Source: Antedon mediterranea
Lineage: Eukaryota; Echinodermata; Crinoidea; Comatulida; Antedonidae
DNA: 64,000 bases
NCBI RefSeq assembly: GCF_964355755.1
Contig: NC_092672.1
Location: forward strand, 10,660,501 to 10,724,500
Direction: 5' to 3'
The notes under the pieces were generated by a model, which saw only the letters and a program-made list of their open reading frames with translations, made no database searches and had not been told where the DNA came from. Positions 1-64,000 of the stretch are shown here, in pieces. Position 1 is the stretch's first letter. Each line of letters starts with the position of its first letter. A program made the translations under genes and the position numbers.

Positions 1-202
1 GATACAATGCGAAAAGGCTCTATGGCTAATAACTAACTAACACGCAGAAGTACAAAAAGGCAGACCTTAAAAAACATAAAGAGAAACCATAATATAGAAG
101 AAAGATTATAATACCGTATATTCGAATAAACGCCCCGCTTTGAATAAACAGAACATCATGTGGCCTTTATTAATTTCCTCGAATAAACGCTCCGCAACAT
201 AT

Positions 203-229
203 TATATATATATATATATATATATATAC
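203..229. repeat. (TA)n microsatellite
   Basis: Uninterrupted alternating TA tract. The surrounding 1-380 bp is AT-rich with no supported gene. Confidence 0.95.
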
Positions 230-374
230 ATTTTGATAAAATTTTCACTTTATTTTATCACTTCCTGATATTAAAAGTGTATTTTTTCAAAGCTAGGGGG
301 TATTTATTTGATTATACTTGTTACCATATTACACCCAAAAAAAAAAACGCCTCCCCCGAATAAACTGAACAAAA

Positions 375-560
375 ACGCCCGGGTATCCCTTTTCATACAA
401 CACAGGGTATCCCTTTTTATACAACAGGGTCTCCCTTTTCGTACAACACATGATCTCCCTTTTCGTACAACACAGAGTCTCCCACTCTCCCTTTTCGTAC
501 AATAGCGTCTCCCTTTTCGTACAATAGCGTCTCTTTTTTCGTATTGGGTCTCTAGTTTCC
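375..560 (+). repeat. Minisatellite, GGTCTCCCTTTTCGTACAA units
   Basis: About seven imperfect tandem units of roughly 20-27 bp built on GGTCTCCCTTTTCGTACAA. The same sequence in reverse complement recurs at 4580-4765. Short reading frames on both strands (304-604) are by-products of the repeat and are not proposed as genes. Confidence 0.8.
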
Positions 561-1245
561 TGAACAGGACAGTATAACAATTCCCAAAAATATATGGCAA
601 GCATTAAGGGAAGTAAACTAAAAAGATTTTAATTCCTTTTCACGTTGAAGCTGCTGCATAAAAATAAGTACAATACTAGAATTTAATTCGTCACTTTGAC
701 GAATTATAGGTGATAATTTTTATCATTTTATTGACATTGACATGATTTATTATCTTTACTTATTTAAGTTAGGACCATATCAGTCAGATTTTGTTATAGA
801 CACAATGACCCGAGAATCACACTATAGGCCTACTGACGTTTTGAGTCCATCAAAATGCCATTTCGAAATTAAGTAGATGGAAATAAGTCAACCAATAAAG
901 ATAATATAATGCACTGACGTAGATTGTAGGGTTGAGCCGATGAGTCTGAAAACAAAAATCATACATTGTCTCGAAATGCTCTCTAAAGTAACAATATGTT
1001 TTTTGTTTGATCTGACGTACACAAACACTGGCATAGGCTTGTCTTTGTTGTTGCATCATCGTCAAACACCACAATAATGTTAAAATATAATGATTTCACG
1101 TGCACAATTTATAACTTACAAAATCACTGTCATTGTCACCTGCCAGCTATCACGTAGGTTTCGAACGTCATCCAAGCCATGAACATACCGAATGAGTCGC
1201 TTCGAATGATTTAATTTAGGTCTCTACTTAATCAACGATTTAAAA

Positions 1246-1248
<3 letters not shown>

Positions 1249-1297
<49 letters not shown>
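1249..1297. repeat. (AT)n microsatellite
   Basis: About 24 AT dinucleotides. The flanking 600-1420 is AT-rich with no recognisable gene. Confidence 0.95.
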
Positions 1298-1301
<4 letters not shown>

Positions 1302-1419
1302 GTTTAAAAATGGATTTATTAATAATACGGACCATACAATAAAGGTACTTTTTTTACAATTGTTTAATAAGTTTTGCCGTAAGATTAAATAAATAAAATT
1401 GGAATAAAGACCAAAACTC

Positions 1420-1568
1420 TTTCTACACTATAAAATAGTTTGTCAAAAAAAGTGCGATGTGCCCAAATAAGGTAGTGATATGCCCAAATGTATGGTAGTG
1501 ATCATCATGTCCATATATGGCCACATCACATTTTTTTGTCACATCAAGTTTGATAGTGTAGACAAAGC
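1420..1568. mobile_element. Palindromic MITE, copy 1
   Basis: A foldback unit. One end reads CTACACTATAAAATAGTTTG and the other ends GTTTGATAGTGTAGACAAAG. The arms carry TGTGATGTGCCC and its inverse around a CATCATGTCCATATATGG centre. Related copies lie at 39068-39190, 39225-39372 and, as a half, 44810-44890. There is no coding capacity, so it is probably a non-autonomous DNA transposon. Confidence 0.75.
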
Positions 1569-1595
1569 TTTACGGCGAATGACAGAGGTAGGTTT

Positions 1596-1650
1596 TACCC
1601 AATAGGCAGCTATCAAAATACATGCCGGCCCACTATATATTACACATAAT
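1596..1650 (+). promoter_or_regulatory. Putative lysozyme promoter block, copy A
   Basis: TTTTACCCAATA (CCAAT at 1599-1603) and a nearby TATATAT stretch lie 140-195 bp before the lysozyme ATG. The same block precedes the second lysozyme (16945-16995), so it survived the duplication. A core-promoter role is inferred from position and conservation only. Confidence 0.4.
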
Positions 1651-1791
1651 AGGAAGATTAAATTGAGGGTTTATAAGGCAGTTACTGTTGTTAATTGTTC
1701 AAGAGTTGGTTATTTTTTACACTGTGAAGCACATACTGTACCTTCCTTTAAATTGTCTTTTGTGAGTTGGTCAACAATCCTCTAAGCTAAG

Positions 1792-3244
1792 ATGATTCCA
1801 CAGCTGAAGCCTGTTTACCTTATGTGTTGTGTCATAATTATGCAAAGCACATCTGCTTGTAATGTAACTCCGGATCCGGATCCAGATCCAATCTTTACTA
1901 CAGTGTCGATACCAACAACCGGTAAGTTTGTAATTGTTAGATGATATTGATTGAGATTTTTTAATCATTTAAAAAACTGTAGGCCTATTTCATAAAACAA
2001 TACTTTTAACGACACTGTTACTATTCTTGTAGCCGTATTCTTCTAAAGACGCATGGCTAGCTGTCGTGTTGGGTGTTTACTTGAGATATCCACGTTTATA
2101 CAATTTTAATTTAACTTGTTTTGATTTATATAAAATTGAAACACAATGCTATTAATTAAAATGAAAAACAATTTAAAGTGTTCTTTCTACGATTCTACTT
2201 CAATCAGTTTTAAATCATAGTTGTTGGCCTAAATTGTTGTGGTTTTGCCAAGTAAAGTTGGTACTTGTAGTTACATTAATTGTTGTATAAGTATGAGGTA
2301 TAGATTGAAAAGGTAATTCATCACAATTGAGTTCGCGTTTTCCAGTTGTTTTGGTCATTGTTCCTCTCTGTTGTTGGAAGCAAAAGTGTTTCAATCAATC
2401 GGATCTAATGAATACGTCGAATTAATGTTAATTTTTTTCCGATCACGTTTTCAGTTACAGAAGACTGTATGAAGTGTATTTGCCAAGTCGAGTCAAACTG
2501 TGCGATTCCCAATCCAGTTTGCAAGAATGACGTCGGCTCATTGTCTTGTGGCCCTTACCAAATTAAGGAAAATTATTATGAAGATGCTCAACGGGAAGGA
2601 GAGAACCTAGGCCCAGGTAATTTGTTAATTTTAATAATGCAATTTATTTTATGTGATGTTAACATTTTGTACATAACTATATCCAAGGCAATTATTTTTT
2701 CAAAAAGGCAGAGAAAACAGACGATACAAAGATAACCTGTGTTTATTCAAATTTCAGAGGCGTCTATTTTTTCCATATTCAACGTATTAAACGAGCTGAC
2801 GTATTTTTTTAACCGAATATTTGACGGTTTTTACATAAAAGTAGTTGGCCAACTTGCAAATATTGAGAAAATAATCATATTAAAAAGCATTTACACACTT
2901 AATTAGCAACGGTGGAAACAAGTGGAATTATTATCAATGTAACGAATAGACTTTTGTACAAAACAAACCAACATGTTTATTTTTAAGATGTGGGTCCCTT
3001 GGATGATAATTATAATTGTCTTTTATTTTTTTAATTTTTAGACTGGAAAAGCTGCACAAAGACGTTTGAATGTAGTGAACGATGCGTTCAAGGGTACATG
3101 GCTCGTTATGCAATTGAACGCCGTATTGGTCACGATCCCAAATGCGAGGATTTTGCACGTATCCACAACGGAGGTCCTAACGGATATAAAAAAGACAGCA
3201 CTAAAGGATACTGGCAGAAAGTTAAAAAATGTCTTGGAAATTAA
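1792..3244 (+). CDS. Invertebrate-type (i-type) lysozyme, destabilase family, copy A
   Basis: Secreted muramidase that cleaves peptidoglycan; some family members also have isopeptidase activity. Exons: 1792-1921, 2455-2616, 3042-3244 (stop included), joined in phase 1 at both introns with GTAAGT and GTAATT donors; 164 residues. Residues 1-22 form a signal peptide, followed by a Pro/Asp/Thr linker to about 46. The catalytic domain has CMKCICQVESNC (Glu56) and DVGSLSCGPYQIK (Asp69), the two acidic positions of the family, then the ECSERCVQGYMARYA and HNGGPNGY signatures. Cysteines are as expected. ATG 1792 is the only start giving a signal peptide. Exons 2 and 3 are nearly identical to copy C. 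Candidate poly(A) signals are ATTAAA 3347 and AATAAA 3611. Substrate range and tissue cannot be read from the sequence. Confidence 0.93.
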
Positions 3245-4029
3245 TCCACAAAAATGTCAAATCGATTCAAATGAATTAATTATTTTAGTGGAATCTAGCC
3301 ACAAATTAGTTACCATTTAAACTGTATGTAAAATGTTTAAATATATATTAAAGCAAATAGAATAATTATGAAATTTTACATTTATAAGAAATCTGGGGTT
3401 TACAATTTCTTGAACATATTTTTTATCTTTTATAGTTTATATAATTATGAGCACATTAAGTGTTGTTAATGTTATTGAATGAAGATAACAAAGCAGGCTT
3501 GTCTGTGGTTTGAGCAATGTAGAGCATACGACGCGATTAGTCAACTCATTGTTCCTTTGCGTCCAAGTGAATTTTAACCAAGCTTTATAGTTGCAAGTTA
3601 TGTTTCATCAAATAAACATTAATTTTGTTAATTAAATTCCAATAAAGCAATACAGTTTTGTTGCATGTTAATTGCACCCTTATTATTCTCCAGGCAAACA
3701 CATCCTGTGTTTTATGGTGGACATTTTAAAATCTAAAATGGCGGCTTTCATCAGGCCAGATGAGCTGAAACTTTTTTGGTAGATATATTGAGCCAATAGA
3801 CACAAATAAGTTGAGAAACACTTGTCGCTACTGTTTTCCCGGAGAAATTAGAAAATGGGGATACTGTAACAGTTCACTGTAGCTAATATATTATATATAT
3901 GACTATCATATATGCAAATAATGAATGTTTATGAGTGTAATGGAACAAATATGCATTTGTTACCAATAATGGCATTTGGTGAATGATGAAAGGTTATATA
4001 TCACCTTAAGTTATATATATATATATATA

Positions 4030-4200
4030 AATCCAAAGGCAAATTACTGAAAAAATGACAATTCTGTGGGTATCAGTGGCTGGATCCCAATGGAGATACA
4101 AATGAAAAAGCGAAAAGCTAAATCAAAACGATAAAGTAAAACATCCAGAAAAGTTAGCAAGCTTTCGGGCAACACTAGCCCTTCATTAACCTTTCATCAT
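4030..4200 (-). mobile_element. Penelope-like or retrozyme-type fragment, copy 1
   Basis: About 150 bp matches 26891-27040 in opposite orientation, including stretches reading (minus strand) AGTTTTACTTTATCGTTTTG or close variants and the GGGCTAGTGTTGCCCGAAA hairpin. Assignment to Penelope-like elements rests on the hammerhead-like termini and is inference. Confidence 0.55.
4159..4189 (-). ncRNA. Degenerate hammerhead-like ribozyme motif
   Basis: Minus strand: TTAATGA, an A, stem GGGC/GCCC around TAGTGTT, then GAAA-GCTT. The stem II hairpin and a two-base-pair stem III (AG/CU) with U at the cleavage position are kept. The CUGAUGA core has two substitutions, so this copy should be inactive. 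Confidence 0.5.
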
Positions 4201-4214
4201 TCTAATGCCATTAC

Positions 4215-4410
4215 GCGAATATTTTATAGGTGGCGCTGTTGTATTTCAAAAGCAATACAGTAGTACAACAAAAATATTTTCCAAAACACGAACTGATTTC
4301 TTATTTCGTACACGAAAAAGGTTAAACGATCGTTTACTAGTGCGTACTATTTCACGCTATTTGACCCACAATCATCCAATCAATTGACAGAAATTTATTT
4401 AGGTGTTATA
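4215..4410. repeat. Dispersed repeat ending ACCCACAATCATCCAATCAA, copy 1
   Basis: Shares GGCGCTGTTG, a TTTCGTACACGAAA palindrome, AGTGCGTACTAT and the CCAATCAA-TGACAG-AATTTATT-AGGTGTT tail with 20460-20665. The tail alone recurs at 63695-63765 and, more degraded, at 38490-38545. A 60-codon frame inside it is not taken as a gene. Confidence 0.7.
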
Positions 4411-4579
4411 TAAAAATATATATATCGGACGTTTTTCACAATAAATATTTCTTTTTCTTTCTAAATTGTTTTTCTAAAGACCACATTACACTACAATATT
4501 AATTAATTAATTAATTATGCTTTCCGAATTTTAAAGGTAAAACAAAAATACTGATCAACTAGGGTATTTCGAAACTAAA

Positions 4580-4765
4580 CCCGAGATCCAACTCGAAAGG
4601 GGAGACCTTATAGGAAAAGGGAGATCCTAATATTTAAATGGGAGACGCTAATTTATGAAAATGAAGACCCTAATGTACGAATATGGAGACATAATATATG
4701 AAAATAGAGACCGTAATACATAAAGGGAGACCCTAAAATATGAAAGGAGAGACCATAATGTATAT
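4580..4765 (-). repeat. Minisatellite, inverted relative of 375-560
   Basis: Six or seven imperfect units of GGGAGACCCTAAT(R)TATGAAAA, the reverse complement of the GGTCTCCCTTTTCGTA unit at 375-560. It is followed by a short (TA)n. Confidence 0.75.
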
Positions 4766-4811
4766 ATATATATATATATGCCTCTTGTGTTAAATAAAAT
4801 GGACCAGAGAA

Positions 4812-5225
4812 TCAGAAATAAAAGATAATGAATAAAATGTCTTGGACATAATATAAGGCCTACTATCCTTGAAAGTTGTGAAGTGTGGTTTGTGAAGAAA
4901 ATGCTAAGGATTTTGTGGACTGATAAAGTAACCAATGTAGAGGTGTTTAGGAGAGCCGAAATAAAAAGGAAAGGTGTAAAGGTAATGAGGATAAGGCAGC
5001 TAAAATGTCTTGTAGGCCATGTAAACAGAAAAGATGGCTTGGAGAACCTGTCAATAACCTGAAAGATTGAAGGAAAGAGGAGCAGGGGTAGAAAACGTGT
5101 AATGTGAATGACAAGCCTAATCGAGTGGTTGCAAGTTAATGGAATAACGAACCAAGGAGTGGACCTTTTAAAGAAAGCAAAAAGCAGAAAATTGTGGCAG
5201 ACCATGATCGCCTACGTCCGTACAC
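4812..5225 (+). pseudogene. Degraded LINE ORF2 C-terminal fragment
   Basis: In shifting frames the plus strand encodes pieces such as MLRILWTDKVTNVEVFRRAE, RQLKCLVGHV, RKDGLENL, GRKRVM and KLWQTMIAYVR. This pattern of motifs is typical of the C-terminal region of non-LTR reverse-transcriptase proteins. Several frame changes and stops make it non-functional. A 185-codon frame on the opposite strand (4648-5205) is an antisense shadow. Confidence 0.75.
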
Positions 5226-5249
5226 TTCGCTAATGCAAACGCTTTCTGT

Positions 5250-5340
5250 CGAGCCGTCTGTGTAGTCGAGTGGATTAGAAAATGGACTTTCTACTTATTG
5301 GGTTCGAAACCCATGAGTAACTTATTTTTACTTTTTAGTG
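5250..5340 (+). mobile_element. tRNA-derived SINE-like sequence
   Basis: Contains a tRNA-like A box (TAGTCGAGTGG, 5263-5273) and a B box (GGTTCGAAACC, 5301-5311) that forms a T-arm with a TTGGG/CCCAT stem, at normal tRNA spacing. No clean anticodon arm or acceptor stem is seen, so a functional tRNA is unlikely. It directly follows the LINE fragment. Confidence 0.55.
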
Positions 5341-5472
5341 AAAAAGAGAGAGATTATTTAGAGGGTTAGGTTTAAATATATTTAGGAAGTAGTTCGGCTA
5401 TCTTTCACATAAGGGGTCCCCAAGTTATGTACGAAACAAAAAATCGCCCCCAAGACATCCAAAACCTTACAT

Positions 5473-5478
5473 TTTATT
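5473..5478 (-). terminator. Candidate poly(A) signal of the sulfotransferase-like gene
   Basis: AATAAA on the minus strand, about 70 bp beyond the stop codon. Confidence 0.5.
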
Positions 5479-5547
5479 TTATTTTCTAAGTTAAGAGTAG
5501 GTCTTTGCGGATCCTAATTGTAATTCATCATTAACTACATGCTACAA

Positions 5548-6345
5548 CTAACAACATGAATTAAGCTTTTCATAATATGGCATTGATATCTGAACATACT
5601 CTTGTACAATTTTGGGTAACTCCTCAATTGAGGGAATAGGTTTTGATAGCTCTTTTTTAAAACCACCCGCTGTTAAACTGTTGGAAAGCCAATTATAAAA
5701 AGGCTCTATATCCCAAATTGACTGGGCCACGTTCCACTCTACACTTGGCTTCCTATCCCAGCTTAGTAAACCATCGTTATACTCAAACCCAACGGCTTCA
5801 CAATATTTTTGTAGAACTTGTTTGGGATTTTTAAGCAAATCGTCTGCATTTACAACAAATGGTTTCTTGCCGTTTTTATTTTCAAGATAGCAGTATAGTT
5901 CCCAAAGCTCTTGATAGCCTAAGCCTTCTGGAAGCCAACGAGAAAGGTCGCCATCCACGTCATCTGCACCGGTAGATACCATCACATTGTAATAAGACAG
6001 GAATGATTTGATTGGATGTCGTATAAGAAATGAGTGTTTATAGCCTTTAGCAATTTTGTCATACCGTTTATGAACGGCGTAACCCATATCTTTTACAAAG
6101 ACACATTTATTCTCTAGTGATTTATCTTCCAGACTTGCCTTCACTTTGTCATAAGTATACTCCAATTCAGCAGGAGAATTATCCATTGAGAAAAGACGTC
6201 CTTCCGGACCGTAGTGATCTGCGCAACCGTATGGTTCATAATATATTGCCACATTATCAATACTTTCCATGCTTCTGGTAAAAGCGGTAGACAGGGATCG
6301 TGGAACTGCCCAAAGAAAAACGTGCGCATTTCTTGATGACGTCAT
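5548..6345 (-). CDS. P-loop sulfotransferase-like protein, single exon
   Basis: 265 residues, ATG at 6345 with a good context (AAAACCATGA). The N-terminal FLWAVPRSLSTAF (residues 10-22) fits the 5'-phosphosulfate-binding loop of the sulfotransferase fold. FLIRHPIKSFLSYY (106-119) fits the 3'-phosphate-binding strand and helix with its conserved Arg and Ser. These residues bind PAPS in true sulfotransferases; the family also includes proteins annotated as branched-chain aminotransferase-like P-loop NTPases. No signal peptide or membrane anchor is seen, so it is probably cytosolic. The acceptor substrate is unknown. The absence of introns contrasts with its neighbours and may mean retroposition. 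A complete CRE-type palindrome (TGACGTCA) overlaps the initiator codon. Confidence 0.85.
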   Translation of the reverse strand: MTSSRNAHVFLWAVPRSLSTAFTRSMESIDNVAIYYEPYGCADHYGPEGRLFSMDNSPAELEYTYDKVKASLEDKSLENKCVFVKDMGYAVHKRYDKIAKGYKHSFLIRHPIKSFLSYYNVMVSTGADDVDGDLSRWLPEGLGYQELWELYCYLENKNGKKPFVVNADDLLKNPKQVLQKYCEAVGFEYNDGLLSWDRKPSVEWNVAQSIWDIEPFYNWLSNSLTAGGFKKELSKPIPSIEELPKIVQEYVQISMPYYEKLNSCC

Positions 6346-7060
6346 GGTTTTCTACGTTTCAAAATAAAGATAAATCTTTATTGTCATAAACATAATATTG
6401 TCATAACATTTTTACAGGTAATGTTAAAAAGTTACTGTAAACACATCTAGACCCGCAGAAATTCACATTATATACGGTACATTTAAAAATACAAAACTTT
6501 GGAAAAAAGACATTGATATTGAATTAGTTTTACATTTTTAAAGAACGGCGACCATATTTGAGTACATGCTTATCATTTTAAAGGGTCATAAATATTTCCA
6601 TTATTACTTATAGACTTGTTTTTAGGCCTAATATTATATTATGTCAACAACAAAACGTTACTTATGTTTTCAATAGTCATAGCAGTAACCTAACTTGTAT
6701 TGGTCTTCTAAAAACGTAGCCTGTAGGTATGCGATGAATATAAAGTCATTTTTTGTTGGTACACTGAGCTTTTATCCTTCCTAAAAAACCTCGACATTTT
6801 TGGTAATACTAGATTATAAATGGACAGATTTGTCCATATTTGGATACTAAATAGGCTGTTAAAGACTGTTAAAAACAAGCAAACCTACACTGAGACAAAC
6901 ATGAAAACATACCTCAAGGCGGGGGGAAATTAGATATAAAAAATTAGAAAACATTACCTAGAAAATAGTTTGTTAAGACTGAGTAACTCGATAAAATCTT
7001 GAAACCACCAAAGTACAATAAATACAAACGACGGGAATTGCAGAATGGACAACATACAAT
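6346..7060. other. Intergenic, no gene seen
   Basis: AT-rich sequence upstream of the sulfotransferase-like gene. It must hold that gene's promoter, but I see no convincing TATA or other element. Confidence 0.5.
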
Positions 7061-7310
7061 TAAACGAAAGTTTTAAAATCTCAATAACTGAACTTTAGCT
7101 TGGCCTCGGGAATCGTATTGTACAAAATAAAAGTTACAATTCACTAACCACTAACGTAACAGAATGGATTTTGTTAATACCGTACAACAACGAACAACTC
7201 GTAGTGAATGAACACCAGCTTCTTCTCAATTGTTTGGCATTCATTCATTTGATGAAAAGAAGATTTATATACAATTAAATGAAAGTTTTAAAATCTCAAT
7301 AAATTTACAA
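7060..7310 (+). repeat. Direct repeat flanking the LINE, copy 1
   Basis: Contains AACCACTAACGTAACAGAAT, CGTACAACAACGAACAACTC and GAAAGTTTTAAAATCTCAAT. It matches 10100-10350 at high identity, with a third partial copy near 10320-10375. The unit is about 250 bp. I see no LTR termini, so it is a short tandem or duplicated unit rather than a proven LTR. Confidence 0.7.
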
Positions 7311-7371
7311 CGACCACTTAAGTGCTAGGCCTATTGTTTTTCGAACTGTCTACAACGATCAGTAGTCAGGT

Positions 7372-9440
7372 GTGAAACATAATACAATAGACAGTGAGTT
7401 TGCCTTCCTGACCGCCAGTGTGGAAATGCCTGTCAGCCTAAAGTTTTTCTCACGTCCGACCGCTTATTACAGTAACCATATCGCATGTTTCAGTATAGAT
7501 ATCTGGTGTGATGGTTTTATTGAAACAAATCCCGGTCCAAAGAATTCCAGAATGAAATTTAAACGAAATCCAACGGCCCAACTACATAAAATTTGCTATG
7601 TTCAACGCCCGTAAGTATTGCTAATAAAATCCAGGATCTTTAAGTACGGATAGAAAATAATGTTGATACAGTGTTGTTGACTGAAACATGGTTGGATCCA
7701 ACGATTAAGAGTGCAGAGATGTTCCCGTTAGTGCAGAGATGTACTGTGTTCATAGAAACGACAGAAACAGACACGGTGGTGGTGTTCTGATAGCATGCAA
7801 ACATTCCATAGATGTATTACCTGTGGACATTGACACTAATATTGAGATTCGGAGGAAGTATTCTGCTTGGTTGTGTATATTATAGACCCCTGAGTTTATC
7901 AAGAGAATGGTTAGACCTTGTGTTCTGTAATAATAATGACATTATTCATAATGTCACAGGTGAACCTGGAATTAGTACAAGTGATCATATAGATACAGTA
8001 TCTTCTTTGAGTTAGCTGGACGGTTGGTCTGTCTTAAACAAGGTCCTAGATATTTTTATCAATATAAAAAGGTTAATCATGATGTTTTGTTCCAAACTCT
8101 TAATTTAGTCCCGTGGGATCTCCCCTTTACACAGCCTAACTTAGATTCCACTTGGACTAATTGTTTTAAAGACCTTTTTTTATAGCCGCAATTGATGATT
8201 GTATACCCAAAGCTAAAAGCAACCTCGCAGAAAATCAATCGGGATAATAAATGAAATTATTAAAATGTCTCGTAAAAAGAGCCGCCTTTATCGAGATGCA
8301 AAGAAACATTTGAATAATAAATGTATTAAGTGGAAAAAATTGGAGAAAGTTTAGTAACGCATTGCGTAAAACTAATAGAAAAAGTCTCATTATGATTACC
8401 TACCTCCACAATCTTAGTTTAGGTTCTAAATCTAATCCGAAATCCGGTTTTGGTCATATGTTAAGAAAAAACGAAAATGTGTTACAGAAAGAAAGTATTG
8501 TTTAAGCGGCAATATCATAGATTCAGATATAAATGCTACTAAAGCATTTTCGACATATTTTCAGTCTAATTTTACTGCCCTGTTATCTTTAGATAGTAAT
8601 ACATCCCCTGGGCCCTACGGGATTATCCCTATGATGTTGAGTATGGCTGCACCTGTTATATCCCCAATTTTGCTTAGAATTGTTCAAATGTTCCTTGACC
8701 AATGTTGTGCCAATTTTGAAATCTGGTAGTAGAAATGATATAAGTAGGCTAATTATAATCACTTAATATCACTTTGTTCAGTTGTTGGTAAAGTTCTAGA
8801 ACGTATTGTGGCTGATAATTTTTTATTTCATCTTCAATGTAATGCGTTTGTTAGTCATGTACAGCACGGGTTCTATCCTGGAAGATCTTGTCTTGTAACA
8901 CAAGCTTCATCATCCATATACCACGAATGGTCCAAGATATTAGATGGTACAAACCCACCAGTCTTCGATGCTGTTTTCCTTGATTGGGAAAAGTATTTGA
9001 ACGTGTGAGTCACCTTAAACTATTACGTAAGCTCCACAATTGTGGTCTATGTGGTCCAATTTTGAAATGGATGGGCTTCTTTCTTACTGATCGTTGCCAA
9101 TAGATTGTCCTCAATGTACTAATATCTGACTACCGTACGCCTGTTGTGTCAGGTGTACCTCAAGGGTCGGTACTTGGTCCATTACTTTTCAACTCGTTCG
9201 TTTTTTACCTCCCTATGTCTCAAATTAGACAATCAGTGCCAAAGATACGGTATAGTGTTTAGGCCAATTAGATATGAAAATGATGCGATATTACTTAAAA
9301 GATCTAGATAACATCGATGAATGGTGTCAAAATAACATGATGAGACTTACTGCTAAAAAATTCAAAGTTATCCATATTACTCGCAAACCTAATTCCAATC
9401 ATACTTGTTATCATATTCACCTTAATGTCATTTAAGCAAT
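7372..9440 (+). mobile_element. Broken non-LTR retrotransposon with a 2A-like motif
   Basis: Order of remnants: a short N-terminal frame ending at a 2A-like site (ETNPGP, 7522-7539); an APE-type endonuclease start (FNAR, NKIQDL, TETWLDP near 7600-7710); HRNDRNRHGGGVLIACK near 7750-7800; reverse-transcriptase pieces (RGFYPGRS-like and VFLDWEK, 8860-9000); VSGVPQGSVLGPLLFN near 9148-9195; and a KVIHITRKPNSN tail near 9365. Frameshifts and stops interrupt nearly every segment, so it is inactive. The 2A peptide ahead of the endonuclease resembles CR1/L2-type elements described from sea urchins (established knowledge); the clade call here is inference. Confidence 0.85.
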
Positions 9441-10100
9441 TACCTCCTAAATATATATTTTGTGTCCTGAGTGGCGAGTACACGAATAGTCAAACAGAAA
9501 TCATCATTGGATGGAAATGTCATTTATTAAAATAAATGACGATGATAAACTCATGCTATAAGTAAACGTATCGGCCGTGCTATTACACAATAAAATATAA
9601 ACACGGCCGGCCCTAAATCGTATGACCAATTAAGGAAACAGTATATATAATCATAGTTAATCCGAATTACATACGTTTATCTAAGACTGTATAATAATCA
9701 CCTAAAATTCGTACTACAAATATAAATAGTATTTAGAAATCCAAATAAATTCATATAAAGTACATACATTCGTATTAAAACCTATAGGTATTAAATGGAT
9801 CAATGTTTTGCTAAAACTTATACAAGAATTATTTACTATATCTACAAATAACAATTATAGTATTGATACAAGTGGGCATACATTTATTGTAATACAATTA
9901 ATTCATCGTAATAATCCTATATATTATATTCCTATAACCCCAGCATGTCGTTTCAATCCGCTTAAGTCTGGGTAACCGCGCCCAAAAATCCATCTCGATG
10001 GGTTACCGCCCAGAGGGTGGGCTAGGGCACTCGGATGATTGTGCGCAATGTTTGGTGAGGGTGGATTTAAAAGTTTGTGATGGTATTGTCAAAGTGGTGA
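9441..10100. other. Non-coding stretch between LINE and repeat
   Basis: AT-rich to 9930, then a more GC-rich patch (9950-10080). No gene, RNA or clear element ends recognised. Confidence 0.4.
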
Positions 10101-10350
10101 TGTTACAATTCATTAACCACTAACGTAACAGAATGAATTTTTTAAATACCGTACAACAACGAACAACTCGTAGTGAATGAACACCAGCGTCTTCTCCATT
10201 GTTTGGCATTAATTCATTTGATGAAAAGAAGATTTATATACAATTAAATGAAAGTTTTAAAATCTCAATAACTGAACTTTAGCTTGGCCTCGGGAATCGT
10301 AATGGACAAAATAAAAAGTTTGTGATGGTATTGTCAAAGTCGTCAAGCTT
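10100..10350 (+). repeat. Direct repeat flanking the LINE, copy 2
   Basis: Near-identical to 7060-7310 but phased differently. Here AACGTAACAGAAT precedes and the CTTTAGCTTGGCCTCGGGAA block follows, as expected for a tandem unit. GTTTGTGATGGTATTGTCAA occurs on both sides. Confidence 0.7.
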
Positions 10351-11540
10351 AATTAACCACTAACGTAACAAAATTTAACCACAAATATAGCAACACTGGA
10401 CAATGTTCAGATAGTTCGAAAAAAAAAAAATATTCTGTATTTTTGTTGAAATAATCTTTGACTGTGTTTAACTAATTCAGTCTTAATACTTCTTCTTTCT
10501 TTCTTACAAACTGTACTAAATCTTTCACATGAACGCTGAACTTGACTTTTTAACTTGTTTTAAGTGTTTGTCTGTGGGATTGTCCATCCATTAATTCTTT
10601 CTTCAATTTTCATTTTGAACAAGTACTGTATGACAAATAAATTCTTTACATTCCACATGAAATTTCGATTTATGATTATTGATATTGAACCTAGTTCCGT
10701 GTCTATGATTGTCTCCTTCTGTTATTTAATTTTTCATTTTAAACATTTGGACTTAGGGTAATTTTAATGAAACATGATATTAAAATATCAAATGTATTCT
10801 GAAAAAAATGTTATCTGGTTAAGTTTCAAAATAGTATTATACAGTAAAAAACATTTAACGTAGCAAGTGAGTACTTGTTAATTAGTTTATCGGAAGTTTG
10901 TGATACAATGTTCAAAATGTTGAAATAAAGCTTTGATGGAACTTTCGTTTTCTGTAAATTTACAATATTTTTTATATTATTACCCTACGTCCAAAGATTA
11001 AAAATGAGAAGGATGGATGGACAGTCAGATCATAGACACGAAAATAGGTTCTATATCAATAAAGTTGAGGACATAAATCCAACTTTCATGTTGAAAGTAA
11101 ATAACGTCCTACAGTTAAAAAAAAATAGAATTGTCAAATGATAATTTTGTTTTAAACTAGGCTAAATTCAACTTTATAGGCCTATCTATCAATAAACCCA
11201 AAAGTTAACAGGAAAATTATGTTCAAATAATTTCAAAATTTAATAAAAGAAAATAATTGAGAATATCAATATGTTCTACTGTTGTTACGTGAGTGGTTAC
11301 ATTTTGTTACGTTAGTGTGCATGCCATTCTGCAGACTTGCAATAATTCATAGCCCATATTCATTCACGGACCAAATATTTGGAACGTGCTCTATAAAACC
11401 AATAAATGAAAATCCCACTAAAGAAAAGTTATTGAGTACGTACTAAGAAAGTTGTGGGGGGTGGGGGTGATAAACAAACACATTAGGCCTTATAAGCCTA
11501 CCGAGTCGCTCATGATCGGTATAGTGCTTCCGGAGGACAA
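10351..11540. other. Intergenic, no gene seen
   Basis: AT-rich sequence with short open frames only. A G-rich run (GTGGGGGGTGGGGG) lies near 11453-11468. No promoter or first exon of the lysozyme type was found ahead of the pseudogene. Confidence 0.5.
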
Positions 11541-11546
11541 ACAGGG

Positions 11547-12427
11547 TTGATCCTGTCTTATGTCCTTTATACCTCACATTATAACGATGCTCAACAGGAG
11601 GCAAATGATCTGGGCACAGGTAAGTTTAATCATTCATTTGTATGTCATCTGCAAGGCAATTATTTTTTCAAAAACAGACGCCAGCTCGTAAGACCAGACG
11701 CGAAACAAACCCCCACTGAGAACCTATATCATTCTATAAAGAGACGTTTTAATTTGTCTATATTCCACTTTTTAAAATGTTTGTAAAATGTTTTATCATA
11801 AAAATAACGAATGGGTCAACCAACTAAGAAAATAATTATATTAAAAAGCATGCATGTTTAAACACTGATTCCACATTGTTAAACGGGTGCGCATTTCTTG
11901 GAACCCGATTTTTATATCCTAATGCAAAAAGTAATTACAAATTAGTGAATTAGCAGTTCGGAAACATGAGGAGTCATTATCAATGTAAAGTTGCACGGAT
12001 AGCTAGCAGCACAGGACAGATTCAATAACGCTAATCCAGTGCACGTGAACATTATGCTTTTTTTTTTATTACGAGTTGTCTAACGCTAATCCTCGGCCTA
12101 CCTACCAGTTCAGACACAAACATTATGTACGCCGCTTCATAACGCAACTTTAACGCCGCGAGTCTGTATATTTTTAGAGATATGTATCCCTCGGATGATA
12201 TATTGTTTTGTTTTGTTTTTTGGGGCTGAAAAAACTGCGCACAGACGATTGAATGCAGTGCGAGATGCGTTCAAGGGTACATGGCTCGGTATGCAACAAT
12301 AGGCCGTATTGGTCACGAACCCACATGCGAGCACTTTGCACGTACCAACAACGGAGGTCCTAACGGATATACCAACAAAGATACTGTAGAATACTGGAAC
12401 AAAGTTAAGAAATGTCTTGACGATTAA
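11547..12427 (+). pseudogene. i-type lysozyme pseudogene, copy B
   Basis: Two relics remain. The first (about 11550-11620) matches the end of lysozyme exon 2 (HYNDAQQEANDLGTG, then a GTAAGT donor); the catalytic part is missing. The second (12227-12427) matches exon 3 with an intact 3' frame (RCVQGYMARYA, HEPTCEHFAR, NNGGPNGY) ending in a proper stop. Its splice acceptor is gone (TTTTAG replaced by TTTTTGGGG) and the conserved Trp codon at its start is TGA. No signal-peptide exon is present upstream. It lies between two intact copies and is more diverged from them than they are from each other, so it is an old dead member of the cluster. Confidence 0.88.
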
Positions 12428-12746
12428 CCCCAAAAAGGTCAAGTCGATAAAATTAATTTGATTTTGAATTTGTCTTTCGATCCAATTTTGTTCAAAAGGG
12501 AATACTGTGACATTAAATGGTATATTCAACCAAAACATTTAAAACAATTATTTTTTTTAGAGGAACCATTGTTAACCTTCTTTCGGAAAGAAACAAAAAT
12601 TGATAATAATTTGTTCAGGCTGTGGTAACATTTCTTCGTCCGCTAAGTTGCAGCTGGTAAAATTGTGCCAAAAAAATAAGTTTGCTAGATTTGATAAAAA
12701 ATTGTTTAAAAAAAACACAACCAGTATGTAAAAATCAATCGTTGAA

Positions 12747-12752
12747 TTTATT
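12747..12752 (-). terminator. Candidate poly(A) signal of the orphan gene
   Basis: AATAAA on the minus strand about 130 bp past the stop of the gene at 12885-14396. Confidence 0.45.
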
Positions 12753-12884
12753 CAAGCATTTGACAAAATATGAGACATAAACATTGTTGATAACATAAAC
12801 TACAGTATAAATAATTCTTGTTTCAAAATCAATTGTTCAAGTAATATTGACTGGTAAAAAATAGTTCATTTTAGCTGCACTTGA

Positions 12885-14396
12885 TTAGTGTTTGTAGCAT
12901 AAAAACACTGAGAGGAACCTGTGGAGTTTAGTAGTGGAAACAGGATCAATGGTGTCAGATGCAATTATGTCATCTTCATCATTTTCTTCAACACTTCCAT
13001 TGCTGGCATTACTTGCATCATTTGCACTGTTATCTGTATGCTCGGCCACTGTGGCAGTTTCATGGCGTCTGGTGTTACGGAAGCGTTGTCGAAGTTCACG
13101 GAAGAGACGTCGAAAAAATCTTGTTTGTGGTACATTATCTGCAGATTCCTGGTTATCAGTTGCCTTGTCAATGCGGTCTTTTGCATCACTGTTTTCCATG
13201 GCGGTACTACTATAAGTAACGACATTGACCCTGTATGCGATGATGTTGGGGACGTACTCCTTGACATAATTTGGGTCAATCGTGAAGGTAGTGGAGTCAT
13301 CGATGAATGCAGTCTTTACAAGAAAACAAAAGAAATGGTTAAAGTTATCTTAATCGCCATAATTACTAGTTTTCTAATTCTGATTGGAAGGAACAGATTG
13401 ATCATTTAGTTATTTCAATGCACTATAATTATTTATAATAGGTCTAAATGTTTATAATTAAACTGTACAGCGGTAGGTAACCTAATCATGCTGTACCTGC
13501 ATAGGGTTCTGAGTCATCATAGATGTACCGGCTCCTGTTTCGGTGTTGGAAAGTTTAGTTTTAGGAAGAAACAAGGTGTCCACACATCTGGTTCTTGCAA
13601 TTTTGCTCTGCCTTTTCTTTGACCTCAGGCCGACTGCAGGTGTGTTCTTATGGTGCAGAGCACGCTTAATCTTTGACATGACTACCAAATTGACACCGTC
13701 TCCATGTTCCTGTACCTTTCCACGAAGTCTAAGTACTGTTTTTAGTTCTTTAATAACAGGCCAATATGGGTCGCTGACAGTGTTTTTTATGGTTCGAACG
13801 GCATTTTCGTTGGTGATGATATTAACGCTGTATGTGATAATATCAGAGACATACTCCTTCACAGCAATAATACTGAACTCATTCATATTGTGATGATCAG
13901 TCTTTAAAAATACACACAAATAAAAATAAAGTTAGAATATAATGAGTATTGGGCTTCTAATTATGACGATGGTATTCTCTTCTCTTGTGTTTGAATTAAT
14001 GAATACTTTGTTATAGTATACTTCTGATGAATACACTTCTTATAGTCAACGGTGAATCAACCTTACAAATTAAAAACATAACATATACCTTTGCATTTAA
14101 CTTAGAACATTCAACCTCTGACTGCACTGTCAAGTCACTAACATCGACGTCGCCTTGTTCCTGTGCTTTTATACGGAACATTGCTTTCAATTCTTGGATA
14201 ACAGGCCAAAAGGTTTCCTTGAGAACTTTGTCTGTAAATGAAAATGTTTTACTGTGATGATCGGCAATAAAATACAAAGAGACTACCTACTACTAGGCCA
14301 CCCGATAATTTCGATAATGATAAAGACTACTTCTTTCTTTTAATACGGTTTTTGATGATTTTTTCACTCACCAGTATTTGTTGTCACTTGCTTCAT
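12885..14396 (-). CDS. Orphan four-exon gene with repeated modules, family not recognised
   Basis: Minus-strand exons 14396-14372, 14231-14089, 13901-13497 and 13313-12885 join without a frame break (phases 1, 0, 0) and give 333 residues. Acceptors are pyrimidine-rich (ATTTACAG, TTTTTAAAG, CTTGTAAAG); donors are GTGAGT, GTATAT and GTACAG. Two motifs recur across exons. VKEYV-x2-II-x-Y-x-VN-x2-T is at residues 70-86 and 208-224; WPVI(K/Q)ELK is at 17-24 and 103-110. Exons 3 and 4 both begin with an ACT codon and appear to be duplicates. The C-terminal exon has a very basic stretch (FFRRLFRELRQRFRNTRR) followed by an Asn/Asp/Glu-rich acidic segment. No signal peptide, membrane segment or known domain was seen. 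An in-frame stop lies just upstream of the ATG. The function is unknown; a decaying gene cannot be excluded. Confidence 0.6.
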
Positions 14397-14920
14397 TGTT
14401 TGTTTTATAATTTATTTGATAATAATATTTAATAATCGAAAAATTTCGGATTTTATCGCCAAGAAATTTCATACACAGTTGATGTATCAAGCTGTAGATG
14501 ATTTGTGTTGATATGTTGCCATGCTGTTGTGCTGGATACCTAGCGCGCAAAATTCTACCTCACAACGATAAACGCACTGTCACGCGCATTGGGCTGCTAC
14601 GTCACTCAGTTGCAAACATTAAGGTCATCGTTGAAAAAAAAGATAACTACCCAGTTTGTTAATGGCAGCGAAGAGTGCTGTATCTTCTCATATCACAGGA
14701 AAATTTAGTAATACCATGTCATTTATATCACATGTGGTGCATGTATTATGTAAAGTTAAGTTAAGGGTTAGGTTACTACTAGATACAAGTGAAACACATG
14801 TGATATTGTGTTACCAAATATTCCTATATGGTGGAAATAGATACAGTACCGAGAATCAGCTGCCATTGTTAGGATGAGGTGCTTTTTCTTAATTAACATA
14901 AAATAAATTTGTTTTTAGTT

Positions 14921-15047
14921 AGTCGCGTGCAACGCGACTCTACGCGACTCGGTTGGTTGGTCGGTCGGTTGTTTAGTTGGTCGGTCGGTCGCTCAGTCTG
15001 TAAACACTAATTTGAGCACGCGACTGCAGCCATGTATATGGCCTTTT
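14921..15047 (+). repeat. Dispersed repeat with (GGTY)n core, copy 1
   Basis: AGTCGCGTGCAACGCGACTC, a GGTTGGTTGGTCGGTCGG tract, then TTTGAGCACGCGACTGCAGC and CATGTATATGGCC. An inverted copy is at 16272-16372 and a direct copy at 27488-27602. No coding capacity; probably a short non-autonomous element. Confidence 0.75.
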
Positions 15048-15109
15048 TGTAGTAGTAGTGTTAGTAGTCTGTCTTTGATGACCCATACCCGCATTGAGTG
15101 GTAGGCCTA

Positions 15110-15400
15110 CTAAATTATCGGTACAATCAAATTAAACATCCAAAAATGAATATAAATATTGATCATATCGTTAATGAAGCACATCATTATTGTTTTTTAT
15201 ACAATTTAGTTAACTTCAACACCCTAAACCACCCAAAAAGTGAATATAATAATGTATGTATAAATCATATTGTTAATAACGTACAGCATTATTGGTTTCT
15301 TTTTTCTTAAAAATAAACAACCGTAGAGGTCCTAAACCATCCAAAAAAGGTGTATAATACAGTAGTGTATATAGATACTACAGTAAATAAAGTACCTTCA
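15110..15400 (+). repeat. Degenerate tandem repeat, about 115-bp unit
   Basis: Repeats of CATCCAAAAA-GTGAATATAA and ATCATATTGTTAATA-CGTACAGCATTATTG. The same unit resumes in reduced form at 15990-16220 and 16370-16500. The 15400-15990 stretch between is AT-rich with no gene. Confidence 0.6.
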
Positions 15401-16271
15401 AAGCTCAGGTACAGGCATGAATTTTAAATAATAATATCTGGTTAATTGTACATAAATCAAATATTTGTAACAGAAATCATAACGAAAAAACATGAATTTC
15501 TCTTAATAGGCCTATAGTCAAATAAAAAATTTGGCAAAATTCTGCAATTAAAACCAGGAAGACTTTTTTTTCGTTTTTTTAGTTTAACCTAATGTAATTA
15601 ACATGTCTAGTGACTCCCTAGAAGGTGAAAAAAGATTGTGGATATACGGTGGATAATTTTTGCTATAGTATGAAAATAAAAATCTGAAGTTGAATAAAAC
15701 TACCAGAAATGTAAAATTTTAGTTATATTTCCTATATTTAGTCATCTGATAAAATTTTTTATCACACCGTTTATTTTTCATAGCTTTTTATAATGCCTCT
15801 CTATTTACAAAATCTGTGTACAAAACAATAGAGATTTTACTGTGTAATTTGAACTAACCCCCCACTGATAAGAAAGTGCATATTTTCAACAAGCTTGTGA
15901 AAACACAAATAAAATCCCAAAAATTATGAAACATAGGGGAAACTAAAGATCGATAATTATTGGAATGTATGATGAATAGAAATTGTTTGCCCGCACCTGG
16001 CCTTTAAGTCCAAAAGTGTGAACAGTGTAACAATCATATTGTTGATAAGGTACAACCATATTGTTTTTTACAATTAAAACCCATCCAAAAGCGTGAAAAT
16101 AATAGTGTATAATCATGTTAATAAAGAACAGCAGGTGTTTTTTAACCATAGAACACCGAAAACATTCTTAACCATCTAAAATAAAAATGTAGGTGTATAT
16201 AGATCATTTTGTTAATACAGTGCAACATTATAGTACTTTTTAAAAAATAATAATTATTCAAATCCATCTAA

Positions 16272-16372
16272 ACAAGGCCATATACATGGACGCAGTCGCG
16301 TGCTCAAGTTAGTGTTTACCGACCAACAGACTGACTGACCGACCAACCGACCGACATAGTGAGCTGTAGAGT
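16272..16372 (-). repeat. Dispersed repeat with (GGTY)n core, copy 2 (inverted)
   Basis: Reverse complement of 14921-15047: GGCCATATACATGG, GCAGTCGCGTGCTCAA, then a GACCGACC-type tract. It makes an inverted pair about 1.2 kb apart around the 115-bp tandem repeat. Confidence 0.75.
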
Positions 16373-16944
16373 GCATAATAATCTTAAAGTGTGAAGTGTA
16401 TAAATCATATTGTTGATAAAATGGTACAATCATATATTGTTTTTTACAATTAAAAAAAAAACATCCAAAATAATGAATATTGTTAAAAATATAGATAAAT
16501 TCAATATATAACAGAGCCAAAGTTGTTTTTAAATACGTCTTTATTTCATGTACTGTTGTTCGGAATGCAAGTCTCCAAGTTGGTAAGGTTAAATGTTATA
16601 ACTGACTATAAGTATAAGTAATATGATCTTTGATAAGATGCCAACATCACAATTACGATTAATTCTCAAACCAACATTTACAAAATTACGTCATTGGTCA
16701 CCAAAAAGATGCCACGGAAATTTAGAACGTCCTAGTGTAGTGTAGTATTCAAATGAACATCTACCCAATTTATAGCCTAGATTTGAAGAATTACAAAAGT
16801 AATTAGGCCTACTTAATTAAAGATTTGTTAAAAAAAAGTAATTCAGATACAGTAACAAGTATATGTCTACTTAAATTGTTGAATAAAGGTAATAGTTTCC
16901 GTAATATTAGATGGAAGGAACGCGGAAGAAGAGTTGACATGTAT

Positions 16945-16995
16945 GTTTTACCCAATAAGCAAGCTACAAAAATATAACCCGCCCACATTGTACAC
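16945..16995 (+). promoter_or_regulatory. Putative lysozyme promoter block, copy C
   Basis: GTTTTACCCAATA (CCAAT 16952-16956) followed by AAATATAAC, a TATA-like element 130 bp before the ATG. Conserved with 1596-1650 upstream of copy A. Confidence 0.45.
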
Positions 16996-17101
16996 ATTAG
17001 AAAGATTGAATTACTTATTCAAGAGTTAGTTGCTTTTGACATAGTGAAGAACACATTACTGTAAGTGTATTTTGTGAATTAGTCAACAATCCTCCTCAAA
17101 G

Positions 17102-18981
17102 ATGATTCCAATGCGAAAGCCTGTTTACCTTATGTTATATGCCATAATTCTGCAAAACACATTTGCATGTATTGTAAATCCGCGGTATCCTGATCCAACC
17201 ATTAGACCGACAGACCCGGTTCCAACAACCGGTAAGATTTTTGTTTTTAACTTTCTAGATGATATTTGTTAAAATGTTTGAATCATTATAAAAATTTGTA
17301 ATTATGTGTAAAATTGATCATGTGATTTGTCTGAATCAAAATGTCCTTTCCTTTTATTATTACAGTATTTAAATAACACTGTTTAAATCATTGATCAAAA
17401 AATGATAGGAATGAATATTTAAATTTGAAATGTTAGCCACAAAAAAATAATGTACGTGTCTCAATATCAAGTGTTTTAAAACCAATTTACAGCAGCACAA
17501 GTTCAAAAGACCTTGAATTTTCGACACGGTTACGTGTCTTCATCAGGAAGACTCCTATGTGTTATGTAAGTTTGTTTAAAAAACACATTATATTTACATA
17601 CCATGAGCACGTATGCATTTTCGTTATTAGTATATCAATATCTGTATTGGCATATACTATGTTGATATAAAATTTAGCTAATCAATCACCATGAAAACAT
17701 GATTTCTTGAACATTATGTTATAATGAGAGAAAGAAAATGTAAGCAGGATTAAATAACAATACTGTTATAATAATAGCTACTGTATTAATAATTTATATA
17801 ATTTACGGTAACTGATTTAAATTATCCTATAAATTAACTATCTTTAATGTTCTACTTAACTTATTCCTGTTTGCTTTACCCAAGCAAAGTTAGTACATAT
17901 AGTTACATTTATTTTTGTATAATTAATTATAAGGTATAGATGATTGAACAACAAGCTTGATAATTTCAGAACAATTAATTCATGCAATTAATAAATATCA
18001 AGTCAAGTTTCAGAAATTTAAACAATAAAGAAATGTAGGCTCGAAAGTATGAGGAAGTAAAAATAATTATTAGAAAACATGTTAAAATTGGATACAGCAC
18101 TTTAAAGTGCAATAAAATACTTTTAAAAACACTAAATTTGAAAAAAAAAGAAGCTTTTTGCATCAATCATCTTCTTGACAATGTTTTCAATGAATTAAGC
18201 ATGTCCTTTTCGTTCCATGCCTGGTCATTTTTTTATTTTCCATCACGTTTTCAGTTGCAGAAACCGGCGGCGTTCCAGATAACTGTATGAAGTGTATTTG
18301 CCAAGTCGAGTCGAACTGTGCGATTCCCAATCCAGTTTGCAAGGATGACGTCGGCTCGTTGTCTTGTGGCCCTTACCAAATTAAAGAAGCTTATTATCAA
18401 GATGCTCAGCGGGAAGGAGATAACCTAGGCACAGGTAGGCCTAAGTGAAATTTTAATAATACAATTGTATGTCATCTCAAATTTGTGTGCCTAATTATAA
18501 TACTCAAGGGCGCATCATTTTTTTTATATATGAACCTATGTTTATTCTAATTGAAGAGACGTTTAATTTTGTCCATATATCCCACGTAAATGAGCTGTCA
18601 TATTTTTTTAACCGAGTATTATGACGGCTTTTACATTAAAATTATATTAAAAAGCATGTTTACAAACCGATTCACAATTTAAATGGATATTCGTTCTTGG
18701 ATCACACGATTTATTTATAATGCAAAAAGTAAAAAAAAAATCGGATGAAATAATTTTCTTTTCTTTTTTTCTTTTTAGACTGGAAAAGCTGCACAAAGAC
18801 GTTTGAATGTAGTGAGCGATGCGTTCAAGGGTACATGGCTCGTTATGCAATTGAACGCCGTATTGGTCACGATCCTACATGCGAGGACTTTGCACGTATC
18901 CACAACGGAGGCCCTAACGGATATAATAAAGAAAGCACTAAAGGATACTGGAAGAAAGTCAATAAATGTCTTAATAATTAA
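17102..18981 (+). CDS. Invertebrate-type (i-type) lysozyme, destabilase family, copy C
   Basis: Exons 17102-17231, 18255-18434 and 18779-18981 (stop included), phase 1 at both junctions, 170 residues. The layout is the same as copy A: signal peptide 1-22, Pro/Thr-rich linker to about 50, catalytic domain with CMKCICQVESNC (Glu62) and DVGSLSCGPYQIK (Asp75), then the RCVQGYMARYA and HNGGPNGY signatures. It differs from copy A by a six-residue insertion (TGGVPD region) at the start of exon 2 and by a strongly changed linker; the catalytic exons are almost unchanged. Homology to copy A extends into both flanks (about 16915-17101 and to about 19465), so the duplicated block included promoter and 3' region. 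Intron 1 carries a hammerhead-like motif. Candidate poly(A) signals: ATTAAA 19105, AATAAA 19412 and 19422. Confidence 0.93.
17515..17546 (-). ncRNA. Hammerhead-like ribozyme motif in lysozyme intron 1
   Basis: Minus strand reads CTGATGA, an A, stem GACACG/CGTGTC with TAAC loop, then GAAA-ATTC. This gives the complete CUGAUGA and GAAA cores, a six-base-pair stem II, a minimal two-base-pair stem III (AA/UU) and C at the cleavage position. The extra A before stem II also occurs in the other two copies. Stem I is partly paired (CUU/AAG). It fits the minimal type I hammerheads reported from Penelope-like elements and retrozymes; activity is not shown by sequence. Confidence 0.55.
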
Positions 18982-20459
18982 CTCCAAGAAGGTCAAATCG
19001 TACATGAATGATTTTAATGGAATCTAGCCACACATCAGTTAGGCCTAGGCCTATCCATTAAAAAACGATCGCGCGTAGGCCTATGTCAATTTTGTTTAAT
19101 ATATATTAAAGCAAATATATAAAATAGTTTCTAGGAAATCCGGGGTTTAAAATGTCTTGCACATTTTTTTTCTTTTTAATTTTTGAAAGCAACAGAAGTG
19201 TTGTTAATGTTATTGAATAAAGATAACAAAGCAGGCTCGTCTGCTCAGTTTATATACAATGTAAGGGCATATAGCGACCTGCAAGTAATTTTGCAAATCA
19301 CGATTAGTCAACTCATTATTGCTTTGCGTCCAAGTGAATTTTAACCAAGCTTTAATTGCAAGTTATGTTTCATCAGATAAACATTAATTTTAATTAATTG
19401 TTAGTAAAGTGAATAAAATCTAATAAAGCAATACAGTTTTGTTTAAATAAATGTGTTGCATGTTAATTGCACCCTTCTTCAGCCAAACACATGACAATCT
19501 AAACTATGTATTGCTATATAAACGTGGGGAAAGGATTGGTTTTGGAATTTTGGAAACACCTAGAATATTGGATCAAAACAAAAATTATTAACCTGAAAAA
19601 AATGTAATTTGATGTAAAAAAATAGTCACATAAATGATAAAAGGGGTATACAGACGTACACAACTGCAGCAAGTCAATCGAATCGGTGGTAATCGGTAAG
19701 AAGTTCTTTAAAAAGCAGTGTATCTGATCTGATTTATTAACCTTATTTATGTAAATACACAAGATTCACAAAATACAGAACAATAAGCTTACAGTAAAAG
19801 TAAGTCACGCATTTAAGATGTTTTTGAGATCGCATCAGACAAGGACTTCAACAGTACTTATATAGGATCATTGCATGCAGAGAGGCGCATTCGGCTTTAC
19901 CACCTGGGAAAGGGACATCATAGGCCTACGTCTCTTCTAGAAACATTATTCAGAAAGTATGATAAAGAATTGTGGACTATTACAAAGCAGTTGACCAAGT
20001 GGGAATATCCTTTGTGACCTAGGGACTCCTCTCCATTGGTTGATTAAAACCAATGTCAGAGACAGTGATCATAGTGGTAGATGAGAAGAGACTGAATGCA
20101 TTTCACTTTGAGGTGTGGGACAAGATTGGTTGTTCATGCCCCTTCTATTTAATGCAATATGAGAATAGGAGAGAAGATAATGAAGGAGTTGGAGAAAACC
20201 CTCAAGGAAGAACAAGCTGTTTAAAATCTTTATGCGAACACGTATACAAATAATCCAGTGTGACTGAACACCTTAGAAAATCAAGACTAGAAAAGCTCAA
20301 AGACATAACATATACTGTTCATGGTAATGACAATGTTAGGATCGATTGAACTAAGTGATCTTCTTAAATCACCACCAGAAGCTGCTGTAATGACATCAAA
20401 TGTTTTATAACATTTTCAATAAAAACATTATTTATTGGGAGAGTTGTTCTTTATTGTTT
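18982..20459. other. Intergenic with possible decayed coding remnant
   Basis: To about 19465 this is the duplicated lysozyme 3' flank. At 19840-20400 the sequence is less AT-rich, with short broken frames (for example a 66-codon frame at 20053-20253) that look like an old coding remnant, perhaps of a mobile element. I could not assign a family. Confidence 0.35.
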
Positions 20460-20665
20460 AAAAATAGGCGGCGCTGTTGGATTTCACGTTCAGAATCATA
20501 GCTCTAGTAATGGCCTGAAATGTTTTTTTTTTCGTACGCGAGAAGAATTTTTTTTTGTACACGAAAATTAAGGTACTATACAGATCGCTAAATAGTGCGT
20601 ACTATTGCACGCCATGTGACCCACAATCGTCCAATCAAATGACAGGAATTATTTAGGTGTTGTAA
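20460..20665. repeat. Dispersed repeat ending ACCCACAATCGTCCAATCAA, copy 2
   Basis: Matches 4215-4410, with GGCGCTGTTGGATTTCA, a TTTTTGTACACGAAA stretch, AGTGCGTACTATTGCACGCC and the same AATCAAATGACAGGAATT tail. Confidence 0.7.
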
Positions 20666-22084
20666 TAATATTAATGATATAACACACACACACTTGTCTA
20701 ATTTATGGTCATTTTGAAAAAAAACTTTAAAAATGTATATTTTGTTGTCTTAGTTAATTAAAAGGCCCCAAAATATGTACGTCTAAATAGCCTAAATATT
20801 GTTGGTATTATTTTAAAGTTGTTTTTACCAAAAATTGATGTTCTAACATGACTGTTGTCAAAAACAATGTTTCAAGTGGGCCAATCAATATTTTAAAAAA
20901 AAGTTAAGTAAAGGGATCATCTCAAAAGAGTAGATCAATACATTGAAATAATAATACCAAATTGTTCTTTTCTTATACTAATTTCATTTATGACTCAAAG
21001 TGGTTGACTGTTCTATTGAACATGGTATCTGTAGAGTCAGAGCTATATAATATAAATAATAATGGCTCTGTGTAGAGTCAGATAAAAAAGAGTTTCGACA
21101 ATGCGTTCACAGATTTTAGAAAGTCACGTGGTGTGCACACCGGCCATTTTTGTGTCCAAAACTATGCTTATGTAGTAGAGTATGGAGTCGAGTCATTTTT
21201 AATATGGCTCTGTTGTCTAGAGTCAGAGCCATATATGAAGAGTAAATACGACATTGGATTATAGTCACGTGATATGCAGATCAAAATGTGTCAAACGTGT
21301 CTGCATTAATGCATGTAAAGTATAGGAGCAACAAAATACTTTCAACTTTTTCTTATATTTAAAAAAATGTAATTGCACATTTTACGATGAAATATCGATG
21401 TGCACAGCGTACCGAAGTACTTGCGGCAAAGAATATTGCGTGCGCGTGTGCTAGTACATTATAAAGTTCGATTGATTGGTTTTGGAACGAAACATCCCAT
21501 AACTACGTCATATTAATAACAATTATGTAATATTTTCAATTCATAATGCATGCTTTGATGACTAAATAAAATAATAAAGTTTTGTGGATATTTTGTTAAT
21601 ATACTGAAAGGGGTATGAACAATATTTAAAATAATAATGGCAAATTATTACAAATGAACGAGTCTCTGAATTTTAATAACGCTGGCGGCGCAGTTTGTTC
21701 AAAAACACACAGAGCCATATACTGCATAAAAAGAGGGGTGAATTTGTGTGTTTTTTGTATTGGTTCATGCTTTGATGTATCCTAACTTCCATAGGCCCTA
21801 GCATTTATTTTTTTGTTGTTATAAAAAAAATATATATATGTTACCATTATCAATATCAATACCATTAATAAAATTAATTACTAAATAAAAACGGAATCTA
21901 AGCGTTATTTCGTTCATAGACAACAAAATCTAAAAATAATGCATGAACTATAGGAAAACGCTGTACAAAAGAGACACGCGCGCCCTCAGCGTGCAAATTC
22001 TTTGACACAAAAATGGCTTCCAATCTTCAATGTCGTAACTCTTTATATTACCTCTTTTTATGCATATATAACAGGTATATAAAA
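20666..22084. other. Non-coding, repeat-derived
   Basis: No gene seen. Several TCTAGAGTCAGAGCC and GGCTCTG elements (21025-21235) occur in both orientations, suggesting a decayed foldback element. Confidence 0.4.
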
Positions 22085-22121
22085 TATACCAAATTGGCTA
22101 GTTGAGAATTCTCAACTATTA
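22085..22121. repeat. Palindrome-centred terminal sequence, left
   Basis: GTTGAGAATTCTCAAC (22102-22117) is a perfect 16-bp palindrome preceded by TATACC and TGGCTA. The same block in inverted orientation is at 30797-30838, on the far side of the satellite region. Confidence 0.7.
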
Positions 22122-22394
22122 CCGCAGTACGCCTGTAACGACGAAGCCTACCGGTATAATGGGATAGGCTGATTTCCTTGTTAACTTAAGGGGTCATTTA
22201 ATTACTGAATTATGATTGGTAGTAAAGGAAATTTACTGGAATCCTATTGGATGGAGGTGGTAGTAGGACCATGTCCATCCCATTGCAGTAATAAAGTTGA
22301 GCCACCTGCGACCATTACAATGTCCTACCATGCTAATGTAGGAGTGGGGAAATGTTATGCTTACTACTGTTTCTTTTAATAATTTAGTACAATT

Positions 22395-25300
22395 AATAAG
22401 AATAAAGAATACACTTAACAATATACAACAAATAACATTAATGTACGATGTAGTTTAACACTGTTCTCAACTAAAGTCATTTTGGTATACTTGAGCACAT
22501 TGATAAAGAATAGGATAAACTTAACAATATACAACAAATAACATTAATGTACGATCCCGTTTAACACTGTTCTCAACTATAGTCATTTTGGTATACTTGA
22601 GCACGGTGATAAAGAATAGGATAAACTTAACAATATACAACAACAATGTACGATCCCGTTTAACACTGTTCTCAACTATAGTCATTTTGGTATACTTGAG
22701 CACAGTGATAGAATAGGATAAACTTAACAATATACAACAAAAAACATTAATGTACGATCCAGTTTAACACTGTTCTCAACTATAGTCATTTTGGTATACT
22801 TGAGAACAGTTATAAAGAATAGGATAAACTTAACAATATACAACAAAAAACATTAATGTACGATCCCGTTTAACACTGTTCTCAACTATAGTCATTTTGG
22901 TATACTTGAGCACAGTGATAAAGAATAGGATAAACTTAGCAATATACAACAAAAAACATTAATGTACGATCCAGTTTAACACTGTTCTCAACTATAGTCA
23001 TTTTGGTATACTTGAGAACAGTTATAAAGAATAGGATAAACTTAACAATATACAACAAAAAACATTAATGTACGATCCCGTTTAACACTGTTCTCAACTA
23101 TAGTCATTTTGGTATACTTGAGCACAGTGATAAAGAATAGGATAAACTTAGCAATATACAACAAAAAACATTAATGTACGATCCAGTTTAACACTGTTCT
23201 CAACTATAGTCATTTTGGTATACTTGAGAACAGTGATAAAGAATAGGATAAACTTAACAATATACTACAAAAAACATTAATGTACGATCCCGTTTAACAC
23301 TGTTCTCAACTATAGTCATTTTGGTATACTTGAGCACAGTGATAAAGAATAGGATAAACTTAATAATATACAACAAATAACATTAATGTACGATCCAGTT
23401 TACCACTGTTCTCAACTATAGTCATTTTGGTATACTTGAGGACAGTGATAAAGAATAGGATAAACTTAAAAATATACAACAAAAACCATTAATGTACGAT
23501 CCAGTTTAACACTGTTCTCGACTATAGTCATTTTGGTATACTTGAGCACAGTGATAAAGAATAGGATAAACTTAAAAATATACAACAAAAAACATTAATG
23601 TACGATCCAGTTTAACACTGTTCTCAACTATAGTCATTTTGGTATACTTGAGCACAGTGATAAAGAATAGGATAAACTTAACAATATACAACAAAAAACA
23701 TTATTGTACGATCCAGTTTAACTCTGTTCTCAACTATAGTCATTTTGGTATACTTGAGAACAGTGATAAAGAATAGGATAAACTTAACAATATACAACAA
23801 AAAACGTACATTAATGTACGATCCCGTTTAACACTGTTCTCGACTATAGTCATTTTGGTATACTTGAGCACAGTGATAAAGAATAGGATAAACTTAAAAA
23901 TATACAACAAAAAACATTAATGTACGATCCAGTTTAACACTGTTCTCAACTATAGTCATTTTGGTATACTTGAGCACAGTGATAAAGAATAGGATAAACT
24001 TAACAATATACAACAAAAAACATTAATGTACGATCCAGTTTAACACTGTTCTCAACTATAGTCATTTTGGTATACTTGAGAACAGTTATAAAGAATAGGA
24101 TAAACTTAACAATATACAACAAAAAACATTAATGTACGATCCCGTTTAACACTGTTCTCAACTATAGTCATTTTGGTATACTTGAGCACAGTGATAAAGA
24201 ATAGGATAAACTTAGCAATATACAACAAAAAACATTAATGTACGATCCAGTTTAACACTGTTCTCAACTATAGTCATTTTGGTATACTTGAGAACAGTTA
24301 TAAAGAATAGGATAAACTTAACAATATACAACAAAAAACATTAATGTACGATCCCGTTTAACACTGTTCTCAACTATAGTCATTTTGGTATACTTGAGCA
24401 CAGTGATAAAGAATAGGATAAACTTAGCAATATACAACAAAAAACATTAATGTACGATCCAGTTTACCACTGTTCTCAACTATAGTCATTTTGGTATACT
24501 TGAGCACAGTGATAAAGAATAGGATAAACTTAAAAATATACAACAAAAACCATTAATGTACGATCCAGTTTAACACTGTTCTCAACTATAGTTATTTTGG
24601 TATACTTGAGAACAGTGATAAAGAATAGGATAAACTTAACAATATACAACAAAAAACATTATTGTACGATCCAGTTTAACTCTGTTCTCAACTATAGTCA
24701 TTTTGGTATACTTGAGAACAGTGATAAAGAATAGGATAAACTTAACAATATACAACAAAAAACGTACATTAATGTACGATCCCGTTTAACACTGTTCTCG
24801 ACTATAGTCATTTTGGTATACTTGAGCACAGTGATAAAGAATAGGATAAACTTAAAAATATACAACAAAAAACATTAATGTACGAGCCAGTTTAACACTG
24901 TTCTCAACTATAGTCATTTTGGTATACTTGAGCACAGTGATAAAGAATAGGATAAACTTAACAATATACAACAAAAAACATTAATGTACGATCCAGTTTA
25001 ACACTGTTCTCAACTATAGTCATTTTGGTATACTTGAGAACAGTTATAAAGAATAAGATAAACTTAACAATATACAACAAAAAACATTAATGTACGATCC
25101 CGTTTAACACTGTTCTCAACTATAGTCATTTTGGTATACTTGAGCACAGTGATAAAGAATAGGATAAACTTAGCAATATACAACAAAAAACATTAATGTA
25201 CGATCCAGTTTAACACTGTTCTCAACTATAGTCATTTTGGTATACTTGAGAACAGTGATAAAGAATAGGATAAACTTAACAATATACTACAAAAAACATT

Positions 25301-26412
25301 AATGTACGATCCCGTTTAACACTGTTCTCAACTATAGTCATTTTGGTATACTTGAGCACAGTGATAAAGAATAGGATAAACTTAATAATATACAACAAAT
25401 AACATTAATGTACGATCCAGTTTACCACTGTTCTCAACTATAGTCATTTTGGTATACTTGAGCACAGTGATAAAGAATAGGATAAACTTAAAAATATACA
25501 ACAAAAAACATTAATGTACGATCCAGTTTAACACTGTTCTCAACTATAGTTATTTTGGTATACTTGAGAACAGTGATAAAGAATAGGATAAACTTAACAA
25601 TATACAACAAAAAACATTATTGTACGATCCAGTTTAACTCTGTTCTCAACTATAGTCATTTTGGTATACTTGAGAACAGTGATAAAGAATAGGATAAACT
25701 TAACAATATACAACAAAAAACGTACATTAATGTACGATCCCGTTTAACACTGTTCTCGACTATAGTCATTTTGGTATACTTGAGCACAGTGATAAAGAAT
25801 AGGATAAACTTAAAAATATACAACAAAAAACATTAATGTACGATCCAGTTTAACACTGTTCTCAACTATAGTTATTTTGGTATACTTGAGAACAGTGATA
25901 AAGAATAGGATAAACTTAACAATATACAACAAAAAACATTAATGTACGATCCAGTTTAACTCTGTTCTCAACTATAGTCATTTTGGTATACTTGAGAACA
26001 GTGATAAAGAATAGGATAAACTTAACAATATACAACAAAAAACGTACATTAATGTACGATCCCGTTTAACACTGTTCTCGACTATAGTCATTTTGGTATA
26101 CTTGAGCACAGTGATAAAGAATAGGATAAACTTAATAATATACAACAAATAACATTAATGTACGATCCAGTTTACCACTGTTCTCAACTATAGTCATTTT
26201 GGTATACTTGAGCACAGTGATAAAGAATAGGATAAACTTAATAATATACAACAAATAACATTAATGTACGATCCCGTTTACCACTGTTCTCAACTATAGT
26301 CATTTTGGTATACTTGAGCACAATATACAACAAATAACATTAATGTACACCATTCTGTTTAACACTGTTCTCAACTATAGTCATGTTCATATACTTGAGC
26401 ACAGTGATAATA
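22395..26412 (+). repeat. 106-bp satellite array, forward orientation
   Basis: About 38 monomers of 106 bp with the core CACTGTTCTCAACTATAGTC and GATAAAGAATAGGATAAACT. Monomer subtypes alternate (CCAG with GAACAGT, CCCG with GCACAGT). A four-base CGTA insertion recurs at 23805, 24763, 25721 (958 bp apart, nine monomers) and 26043 (322 bp, three monomers), which shows higher-order structure. Short frames within it are not genes. Confidence 0.97.
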
Positions 26413-26884
26413 TGAAAAACATAATAACACTATAATATTTGTAGATGAATGACGCGGACACGTACATATGTTCATAAGTAATTGATATAAATTGACTTTT
26501 ATAAGTGGAATTAACACAAATGATTGTAGATAAATATGACGTGAATTGCACGTACATAATGTTGATGAGTAGGCCTATATTGATATAATTGACTTCGAAT
26601 AGTGAAATAACACTGATTTGTAGATGAATATGACGTGGACAAGTACATTTATTGATGAGTATATTGATAAATCGACTTTTAAAAGTGAAATAACACTAAT
26701 ATTTATAGATGAATATGACGTGGACACGTACATATGTTGATGAGTATATTGATATAAATCGACTTTTAAAAGAGGAATTAACACTATTGATTGTTGACGT
26801 GAATTGCACGTACATAATGTTGATGAGTGTATTGATATAAATCGACTAAACGTTAAATAACACTATCTTGTACAAGTACCCTCA

Positions 26885-27045
26885 CTTGCACTGATGAAGG
26901 GCTAGTGTTGCCCGAAAACTCTGCTAACTTTTCTGGCTGTTTTACTTTATCGTTTTGATTTAGCTTTTCGCTTCTTTTTTTGTATCTCCATTGAGACCAC
27001 AGCATTATTATTATTTCAGTATTTTGCCTTTGGATTTACTAATAT
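26885..27045 (+). mobile_element. Penelope-like or retrozyme-type fragment, copy 2
   Basis: About 150 bp matching 4030-4200 in reverse, beginning with the hammerhead-like core and running through TTTTACTTTATCGTTTTGAT and TTTGCCTTTGGATTTA. The second satellite resumes on both sides, so this is an insertion into that array. Confidence 0.6.
26891..26921 (+). ncRNA. Hammerhead-like ribozyme motif
   Basis: CTGATGA, an A, stem GGGC/GCCC with TAGTGTT loop, GAAA, then ACTC. The flanks pair as stem I (UUGCA with UGCUAA: three pairs, one mismatch, one pair). Stem III has one mismatch (A.C) compared with the 4159-4189 copy, where it is intact. The core is complete. Confidence 0.55.
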
Positions 27046-27487
27046 TAAAAGTGAAATAACACTAATGACTGTAGATGATATGACATTTATGTTGATGTAT
27101 ATAGTTTTGTATATATAATATGCACACGTACATACGTTGATAGGTATTGATATAAATAGATTTTTAAAAGTACGGTAATAGACACTTTATTTGTAGATGA
27201 ATACGACATGGACAAGTTGCAATAAATTCTATCGTTATATCGTATGTTGATGAGTATTGATATAAATCGACTTTTTTAAAGTGGAATAACACTAAAATGT
27301 ATAGATGGATATGGCCTCAACAAGTATTGTATTAAGCGGTACTGTATATTGATAGACTTCATACCTGTAATGTCAATGAAATCTGTTTGTAAAGGAGGCA
27401 TGAAAAATCTAAACGCATAGCCAGGGGAGGGGTTGGAGTTTCGAACAAACTTCCCTGTGCCCGTCCTACGGTTTTTATGAACTTTTT

Positions 27488-27602
27488 AGTAGCGTGCAAT
27501 TCAAACGCGACTCTACAGCTCACTATGTCGATCGGTCGGTCGGTAAACACCAACTCAAATTTGAGCACGCGACTGCAGCCATGTATAGGCCTATGGCCTG
27601 TT
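27488..27602 (+). repeat. Dispersed repeat with (GGTY)n core, copy 3
   Basis: GCGTGCAATTC..CGCGACTC, GATCGGTCGGTCGGTAAACA, TTTGAGCACGCGACTGCAGC and CATGTATAGGCCTATGGCC: same family as 14921-15047. Confidence 0.75.
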
Positions 27603-27692
27603 TATACTAGAAATCAGCAGTGAAAGTATATGTAAATAATATGTGTTAATATAGAATTAGTTTTTTAATTTTTTAATTTAATAAATAGTATT

Positions 27693-30477
27693 AAAGTTGA
27701 TCTTATTCTTTATCTGTGATTAATTATACTCAAATGACTATAGTTTAAAACAGTATTAAACGGCATCTTACATTAATGTTATTTGCTGTTTATTCGAAGT
27801 TTATCCTATTCTTTATCACTGTGCTCAAATATACCAAAATGACTATAGTTGAGGACAGTGTTAAACTGGATCGTACATTAATGTTATTTGTTGTATATTG
27901 TTAAGTTTATCCTATTCTTTATCACTGTGCTCAAGTATACCAAAATGACTATAGTTGAGAACAGTGTTAAACTGGATCGTACATTAATGTTTTTTGTTGT
28001 ATATTGTTAAGTTTATCCTATTCTTTATCACTGTTCTCAAGTATACCAAAATGACTATAGTTGAGAACAGTGTTAAACTGGATCGTACATTAATGCTATT
28101 TGTTGTATATTATTAAGTTTATCCTATTCTTTATCACTGTGCTTAAGTATACCAAAATGACTATAGTTGAGAACAGTGTTAAACGGGATCGTACATTAAT
28201 GTTTTTTGTTGTATATTGTTAAGTTTATCCTATTCTTTATCACTGTTCTCAAGTATACCAAAATGACTATAGTTGAGAACAGTGTTAAACTGGATCGTAC
28301 ATTAATGTTTTTTGTTGTATATTGTTAAGTTTATCCTATTCTTTATCACTGTTCTCAAGTATACCAAAATGACTATAGTTGAGAACAGTGGTAAACTGGA
28401 TCGTACATTAATGCTTTTTGTTGTATATTTTTAAGTTTATCCTATTCTTTATCACTGTGCTCAAGTATACCAAAATGACTATAGTTGAGAACAGTGTTAA
28501 ACTGGATCGTACATTAATGTTTTTTGTTGTATATTTTTAAGTTTATCCTATTCTTTATCACTGTTCTCAAGTATACCAAAATGACTATAGTTGAGAACAG
28601 TGGTAAACTGGATCGTACATTAATGTTATTTGTTGTATATTATTAAGTTTATCCTATTCTTTATCACTGTGCTCAAGTATACCAAAATGACTATAGTTGA
28701 GAACAGTGTTAAACGGGATCGTACATTAATGTTATTTGTTGTATATTGTTAAGTTTATCCTATTCTTTATCACTGTGCTCAAGTATACCAAAATGACTAT
28801 AGTTGAGAACAGTGTTAAACGGGATCATACATTAATGCTATTTGTTGTATATTATAGGGGGTTACCCCGGTGAACTGGTTCACACAATAGCCCATGTATC
28901 AGGGGGATTACGACCTATCTGATAGGACAGTGATTAATTCACTATTGGTAATCCTTGGCCACATTGCCAAAAGACATAAAATAAAATAAAATAAATAAAA
29001 TAAATTATTAAGTTTATCCTATTCTTTATCACTGTGCTCAAGTATACCAAAATGACTATAGTCGAGAACAGTGTTAAACAGGATCGTACATTAATGTTAT
29101 TTGTTGTATATTATTAAGTTTATCCTATTCTTTATCACTGTTCTCAAGTATACCAAAATGACTATAGTTGAGAACAGAGTTAAACTGGATCGTACATTAA
29201 TGTTATTTGTTGTATATTGTTAAGTTTATCCTATTCTTTATCACTGTGCTCAAGTATACCAAAATGACTATAGTCGAGAACAGTGTTAAACGGGATCATA
29301 CATTAATGTTATTTGTTGTATATTATTAAGTTTATCCTATTCTTTATCACTGTGCTTAACTAAAGCAAAATGACTATAGTTTAGAACAGTGTAAACTGGA
29401 TCGTACATTAATGTTATTTGTTGTATATTATTAAGTTTATCCTATTCTTTATCACTGTGCTCAAGTATACCAAAATGACTATAGTCGAGAACAGTGTTAA
29501 ACGGGATCGTACATTAATGCTATTTGTTGTATATTATTAAGTTTATCCTATTCTTTATCACTGTGCTCAAGTATACCAAAATGACTATAGTCGAGAACAG
29601 TGTTAAACGGGATCATACCGTAATGCTATTTGTTGTATATTATTAAGTTTATCCTATTCTTTATCACTGTGCTTAAGTATACCAAAATGACTATAGTTGA
29701 GAACAGTGTTAAACTGGATCGTACATTAATGTTATTTGTTGTATATTATTAAGTTTATCCTATTCTTTATCACTGTGCTCAAGTATACCAAAATGACTAT
29801 AGTCGAGAACAGTGTTAAACGGGATCGTACATTAATGCTATTTGTTGTATATTATTAAGTTTATCCTATTCTTTATCACTGTGCTCAAGTATACCAAAAT
29901 GACTATAGTCGAGAACAGTGTTAAACTGGATCGTACATTAATGCTATTTGTTGTATATTATTAAGTTTATCCTATTCTTTATCACTGTGCTCAAGTATAC
30001 CAAAATGACTATAGTTGAGAACAGTGTTAAACGGGATCGTACATTAATGTTATATGTTGTATATTGTTAAGTTTATCCTATTCTTTATCACTGTGCTCAA
30101 GTATACCAAAATGACTATAGTTGAGAACAGTGTTAAACTACATCGTACATTAATGTTATTTGTTGTATATTGTTAAGTTTATCCTCTATTCTTTATCACT
30201 GTGCTCAAGTATACCAAAATGACTATAGTTGAGAACAGTGTTAAACGGGATCATACATTAATGTTATTTGTTGTATAATGTTAAGTTTATCCTATTCTTT
30301 ATCACTGTTCTCAAGTATACCAAAATGACTATAGTTGAGAACAGTGTTAAACTGGATCGTACATTAATGTTTTTTGTTGTATATTGTTAAGTTTATCCTA
30401 TTCTTTATCACTGTGCTCAAGTATACCAAAATGACTATAGTTGAGAACAGTGTTAAACGGGATCGTACATTAATTTT
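27693..30477 (-). repeat. 106-bp satellite array, inverted orientation
   Basis: About 25 monomers of the same satellite as 22395-26412, on the opposite strand (ACTATAGTTGAGAACAGTGT on plus). It is interrupted once by a 148-bp SINE-like insertion. Together the two arrays make a very large inverted repeat. Confidence 0.97.
28856..29003 (+). mobile_element. SINE-like insertion in the satellite
   Basis: 148-bp unit starting AGGGGGTTACCCCGGTGAAC and ending in an (ATAAA)n-type tail, flanked by ATTAT at 28851-28855 and 29004-29008. The uninterrupted neighbouring monomers carry one ATTAT here, so a 5-bp target duplication is well supported. No clear tRNA-type promoter boxes were found. Confidence 0.75.
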
Positions 30478-30796
30478 ATCCTTTGCTTTACTGTGCTTTG
30501 ATTTGATAAGCAAGTTTGGTTGCCCCGCCCCCATATGCTGCCTACTAAATTAGGATTCCCTAGCTTTTCTATAAAAATTGAAGTACCCACAATGCACGTT
30601 ATACGGAAGGCATAGTCTTGTAAAATACAGACACAATAGTTTTTATCGTATTGTTTTCATTTAAATATCACTAAGATTGTCTTAAACTACAAACAACTAA
30701 AATTAGTGAAGGTATGCAAGTGTTTCTAAATATTTATTACTGGTAGTATTAATACAATTTGGATTATATCATTTTCCAGAAAGGTAGAAAAAAACA
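30478..30796. other. Flank of satellite region, no gene seen
   Basis: Non-satellite sequence with a GC-richer patch near 30515-30540; no supported coding potential. Confidence 0.4.
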
Positions 30797-30838
30797 TAAA
30801 ATAGTTGAGAATTCTCAACTAGCCAGGATGGTATAGGA
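30797..30838. repeat. Palindrome-centred terminal sequence, right
   Basis: Inverted counterpart of 22085-22121: GTTGAGAATTCTCAAC (30803-30818), then TAGCCA and GGTATA. Confidence 0.7.
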
Positions 30839-33800
30839 AATATAGCTCAATCTGGACTAGTCAATAATGGCTTTCTGTGTGTAGAGTTTCTAAAGTGCGC
30901 CCTCCTAATTTCTTCACGGTTGATTGGCGTTCAAAGAATGACGTCAGATTATATTTTGAGAAGATAAAATAAAAGAGAAAGTAAACAAAGAAAATGTTGT
31001 CAGTCAGCAGAAGCTATCCTGAAATAAACACACATTACTTGGTAAATGAGTAGATGAGAAGGTGTAAAGTAGTTCAGATTATATCAGTAAGTGTTTATCC
31101 TTCATTTGAGGCAGTTTGTTTGCCATCACCAATACAGACAAGGCTGAGTAGGCCTAGGCTAGCCTGTGTTGTTAAAAAGGTATGTTGTTATTGTTAATTC
31201 ATTGGTCTCTCCGTCGTCACGACGGACGTCAAGAGGGAAGAGGTTAATACATACTAGTTTACTCCTGTACATTTTTTGACAACAACAAGGGGTATTCCAT
31301 AAATGAATAGATTATTACTACAGTACTGTATTAATTAGGCCTACCCTTCTTCTTCAAAATTATTCTTGTGTATATTTTTCTGTCTGCTTTTCTTCTGTTT
31401 TGTACTCTCTTCTGTGTGTAAATCATGTCTGTTTTAAAAAAGAAATATGTTATTAGTTCACTATAATTAGGACTTGTAATTACTTTTAAATTAAAATAGA
31501 CTCCAGACCACATGATGGTACCGTAGACATTATTTAACAGTACATTTTCATTAAAATCTTGAATGAAATTAAAATTAAAATCATACATTCTTGATAATTT
31601 AATTATTACATTAATTAATGTATATTTTTATGATTTACAATTACCGTATATATATATTTTTTCTGCCAAACAAAAAGATGTATTTTTTATAAACTCTAAA
31701 CAGTAATACTTATCACAGGAAAGAAAATAGTCACAGCACGAGGTATAACATTGTTTACATACCTGGCCACCGTAATAAAAATCAGCTGGATTGAAACTTG
31801 TTTTTATTATTACTTTAGTTAATATTTTCCAATCTTTAATAATAATAATAATGGAAATTTGTAAAGCGCAAGCATCCGTCTAAAAAAAAGATGCTCACTG
31901 CGCTACTGACAACAAGGAACATGAAAAAAGTTACAAATCTTAAAGACAACATACTGTTCATTACAAATACGCTACAAGTTTTCTGGATAAGACATGGTGA
32001 ATAAGTGATTTTTTAAGCTAGACTTGAATGCATATAAATTATAATACTAGAGAGAAGACTTCTATTATTATTTTATTATGATAATGTATTGTAATGGACA
32101 AATGAATCATCAGTAGTACAGTAGTTTTTATATAATAATAATAATAATAATAAATAATAGTAAGATTTATAGAGTGCACATATCCACAAAGTGCTCAAGG
32201 TGCTTGTGAAAACCATGAGAAATGCAACCAAGAAACTAAAAACAAAATATTTGCAAAAAAAAAAACAAAAACGGAAAAAAGAACTTTTAACATACAATTG
32301 AAACAACTTGTGTGGATATCTGTGTTATTTTTCCAGTTTTTCAATCAATGCATTTAATAATTAATAAAATTGTAGATATATTGTATAGCGCCTAAAAACC
32401 CTCCTGAACAGTAAGTGCCATGGCCGTTTATTTGAATACGCTGTAAATATGGTAGGTACTAGCATGTGAAAAATTACTGTATAATTTACTAACTGCTATT
32501 TTTAGTAATTTACACATTGTTGTTAAAATGTTCATCTCCAAATTTAATAACTGTTTTTACAATTATTAAATATTATTTAACAAATAATTTGAAACGAAAA
32601 TTATATATGATTTATGAATCTCCTGCCATTTTGCTTTTGTACTTTTTTTGTAACCGCCATCCAAGGTCCAAAAATATATAAAAAATCATTTCAAATAACA
32701 TCTGCTAACATCTGCTTTTGGAATTTGACTTTAAAAATGAGATTTAAATTTTAATCAGATTATGACAATTTATGTATTATTTCCTTCCTGCTATGTTTGT
32801 ATTGCCTTTGATGTGATTCCATTCCAGACATCTGTAGCCAGCAATTACTACTAGTGTATTGTCTTTGTCCACATTCTTATTGTCATAATCTGTAGACCTT
32901 GCAATGTTTATTACTTACACAATGGACCTATAATTAATAATAGGTCCATGCTTACACACCATAGAGTTCTATGCTTACACACACACAGTGAAATACATGT
33001 TTATTTCATTAATCCCAAACTGTCCATCACAAGTTCCTTTGCAAGTTCGTCTTTTCTGTAAATTTGTTTGTCTTTTGAAAATGTTACATACAATGTTATG
33101 AAAATAATAAATAAATATTGGTGTTAAATTGAGAGTAAAGCTGTGTTCCAAACTTTAACTGATAATTAACTATATAGGCTTAAAAATTAACTCCATAGTT
33201 AACTGAAATAGTACCTGTGGAAACAGGGTACATTCAAGAAAAATGAACTAATAATTATCTCATTCAAATCATATAATTATCTGATAATGAAATCATTTTT
33301 TACCTTTGACCTGACAAATTGTTGTTCATTGGCCACTTTATTCAATAATGACATAAACATGCTAATCTAATTGGTTAAAACATTATTACTAATTAGCAAT
33401 AATTTTGTTTATGGCTAGCTAGCTGCAGAAACACTGCCTAAAGATGTTTTTTAGTGGTAGGCTATAAAGTATAACTGACGTTTAAACGTTCCCTCCCTAA
33501 ACATAAACATCAAGTACAGAATTTCTAGCCAAAAATTAGATATTTTCCAAAAGAAATTTAATTTATGCAAACTAGAGTACTAAGGGTCTGTTTCTCCTAA
33601 ACATAAAAAAACGGTTTTTAAGAAACCGGTTTTATAGTAATTTGTTGTAATAAGACCATTTATTTAAAAAAAAATTATTTATAGAGAGTTAGACAAATGA
33701 ACTTAGATACATTTGAGACCACAATTGAGTTGCAGCAAAGAAATTATTAATTTTTAAACGTTTTTGTGAGACCGCAATCAATTGGGTTTTTAAAACCTTT

Positions 33801-35172
33801 TTTTTCCAATCAGAAATCCATTTTTAGTTTGGCCAGTAGTGCCATTTATAGTTCTAGAAAAAAAATAGATTGACGAAAAACAGTTTTAATTATTCTAGGT
33901 AAAATATTGTTATATTCCATTTGTTTCACATTTTTAAACTAAAGCACACATTCATTCAGTTGCAAGCCTCTAGAAACAAAAGAAGGCCAATATCCTATCA
34001 TTATATTGTTTTTAGTTTCTAACTGTATTATTTTGTTGTTAAAATTTTATAACCACAATTTTTTTTCCAGATCGTAGTGTACCTTTCACTTGTTAAAACA
34101 ACAAATTGTTTCACCGAAAACAGGAAACTGTAAAACCAGTTAATGTACAGTATATCACTGCATCAGATGTTCTCGATTAAATTCTGGAAAAAATATTGCT
34201 CATTTCATCGAAAAACCGGAATCTATTGTGGTTTTTTAAAACCCTATTTATATACTGTAAAGACCCCCACAACTCCTTAAACTGTTTAATGCAGCTATAC
34301 AGTACAAATAAAATAAACTCTATGTTATATTTATAACAAATAACCATTTATTTTCACAGAACTTAATTTAAATTAAGGGTGTGAAATTTTATAAACATTT
34401 TGATTACCAATATTGATTAAGTCTAGCTTCGCCTTTAAATAATTATTAAATGTTTCTTTCTTTCACACTAAACACACAAAAATGATTCATATTTAAAATA
34501 AGAAAATTAGGGAAAGCTAAAAATGGTTGTTACTAAAGTTATAGCTACATTCTTACTGGTACTAAACTGTCTTTTTTAATTGAAGAATGAATTAATTGAA
34601 AATAATTAAAATAGATTGTAGTTACATGGTACCCTGTTATTTTAAATTTTGCTGGGTTGAACAATGTGACAAAATACATTGTGTCTTTGCATTGTCATTG
34701 TGAATACATTGAATCATGGAGAAATTCCATTATGCCACTTTTCCAAACAGTAATTGTGAAATAAGCTTTGTTTTCAAACCATTTATTAATATACAACATT
34801 TTGACAATAATAATTTACAATCAATTTCAGTAATATAATGAACTATGCAAATTTGAATTGTTAAATTTGTACAAAAAATGGAAAAGACCAACTAACTGTA
34901 TTATACTATAGTCTATTTCATGAGTACAATTTAAGTACAATACTTAGATAGGAAAATGGAACTCTGTTCAGGCACAGTAGGGCCTTATGAACATCTCTCA
35001 CGGATGACCATTGTAGTAGTGTACAGTGTAATGTAGGTAAAATGTCTCTTTCATAGACTACCAATACCATTGTTTTTGTATTGTGTAATATAATGTATTG
35101 CACATAAAAAGAAGAATGTGAAGTATAGAACTATATATTATTTATTTTTACCTATGTTTCATTGAATTTCAG
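30839..35172. other. Upstream region / probable 5' UTR intron of the Dispatched gene
   Basis: The first coding exon starts after a splice acceptor (TGAATTTCAG, ending 35172), so at least one non-coding exon lies upstream. Possible donors are AAAAAG|GTATGT near 31180 and ACTTG|GTAAAT near 31041, in a slightly less AT-rich stretch; neither is proven. The rest is AT-rich. (AAT)n-linked SINE-like pieces lie at 31838-31920 (AAAGCGCAAGC, GATGCTCACTGCGC) and 32135-32230 (GTGCACATATCCAC, GTGCTCAAGG). Confidence 0.4.
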
Positions 35173-35185
35173 ATCTTACTGTAGA

Positions 35186-38100
35186 ATGTCTCGGCTTCAG
35201 TTTAACACCGGTTCTGTGAACTTTGACATGGACTATGATGATGAACCAACATTTCAATATGAGGCTGGTAGTGTCCAATCAGAGTCTACAACATCAATTG
35301 CCAGTTCTGAGACAACGTCTGAAGATGACATCCTTAACGAGGACATTTTACACAGCCTTCAAAACACACGCGGAAATCTGTGGGGAGGGTTTGATGTTAA
35401 GAGATTTTCCAATAGGTCCGATTTTGAATATAAAATTAAACTTGGCCGATTTTGGAAACTTTTAGGAAACTTATTTGTCCGTGTAAACGTTGGAGTTGTT
35501 GTGTTAATTGTCAGTTTTTGTTTACCAGTGACGTTAATGGGACTATCTATGTTTTATATTAAACCTGTTCCGCATTTTGACATTTCGCTCGATGCGTTTG
35601 AAATCCCTAATCATGTGACTTCAATTCGACAAGAATCGTTAAATTTAGCACGAAAAGAGATGATAGCCGGATTAACACTAGAGAGTAATAAAGCAAAAAG
35701 AAGCATAGGAGGAAGTGCAATAGATAGAATAGCAAATAGACGATTGCGGAGGAAAGTTGATGAGGCTACATTCCCACCACGAAATTCCATGTGGCGTATG
35801 GAAGTTGTGTTCGTCGCGCAAGGAGATAATAATTTAAACATTTTTACAGAAGAAAGACTTGAAACAATACATGAAATTGAAATGAAGATTATGAACCATA
35901 AAGATTTTAGTAGATTTTGCTCCAGATCAATGTCTTCTAGAAATGACCCTGCTCTAGCTAAGTACCACTACTGTTCACCTTTGAACTCTCTGATGACTTA
36001 TTTTTACCCCAGTAAAATTGGAAACAATGTAAGTTTACCATAATATTAATTGATGAGAAATTGTGGATAGGCCTTAATTTTCTAATACTCACACTAAATT
36101 ATAATGAATCGTCCCGGCCGACTGTGGTTAAAAGCCCTGATAATATGTTCCTGACTTCAAACAACCAAAAACAGATTTAACGTTTTGTGGTGTATGGATC
36201 AGTGATTCTAGGTATAATAAACATCATTTAGAAAATTTCAAGTAATTCCAAAAATTGAGATTGGTAAAAAAGCATGAGATTTTACAGTATGTGTGTGGCA
36301 TGGGAGCTTGCGGTTAGGTCTCACGGCAGATGCGTGGGCCTCCGGCTTGACGTGTATGGCGATGTGTGATGCTTGATCGCTGTCATAATGAAAATCACTT
36401 ACTACTACTGTATACTAATCATTTGCTATTTGATGTATCAACACTTCACTTTTAATGCTATCATGAAATTGAAATCTTCTTTACTGTCAATTTTATCTGG
36501 AAACTATACCCATATAAAGTCATCAATAAACAAAAAATTATATGGTTAATTAAAGACCTGTCGTTGAGTAACTTTCTTGGCCCTATGTTGTTGATTGTCT
36601 TTTCGTTTCATAGTACAACTCTATTTTAAATTTAATTATTTGAAATACAATAAAATACTAATTATTGTGTTGTTGATTCATGATTTTCATTGCAGATCAG
36701 GTATGATGGTATGGGAAATGAACTTGCCAACATAGATGGAGCGCTTGAAATGGCGATGTCGAGCGAGAACGTGTACTATTATGTTGATCAAAATATGAAT
36801 AGTACAAACAAACAAAGCTCACTTTTACGGACTGAGGTAAGCAAACAAACTGTAAACTTTATCACGGTGTTTTTTAAAATGTCGTCATTATTTACAACTG
36901 TTGTATGTAAAATCTAGAAGCTGACAGACAATTTTACCCTTTACCTGCTATTAAAAACCGTTTATACTATAATATCTCATTTTTCTTCTTTTGATCAACA
37001 AATTGCCCAATGTTATTGTTATTTTGTGTGTCAACATGTTAGGTCAACCGTTACTAATCCATCCATGACGTAAACCATAAAATTAGCAACAGTTTTTTGT
37101 TCACAATTTCCTTATTTAATCTACAAATTTCCAAATATATATATTGAATACAATTGAAATTGCAGTCCCCCAGTTGCCAACAATTTTTGGACCAGCTCAT
37201 GGGTGTCCAGTATTTTGAGAGTTTGCTTTCTGTGTAGGCTACTGAAAGTAGGACTTTTCTACTCGTACAGTACAGTAGCGAAGCTGTAGCTTTGTAGTTA
37301 ACATTCAGTTCATTTCATTATTTCTTTGGTCTATCTAAGTATATACATAACAAAAAGAAACTGAAATTGGGGAGACCAGGGTCAACCTAAGTGAACTTAA
37401 TCACTGTAGCTGAGCCGGTTGACCCAACCCCAGTCAGTTTACACAGAAAGGACATAAAGACAAAATACAGTTATTCTTGCCTTCCAATCCCAAGGTCCAA
37501 AGTTCAAGCCTGGCCTAGTACCACAACTCTATAAACTTCACTCCCTAAACCATATTTGAAACTTTATTAGCATAATCATAGAGATAGGCATAATAAATTA
37601 CAAAATAGTTTATTCACCCTGTAATTGGCAAGTTACTCATTATTGGATGAAAATAAAACCACAAAAAAAGAGTACTTCTATTCATGAAATGTGAAGGTTA
37701 CAGTGGCTGGAGCTCAATTTAGAACAAAAAAAACCAACAATTTGAATAAAAATATATTTAAACTCGGCAGAAGGAAATAAGAAGCATTGGAAAGTGCTAT
37801 TTGCTCGCTACTACTATGAAATGCCCGTAGTTACTATGGAAAATTGGACGACGTGTACAGAAATGGAAATAAATTTGGCCTACAGTAAATTTGTAGTAAA
37901 CCCTGGTAAAACGTGATTATTATAATAAAATCAACAACAAACAAAATGTGCTCATAGCCAATAAGGATGGAGCTTTGATGAGCCATTAGTATTACGAAAA
38001 GTGAAGACTACAGTGAAAAGCTAAGAACTCTGCGTTTGACAGTATCCAAATAACGAATGACATAATTCATGATAGGTGTGTTATTATACAGATATTGCCT

Positions 38101-41100
38101 GTTTAGAGGTGATTTCACATTCCAGAGGGACTGATATTTTGCTCGAGGAAATATATTTCCCAAAGCATATATAGTCATGTGATGCAGTTTCAACCAATTA
38201 CGTTCACGTATTAACATAGGCTATGTATAAAACAAAAATGTGAAAATATAACAAAATTATCATCTTTCACCAAATGATTCCACATCTTGTATAGATCCCA
38301 TGAATTAATCAAAATCATAAAAACTATTAACTACTGTATTTAAGTGTTTTTTTTCTTAATTAGTACATTGCTCTCCAAAAATGTTAGTTTTGATCAACTA
38401 CCATTTTGAATATTATTTATTATACGCCAAGCAAAAAAATATTTTTTTGTCCACAGCGAAATTTTATATAACATCAAGCTACTATTGTGCAGTTATTTTA
38501 ATATGACTAACAACCATCCAATCAAATGACCAGTATCTAGATTGTGTGTTGATAGATAATACCTTGGAGGTGTAATGCAATGAATACATCAAAGGAGGCA
38601 AGCTAGTTGAATCTCCTTCTTTTTTATACCTCCATGATAATACATACTTAGAGGAAACAGTTTTACATTAAATATTTAATTTTCAAGGAACAATAGCTTA
38701 AATTTTGTGGCTTAAGTTGGATTACCCAATTTTATTGAATTGGTGAAGGAACAAAGTCGAGTAAATTATTATCACATTCAGGATTTTAGGATTGTCTACT
38801 ATTTCCATCAGCACTAATAGTCATTACAAGGAAATTCTTTTTTTACACATAGCCTGCAGGTGATATTTAGAGTGACACTATTAATCAATGTGTATACCTG
38901 TTATTGTATTCAATACAAAAACTACACAGTTTAAAGTATACCATTATCAGTGTTCTCCCCAGGATTCATATCAAGCGTCACGCTTCGGGGGGGGGGGGGG
39001 GGGGGGTCATTCCGACACTAAGTACTTGAGTCATAACGGCGTTATGCTCTGTCTATCTAACAATATCAAACGAGATTGACAAAAAAGTGTGATGTGCCCA
39101 AATATAGTAGTGATATGACATTAAACACATGTCTATTATATGGGCACATCACATTGTTTTGTCACTTAAAGTTTGATAGTGTAGACAGAGCTTTGTTATA
39201 TCAAATTATAGACATTTCTACACTAGAACTAGTTTGACAAAAAATTATGATGTGCCGAAATATGGTAGTAAATTGCCCAAATATGGTAGTGATATGACAT
39301 CATCATGTCCATATATGGGCACATCACATTTTGTTGTCACATAACGTTTGATAGTGCAGACAGAGCTTAAGAAGCAAGGTGTGGCTGTAGTGGGTGTGGT
39401 CATGGGTGTGGTCGTTGGCTGCTATGTTACCACACTATAATAACTATGGTCCTGTTTTTGCTGCTGCGAAAAATAACCGGTTATTAACCGTGTGAATAAA
39501 TTAACCCCAATTTCTTAGCAGTAGAAACAGGACAAATTTTCAGTAACCAGTTAAATTGTGTTAGAAAACCATTTAACCAGTTATTACTGTGCAAATTATA
39601 TTTGATTGACAGTCGCTGGACTTGACTCAGCTACACTGTAGTAACGTTTGAATTGGCTGCCAGTGCCCATTGCATTTTAGGTATTAATAACGATATTCAT
39701 CAACGAACACCCACTGATTTAAACGGTTATTTTATGACCACAAATTTAGCAGAGATGCAGTTGATATAAAATAATTGTTAAAGCAATTTTGAAATTATTC
39801 TATGCAGCAGAAACACTACCCTATTTGTTTGTGGAGTGTGATATATTTATAAGGAAATAGTTAAAAAGTAACTATTGATGATCTAGAGACTGTATATAGC
39901 CAGTAAACATATTCTTCACATAGACCAAAGCCACATCCTAAAATAATGTGTAAACAATTTTCACCCTTACTGTAATACACAATATAGAATAGACAATAAA
40001 TAACAAAATCGATTGTGTGGAGTAGTAATATTCATTTTAATTATTGATGTTATTTTCTGAACTACTGTGTGCTTGAAATATTTATTATCTTCATTATACT
40101 ATATTTATGAGCACGCAAACAAATACAGTGCTGTTAATAAAGTACTGTATGTAGTAAAGTCTGGTTATTGTATTGATTCTATCCAATGATGTTAACTGGT
40201 ATATCGCCTGTCATAAATAAAAGCAAACTTTACAGATTTTATATTGTAAAAAAATAGAATATTTTGCTAAAGTCTATGGATATATTGATTTCTCAGTAAA
40301 ATTTGAAAAAATAATTGTTCTCTAGTGGAGTTTTGAACCCATAAACGCCAGAGAATACCAAGTTTAGCTAGCTCAGCTAGGTTTAATGTTTTCATGCCTT
40401 ATTCCATGATGAAAAATCAGTATATAGTGTTTGAATCTCTTACTGTTGACAGAAACAATGTACGACACAGATTAACTTAATGTACAGTACATGCAAGACT
40501 CTGTAGGCTAGCCAATGTCCTTTGTTGTCCGTGTTAAACTTCCTTTCACAATGCTCAATAACATTACCGTATTTTAATAAGTAAACATGTCAGAGCTTCT
40601 ATTCAATAATGAATACAAATCATATTATTTATTTTCTGTTCTAACATGGACTTGTATTCAATTAATCTGCTGCTTTCATGTTTAATCAATGTTGAAAGCT
40701 AGATTGGAGGCAAGGCCAATAAAAATACATCGTTTTGATTTTCGCTGTCACCACGCACACTACAGGTTGAATTTTAAATCACCAGCCTTTAAATTAAATT
40801 AAAGGATATTATCCGATAATTAAAAGAAAATTTCTAAAAAAGCTACAGTGATAACAGAACAATAGAAATTTTACTAAACAGAAATACTGAACAACACTAT
40901 GTATCAAATGGTACACATTAATCAATGGTTTTATAACATTTAGCTACTAAAGCAGCAAGCCCAGTGTGATATTGGCAACAAATTCCATCTTGGGAGACCT
41001 TTAAGATATTTTTATATATAAAATATAAGATTAACATTAATATCAAGGTATTATCAGCTTAAAAAAAACTAATAAATTCTCTATTACTATAACATTTACT

Positions 41101-44100
41101 TATTATTTTCCGAAAAGGTGTTATTTGGCAAGCCTATAGGTCAATCATGGGAGTCAAGCTTAAGCGGTGATGAGCAGAGCGCTGAATTTCACAAATTTGT
41201 TATCACCTATATTGATTTATTGGAGGAACAGTCAACAGAGTGAGTATATAAAGATTTTTGTAGAATTATTCATTTATACGCATCTTAGCATCCCCATGTG
41301 TCACATACTGAATTACTTGGAAAAATAAAAATGTACACACATTTTTCCTTAAATTGATAATTCAAAGTAACCTTCAAACAAAAAGAAAACTTCAACAGTG
41401 AACAAACGCAAAAAAATGTTATGTCACTGTGTTTACCAGCAAAAAAAAGTATCATCATTTTGCCGATTCCTGCACAATACATACATGTAGTGTCATTTCC
41501 GGGCCAACTAGACTAGTGGGAAGTGTCATTTTTCATGAATTTTATGTGCGAGAGTACCATTTCCAACTATCGGGCATCTAGGGGTTTCATTTACCTAAAT
41601 TTGCTTTGCCATAGGCCCCACCATGGGCAACCTATGGCTCAAATAATTAGCGACGTATCTCTCCCCCGCCCCCCCCCCCCCTTATTTCAAAAACCTGGAT
41701 CATCCCCTGCCCACTCACATTGAAAAGTATGTTTTTTTATTAAAAAAGAAATGCATTATTCGTCTATAGTTGACAATATCCTTTCTTTCTACATAAGAAG
41801 CATTAACATATTACAGGTAATACAAATGTAATATTCACAGTTTTAATTAATTCATGAGTACAAGAGTTTCTAATCCCCAACAACATGACATTTACCAGTA
41901 ATAACATAATGGTCATGGCCATTGTCTATAGTAATTATGCACACTAGTGTACATACTGTTATGGCTCTTTGCAATTAAAATAATTGATAAATCTACTTGG
42001 TTCCTACTGTAGCCAATGGCCAGTTGAGCTTTATTGTGGCCAAAATTTATTGTGAAAAACATTTATTTTGAAAAACATTCATTGTGAAAATATTCATTGT
42101 CAAAACATACATTGTGAAAACATTCATTGTGAAAATCTGATGGTATCCTGCTTTGAACTCAACCTGAAGAATTTCCCTAAAACTTTTTCATTTTTCTAAC
42201 AACTTCCTGTTTACTTCATTGTATATAAATGATTATTCTTGAACTTATTAAGGATGCAATTCAATAATCATAATATTAATTTAATTATAAAAAAATATTG
42301 TTTTGGGGCCAGAAAAATAAATTTTAAAAGATAATTAAGTCAAACATTTTTTTCGGGTTGTAATTGAATTACTGAACCTTTTGGGCAACTCTTCACTTGT
42401 TACTTCTTGGAGTCCAAATTGTTCAAACAATTTGCCAGCTCAAGATTAAAAAATGTCTTTGTTTTGACATCATCCTAAATCAAGTTTTTAAAGGGCAACA
42501 CCAGATTCAAATGTTTGTTTTGATATAAGAATTTTTTATAGCCATGTACATACAATTACACATGTGGATGATAAATGAATGAAAAGATTACTATCATCTC
42601 ATGGTATGCCTTCATATACCATCGGTTCGCATCTTCGCTTTCCGAGGATGATTATTATACTGTACATTAAAAAAAAATGTTACTTTTAAGTTTTACAATA
42701 CATAACAAAATTTTCCACAGCAAAGTAAAAGTCCTGTATGGAGGAACAGAAATATTTGACTATGAGGTGCAGTCATCGCTACATCATGATCTTCTCCTTA
42801 GCATCATTACACTAGTGCTCATCATTATTGTATTGCTCATCCTAACATCATTCTCTCTTTGGTTGACTGTATGGGGCATGCTGAGCGTACTCTTGAGCTT
42901 CTGTTGGGCTTTCTCAATTTATCGTATGGTCTTTCTGAAAACCGCCCTAGGAATGCTCAACGCTGTGTCGGTTTTTGTTGTCATTGGCATCGGTAAGTTT
43001 TATAAATACTGTACTTACAGTGCTACAACTTTTATTCATTCATACACATTTATTCAGTTATAACAATATTAACTGGGGCCCGCACTAGAAGCAAATTAGG
43101 CTTGTCTCATGAGGGCCCCGACATTACATGTATAATACATAAAAATATTATAAAACAGTAAACAATAAAATATATAGAGATATAATATTGGCTAAAAGGT
43201 AGCATTTTACAGATATGAAAGATATGAATAAAAAATTACCCTATTTTAAACATTTTTTTCATTTTCCAAATTCAAACCAGACAGACAGGACATTTAATAA
43301 TTTATTGTATTAGGAGAGTACTTTTACCCTTGAACTTGTACATAACACTCTACCTTGACTTAGTTATATTGTCCACTACTCTACTACCTTGGAATGTCCA
43401 TTATTGTCCAATTGAATTACAGTTCTTAGAAGGTTTATCATAAATGATCACACCGATTATATCCTATCTACTCTGAAAAGACAATTCAGATTAATTTGAA
43501 GTGACACTACAACTTTTAAATCAATGTTGACAACCCTATAATTTACCTTGTAATGATTCTTTATGTATGACCTCGTTATTATAAAGATTTGTGTTCTGGT
43601 GTGTAAACAACACTGTCAGAAATTCAACCTGGTTTCTTTTATAGAGTTAATAAAAGGAATTACAATGTACTGTTTATTGTACATTGTAATTCTCTTTATT
43701 TCACAATTGTTGGTATGATATCACTAGGCCTCCTAAATAGACACTTCTATACAAATGTTCTAAAAATAACTTTACTGTTGGCATGGAGTGTGCCTGTATT
43801 CTAAAATGATTCTTGTAAACAAATTGTAAGAATTCATTTCTATAAAATATTATTCTCACTATCATTCTTGAAATATTTAATCTAAAATATATAATATACA
43901 TTAAAACTAAATATTTGTCTTGTTTTTTTATATGTTTGTTCAAAAAATAATATTAATTATTATTATAAATCAGTTTAGAAATTGTTGATCAAGCCCTGTG
44001 GCCATCTTTTAGGGAACTTTTCCATAAGATCCACCTTCACTGCCATCTAGTACGCCCTCTAGCCTTCTACTGTAATCACCTCTCTGGTGTGATCACACCA

Positions 44101-47100
44101 TTTTAGGTCATTTTAAGCCATCTTATGGGTTTGTATAAAGGTTGATAACCATGTACATTTGACTTTACCGAAATGACAATTCAATGAAGCAGAAAGTAAA
44201 ATGTCGTCGTCCGCGTGGTAGTCTACAGTTCCTTGTTGCGTTGACTCGAAAGACATTAGCATTAAATTAAAGTTCCGTTCTGTAATTGTTAAATTGGAAT
44301 TGATAAAACGACATTTCCTATTGGCTCATCCTCTGTAATGCTTTTGAGATACAGATATGGATACTATAGTCTGTAGATTCAGCTAAAGGCCCATTTGCAC
44401 TGCATTAATGATTTTACTGTAGTTCGTTTTAAGGTCCATTTACACTCGGGCAACAACAATCGACGATAAGTATCCATTTTTCTTACATAAAACAAAAAAT
44501 ATTTGAACAATTTTCATCTATGCTACCTTTGATGAAAATAACATTTTTACACGTCCAATCAAATAACTTTGAGATGAATTAGTAAGAGCAATGATATGTG
44601 ATGATGCAATGATTTGATTGTTCTTATTAATCGTTATATCATTTGATTGGATTTAAAAAAATTTATTTTTATCAAAGTTTGCATAAATTGCTCTCCTATA
44701 ATTCTAGAATGAAAACATTTTCTAATTCACTTTGTTTAATGTAAGCACAATGTTTGTTTATCATTTATCATTCATCGTTATTGTCCTGGTGTGTCCCAGC
44801 TTTAAGCTCTATCTACATTAACAAACTTTAGTTTATGTGACACAAAAATGTGATGTGCTCATATATGGACATGATGAAGTACTATCAATGTTTGTTTTTG
44901 GAGCCTTAATTATTGTTTGAATACAATTGAAACACATTTACTTTTTTATTTGAGATTTAGACATTATTGAAATTACATTACATTATTAAATTTATGGACT
45001 GTTTAGTTGGAATACATCATGGAAAAAGAGATTGTTCCCTCATTGGCTTCTAAAATCATTGACATTTTAACTCACTGCCTTATATTATTATAATTTTGTA
45101 ATAATTAATTGTCTATGACAGAAACAGGATGTTCACTATGACGTTATATAACAAGAACCAAATCTACATTAAAATTATATGTATTCTAACTTAACTTGAA
45201 TAATTAATAGATAATCACAAAGCAACGTGATACACACAATTACTCTATGTATTAAAACAAAGAACAAATATTGGATTGCAATCTATGAAATTTCTGTAGA
45301 ATAATATTATGAGTTTGATTTTTTTAGTACACATTACATTTGACTCTCCTCCAAGACCAAACATTTTCAGAATACCAACATTTTATAAAAATAATTTGAG
45401 CTGTTTGGACCCTAACATAATTTCTGGCTTTTCCTAAATTTTTTTGAAGTGCTAAAAATATTTAACACTTCATTTTATACTGCATAGTAACTGTATTTTC
45501 TGTTTTTTCTTATGTGATTGACCATTTATGTTGATACTGAAATTCAAAACTAATAACCTTTAAAACTCCGGCATTTCTTTTAGTGTTAAAGGTTATAATA
45601 TTATAGACTTAAGGGCTAATGAAAACTTTTTTACAGATCACTGTTTTGTTTCTCATTTTAGGTGTGGACGATGTTTTTGTGTTCATGAACACATATCGAC
45701 AAGCCACACATTTGAAGGAGCCTGCCCTCAGGATGGGCTATACCATTAAGACGGCGGGTATTGCAACATTTTTCACTTCTGCCACAACTGCTGGAGCTTT
45801 TGCAGCCAATATGGCTTCACAGGTTTGCTAGTTTGTCTTTTGTTTCATTTTTTTACAATTTTACATTCAAAATTATGATTAAGTATTCAATTTAACTCCG
45901 AACAATCTTCCCAATTCTATGCAAGAGTTGCATTTAATCAGTTTTCAAAACCCTTTTGAAAATACACATTTTTTGTTCGTTTTAATTCAGTTCAATTCAT
46001 TATTTTATTTCATCACATGCTTTGGGACAATCTGCTGATTGTTAAAAGTGCTAGTTATTTTTCATAAAATCATATCAATATTAAATATGTAGATATATTT
46101 TGCTAATTATAATTATTTGAACAAATCTTTATACTGTACATTGATAACACCAGGTTTGAATTTGAAACCTGCACTAGAAATGGCTTCATAGAAGCTTCAT
46201 AAACTTACAATGGTATCTAGTAACTTTATATGAAAGATGATTATGCGATATTTACTTAGCAAGTGTACAACATACAGATCTATTGAAACGAAAGGAGAGA
46301 CCATGAAACACAAGTACAGAAATAGAATTGCATCCACAATTGACAATTGTTAATTCTGGCTTTGAAAACGGTCTTTACAAATATTTACGTATAGTCTTGA
46401 AACTTTTGTAAAATTTCCAAGATAAAGTTTCAAAGAATCATAATTCATATTCAAGCTTTTATAGTTGATATGACATCATCATGTCCATCCACCTTCCTAG
46501 TCAGTGATAATCATAGACACAATGGGATATCAAATTAATACAGGTATATATTTATCATAATATATGATATATACCTGTATTAATTTGTTTGTTACAGTTA
46601 TAGCTACAACTAAAGTTGTTCAATATGTTCAAACCTTTATGTCATAAAAGATAAGAGAAAATTAGTGGAGGCTAAAAGAGAATCATTTAACTGCAAAAAT
46701 GAAATCCTGAACTAAATAGAAGTCCACTCATAAATTGGATGCGATTCCCGTCATATTTATGACACTTTTGTACAGTATACTGAAACACAAAGTTTTTTCC
46801 AGACAACTGGGGAGAGTCATGCAGTAACACATAGCATCCACATTAGAAATATCTTCATTCATTTCATTGTTCATTTTATTTTCAGATTCCCGCCATCCAT
46901 GATTTTGGTCTTTTCATGAGCTTGCTGGTGTCTTTTTGCTGGTTCACAGTCGTCACTATCATGCCATCAGCAATGAACTTGTGGGGGCGATATTTTCTCT
47001 GCGAGTCTGCCCTGTTAGTATTTTTCTGAGATTTTTGTTTCTAAGATATTAATTTGTTTGATTGTCATTTTCACTCCATTTTTTTTTATTTGTTACAGTA

Positions 47101-50100
47101 TTTTAATACATAATTGTAACTCACCTTTTCTAGTATAGCAAATAAAGGGATACTGTGATACCAAATATAAAGACTAACTACATTTTGTATTCATAAATTA
47201 TACATTATGACTTGTTGATATAGCACAATGAAATAACTGTTTTACAGATAAATCACTTTTGCTTAAGTTGCTAAACACATCAACTCTGGACCTACTGTTC
47301 AAATATGGGTTATTAATCACTATTAGAGCAATTTTCCAGCTATATTAAATACAGTGTCCATGAGGTATCATATTAAAGCAATAATTTCTATTATAAGGTG
47401 CTATGTTGCAAAATGCCTTAAAGCAATTTTCCAGGCACATTAAACACAATGTTTATCTCAGTTTTCATGATATTAAGCATATTTTCCATTACAAGGTGTT
47501 ACTGTTGTGAAATGCCTATAATACAAAAATATTAAAGTAGTATCAGCTGAAGTTCAGGCCTACAGTGTCCTTACCACAGGTCCTATTCAATTGCTACAGT
47601 AATAAGTATGTGTGTATGATATTTAGATTGAAAAAGTGTAGTCGAGGTGATGGTTCATCGCATCTTCACCGTGTTCTTGCTAATCATGACCAAGAACAGA
47701 GAGTACCCTCTAACTCTACCACACAATTGGATGACAGCGACATTCAACTGCTTAATATTGAAGATGACTGTCTACACCAAGGTATATATTTTGTAGTAGT
47801 TTGAGTCGAAACACACCCTTTGATGTAGTGGATTTCTGTAATTGTCTGTAGCTGGGACATCATACCACTCGCATCTGAACAATAAGCGCTGTACATATTA
47901 TACCTCGTCGTTTTTTTGATCCGGCACGTGTGGTAACATACTTCCATAATGCAGCTAGAAATTAGCGCAAAGTTGTGTCTTGAGCTTACCAGGAGAGAGG
48001 CAAACATAAGTAAAATATCTTGTCTAAGGATTCAAGCAATGCGATGAGTGCTAAATTCGTCCTCACGATCAGTAGTCCAATAGACTGCGTCACACAAACT
48101 TACACACTATGTTGCACGCTTTTACAACACATTTTCTTGTTGTTATTATCGTCATTATATAGATTTTTTCGATTTCTTTTCCTGAATTTATATGGTTTTA
48201 CTCTTTATTGTATTGAAATGTTTTTTTGAATATAATTTATTATTATTTTTTATATATTGGTGTAGATTTATTAGATGATGATGATGTGGCCCTGATTGAT
48301 CTGTCACCATCGCCTGATCATTCCAACAGCAACCAGCAGGACTGGTCTGCTTCTAATCTTAGCAAGGGTTTGCAAGTTTTTATGGCACGCTTTGTAGCAG
48401 AGCCAGTAATCAAGTTTAGAGTGTGGTTTATAGGTAAGGTTTATTTATATTAATAGGAAAAGATGTTAAACTCTGAACAACGCCCATTTATACTAGGATG
48501 ATAATGACTACATAAAGCAAAAGATATTAGAAAAGGTTTAATTCTAGAACCATATAATAACAATTTATGCTGCCTATTCACACGTTGAATCAAATATGCC
48601 ATGATGCGTAACAGCAATAATATCTTGATGATACATCGATTTCATTGTTCTAATTGGTCATGGCGTCATTTGATTGACAGGTTTATTGATTTTCTCGACC
48701 ATAGTTCTAGTAGTGGAACAAGTCTTTTTGGAAAAGGACTTGAGGTCCAGTGTACACTTCTGACTTGTGTGCATTTTATTGAAGGTTTATTCATATATTG
48801 GAAAATCCACCTGGTCCTTTTCAGCCCGTTGTCAAGAGAAATGATGTGAGCTGTACAAAACAAAGAGGAAAAATGATTGTTTTCCATATTACAATAATTT
48901 TGTTTTTAAATTAATTTATTGGTTTTTTTTCCTAGTTGGTTTTGTGTTATTACTTGGTGGATCTATAGGCCTTGTCATGCAAATTCAGCCCGCTTCCCAA
49001 CCACCGACTTTCTACAGTGAAGAAAGTAACCTCCAACAGTTGATGGATCTTGCGTACAACCTAAGCAGCAGTAACATCCACTGCTCACAGTGTTCAGGTT
49101 TCTACCAGGCCGCTGTGGCTCAGGTAATCCCTGCAACTACGACGATGTATCACGGTAAGAAAGTGACAGCTGTTCCGCCATCTGCCAGAGTCACGCATGG
49201 TACTCACCGGAATGTGGTAACTAACCCAACTCACATAACCTTGACACCGACGGTGAAGGAAACTACTCCTGCCACCACCACTGCATGTAAGTCGGGCAGA
49301 TGTGTTAGGCAGGGGAGGGTTACATTGAAATCAACCCCTCCCTAAATAGCTTATGTGGGAGAGGGTGTGAATGTTTTGTTAAGAGAAGGCTGCAATGGCA
49401 AAATATCTGATGCAAGATTAGCACAGATAAAAGGTTTTACAGAATGCTGGCCTAATGGCTTAAATGATTGATAAGGAGAGGGTTGCACCTGGAAATATTA
49501 ACATAGGGCGAGTGTCGTATGAGGAGAGATTTGCACAGGGAGAAAGTTGTACAGAATATGGGTCTTATGGCTTTGTTGCATAACAAGGGTTGCACTGGGA
49601 GAATATTTAATGTAGGGTATAGGGGGAAAGTTTTACTCAACTAAATGTGACTGAGACTTAAGCTTTGGTGGGAATAATAATCAACTACATATTCACTACA
49701 TCTTTATTTACAAACGTAAATTGAAAAAAAAAAATTGGCTATTTTTCTTTCAACATTTGCTAAAACGTATTAAAATATTTATTTTAATCTTTTTAAGACT
49801 GTCATTCTGTGGTCAGTAATCTTTTAGAAATGTTTGGAATTTATAATAGACTGCAAAAATGTTAAACTGCCTGCCCTTTCTGTTTTCTGGGGTTTTGTGT
49901 TTGTTTGGTTTTGTGCTTTTCTTCATTTTGTTTGCTACTGTATGTGCATATTATGTTAATAATGATTGTTGTGAATGGACTTGTTTTGCATGGTTTTTTT
50001 ATGTTAAATGCTGTGTACAAGTGTTTATACAAGTGTGTATTAGAACATTTTGGCAGGCTTAATGCTCAAAGAAATTAATTTTATGTAAACCCTACACAGG

Positions 50101-53100
50101 TAAACTTATGTGTGCAAACTCGAGACAACTCTGTCAAGAAAGCTTTAGCAAAGTTTGTTCAGTGTAGACCAGTTGACAAACATTGGAAAACAGCTTTTTA
50201 GAAGTCTCATTTGCAGAATTTTGACTTATTGCAGGTTTACAAACAGAAATTTGGTCCATTCTACTAGTTTAAGAAATGCATAACAAAATCATTAATAGTC
50301 AAGTTGAGTGTTGCACTTTTGTAACTGTGATGCTTGTTCGATCATTATGAATTCTTTTGCATGTTGTTTTTCTAATTTCTTTGTGTTTGGGTGTGTGCTA
50401 TTCTAATACTCTTCTGATATTTTGATGTTTTAAGATCCGTAACTTTTTATAACTTACATCTATCTTAAGAAATGATTGCTACAAAAACACAAATACATTT
50501 ATTCATCAAATCACAATCAAAAGAAGTAAATGTATTGTACAATGTTTCAAGAAAATGATGACATCGGGTCTCAGCACACCAAGGGGTTTGTATGATAGAG
50601 ACCTCAGATTACTCTTAAAAAAATAATTTAGTTGAAGTTTACCAGTAAAAAAAGATAATGAGGGGAGAAATAAAAAAAAATAGACAAGCTAATTATTTAC
50701 AAACAAAATTAATGAAGAAAAAAATTGATGTAGATGTACAGAGTAGATTTTAAAATATAATAATAATTATAGGATAATCTTATTTACAAAATACAATACA
50801 TTATACAACATGAATAAATAAAAAAAAATAGTATTTTGAACTGAAATGTCAACGCTAGCATACCATTCTATGCTATAATTTCAGGCTATAAAGTGCAACA
50901 CAGGAATAAAGCATGCCATATTCAATTGGTTTTATTTCTCAATACATTGTTCAAAATTCACCCATGAATACAATTACATTGTCTGTTTCATGTATTCAGT
51001 GAACAATGCATATCACAACTATAATAAAAGATGGAAGAAAAGTGTGTAACTATACATTTTAGTCAACTAAAACACAAACAATTCTTACTAGCTTCTTACC
51101 ACTGTACTACTACTACTACTTAACTACTGAATTTTCTTTTTCAAATTTTATTTATTATTAAAATCGTCCAAATAATGTTTAATTAATTAAAAAAGTATTC
51201 ACATTCCATTTCCATTTCTCCGTTCACAGCAAAAAAAACATGCAGTGATTTTATCTGCCCTAATCTTAAAGAATGTCACATGGAAAAGGGTGTGCCTGTT
51301 TGTTCTTGCAATTTTTACTGCTCCACCAACGGACCATCAGTGTGCACGTCAGTTGGGTTAACCTATCCGAATGAATGTATCTTTCGACAAGTCAAGTGTA
51401 CGATGTCTCTGTGGAACGTAACAGTAGTACACACAGGCAAATGTGTTAATGGTTTGTGTAATCATTTTATTTCTCTGTGTAATAAAATGTGCTTTTAGTG
51501 TGTGCATTAATGGATTCTTCCTGTAGGAATGAGGTCACAGGCATTTTGTAGGTCATGTAATTTTTTCACTGTTATGTGTGTACTACCGTATAACCTTCAC
51601 ACCGCATAAAGCAATTTGTACTTAAATGCAACACATACTTGGCCGTTTCAATGTGCTGAGATTGAACAATAATTAAATTAAATGTTGATAATATCTCCAC
51701 AAAACTTTTTTGATCTTTTGATTTTGTTTAAATTTTCCCAATAACTTTTTTTTCCAGAACCAATTCATCCACCCTACATTCCTACGTATTTGCCACCATC
51801 TATTTCACAAGAACATTCACAAGATGAAGATGAGAGTGGTTCTCCTGGAAAAGGATACAATCCATGCAAGGGAGACTCATGTGGAGATGCTGCTGAACGA
51901 CCAGTTGTTGACAGTACTGCTATGGTGTATGTGGTTTTTGGTATAGATGGTATCAGTAAAGGAAATGAAACTAAGGGCAAGCATGTTGTAAATGAAAATG
52001 AGGTAACGTTAATTGATAAATTAAAATGTTTAAATCCAGCAATGTTTCTATTTAGGACCTGTAATTACTGTCAGCCATATATACATATATGCATTTGTTC
52101 GATATAAGTAACATACCTTGTATATCCAAGGCTTTGTGAGTTGCACTTAAGAATAGCTCATGATGTCATTTAATACATTATTTTTTTTGTGTACTTTGAC
52201 ATAAAGCATTGTCATGATTCAGGACTTATGTCTTATTTTGTCTAAAGTCTCTTTCAGTTTTATCCAATTCTATGCAGTTTTTTTACCAGTCTCTTCCAGT
52301 TTTATCCAGTCCTATGCAGTTCTATGCAGTCTCTTTCAATTTTATCCAGTCCTATGCAGTTCTCTAGTCTCTTCCTGTTTTATCCAGTCCTATGCAGTTC
52401 TCTACAGTCTCTTCCAGTTTTATCCACTCCTATGCAGTTCTCTACAGTCTCTTCCAGTTTTATCCAGTCCTATGCAGTTTTCTACAGTCTCTTCCTGTTT
52501 TATGCAGTTTTCTACAGTCTCTTCCAGTTTTATCCAGTCTATGCAGTTCTCTACAGTCTCTTCCTGTTTTATCCACTCCTATGCAGTTATCTGCAGTCTC
52601 TTCCAGTTTTATCCAATTCTATGCAGTTTTCTACTAGTCTCTTCCAGTTTTATCCAGTCCTATGCAGTTTTTTACAGTCTCTTCCAGTTTTATCCAATCC
52701 TATGCAGTTCTCTACAGTCTTCAAGTTTTATCCAGTCCTATGCAGTTTTCTACAGTCTCTTCCAGTTTTATCCAGTCCTATGCAGTTCTCTACAGTCTCT
52801 TCCTGTTTTATCCAGTCCTATGCAGTTCTCTACAGTCTCTTCCAGTTTTATCCAGTCCTATGCAGTTTTCTACTAGTCTCTTCCAGTTTTATCCAGTCCT
52901 ATGCAGTTTTCTACTAGTCTCTTCCAGTTTTATCCAGTCCTTTGCAGTTCTCTACAGTCTCTTCCAGTGTTATGCAGTTCTCTTGTCTCTTCCTGTTTTA
53001 TCCAGTCCTATGCAGTTCTCTACAGTCTCTTCCAGTGTTATGCAGTCCTATTCCCTAGTCTCTTCAAATTCTATTCAGTTCATTCAGTTGGATGTGTAAA

Positions 53101-56100
53101 AAAATCAAGAGATTATCATTTTACAACTGCTAGTATTTATTTTTTAAAGGGTAAAGTTATATACACAAACGCCTTCAATTTACTGGACAAACAGACGATG
53201 CAACTGATGTGCCGAATATGTCGGAACTTGGCCTCAAATAATGATCTTGTTTATGAAGGAGGCGCAGAATGTTTTTCAAGTTCGATGGGTAAGATACTTT
53301 GGAATGAATATTCAGTAAATTATAAAAGATGTGCATTAGAATCTGGATTGTTTATAAGTCATCTCATCACCTGTGAAATTCAGAATAATCATTGCCTTTG
53401 GTATAAAGGAACTTATGATTATTAACACTAAATGCGGTATTCATAAATCTTAGAGTTTCAGCTAGTAAAACTGATTACCTGGAGTTTCACCATACTTAAT
53501 TTTGCAATGCGTAAAAGAAAATAGATATATATGCAAAGTTTGCATACATGGTTTTTAGGTCATTTTCAACATATAGGGTTTATTGACATTTAGTCATACA
53601 GTAGAATTGATTGTATGTGTAGTATTTATACAATACAATAATTAAAGTTTATTTATTAAGTATAAAAGATAACAACAGATGGAATTGAAAAGGAACATCA
53701 AAAAATAAGCCAAGAAAAAAAATAAAAAGGATAATAAACTTTATTTTAATTATTATTATTATTAGGTCATAGATAAAGTCATTTTTTTTTTTATTGAATA
53801 TTTCTGATACTGTACAATACTTTTTATTTCTGAGACAAATAGATCATTGTTAACGGTTTTATTTCAGTCAGTCTATCTTAAAAGTACATTTTACTGATTT
53901 TTTCACTAATTTCATATTTTCTTTTTCAGAGGGCTATTTAGACAGTCTTGGTGGAGAATGTGCAAATGTTCCAAAACCACGATTGTTAAAAGGTCAGAGA
54001 TCAAAGAGCGCTATTGGTGTTGATCGGCATAAAAATCCAATATGGTATGCCATGGCCTTTGAATCTGTAAGTGAACCTTTTTAGTACTTTTTACTTATTA
54101 CTTCAGTTAATTTATTGCAGTAACAAACAAATTGTCATCAAAAGAAAGGAAATATTCCATTTCATTACAGCTCTTTGATCAATGTCAAGAGAGTTGATAT
54201 TTCTAAATGATCACTTTCTTTTATAACTTTTATTAGTTTAAAGTATAGAAAACTCTCTGGAAATAAGGGCTGGGTTCCTGTTACGCATGGCAACTGCAAG
54301 AGCAACACCCAGATACTTAACTATCCTAATACTATGGGATGCTTTATAAGTTTCATTCTGAGGCTTGGGGAGTAGTATTAAAGACAACTTAAGTAACTAT
54401 ATGAACTATGACAGGAGATCTGTTTTGACCCACGAATATGTTTGTTCCTGCAAACAAGGTCACATCCAGTGAAGCACCTGTAAATTTTAATTCATGCAAT
54501 GCAAATAGCTGTTGATCAGACATACATCTATAAAAATAAAAAAAAAATACAAAATATTATTGTATTAGACTAATATTATTATTGAGAAATAACAAAAAAA
54601 CACTTTTGAATGGTTAGTGTTATATCGCACAGAACTTTGGAATTTGGAAAGTTATTTTAAACAGTGTGAAAAGCAACACTAACGCCCGTATTCTTAAACC
54701 GGACTTTAGTCGTAGTTCGAGCTAAAACTTAAAAAATGACGTCATTTTAATTCATAAACCGAACTTCAACTAAATCGCCGACTAATTCAGGCCAACCTCG
54801 ACTAAATCGAGACGGATTTTGATCGATTTTTTTAGTCCTGGAGGGGGCAGGCTAAATGGTCGACTAAATGGTTTTTAAACGATGTTTATAAAAAACGTAA
54901 CAGTCATTGAGTTGTTATATTGGCCAGATATTGAAGAATGAAATATCTATATTTATATTAGCTTAATTAAATATACATCTATATATAAATTTACGTAAGG
55001 GCAAAATTCGGTAAATCGCGCCTTACTTCTAGAATTTTTACTCGATGGTATGTAAAGTTGGTTCGTACTTTCGGTACTGATTTTAACCACCTGATGTAAC
55101 CCTGTTTACTAATTAAATTGAGTTAGATAATTAGTTATTGACGATTAAAACGAATTTAGGTTCAACGATTTGCCCCAAATCGGGGTGTTTTCCGATCGTG
55201 GTATACACTGTCTAATGGATGTCCATCTTGAAAAATACCCGCCACAAAAATGCGAGGAGGCTTCGCATTTTCCTATCTCCTCCTACGATAATTGTTTTTA
55301 ATAGCTGAAAACCGGTTGAACAGCTAGAGTACACCATCATAATGTTGAAGACAGGCCGATTTTCTTTAAAAAATACTATTTTTATAGATTTAATATATGA
55401 TTATACAAATGTATTGATTTGCGATGAATGGAACATCCCAATCTCTCAGTCTGCCAGAGTTTGGTTTAGCACAAGTAGGTAAATTTATGAGCCCTTGATT
55501 TAACACATACGGTAGGTAAATATATGGGCCCTTTGAGAATAAACTTGCAATACTTTGACAATACTGTAACTATTTTTAGTCCTCATTTGAATCGAACATT
55601 TCTTACTGTGAATGTTCGTACTGTAAAAATATATACAGATAAACTTTATTACTGAGATTGTGGATAGGATCTACTGTTAGATATATAAACACATTATTAT
55701 ATACAAATAAACTTTATACTGACAGTTCCTTCTCAACGTTTGTATTAATTAATAATTACCAATAAAATAAACGTCGTAGTGGTGTATCGTGACATGTACT
55801 TTAATATTTCAATCGATTATGACAGTGACAGTTTTAACAAAGTATTAAATCGCAAATGTAAATACTGTATTTAGAGGTATATTATTTATAGGCCTATAAA
55901 ACACGAAAACAATATTTCGTTACTGAGTGGATAAAGAATATATTTAAAAATTGTTCCTCTTTGTACCTATCCGCTTTCCCATCCCTCAACCCTAATATAA
56001 AAAAAACCCATACAAAACACAAATTGGGTTTCTTTAAATGAGTCCAAATCAAAAATTTGGACTCATTTTGTGATAAGTTTCTCCTTCGGAAGTAATTCCC

Positions 56101-58613
56101 GGGGTGCTAATTTTAGTTGACTACATAAATCATCGTGTCTATTTATTCGTTTCTGTAAACGACAATAGTCCTGCGGCACGTACATTTGAAATCGCCAGTT
56201 TTGTTACGCTGAAATTACTGTGTATTCGAGAACCATCTGTGGGCACGACCTAGATGGTACGCGAGCGAAGCGAGCGTACCATCTAGTTGGTATAAGTTAT
56301 AATAATGAAAATCATCTTTATTTACAACTGTATACAAATTACATTATTTTCTTCGCGTAAGTCCGACTTGAACTAGGTCACGCCATAGCGACAATGGGAG
56401 ATGCGGCAATTCACCACGCGGTGGAATGTTTAGGGGGCCTAGTGCTTTCTTGTCACGCTAGGAAGTGCGTGGTTCGTCGCGATCATACTTTGTTGGAGGC
56501 CTAGAAAATATGAAAGTTACCGTACCGCCATGGTTCCTAAATATATTTTGAAGATTTTGTTTGTTGTTAATTAAAAGTACTTCACTGTTAAATTAATACT
56601 GATCTTGTTCTAATAATTAACGATTAAAATTATTTTTCATGTATATAGTCCTGATGCGTAAAAAGTTTTGTAAGAAAATGGAAATTGATATCAATGCGCA
56701 AAATTTCGTCTGCTCCTCAAATACTCTCTTGTCATTGGCCAATGTTTAGCCTTTGGTACCCAGACGTGTGCAACTCGACTAAAAGCTCGACTTCATTAAG
56801 TCGAACTGCAAACTTCGACTACTTCGTTTTTGCATCGAATTTGAAGTAATAGCTCGAACTACGACTTTTTCAAGTCGAACTTTGAACTACGACTAAAGTC
56901 CGGTTTAAGAATACGGGCGTAAGAGGTAGAAAGTGTTCATATTCCAGTGGTGTACTTTCCCCAATAGAACAATTTGATAATCATATATCTCATTATATGT
57001 TATTTTGCAGAAAATTTACATGGGAAAATCTTCTTTCCTTGCCTACAATGACTACCTCCTCTGGGAAGATGCCATTCAGGACCAAATTGACAAACTGAGT
57101 CCAGCAGAAGCTGAGCAGCTAGGCTCAATGTTTCAAACTTGTGAATATTGGAAGCAGGTATTTATGGAGATAATTGGTGTTACGAGCGCAGTGTATGGCC
57201 TAGCTTTCTCATTACTCGTCTGCATCGTTGCTGTCGTGATATTTACTGGGCATATTGTCCTACTGTTTATTGTTTTGATGACCATATTTGGTAAGTTTAA
57301 CAGAGTTTGTTGTTGTTATGTTGATCAAATTCAATCAATCGATTTATTAACAAGAATATTGTTTACATGAAATGAAATAAAGATGTGAAAGGAAAGTACT
57401 GAAAACAAATAACTTTAAGCGTAAAAATTATTATATCTTACTACCACATCTATTATTCCAAATTACATTTTGAACCTTATGAACTAATCTTTAATGCATT
57501 CAAATGAATTTTGACTGCGGTAGTTTTGAAACATTTCTCAGACAAAAGACATACAAATGAACTGAAAATAATATATTGGTTATTGTTCATCTAGGTGTCA
57601 TTTTGGTAGTTGTGTCAATGTTTTACTTGCTGGGCTGGCAGATGGGTGCAGTAGAAGCCGTTTCTTTGTCGATCTTGGTTGGATCATCAGTGGATTACTG
57701 TGTTCATTTAGTGGAGGGTTACCTAATGGCTGGAGAAATGGCACCTTCCAATATAAAGACAGTAAGAAATCATTTAGAATTGATTTTATTTATTTCTTTT
57801 TTATACTGGTTGACATCTTCAGTACCAGACTAAGGACCATGATCAGTACACTGGGAGACAAGTCTACTATTTTAAAATAAAGTACCACGTTCTTTATCAT
57901 GCATTGTATGTAAACAGCTCTATGTCCCACACGAAGGATGAGGGAATTAGAGTAAAGTATTTTGCTTAAGTAGACAAGTAATATGTCAGAGACAGGTCTC
58001 GATCCCACATGTTTGTCTGATATCCCTTACCATAACACCATACCGCTTCCATAATTGTACAATGTACAATGTGGCAGTGAATTTATTACAATCAGCCCGG
58101 TCCTGTAGATGAAAAACATATTTGTGACAACTGTGATCTTTATTATCGGATTTGGGTCAGATTTTCTGGTATTCATGGTTCTATTTTGCCAAGGTGTGTT
58201 TAGTTACATTACTTTAAAAATAATATCAGCTCTTTTTTCCTTTTCAGGACAACAAATCTCTGCGTTGTTGGCGTACATCTCAAGCAATCAGCAGCATAGG
58301 TGTTTCCATATTCAGTAGTGCCCTCACTACCATAATTGCTGCTGTTCCACTCTGCTTCACGATAATCCAACCATTTTCCAAATTTGGCAAGATAGTCGCA
58401 TTGAATACATTTGTATCCATTCTGTACACAATGACTGCTTGCGGTTCCTTCCTCAGCTGTTTCGCACCTGCTAAATATAAGTGGAGCTTCAAATGGTTTG
58501 TTGTGTCCAGCCTTATTGTTGTTGTGTTAGTTGGTGCAGGAATCGCTGGTCTGTATGGCCTACATTTGAATGGCGTCAAAATACCAGGCCCTTCAGGCTC
58601 GGAATTGTTTTAA
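35186..58613 (+). CDS. disp1: Protein dispatched homologue, 16 coding exons
   Basis: Twelve-pass RND/Patched-related transporter that releases lipid-modified Hedgehog from producing cells. Exons: 35186-36028, 36696-36836, 41118-41239, 42721-42992, 45662-45822, 46886-47013, 47627-47781, 48266-48433, 48936-49286, 51230-51451, 51758-52002, 53150-53288, 53930-54066, 57011-57290, 57595-57761, 58248-58613. All phases agree; 1298 residues. TM1 is 100-125. Loop 1 carries a furin-type RLRR (186-189). TM2-6 form the sterol-sensing-like block with GIGVDDVF (D462, D463) in TM4, then NTYRQATHL. The IPAIHDFGLFMSL segment precedes TM6. Loop 2 contains a Thr-rich linker, a ten-cysteine Kazal-type module (785-852), YVVFGI and WYAMAFES. 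TM10 has VGSSVDYCVHL (D1155). An extra hydrophobic segment, 1260-1282, precedes a short tail. Poly(A) candidate AATAAA 58881. DISP1 versus another paralogue is less certain than the family. Confidence 0.93.
36931..37471 (+). repeat. 540-bp inverted duplicate, copy 1 (Dispatched intron 2)
   Basis: Nearly identical, in reverse complement, to 61353-61907: for example CCCAATGTTATTGTTATTTT, GGACCAGCTCATGGGTGTCC and CTGAGCCGGTTGACCCAACC. It includes what looks like a LINE 3' UTR tail, so the unit is composite. Confidence 0.88.
38490..38545. repeat. Dispersed repeat tail, degraded copy
   Basis: ACCATCCAATCAAATGACCAG resembles the tail of the 4215-4410 family. Confidence 0.4.
38987..39006 (+). repeat. 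Poly-G tract (G20)
   Basis: Twenty consecutive G in Dispatched intron 2. A C-rich tract (CCCCCGCCCCCCCCCCCCCTT) of similar type lies at about 41661-41681. Confidence 0.9.
39068..39190. mobile_element. Palindromic MITE, copy 2
   Basis: TGACAAAAAAGTGTGATGTGC to GTTTGATAGTGTAGACAGAG; same family as 1420-1568, next to a further copy. Confidence 0.75.
39225..39372. mobile_element. Palindromic MITE, copy 3
   Basis: TACACTAGAACTAGTTTGAC through CATCATGTCCATATATGGGC to GTTTGATAGTGCAGACAGAG. Closest to the 1420-1568 copy. Confidence 0.75.
42045..42135 (+). repeat. Short minisatellite, CATTCATTGTGAAAA
   Basis: Five or six imperfect units of 15-18 bp in Dispatched intron 3. Confidence 0.8.
43657..43692. 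repeat. Perfect 14-bp hairpin
   Basis: GAATTACAATGTAC, 8-bp loop, GTACATTGTAATTC. Intron 4 of the Dispatched gene; role unknown. Confidence 0.85.
44435..44805. mobile_element. Foldback (MITE-like) element
   Basis: The two halves are imperfect inverted copies: GGGCAACAACAATCGACGATAA against GTTATTGTCC, TTCTTACATAAAACAAA against TTTGTTTAATGTAAGC, and CGTCCAATCAAATAAC against ATATCATTTGATTGGAT. No coding capacity. Intron 4. Confidence 0.65.
44810..44890. mobile_element. Palindromic MITE, half copy
   Basis: AGCTCTATCTACATTAACAAAC, TGTGACACAAAAATGTGATGTG, CATATATGGACATGATG: one arm of the 1420-1568 family. Confidence 0.7.
46531..46587. repeat. Long perfect inverted repeat, 21-bp arms
   Basis: Arms 46531-46551 and 46567-46587 are exact reverse complements, with a 15-bp centre that itself pairs in part (ATCATA/TATGAT). 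Intron 5 of the Dispatched gene. Confidence 0.88.
47340..47520 (+). repeat. Two-copy tandem duplication, about 115 bp
   Basis: GCAATTTTCCAG, TTAAA-ACA-TGT and ATAAGGTG/ACAAGGTG blocks repeat in the same order in intron 6. Confidence 0.6.
49330..49640 (+). repeat. Degenerate tandem repeat, about 110-130-bp unit
   Basis: GGAGAGGGTTGCACC, GGGAGAAAGTTGTACAGAAT and ATGGCTT elements recur in intron 9. Confidence 0.55.
51230..51451 (+). other. Kazal/follistatin-module exon of the Dispatched gene (exon 10)
   Basis: 222 bp, phase 1 on both sides, so it can be included or skipped without shifting frame. It encodes residues 781-854 with ten cysteines (785, 790, 796, 805, 807, 811, 819, 830, 837, 852). 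VCTSVGLTYPNEC matches the Kazal core VCGSDGxTYxNxC, and the preceding five-cysteine stretch matches the follistatin N-lobe. NVT at 843-845 is a glycosylation sequon. The preceding exon ends in a Thr/Pro-rich linker. The boundaries coincide with the module, as expected for exon shuffling. Confidence 0.88.
52240..53085 (+). repeat. 40-bp minisatellite of acceptor-like decamers
   Basis: About 20 units of 40 bp, each made of four decamers: TCTCTTCCAG, TTTTATCCAG, TCCTATGCAG, TTCTCTACAG. All three forward frames stay open for 80-220 codons because the unit has no stops; these frames are not genes. The array fills the end of Dispatched intron 11, stopping about 65 bp before exon 12. Confidence 0.97.
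54683..56919. mobile_element. 2.24-kb TIR transposon with TAA target duplication (Harbinger-like)
   Basis: Termini begin CGCCCGTATTCTTAAACCGG and are inverted over about 35 bp (54683-54720 and 56884-56919). TAA flanks both ends (54680-54682, 56920-56922). A paralogous uninterrupted sequence at 58750-58860 carries a single TAA at the same point (58809-58811), proving the insertion boundaries. A 3-bp TWA duplication is typical of PIF/Harbinger (established); no transposase frame is present, so it is non-autonomous. Internal palindromes at 56038-56066 and 56251-56287 may be nested elements. It sits in Dispatched intron 13. Confidence 0.85.
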
Positions 58614-58749
58614 AGCTTATTAATGTATGTAAGTTTAGTGCAATTTTTAGTGCAAATATTTGAGAAATGCATTTTTTTTAAAGAAGAATTTCATACAGAA
58701 TATACCTTAATATGATTTTATATTATTTAGAATTTTTAAATTTTGGAAT

Positions 58750-58860
58750 TAAGTTATTTTAAACAGTGTGAGTTATTAACGTTTAGTTACTAATTAGAAA
58801 AGCAAGACTAAGAGGTAGAAAGTGTTGGTATTCCAGTGGTGTACTTTCACCAATATAAAA
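58750..58860 (+). repeat. Paralogue of the transposon target (empty site)
   Basis: TTATTTTAAACAGTGTGA, AAAAGCAAGACTAAGAGGTA and TTCCAGTGGTGTACTTTC match the sequence on both sides of the element at 54683-56919. Confidence 0.8.
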
Positions 58861-58880
58861 CATTTTTAAATAGAAACTGG

Positions 58881-58886
58881 AATAAA
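58881..58886 (+). terminator. Candidate poly(A) signal of the Dispatched gene
   Basis: AATAAA 268 bp after the stop codon; the first exact hexamer I see downstream. Confidence 0.45.
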
Positions 58887-60700
58887 TATGTGTTTTTTAG
58901 TTATCAAAATGTTGCCTTAGTTCACTGCTGGCAGCTAGTTAACCTCCAAAATAATATTCAAACTATATATTTTTTGCTAATACACAAATAATGTATGTTT
59001 CAAGTTGAATATTGAGAATGTATATTTACTCTTCCATTCAATAATGGTTTCAAGGGATTATATTTATTTTGATGAAAATTTGTTAAAACTAAATGTAGCA
59101 GCAGTTCAGTTTTTATGATTGGTAAGTATTAGTGATAATGTGAGCTGGTGTTTAGGCTAGACTCTAAATTCCAGAACCGTTAATTCAATTCAGCTGTGTA
59201 TCAGCCAGTCATGGGCTTGTGGTTGGGTTTTCAAGAAATTCTGGCATCATTCCAAATATGTTTTATTGGTTTAAAAATGAATGAGAGTTTTTAAACCATG
59301 GCCCATGTTATTTTAATATCCCTTACTTTAACACCATACATTTCAGAAGTGTACACAAATACAATTCTGGGGCTGGCCTAATATGTCTGGTTTTCCAGAA
59401 ATGTTGGCATTCCAAATGTGTTTTAATGGTTAAAACACATTTATTTAGGACCCTTTTGACCACAAGAAAAGTCTGGTTTTTGGCGAGTTTCTATAAAACT
59501 TAATTCAGTAAACTCATGAGCTTATAATAACATGAGTATAATTATTATGCAATTGCTTAGTTGACTTTTTGTTTTATTGTTTTTAAAGTAAAAATAACTT
59601 TACTTTTGAATGCAAACAATAATACTTAAATATTCATTATACCTTTATGCATATTCATAATTTGGGTTTCAGGAATTATAAATAGTAACTATAGGATTCA
59701 TATTTATAATATTTTCAAATTAATACATTAAATATTCAGTTCATAATGATATATATTAATTGAACATTATAAAAAAAGCAGTGTGGAATTAATACTAAAA
59801 TAATAAATCGTATAAACAATATTTTTTTAATAAATGATGAAGTAAACATATTTTTAAAGATATTTTTAGATTCTATGGAATAAATATTAGCATATTTAAA
59901 TTTATGTAAATCCTGATGATTGTTGTTGTATTTGAAAGAAAGAAGATTTTATTAAATTATTTCTATGTGTATTACATTCCGAATTTATTTATTTAAAACG
60001 ACAAAAGAGGTTTCCAAGATAAAGAATGCCCCTCAAAATTGACTATTTGCAAATCTAGGCAGACGTGCTGTATTCAAGTTTATTTTTACTAAAATGTGAT
60101 AGAACTTCTGTTATGGCGACATATTTGGGACATTCACTGTTTTTATAATGTATTGTATATACAGTATTAAGGAATTACAAATCAGTTTTTGTGACAATCT
60201 ATTGAAACAGTTAATTTTTTTTTAAATGTTACTATATGGACAATATTGACCTAAAATGCATACTTTAAAATTATTTAACATGCAACATATGTGTTTTAGA
60301 GGTTGTTTATTACCAACTTCTTTTTTGGTACACCCTACTAATGGTGAGCATTACATTACTTAAGTGGTCTGTAAAAATAACTGGAAATGATAGTTAATGT
60401 AGTTTTCCTTCTATTTATCATATTAAATGTGCTGCACATAGTAAGCAGGACAAAAATATTTAAGACATAAATTAAATGGTTATTTTGGGAATGCAATGTT
60501 AACAACATATTCCCATCAAATTACATGTATTTTGTATTGTTTTTATTTTACTCAAACTGTATGTGAATTCTTAAGTATGGTGTGTAGGCTACCCAGTCAT
60601 TAAATTTTATAGTGAAGTTGAAATCAGATGATTGTTTTTTTTCTTGTCTTTGTTCCTATGTTCAAACAAATTGTTTGTTTGTAGATTGCCATATCTCTAT
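58887..60700. other. 3' flank, no gene seen
   Basis: AT-rich; no reading frame or RNA supported. It may include a longer alternative 3' UTR. Confidence 0.4.
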
Positions 60701-61240
60701 CTTATGGTGTCATAGGTCAATGTGTCAAAGGACCACTTTATGGTGACAAATAAAAAAGTCAAAATTTGCCGATTTTTCAACAAAATTTCTGTACTATAGC
60801 ACAGAGATTTTTGTTTTAAATCGCCCAAAATACAGACTTTTAAAGAATCAATAATCATGCACTAGTATTGCTATAATATGTGCACGTATATTGGCATATC
60901 ACCATCCTATAGTTTCACAGGACCACTTTATGTCTTTATGTTTTTCTGAAAAATCACCCAAAATATGTACTTTTGAAAATTCAATCACCATGCTATAATG
61001 TGCACAGATATTGGCATATCACCATCTATGATATTTATAGGGTCAACATTTTCCGGTTTTCCAACAAAATCACCATCCTATAGTCTTATAGACTAATCTT
61101 ATTATGTCATTGGACCACTTTATGTTGACATATAAAAAGGTATAAACTGTGGCAACTTATCGAAAAATGCCTGTACTATATAGCACAGGGATTTTCAGAT
61201 AAATCACCAAAACATGGATTCATAGTGTCGTAGGACCATT
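60700..61240 (+). repeat. Degenerate tandem repeat, about 200-bp unit
   Basis: GGACCACTTTATG, TATAGCACAG-GATTTT, TTGGCATATCACCATC and CCAAAATATG elements recur two or three times in order, with a further trace at 61980-62060. Confidence 0.6.
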
Positions 61241-61249
61241 TTATATCAG

Positions 61250-61352
61250 GTTACCCCGTGTCTGGGACCAGCTTCCCAGACCGTTGACAGATGCTGCAGT
61301 CCTAGAAAGCCCATCAGCCTTCATTAGAAAAGTTCATATTCATTTTGATTCG
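61250..61352 (+). pseudogene. LINE C-terminal end fragment
   Basis: One frame reads VWDQLPRPLTDAAVLESPSA, then FIRKVHIHFDSL and a stop, resembling the WNSLP-x-SLxxFKxxL terminus of CR1/L2-type ORF2 proteins. The following 3' tail ends in an (AAATG)n-type run near 61510-61535. Confidence 0.6.
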
Positions 61353-61907
61353 CTGTAACTGTATTTTGTCTTTATGTCTTTTATGTGTAAACTGACTTTG
61401 GGGTTGGGTCAACCGGCTCAGCTACAGTGATTAAGTTCACTTAGGTTGACCCTGGTCTCCCCAATTTCAGTTTTTTGTTTTTTTGTTATGTATATACTGA
61501 AATAGACCAAATAAATAATGAAATGAAATGAAATGTTAACTACAAAGCTACAGCTTCACTACTGTACTGTACAAGTAGAAAAGTCCTACTTTCAGTAGCC
61601 TACACAGAAAGCAAACTCTCAAAATACTGGACACCCATGAGCTGGTCCAAAAATTGTTGGTAATTGGGGGACTGCAATTTCAATTGTATTCAATATATAT
61701 ATTTGGAAATTTTTAGATTAAATAAGGAAATTGTGAACAAAAAACTGTTGCTAATTTTATGATTTACGTCATGGATGGATTAGTAACGGTTGACCTAACA
61801 TGTTGACCCACAAAATAACAATAACATTGGGCAATTTGTTGATCAAAAGAAGAAAAATGAGATATTATAGTATAAACGGTTGTTAATAGCAGGTAAAGGG
61901 TAAAATT
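61353..61907 (-). repeat. 540-bp inverted duplicate, copy 2 (3' of the Dispatched gene)
   Basis: Reverse complement of 36931-37471 with few differences. The two copies are about 24 kb apart and enclose Dispatched exons 3-16. Confidence 0.88.
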
Positions 61908-64000
61908 ATATATACTTAGTATATACTTAGATAGATGAAATTAAATGAATTGTCGACAAAAAAAAGTAGCAATTTTTCTGACTAAATCGATCCTCCTATA
62001 GAAAAGGCATTTTTAAAAAAATTACCAAAAATATGGACTTTTTGATAAGATAACAGGACCCAAATGTCATGTCAACACAATTCTATAATACAAATATAAA
62101 TCTGTGTATTCAATGAAAGTTATTGTGCAAGCAAACAAATTAACAAAAAGGATTAAAAAAAACATCTTTTAATGGCATATAATTTCATAAATTCACATAC
62201 AGAGGTTACAAGACAATTCAACACTGCATGTCAAAAGTCATAGTTCATGTGAAATATTTTAATAAGTTGTGTGATAACAAAGCAGTATTCAATTTACTGC
62301 AAGAAAAGAAAATTTAAAATTTAAACAAAAATACTATACGTATCATATGAATGTGTTTGGCAAAAACTATACAATTTGCATAATTATTTAGATGGCACAA
62401 AATTATCCTGCAAATTCATTCTTTGTATACACCTGCTAACTTTATGTCTCAAATCCTTCCCAAAACTGCAGCTTATAATCAAATTATTTACAATATACAC
62501 TACTTTATCTGTAGAAATGAAATAATAAAGTTAATATGCAGTAATGTGGATCACTAAACTAAAAGCTATGCCTGAAAATCTTGAAAATAATACAGACAAA
62601 ATCTTTCCATATTCGTTTTCATTTGTTCTTGACTTGTGAGCAATGATTGTATTACATTAAATGCACTTGCTATTTATTTTTTAGATTCTTCTTCTCAATA
62701 AACCTTAGATTCCTTCTTTCCACAATGGTTTAAGGTTCCTCCTTCCCATGCGTATATTCCTCCTTCCCATAATGCTTAGATTGCTCTCCTTCCCACAATT
62801 CTTATTCCTCTCAATATATGGCCTAGACTATCACAAATAAACGATATCGTTCCTAGGTTTAGGAGTGCGCAAAACTCCTGCCAGAATTAATTAAAATTAA
62901 TTTTCCATTCTGAAAATAACTAAATGCCGCTTTATGCCATAAAAGTAGTCAAAGTTTATCTCTGTTCAAATACAGTATTTATGATCAAACTTACTGAATA
63001 AAACCATAATCTATACTGGTACAGTTATTAGTTGTAATAATTACAATATTACATTATTAATAGGCCTAAATGTATTAATAACACCGTCTTACCAAACATA
63101 CAGCATGTAAAAAAATCTTTATCCTAACACACAGAACACTCCTATCAATTTCTGAATGAAATACAAGGATTGTTTCCTAATGACTGGGATATTTCATTTC
63201 TGTTATTTTCATTTTATTAGCAACAATAATTAGATTCATAGATAACCTTAGTGGAATTGAATATGATTTTCCAATAAATAAATAGTATTATATTAAAGTT
63301 AAATAAATTAGTTAAAAAAAAGACTTTTAGCCATAATTTTGATATACATTTTGAGAATTTGCTTAAAATCTAGTACAGTAATTACAGATATTTTGAAAAG
63401 GTACAGATAACTCACTTAAAGACTTTCCAAAAACTGGGATCTTTTAGAAAGACTGTCTTTTTAACTTCATAGTTTAAATTTTGAATAAAATGAATATTAT
63501 AATATATTATTTTCTATATTAAAAACTCTTATTTTAGTCTACAAGGCTTTTACTATACATATTTGGACAATACTGACAAGGTTAAGTTTATTTAAAGTCA
63601 AGTAAAAATTACTGTTAATTTCTTTAAACATTTGTTTTTGTTTGACATAAGGTATCCAGATTCATACTGTTGATTATTTCAGTGAATCTTATGTGTACTA
63701 TTTTATGTCATGTGACCCACAATCATCCAATCAAATGACAGGAATTTATTAGGTGTTATAATGTTTACCAAAACTATGACATTGTCAACATTCATTTTCT
63801 TGGTAACTTATCTTGTATATATCTACAACATGCTATAAGTATGGTAGAATATATATAACAGAAAGTTTTCAAACTTACTTTAAATCCTTTTTAAAAATAC
63901 ATGGTGTATCACAAACCTAACTTTACTAGTTAAAAAAACTCATAGAATAAAGTAAAAACTGAAAATAAAAAGAATACTACCTCCTACTAAAAAAACATGA
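61908..64000. other. Distal 3' flank, no gene seen
   Basis: AT-rich. A pyrimidine-rich minisatellite of roughly 24-bp units (TTCCTCCTTCCCAYAATG) lies at 62695-62815, and a copy of the CCAATCAAATGACAGGAATT dispersed-repeat tail at 63695-63765. Confidence 0.5.

Follow-up and report, generated by a model that had tools for sequence, protein, structure and literature searches.

Among transporters, Kazal-like domains were said in structural work of 2023 to occur in the OATPs alone (PMC10507018). These 12-TM OATP/SLCO proteins carry a Kazal-type module within a large extracellular loop (PMC10709409, PMC10507018). In OATP1B1 this Kazal loop borders the entrance taken by substrates and is joined to a second loop by a disulphide (PMC10709409); its function has been called unknown (PMC10507018). 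In the Dispatched family, DISP1 is cleaved by furin in its first extracellular loop, and this cleavage regulates the protein (PMC5811216). DISP3 has been described with regard to its sterol-sensing domain, its thyroid-hormone regulation and its effect on neural stem cells, and no DISP3 ligand or partner had been identified in the literature searched (PMC5278513). Loss of DISP3 has been reported for a starfish, Asterias rubens, and for Ciona (PMC11077316), and two polychaete annelids yielded no orthologue (PMC9695228), suggesting that it is patchily kept.

The window (the whole stretch of 64,000 nucleotides that was analysed) comes from the crinoid Antedon mediterranea, whose 354-Mb genome is assembled in 18 contigs; about 11 of these are of chromosome size, a number that would be in keeping with a crinoid. 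COX1 was absent from the assembly as searched. Its Hox cluster (C2, 7.83-8.21 Mb) has 12 homeodomains running from anterior to posterior, with three posterior genes resembling Hox11/13, which is the ambulacrarian pattern. Besides the gene described below, the window holds a destabilase (invertebrate-type lysozyme) exon at 2412-2735 (PF05497, 47.8 bits), an intronless 267-aa sulfotransferase-like open frame on the - strand at 5548-6351 (Sulfotransfer_5, 36.7 bits), a weak reverse-transcriptase remnant at 8436-9008 (RVT_1, 18 bits, below the cut-off) and, upstream of the gene, a 106-bp satellite in two arrays inverted relative to each other (22409-26322 and 27694-30479, with about 37 and about 25 copies respectively).

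The gene was modelled as 16 exons on the + strand (35186-58613) encoding 1298 amino acids, with GT-AG introns and matching phases; the start codon of the model is assumed, as are any upstream untranslated exons. Exon 1 (35186..36028) carries the ATG, TM1 and the first part of extracellular loop 1, which continues through exons 2 (36696..36836) and 3 (41118..41239) and ends in exon 4 (42721..42992), where the sterol-sensing domain starts; this domain occupies exon 5 (45662..45822) and ends in exon 6 (46886..47013). The cytoplasmic linker is encoded by exons 7 (47627..47781) and 8 (48266..48433), the latter reaching the pre-TM7 region. Exon 9 (48936..49286) encodes TM7 and the start of loop 2 with a conserved CxxC (49082-49093), followed by a Thr/Pro/Ser-rich linker, and exon 10 (51230..51451) encodes a ten-cysteine follistatin-type (FOLN-like plus Kazal) module. 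Exon 11 (51758..52002) encodes a C-terminal tail of DUF7023 (51823-51915) with a conserved NPCxxxxC and the first strand of the loop-2 core, 'AMVYVVFGI'. The core continues in exons 12 (53150..53288) and 13 (53930..54066), loop 2 ends and the second membrane half starts in exon 14 (57011..57290), exon 15 (57595..57761) carries more of that half, including 'GSSVDYCVHLVEGYL', and exon 16 (58248..58613) ends at the TAA at 58611-58613. A Pfam search with the 1298-aa protein returned the sterol-sensing/Patched/MMPL core (PF12349, 47.1 bits; PF02460, 46.3 bits). Intron 11 contains, directly before exon 12, a 40-bp minisatellite of about 21 copies (52241-53051), which gives rise to long false open frames there.

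The first-pass annotation had taken the gene for Dispatched. The family was correctly recognised, and a PDB search with the window protein matched DISP1 structures, but colinearity and tree placement identify the gene as the orthologue of DISP3/PTCHD2 and not as the Hedgehog-exporting Dispatched. The human DISP3 reference used throughout is a provisional, unverified sequence and no substitute for a database record; its colinearity with the exons of this gene and its 237.5 bits against a Pfam family support it as a lead, since an invented sequence would show neither. About 15 colinear blocks join the window exons to this provisional sequence (best E 5e-25), and the likeness to DISP3/PTCHD2 of human and mouse comprises colinearity over the whole protein, the same C-terminus and the same cysteine pairs on either side of the slot discussed below. 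A tree of sterol-sensing domains joined the window gene to the provisional DISP3 with support of 100/99 (57% identity); outside that clade fell DISP1 and, from the same genome, a pair of DISP1-like genes and a further pair of DISP-like genes. DISP1 belongs to the same superfamily and likewise has two large extracellular domains and a sterol-sensing domain, but the latter is only about 30% identical to that of the window gene and falls in a separate clade. The DISP1 orthologue of the genome is on another chromosome (C10:18749625, a 1007-aa open frame with a sterol-sensing domain 60% identical to that of human DISP1), so DISP1 could be ruled out as the identity of the window gene. No Kazal module was found in loop 2 of this DISP1 or of the DISP1-like genes at C2:3.1 Mb and C6:25.5 Mb. 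As the gene is DISP3, the earlier suggestion that the module gates ligand hand-off does not follow in the Hedgehog sense.

The further pair of DISP-like genes (C10:13380025 and C10:19012553; L031 and L032) are about equally far from DISP1 and DISP3 (33-38%) and may possibly represent a further DISP clade; no Kazal match was found near them in a family search at E 0.001, but as that search also missed exon 10 itself, this is no proof that they lack a Kazal module. C1, C3 and C11 hold numerous Patched-related genes whose open frames are long, several of these genes lying close together. In the window protein, a furin-type RLRR is present in extracellular loop 1 (35741-35752, aa 186-189, exon 1), and a comparable motif occurs in loop 1 of the provisional human DISP3 sequence.

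Exon 10 had been proposed as a 222-bp exon of phase 1 on both sides coding for a complete follistatin/Kazal module in loop 2, behind a Thr/Pro-rich linker, and all of this was borne out. Its coordinates, splice sites (acceptor CACAG/CAAAAA, donor AATG/GTTTGT) and phases agree, its codon bias is neutral and its reading frame is the best of the six. It translates as KKTCSDFICPNLKECHMEKGVPVCSCNFYCSTNGPSVCTSVGLTYPNECIFRQVKCTMSLWNVTVVHTGKCVN (aa 782-854), within the second large extracellular loop of the Dispatched-family protein, and the preceding linker (aa 720-781) is 39% T/P/S. The ten cysteines are spaced C-4-C-5-C-8-C-1-C-3-C-7-C-10-C-6-C-14-C, which is the spacing of follistatin-type (FS) modules, and the exon aligns with the FS modules of follistatin and of the same genome. 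A profile built on five of this genome's follistatin-type modules gave it 55.6 bits, compared to maxima of 31.1 for cysteine-preserving shuffles (none of 2000 reaching exon 10) and 6.1 for full shuffles, which rules out a chance cysteine pattern; the module is real. Its nearest counterpart in the genome (C2:23842781) is 36% identical, and the top hits of a PDB sequence search were follistatin (2.9e-10) and agrin (3e-9), each summed over several modules, with single-module matches to FSTL3 (4e-6) and WFIKKN2 (1.8e-6).

Alone, exon 10 matched Pfam Kazal_2 at 26.4 bits (E 7.7e-6, cut-off 22.8), falling to 23.2 in a 206-aa stretch and to 19.9, below the cut-off, in the whole 1298-aa protein. The Pfam FOLN profile gave no match to the N-terminal half at E up to 10, so that exon 10 is FS-type by pattern and Kazal by profile, the FOLN-like half being read only from the cysteine spacing and the PDB alignments. 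The Kazal part has the canonical 7-residue spacing between its second and third cysteines and a non-basic reactive-site position, Cys-Ser-Thr(P1)-Asn. An AlphaFold prediction of exon 10 alone, without an alignment, gave a pLDDT of 48. The Kazal family search of the genome at E 0.001 missed exon 10, and a protein query found it. The module shares with those of follistatin and agrin its ten-cysteine spacing and its GxTYxNEC core, but they belong to secreted or matrix proteins and this one to a multi-pass membrane protein.

The module had also been thought to be an insertion into an otherwise ordinary Dispatched protein, and here comparison with the provisional human DISP3 led to a different view. 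Between CITCSGLFQ and FNPCVNTGC the provisional sequence is filled by Pfam DUF7023 (the match of 237.5 bits), whereas the same anchors of the window protein (CSQCSGFYQ and NPCKGDSC) enclose a stretch rich in Thr, Pro and Ser, the exon 10 module and a short run of Pro and acidic residues. The window protein matched DUF7023 only at profile positions 154-184 (31 of 185), which are the downstream anchor, at 20 to 25 bits (cut-off 27). No DUF7023 core was found in a whole-genome search, a kind of search that weak matches can escape, and its best match was the tail in the window. With the anchors kept and the core missing, the module stands in for a domain and is not an addition to a normal loop; judged by these anchors, the slot that it fills is the one filled by DUF7023 in the provisional human sequence. 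DUF7023 was unmentioned in the literature searched. The slot lies between two cysteine pairs that are also present in human DISP3 (CxxC before it and CxxxxC after it), and these probably form disulphides.

Like exon 10, other follistatin-type modules of the genome (L046, L051 and L054) are single exons of phase 1/1, and within the DISP3 gene exons 8 and 9 share this phase, which would leave the site open to a symmetrical phase-1 exon. It is likely that the module was acquired by the shuffling of such an exon, similar ones being present at other places in the genome. No paper on exon shuffling of follistatin modules was found in a literature search. Dense Kazal clusters were seen on C9 near 3.5, 8.9 and 24.8 Mb.

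In-frame skipping of exon 10, giving isoforms with and without it, had been expected from its length and phases, which do allow it, but the outcome depends on the donor of exon 9. The main donor (T/GTAAGT at 49286, given 9.2 bits by a rough matrix of human type) leaves a final T which, joined to the AA at the start of exon 11 (51758), makes a TAA stop after residue 780, so the two isoforms are not simply predicted; only the slightly weaker donor at 49154 (G/GTAAGA, 8.7 bits on the same matrix, also phase 1) keeps the frame open with or without exon 10. The donor of exon 10 itself (GTTTGT, score 3.8) is among the weakest in the gene, and its acceptor is strong. These sites bear on whether exon 10 might be part of another transcript, from a nested gene or as a rarely used exon, with the main DISP3 transcript lacking it. 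Its weak donor, the in-frame donor at 49154 and its solitary place between introns of 1.9 kb and 0.3 kb would suit such an arrangement, but we consider it very improbable, as the exon is on the same strand, fits the phases on both sides and has a strong acceptor, and as splicing past it from the strongest donor of exon 9 creates a stop. No further Kazal-like or start exon was seen in the introns, and a nested gene was rejected.

FS modules bind proteins or serve as rigid spacers, and are mostly binding modules and not inhibitors; classical Kazal inhibition requires a suited P1 residue, and by this rule the non-basic Thr at P1 of exon 10 fits a non-inhibitory use. The likeliest reading, with chances about even, is that of a tethered partner-binding module: locked by disulphides and carried on a Thr/Pro-rich stalk, it would project from the sterol-sensing RND-type core and act as a partner-binding or ectodomain-positioning unit, in the manner of the FS modules of follistatin and agrin, and perhaps of the OATP Kazal loop, instead of inhibiting proteases in the classical way. 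A working Kazal inhibitor protecting the DISP3 loop or the Thr/Pro stalk against extracellular proteases seems improbable, since FS modules mostly bind, since furin-type proteases are Arg-specific and their inhibition is not to be expected from a Thr at P1 and since the RLRR motif is in loop 1 and not in loop 2. What speaks for inhibition is the Kazal_2 match with its canonical 7-residue spacing, together with the regulation of DISP1 by furin in loop 1 (PMC5811216) and the presence of RLRR in that loop of the window protein.

A purely structural, partnerless module, serving as a staple of the ectodomain or as an aid to folding or surface delivery in the way suggested for the Kazal loop of OATPs, would be in keeping with the conserved cysteine pairs that bracket the slot and with OATP1B1, where the Kazal domain, bonded to a second loop by a disulphide, may restrict opening (PMC10709409). 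We consider it unlikely, because the Thr/Pro-rich linker suggests a flexible tether and not a rigid staple, and because the ten cysteines fit a self-contained follistatin pattern, which leaves none for bonds between loops. Returning to partner binding, the account that we hold, on balance, to be slightly on the probable side is that of a DISP3 orthologue whose loop-2 slot came to hold a follistatin-type module through exon shuffling, with a role in partner binding or ectodomain positioning.

We regard the Kazal loop of the OATPs as the best precedent for this module, although these have an MFS-type fold and are unrelated membrane proteins, with a Kazal domain tied to a neighbouring loop; no OATP Pfam match was obtained in the 1298-aa window protein. 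A full-text search, judged by titles and abstracts, returned no paper about a Dispatched, DISP3 or sterol-sensing protein with a Kazal domain. The novelty of a Kazal module in DISP3 is thus gauged from this genome's other DISP genes and from the open literature, and an automatic Kazal annotation may already exist in database entries for invertebrate DISP3.

A known protein-binding module thus occupies a slot that holds an uncharacterised domain in the human protein. This suggests that DISP3 binds its partners through the slot, and the follistatin-type module provides a handle for finding DISP3 partners. It also adds a case to be set beside the statement that only OATPs among transporters have Kazal-like domains (PMC10507018). 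More tentatively, and as a reading with less than even chances, loop 2 of DISP3 could be an exchangeable accessory-domain port: lineages would fit unrelated modules (DUF7023 or a follistatin-type module) into a sterol-sensing RND protein, each time between the same pairs of cysteines, and so retarget it to different extracellular partners. If this is true, it would be a second transporter-like superfamily, after the OATPs, with a Kazal-type loop.
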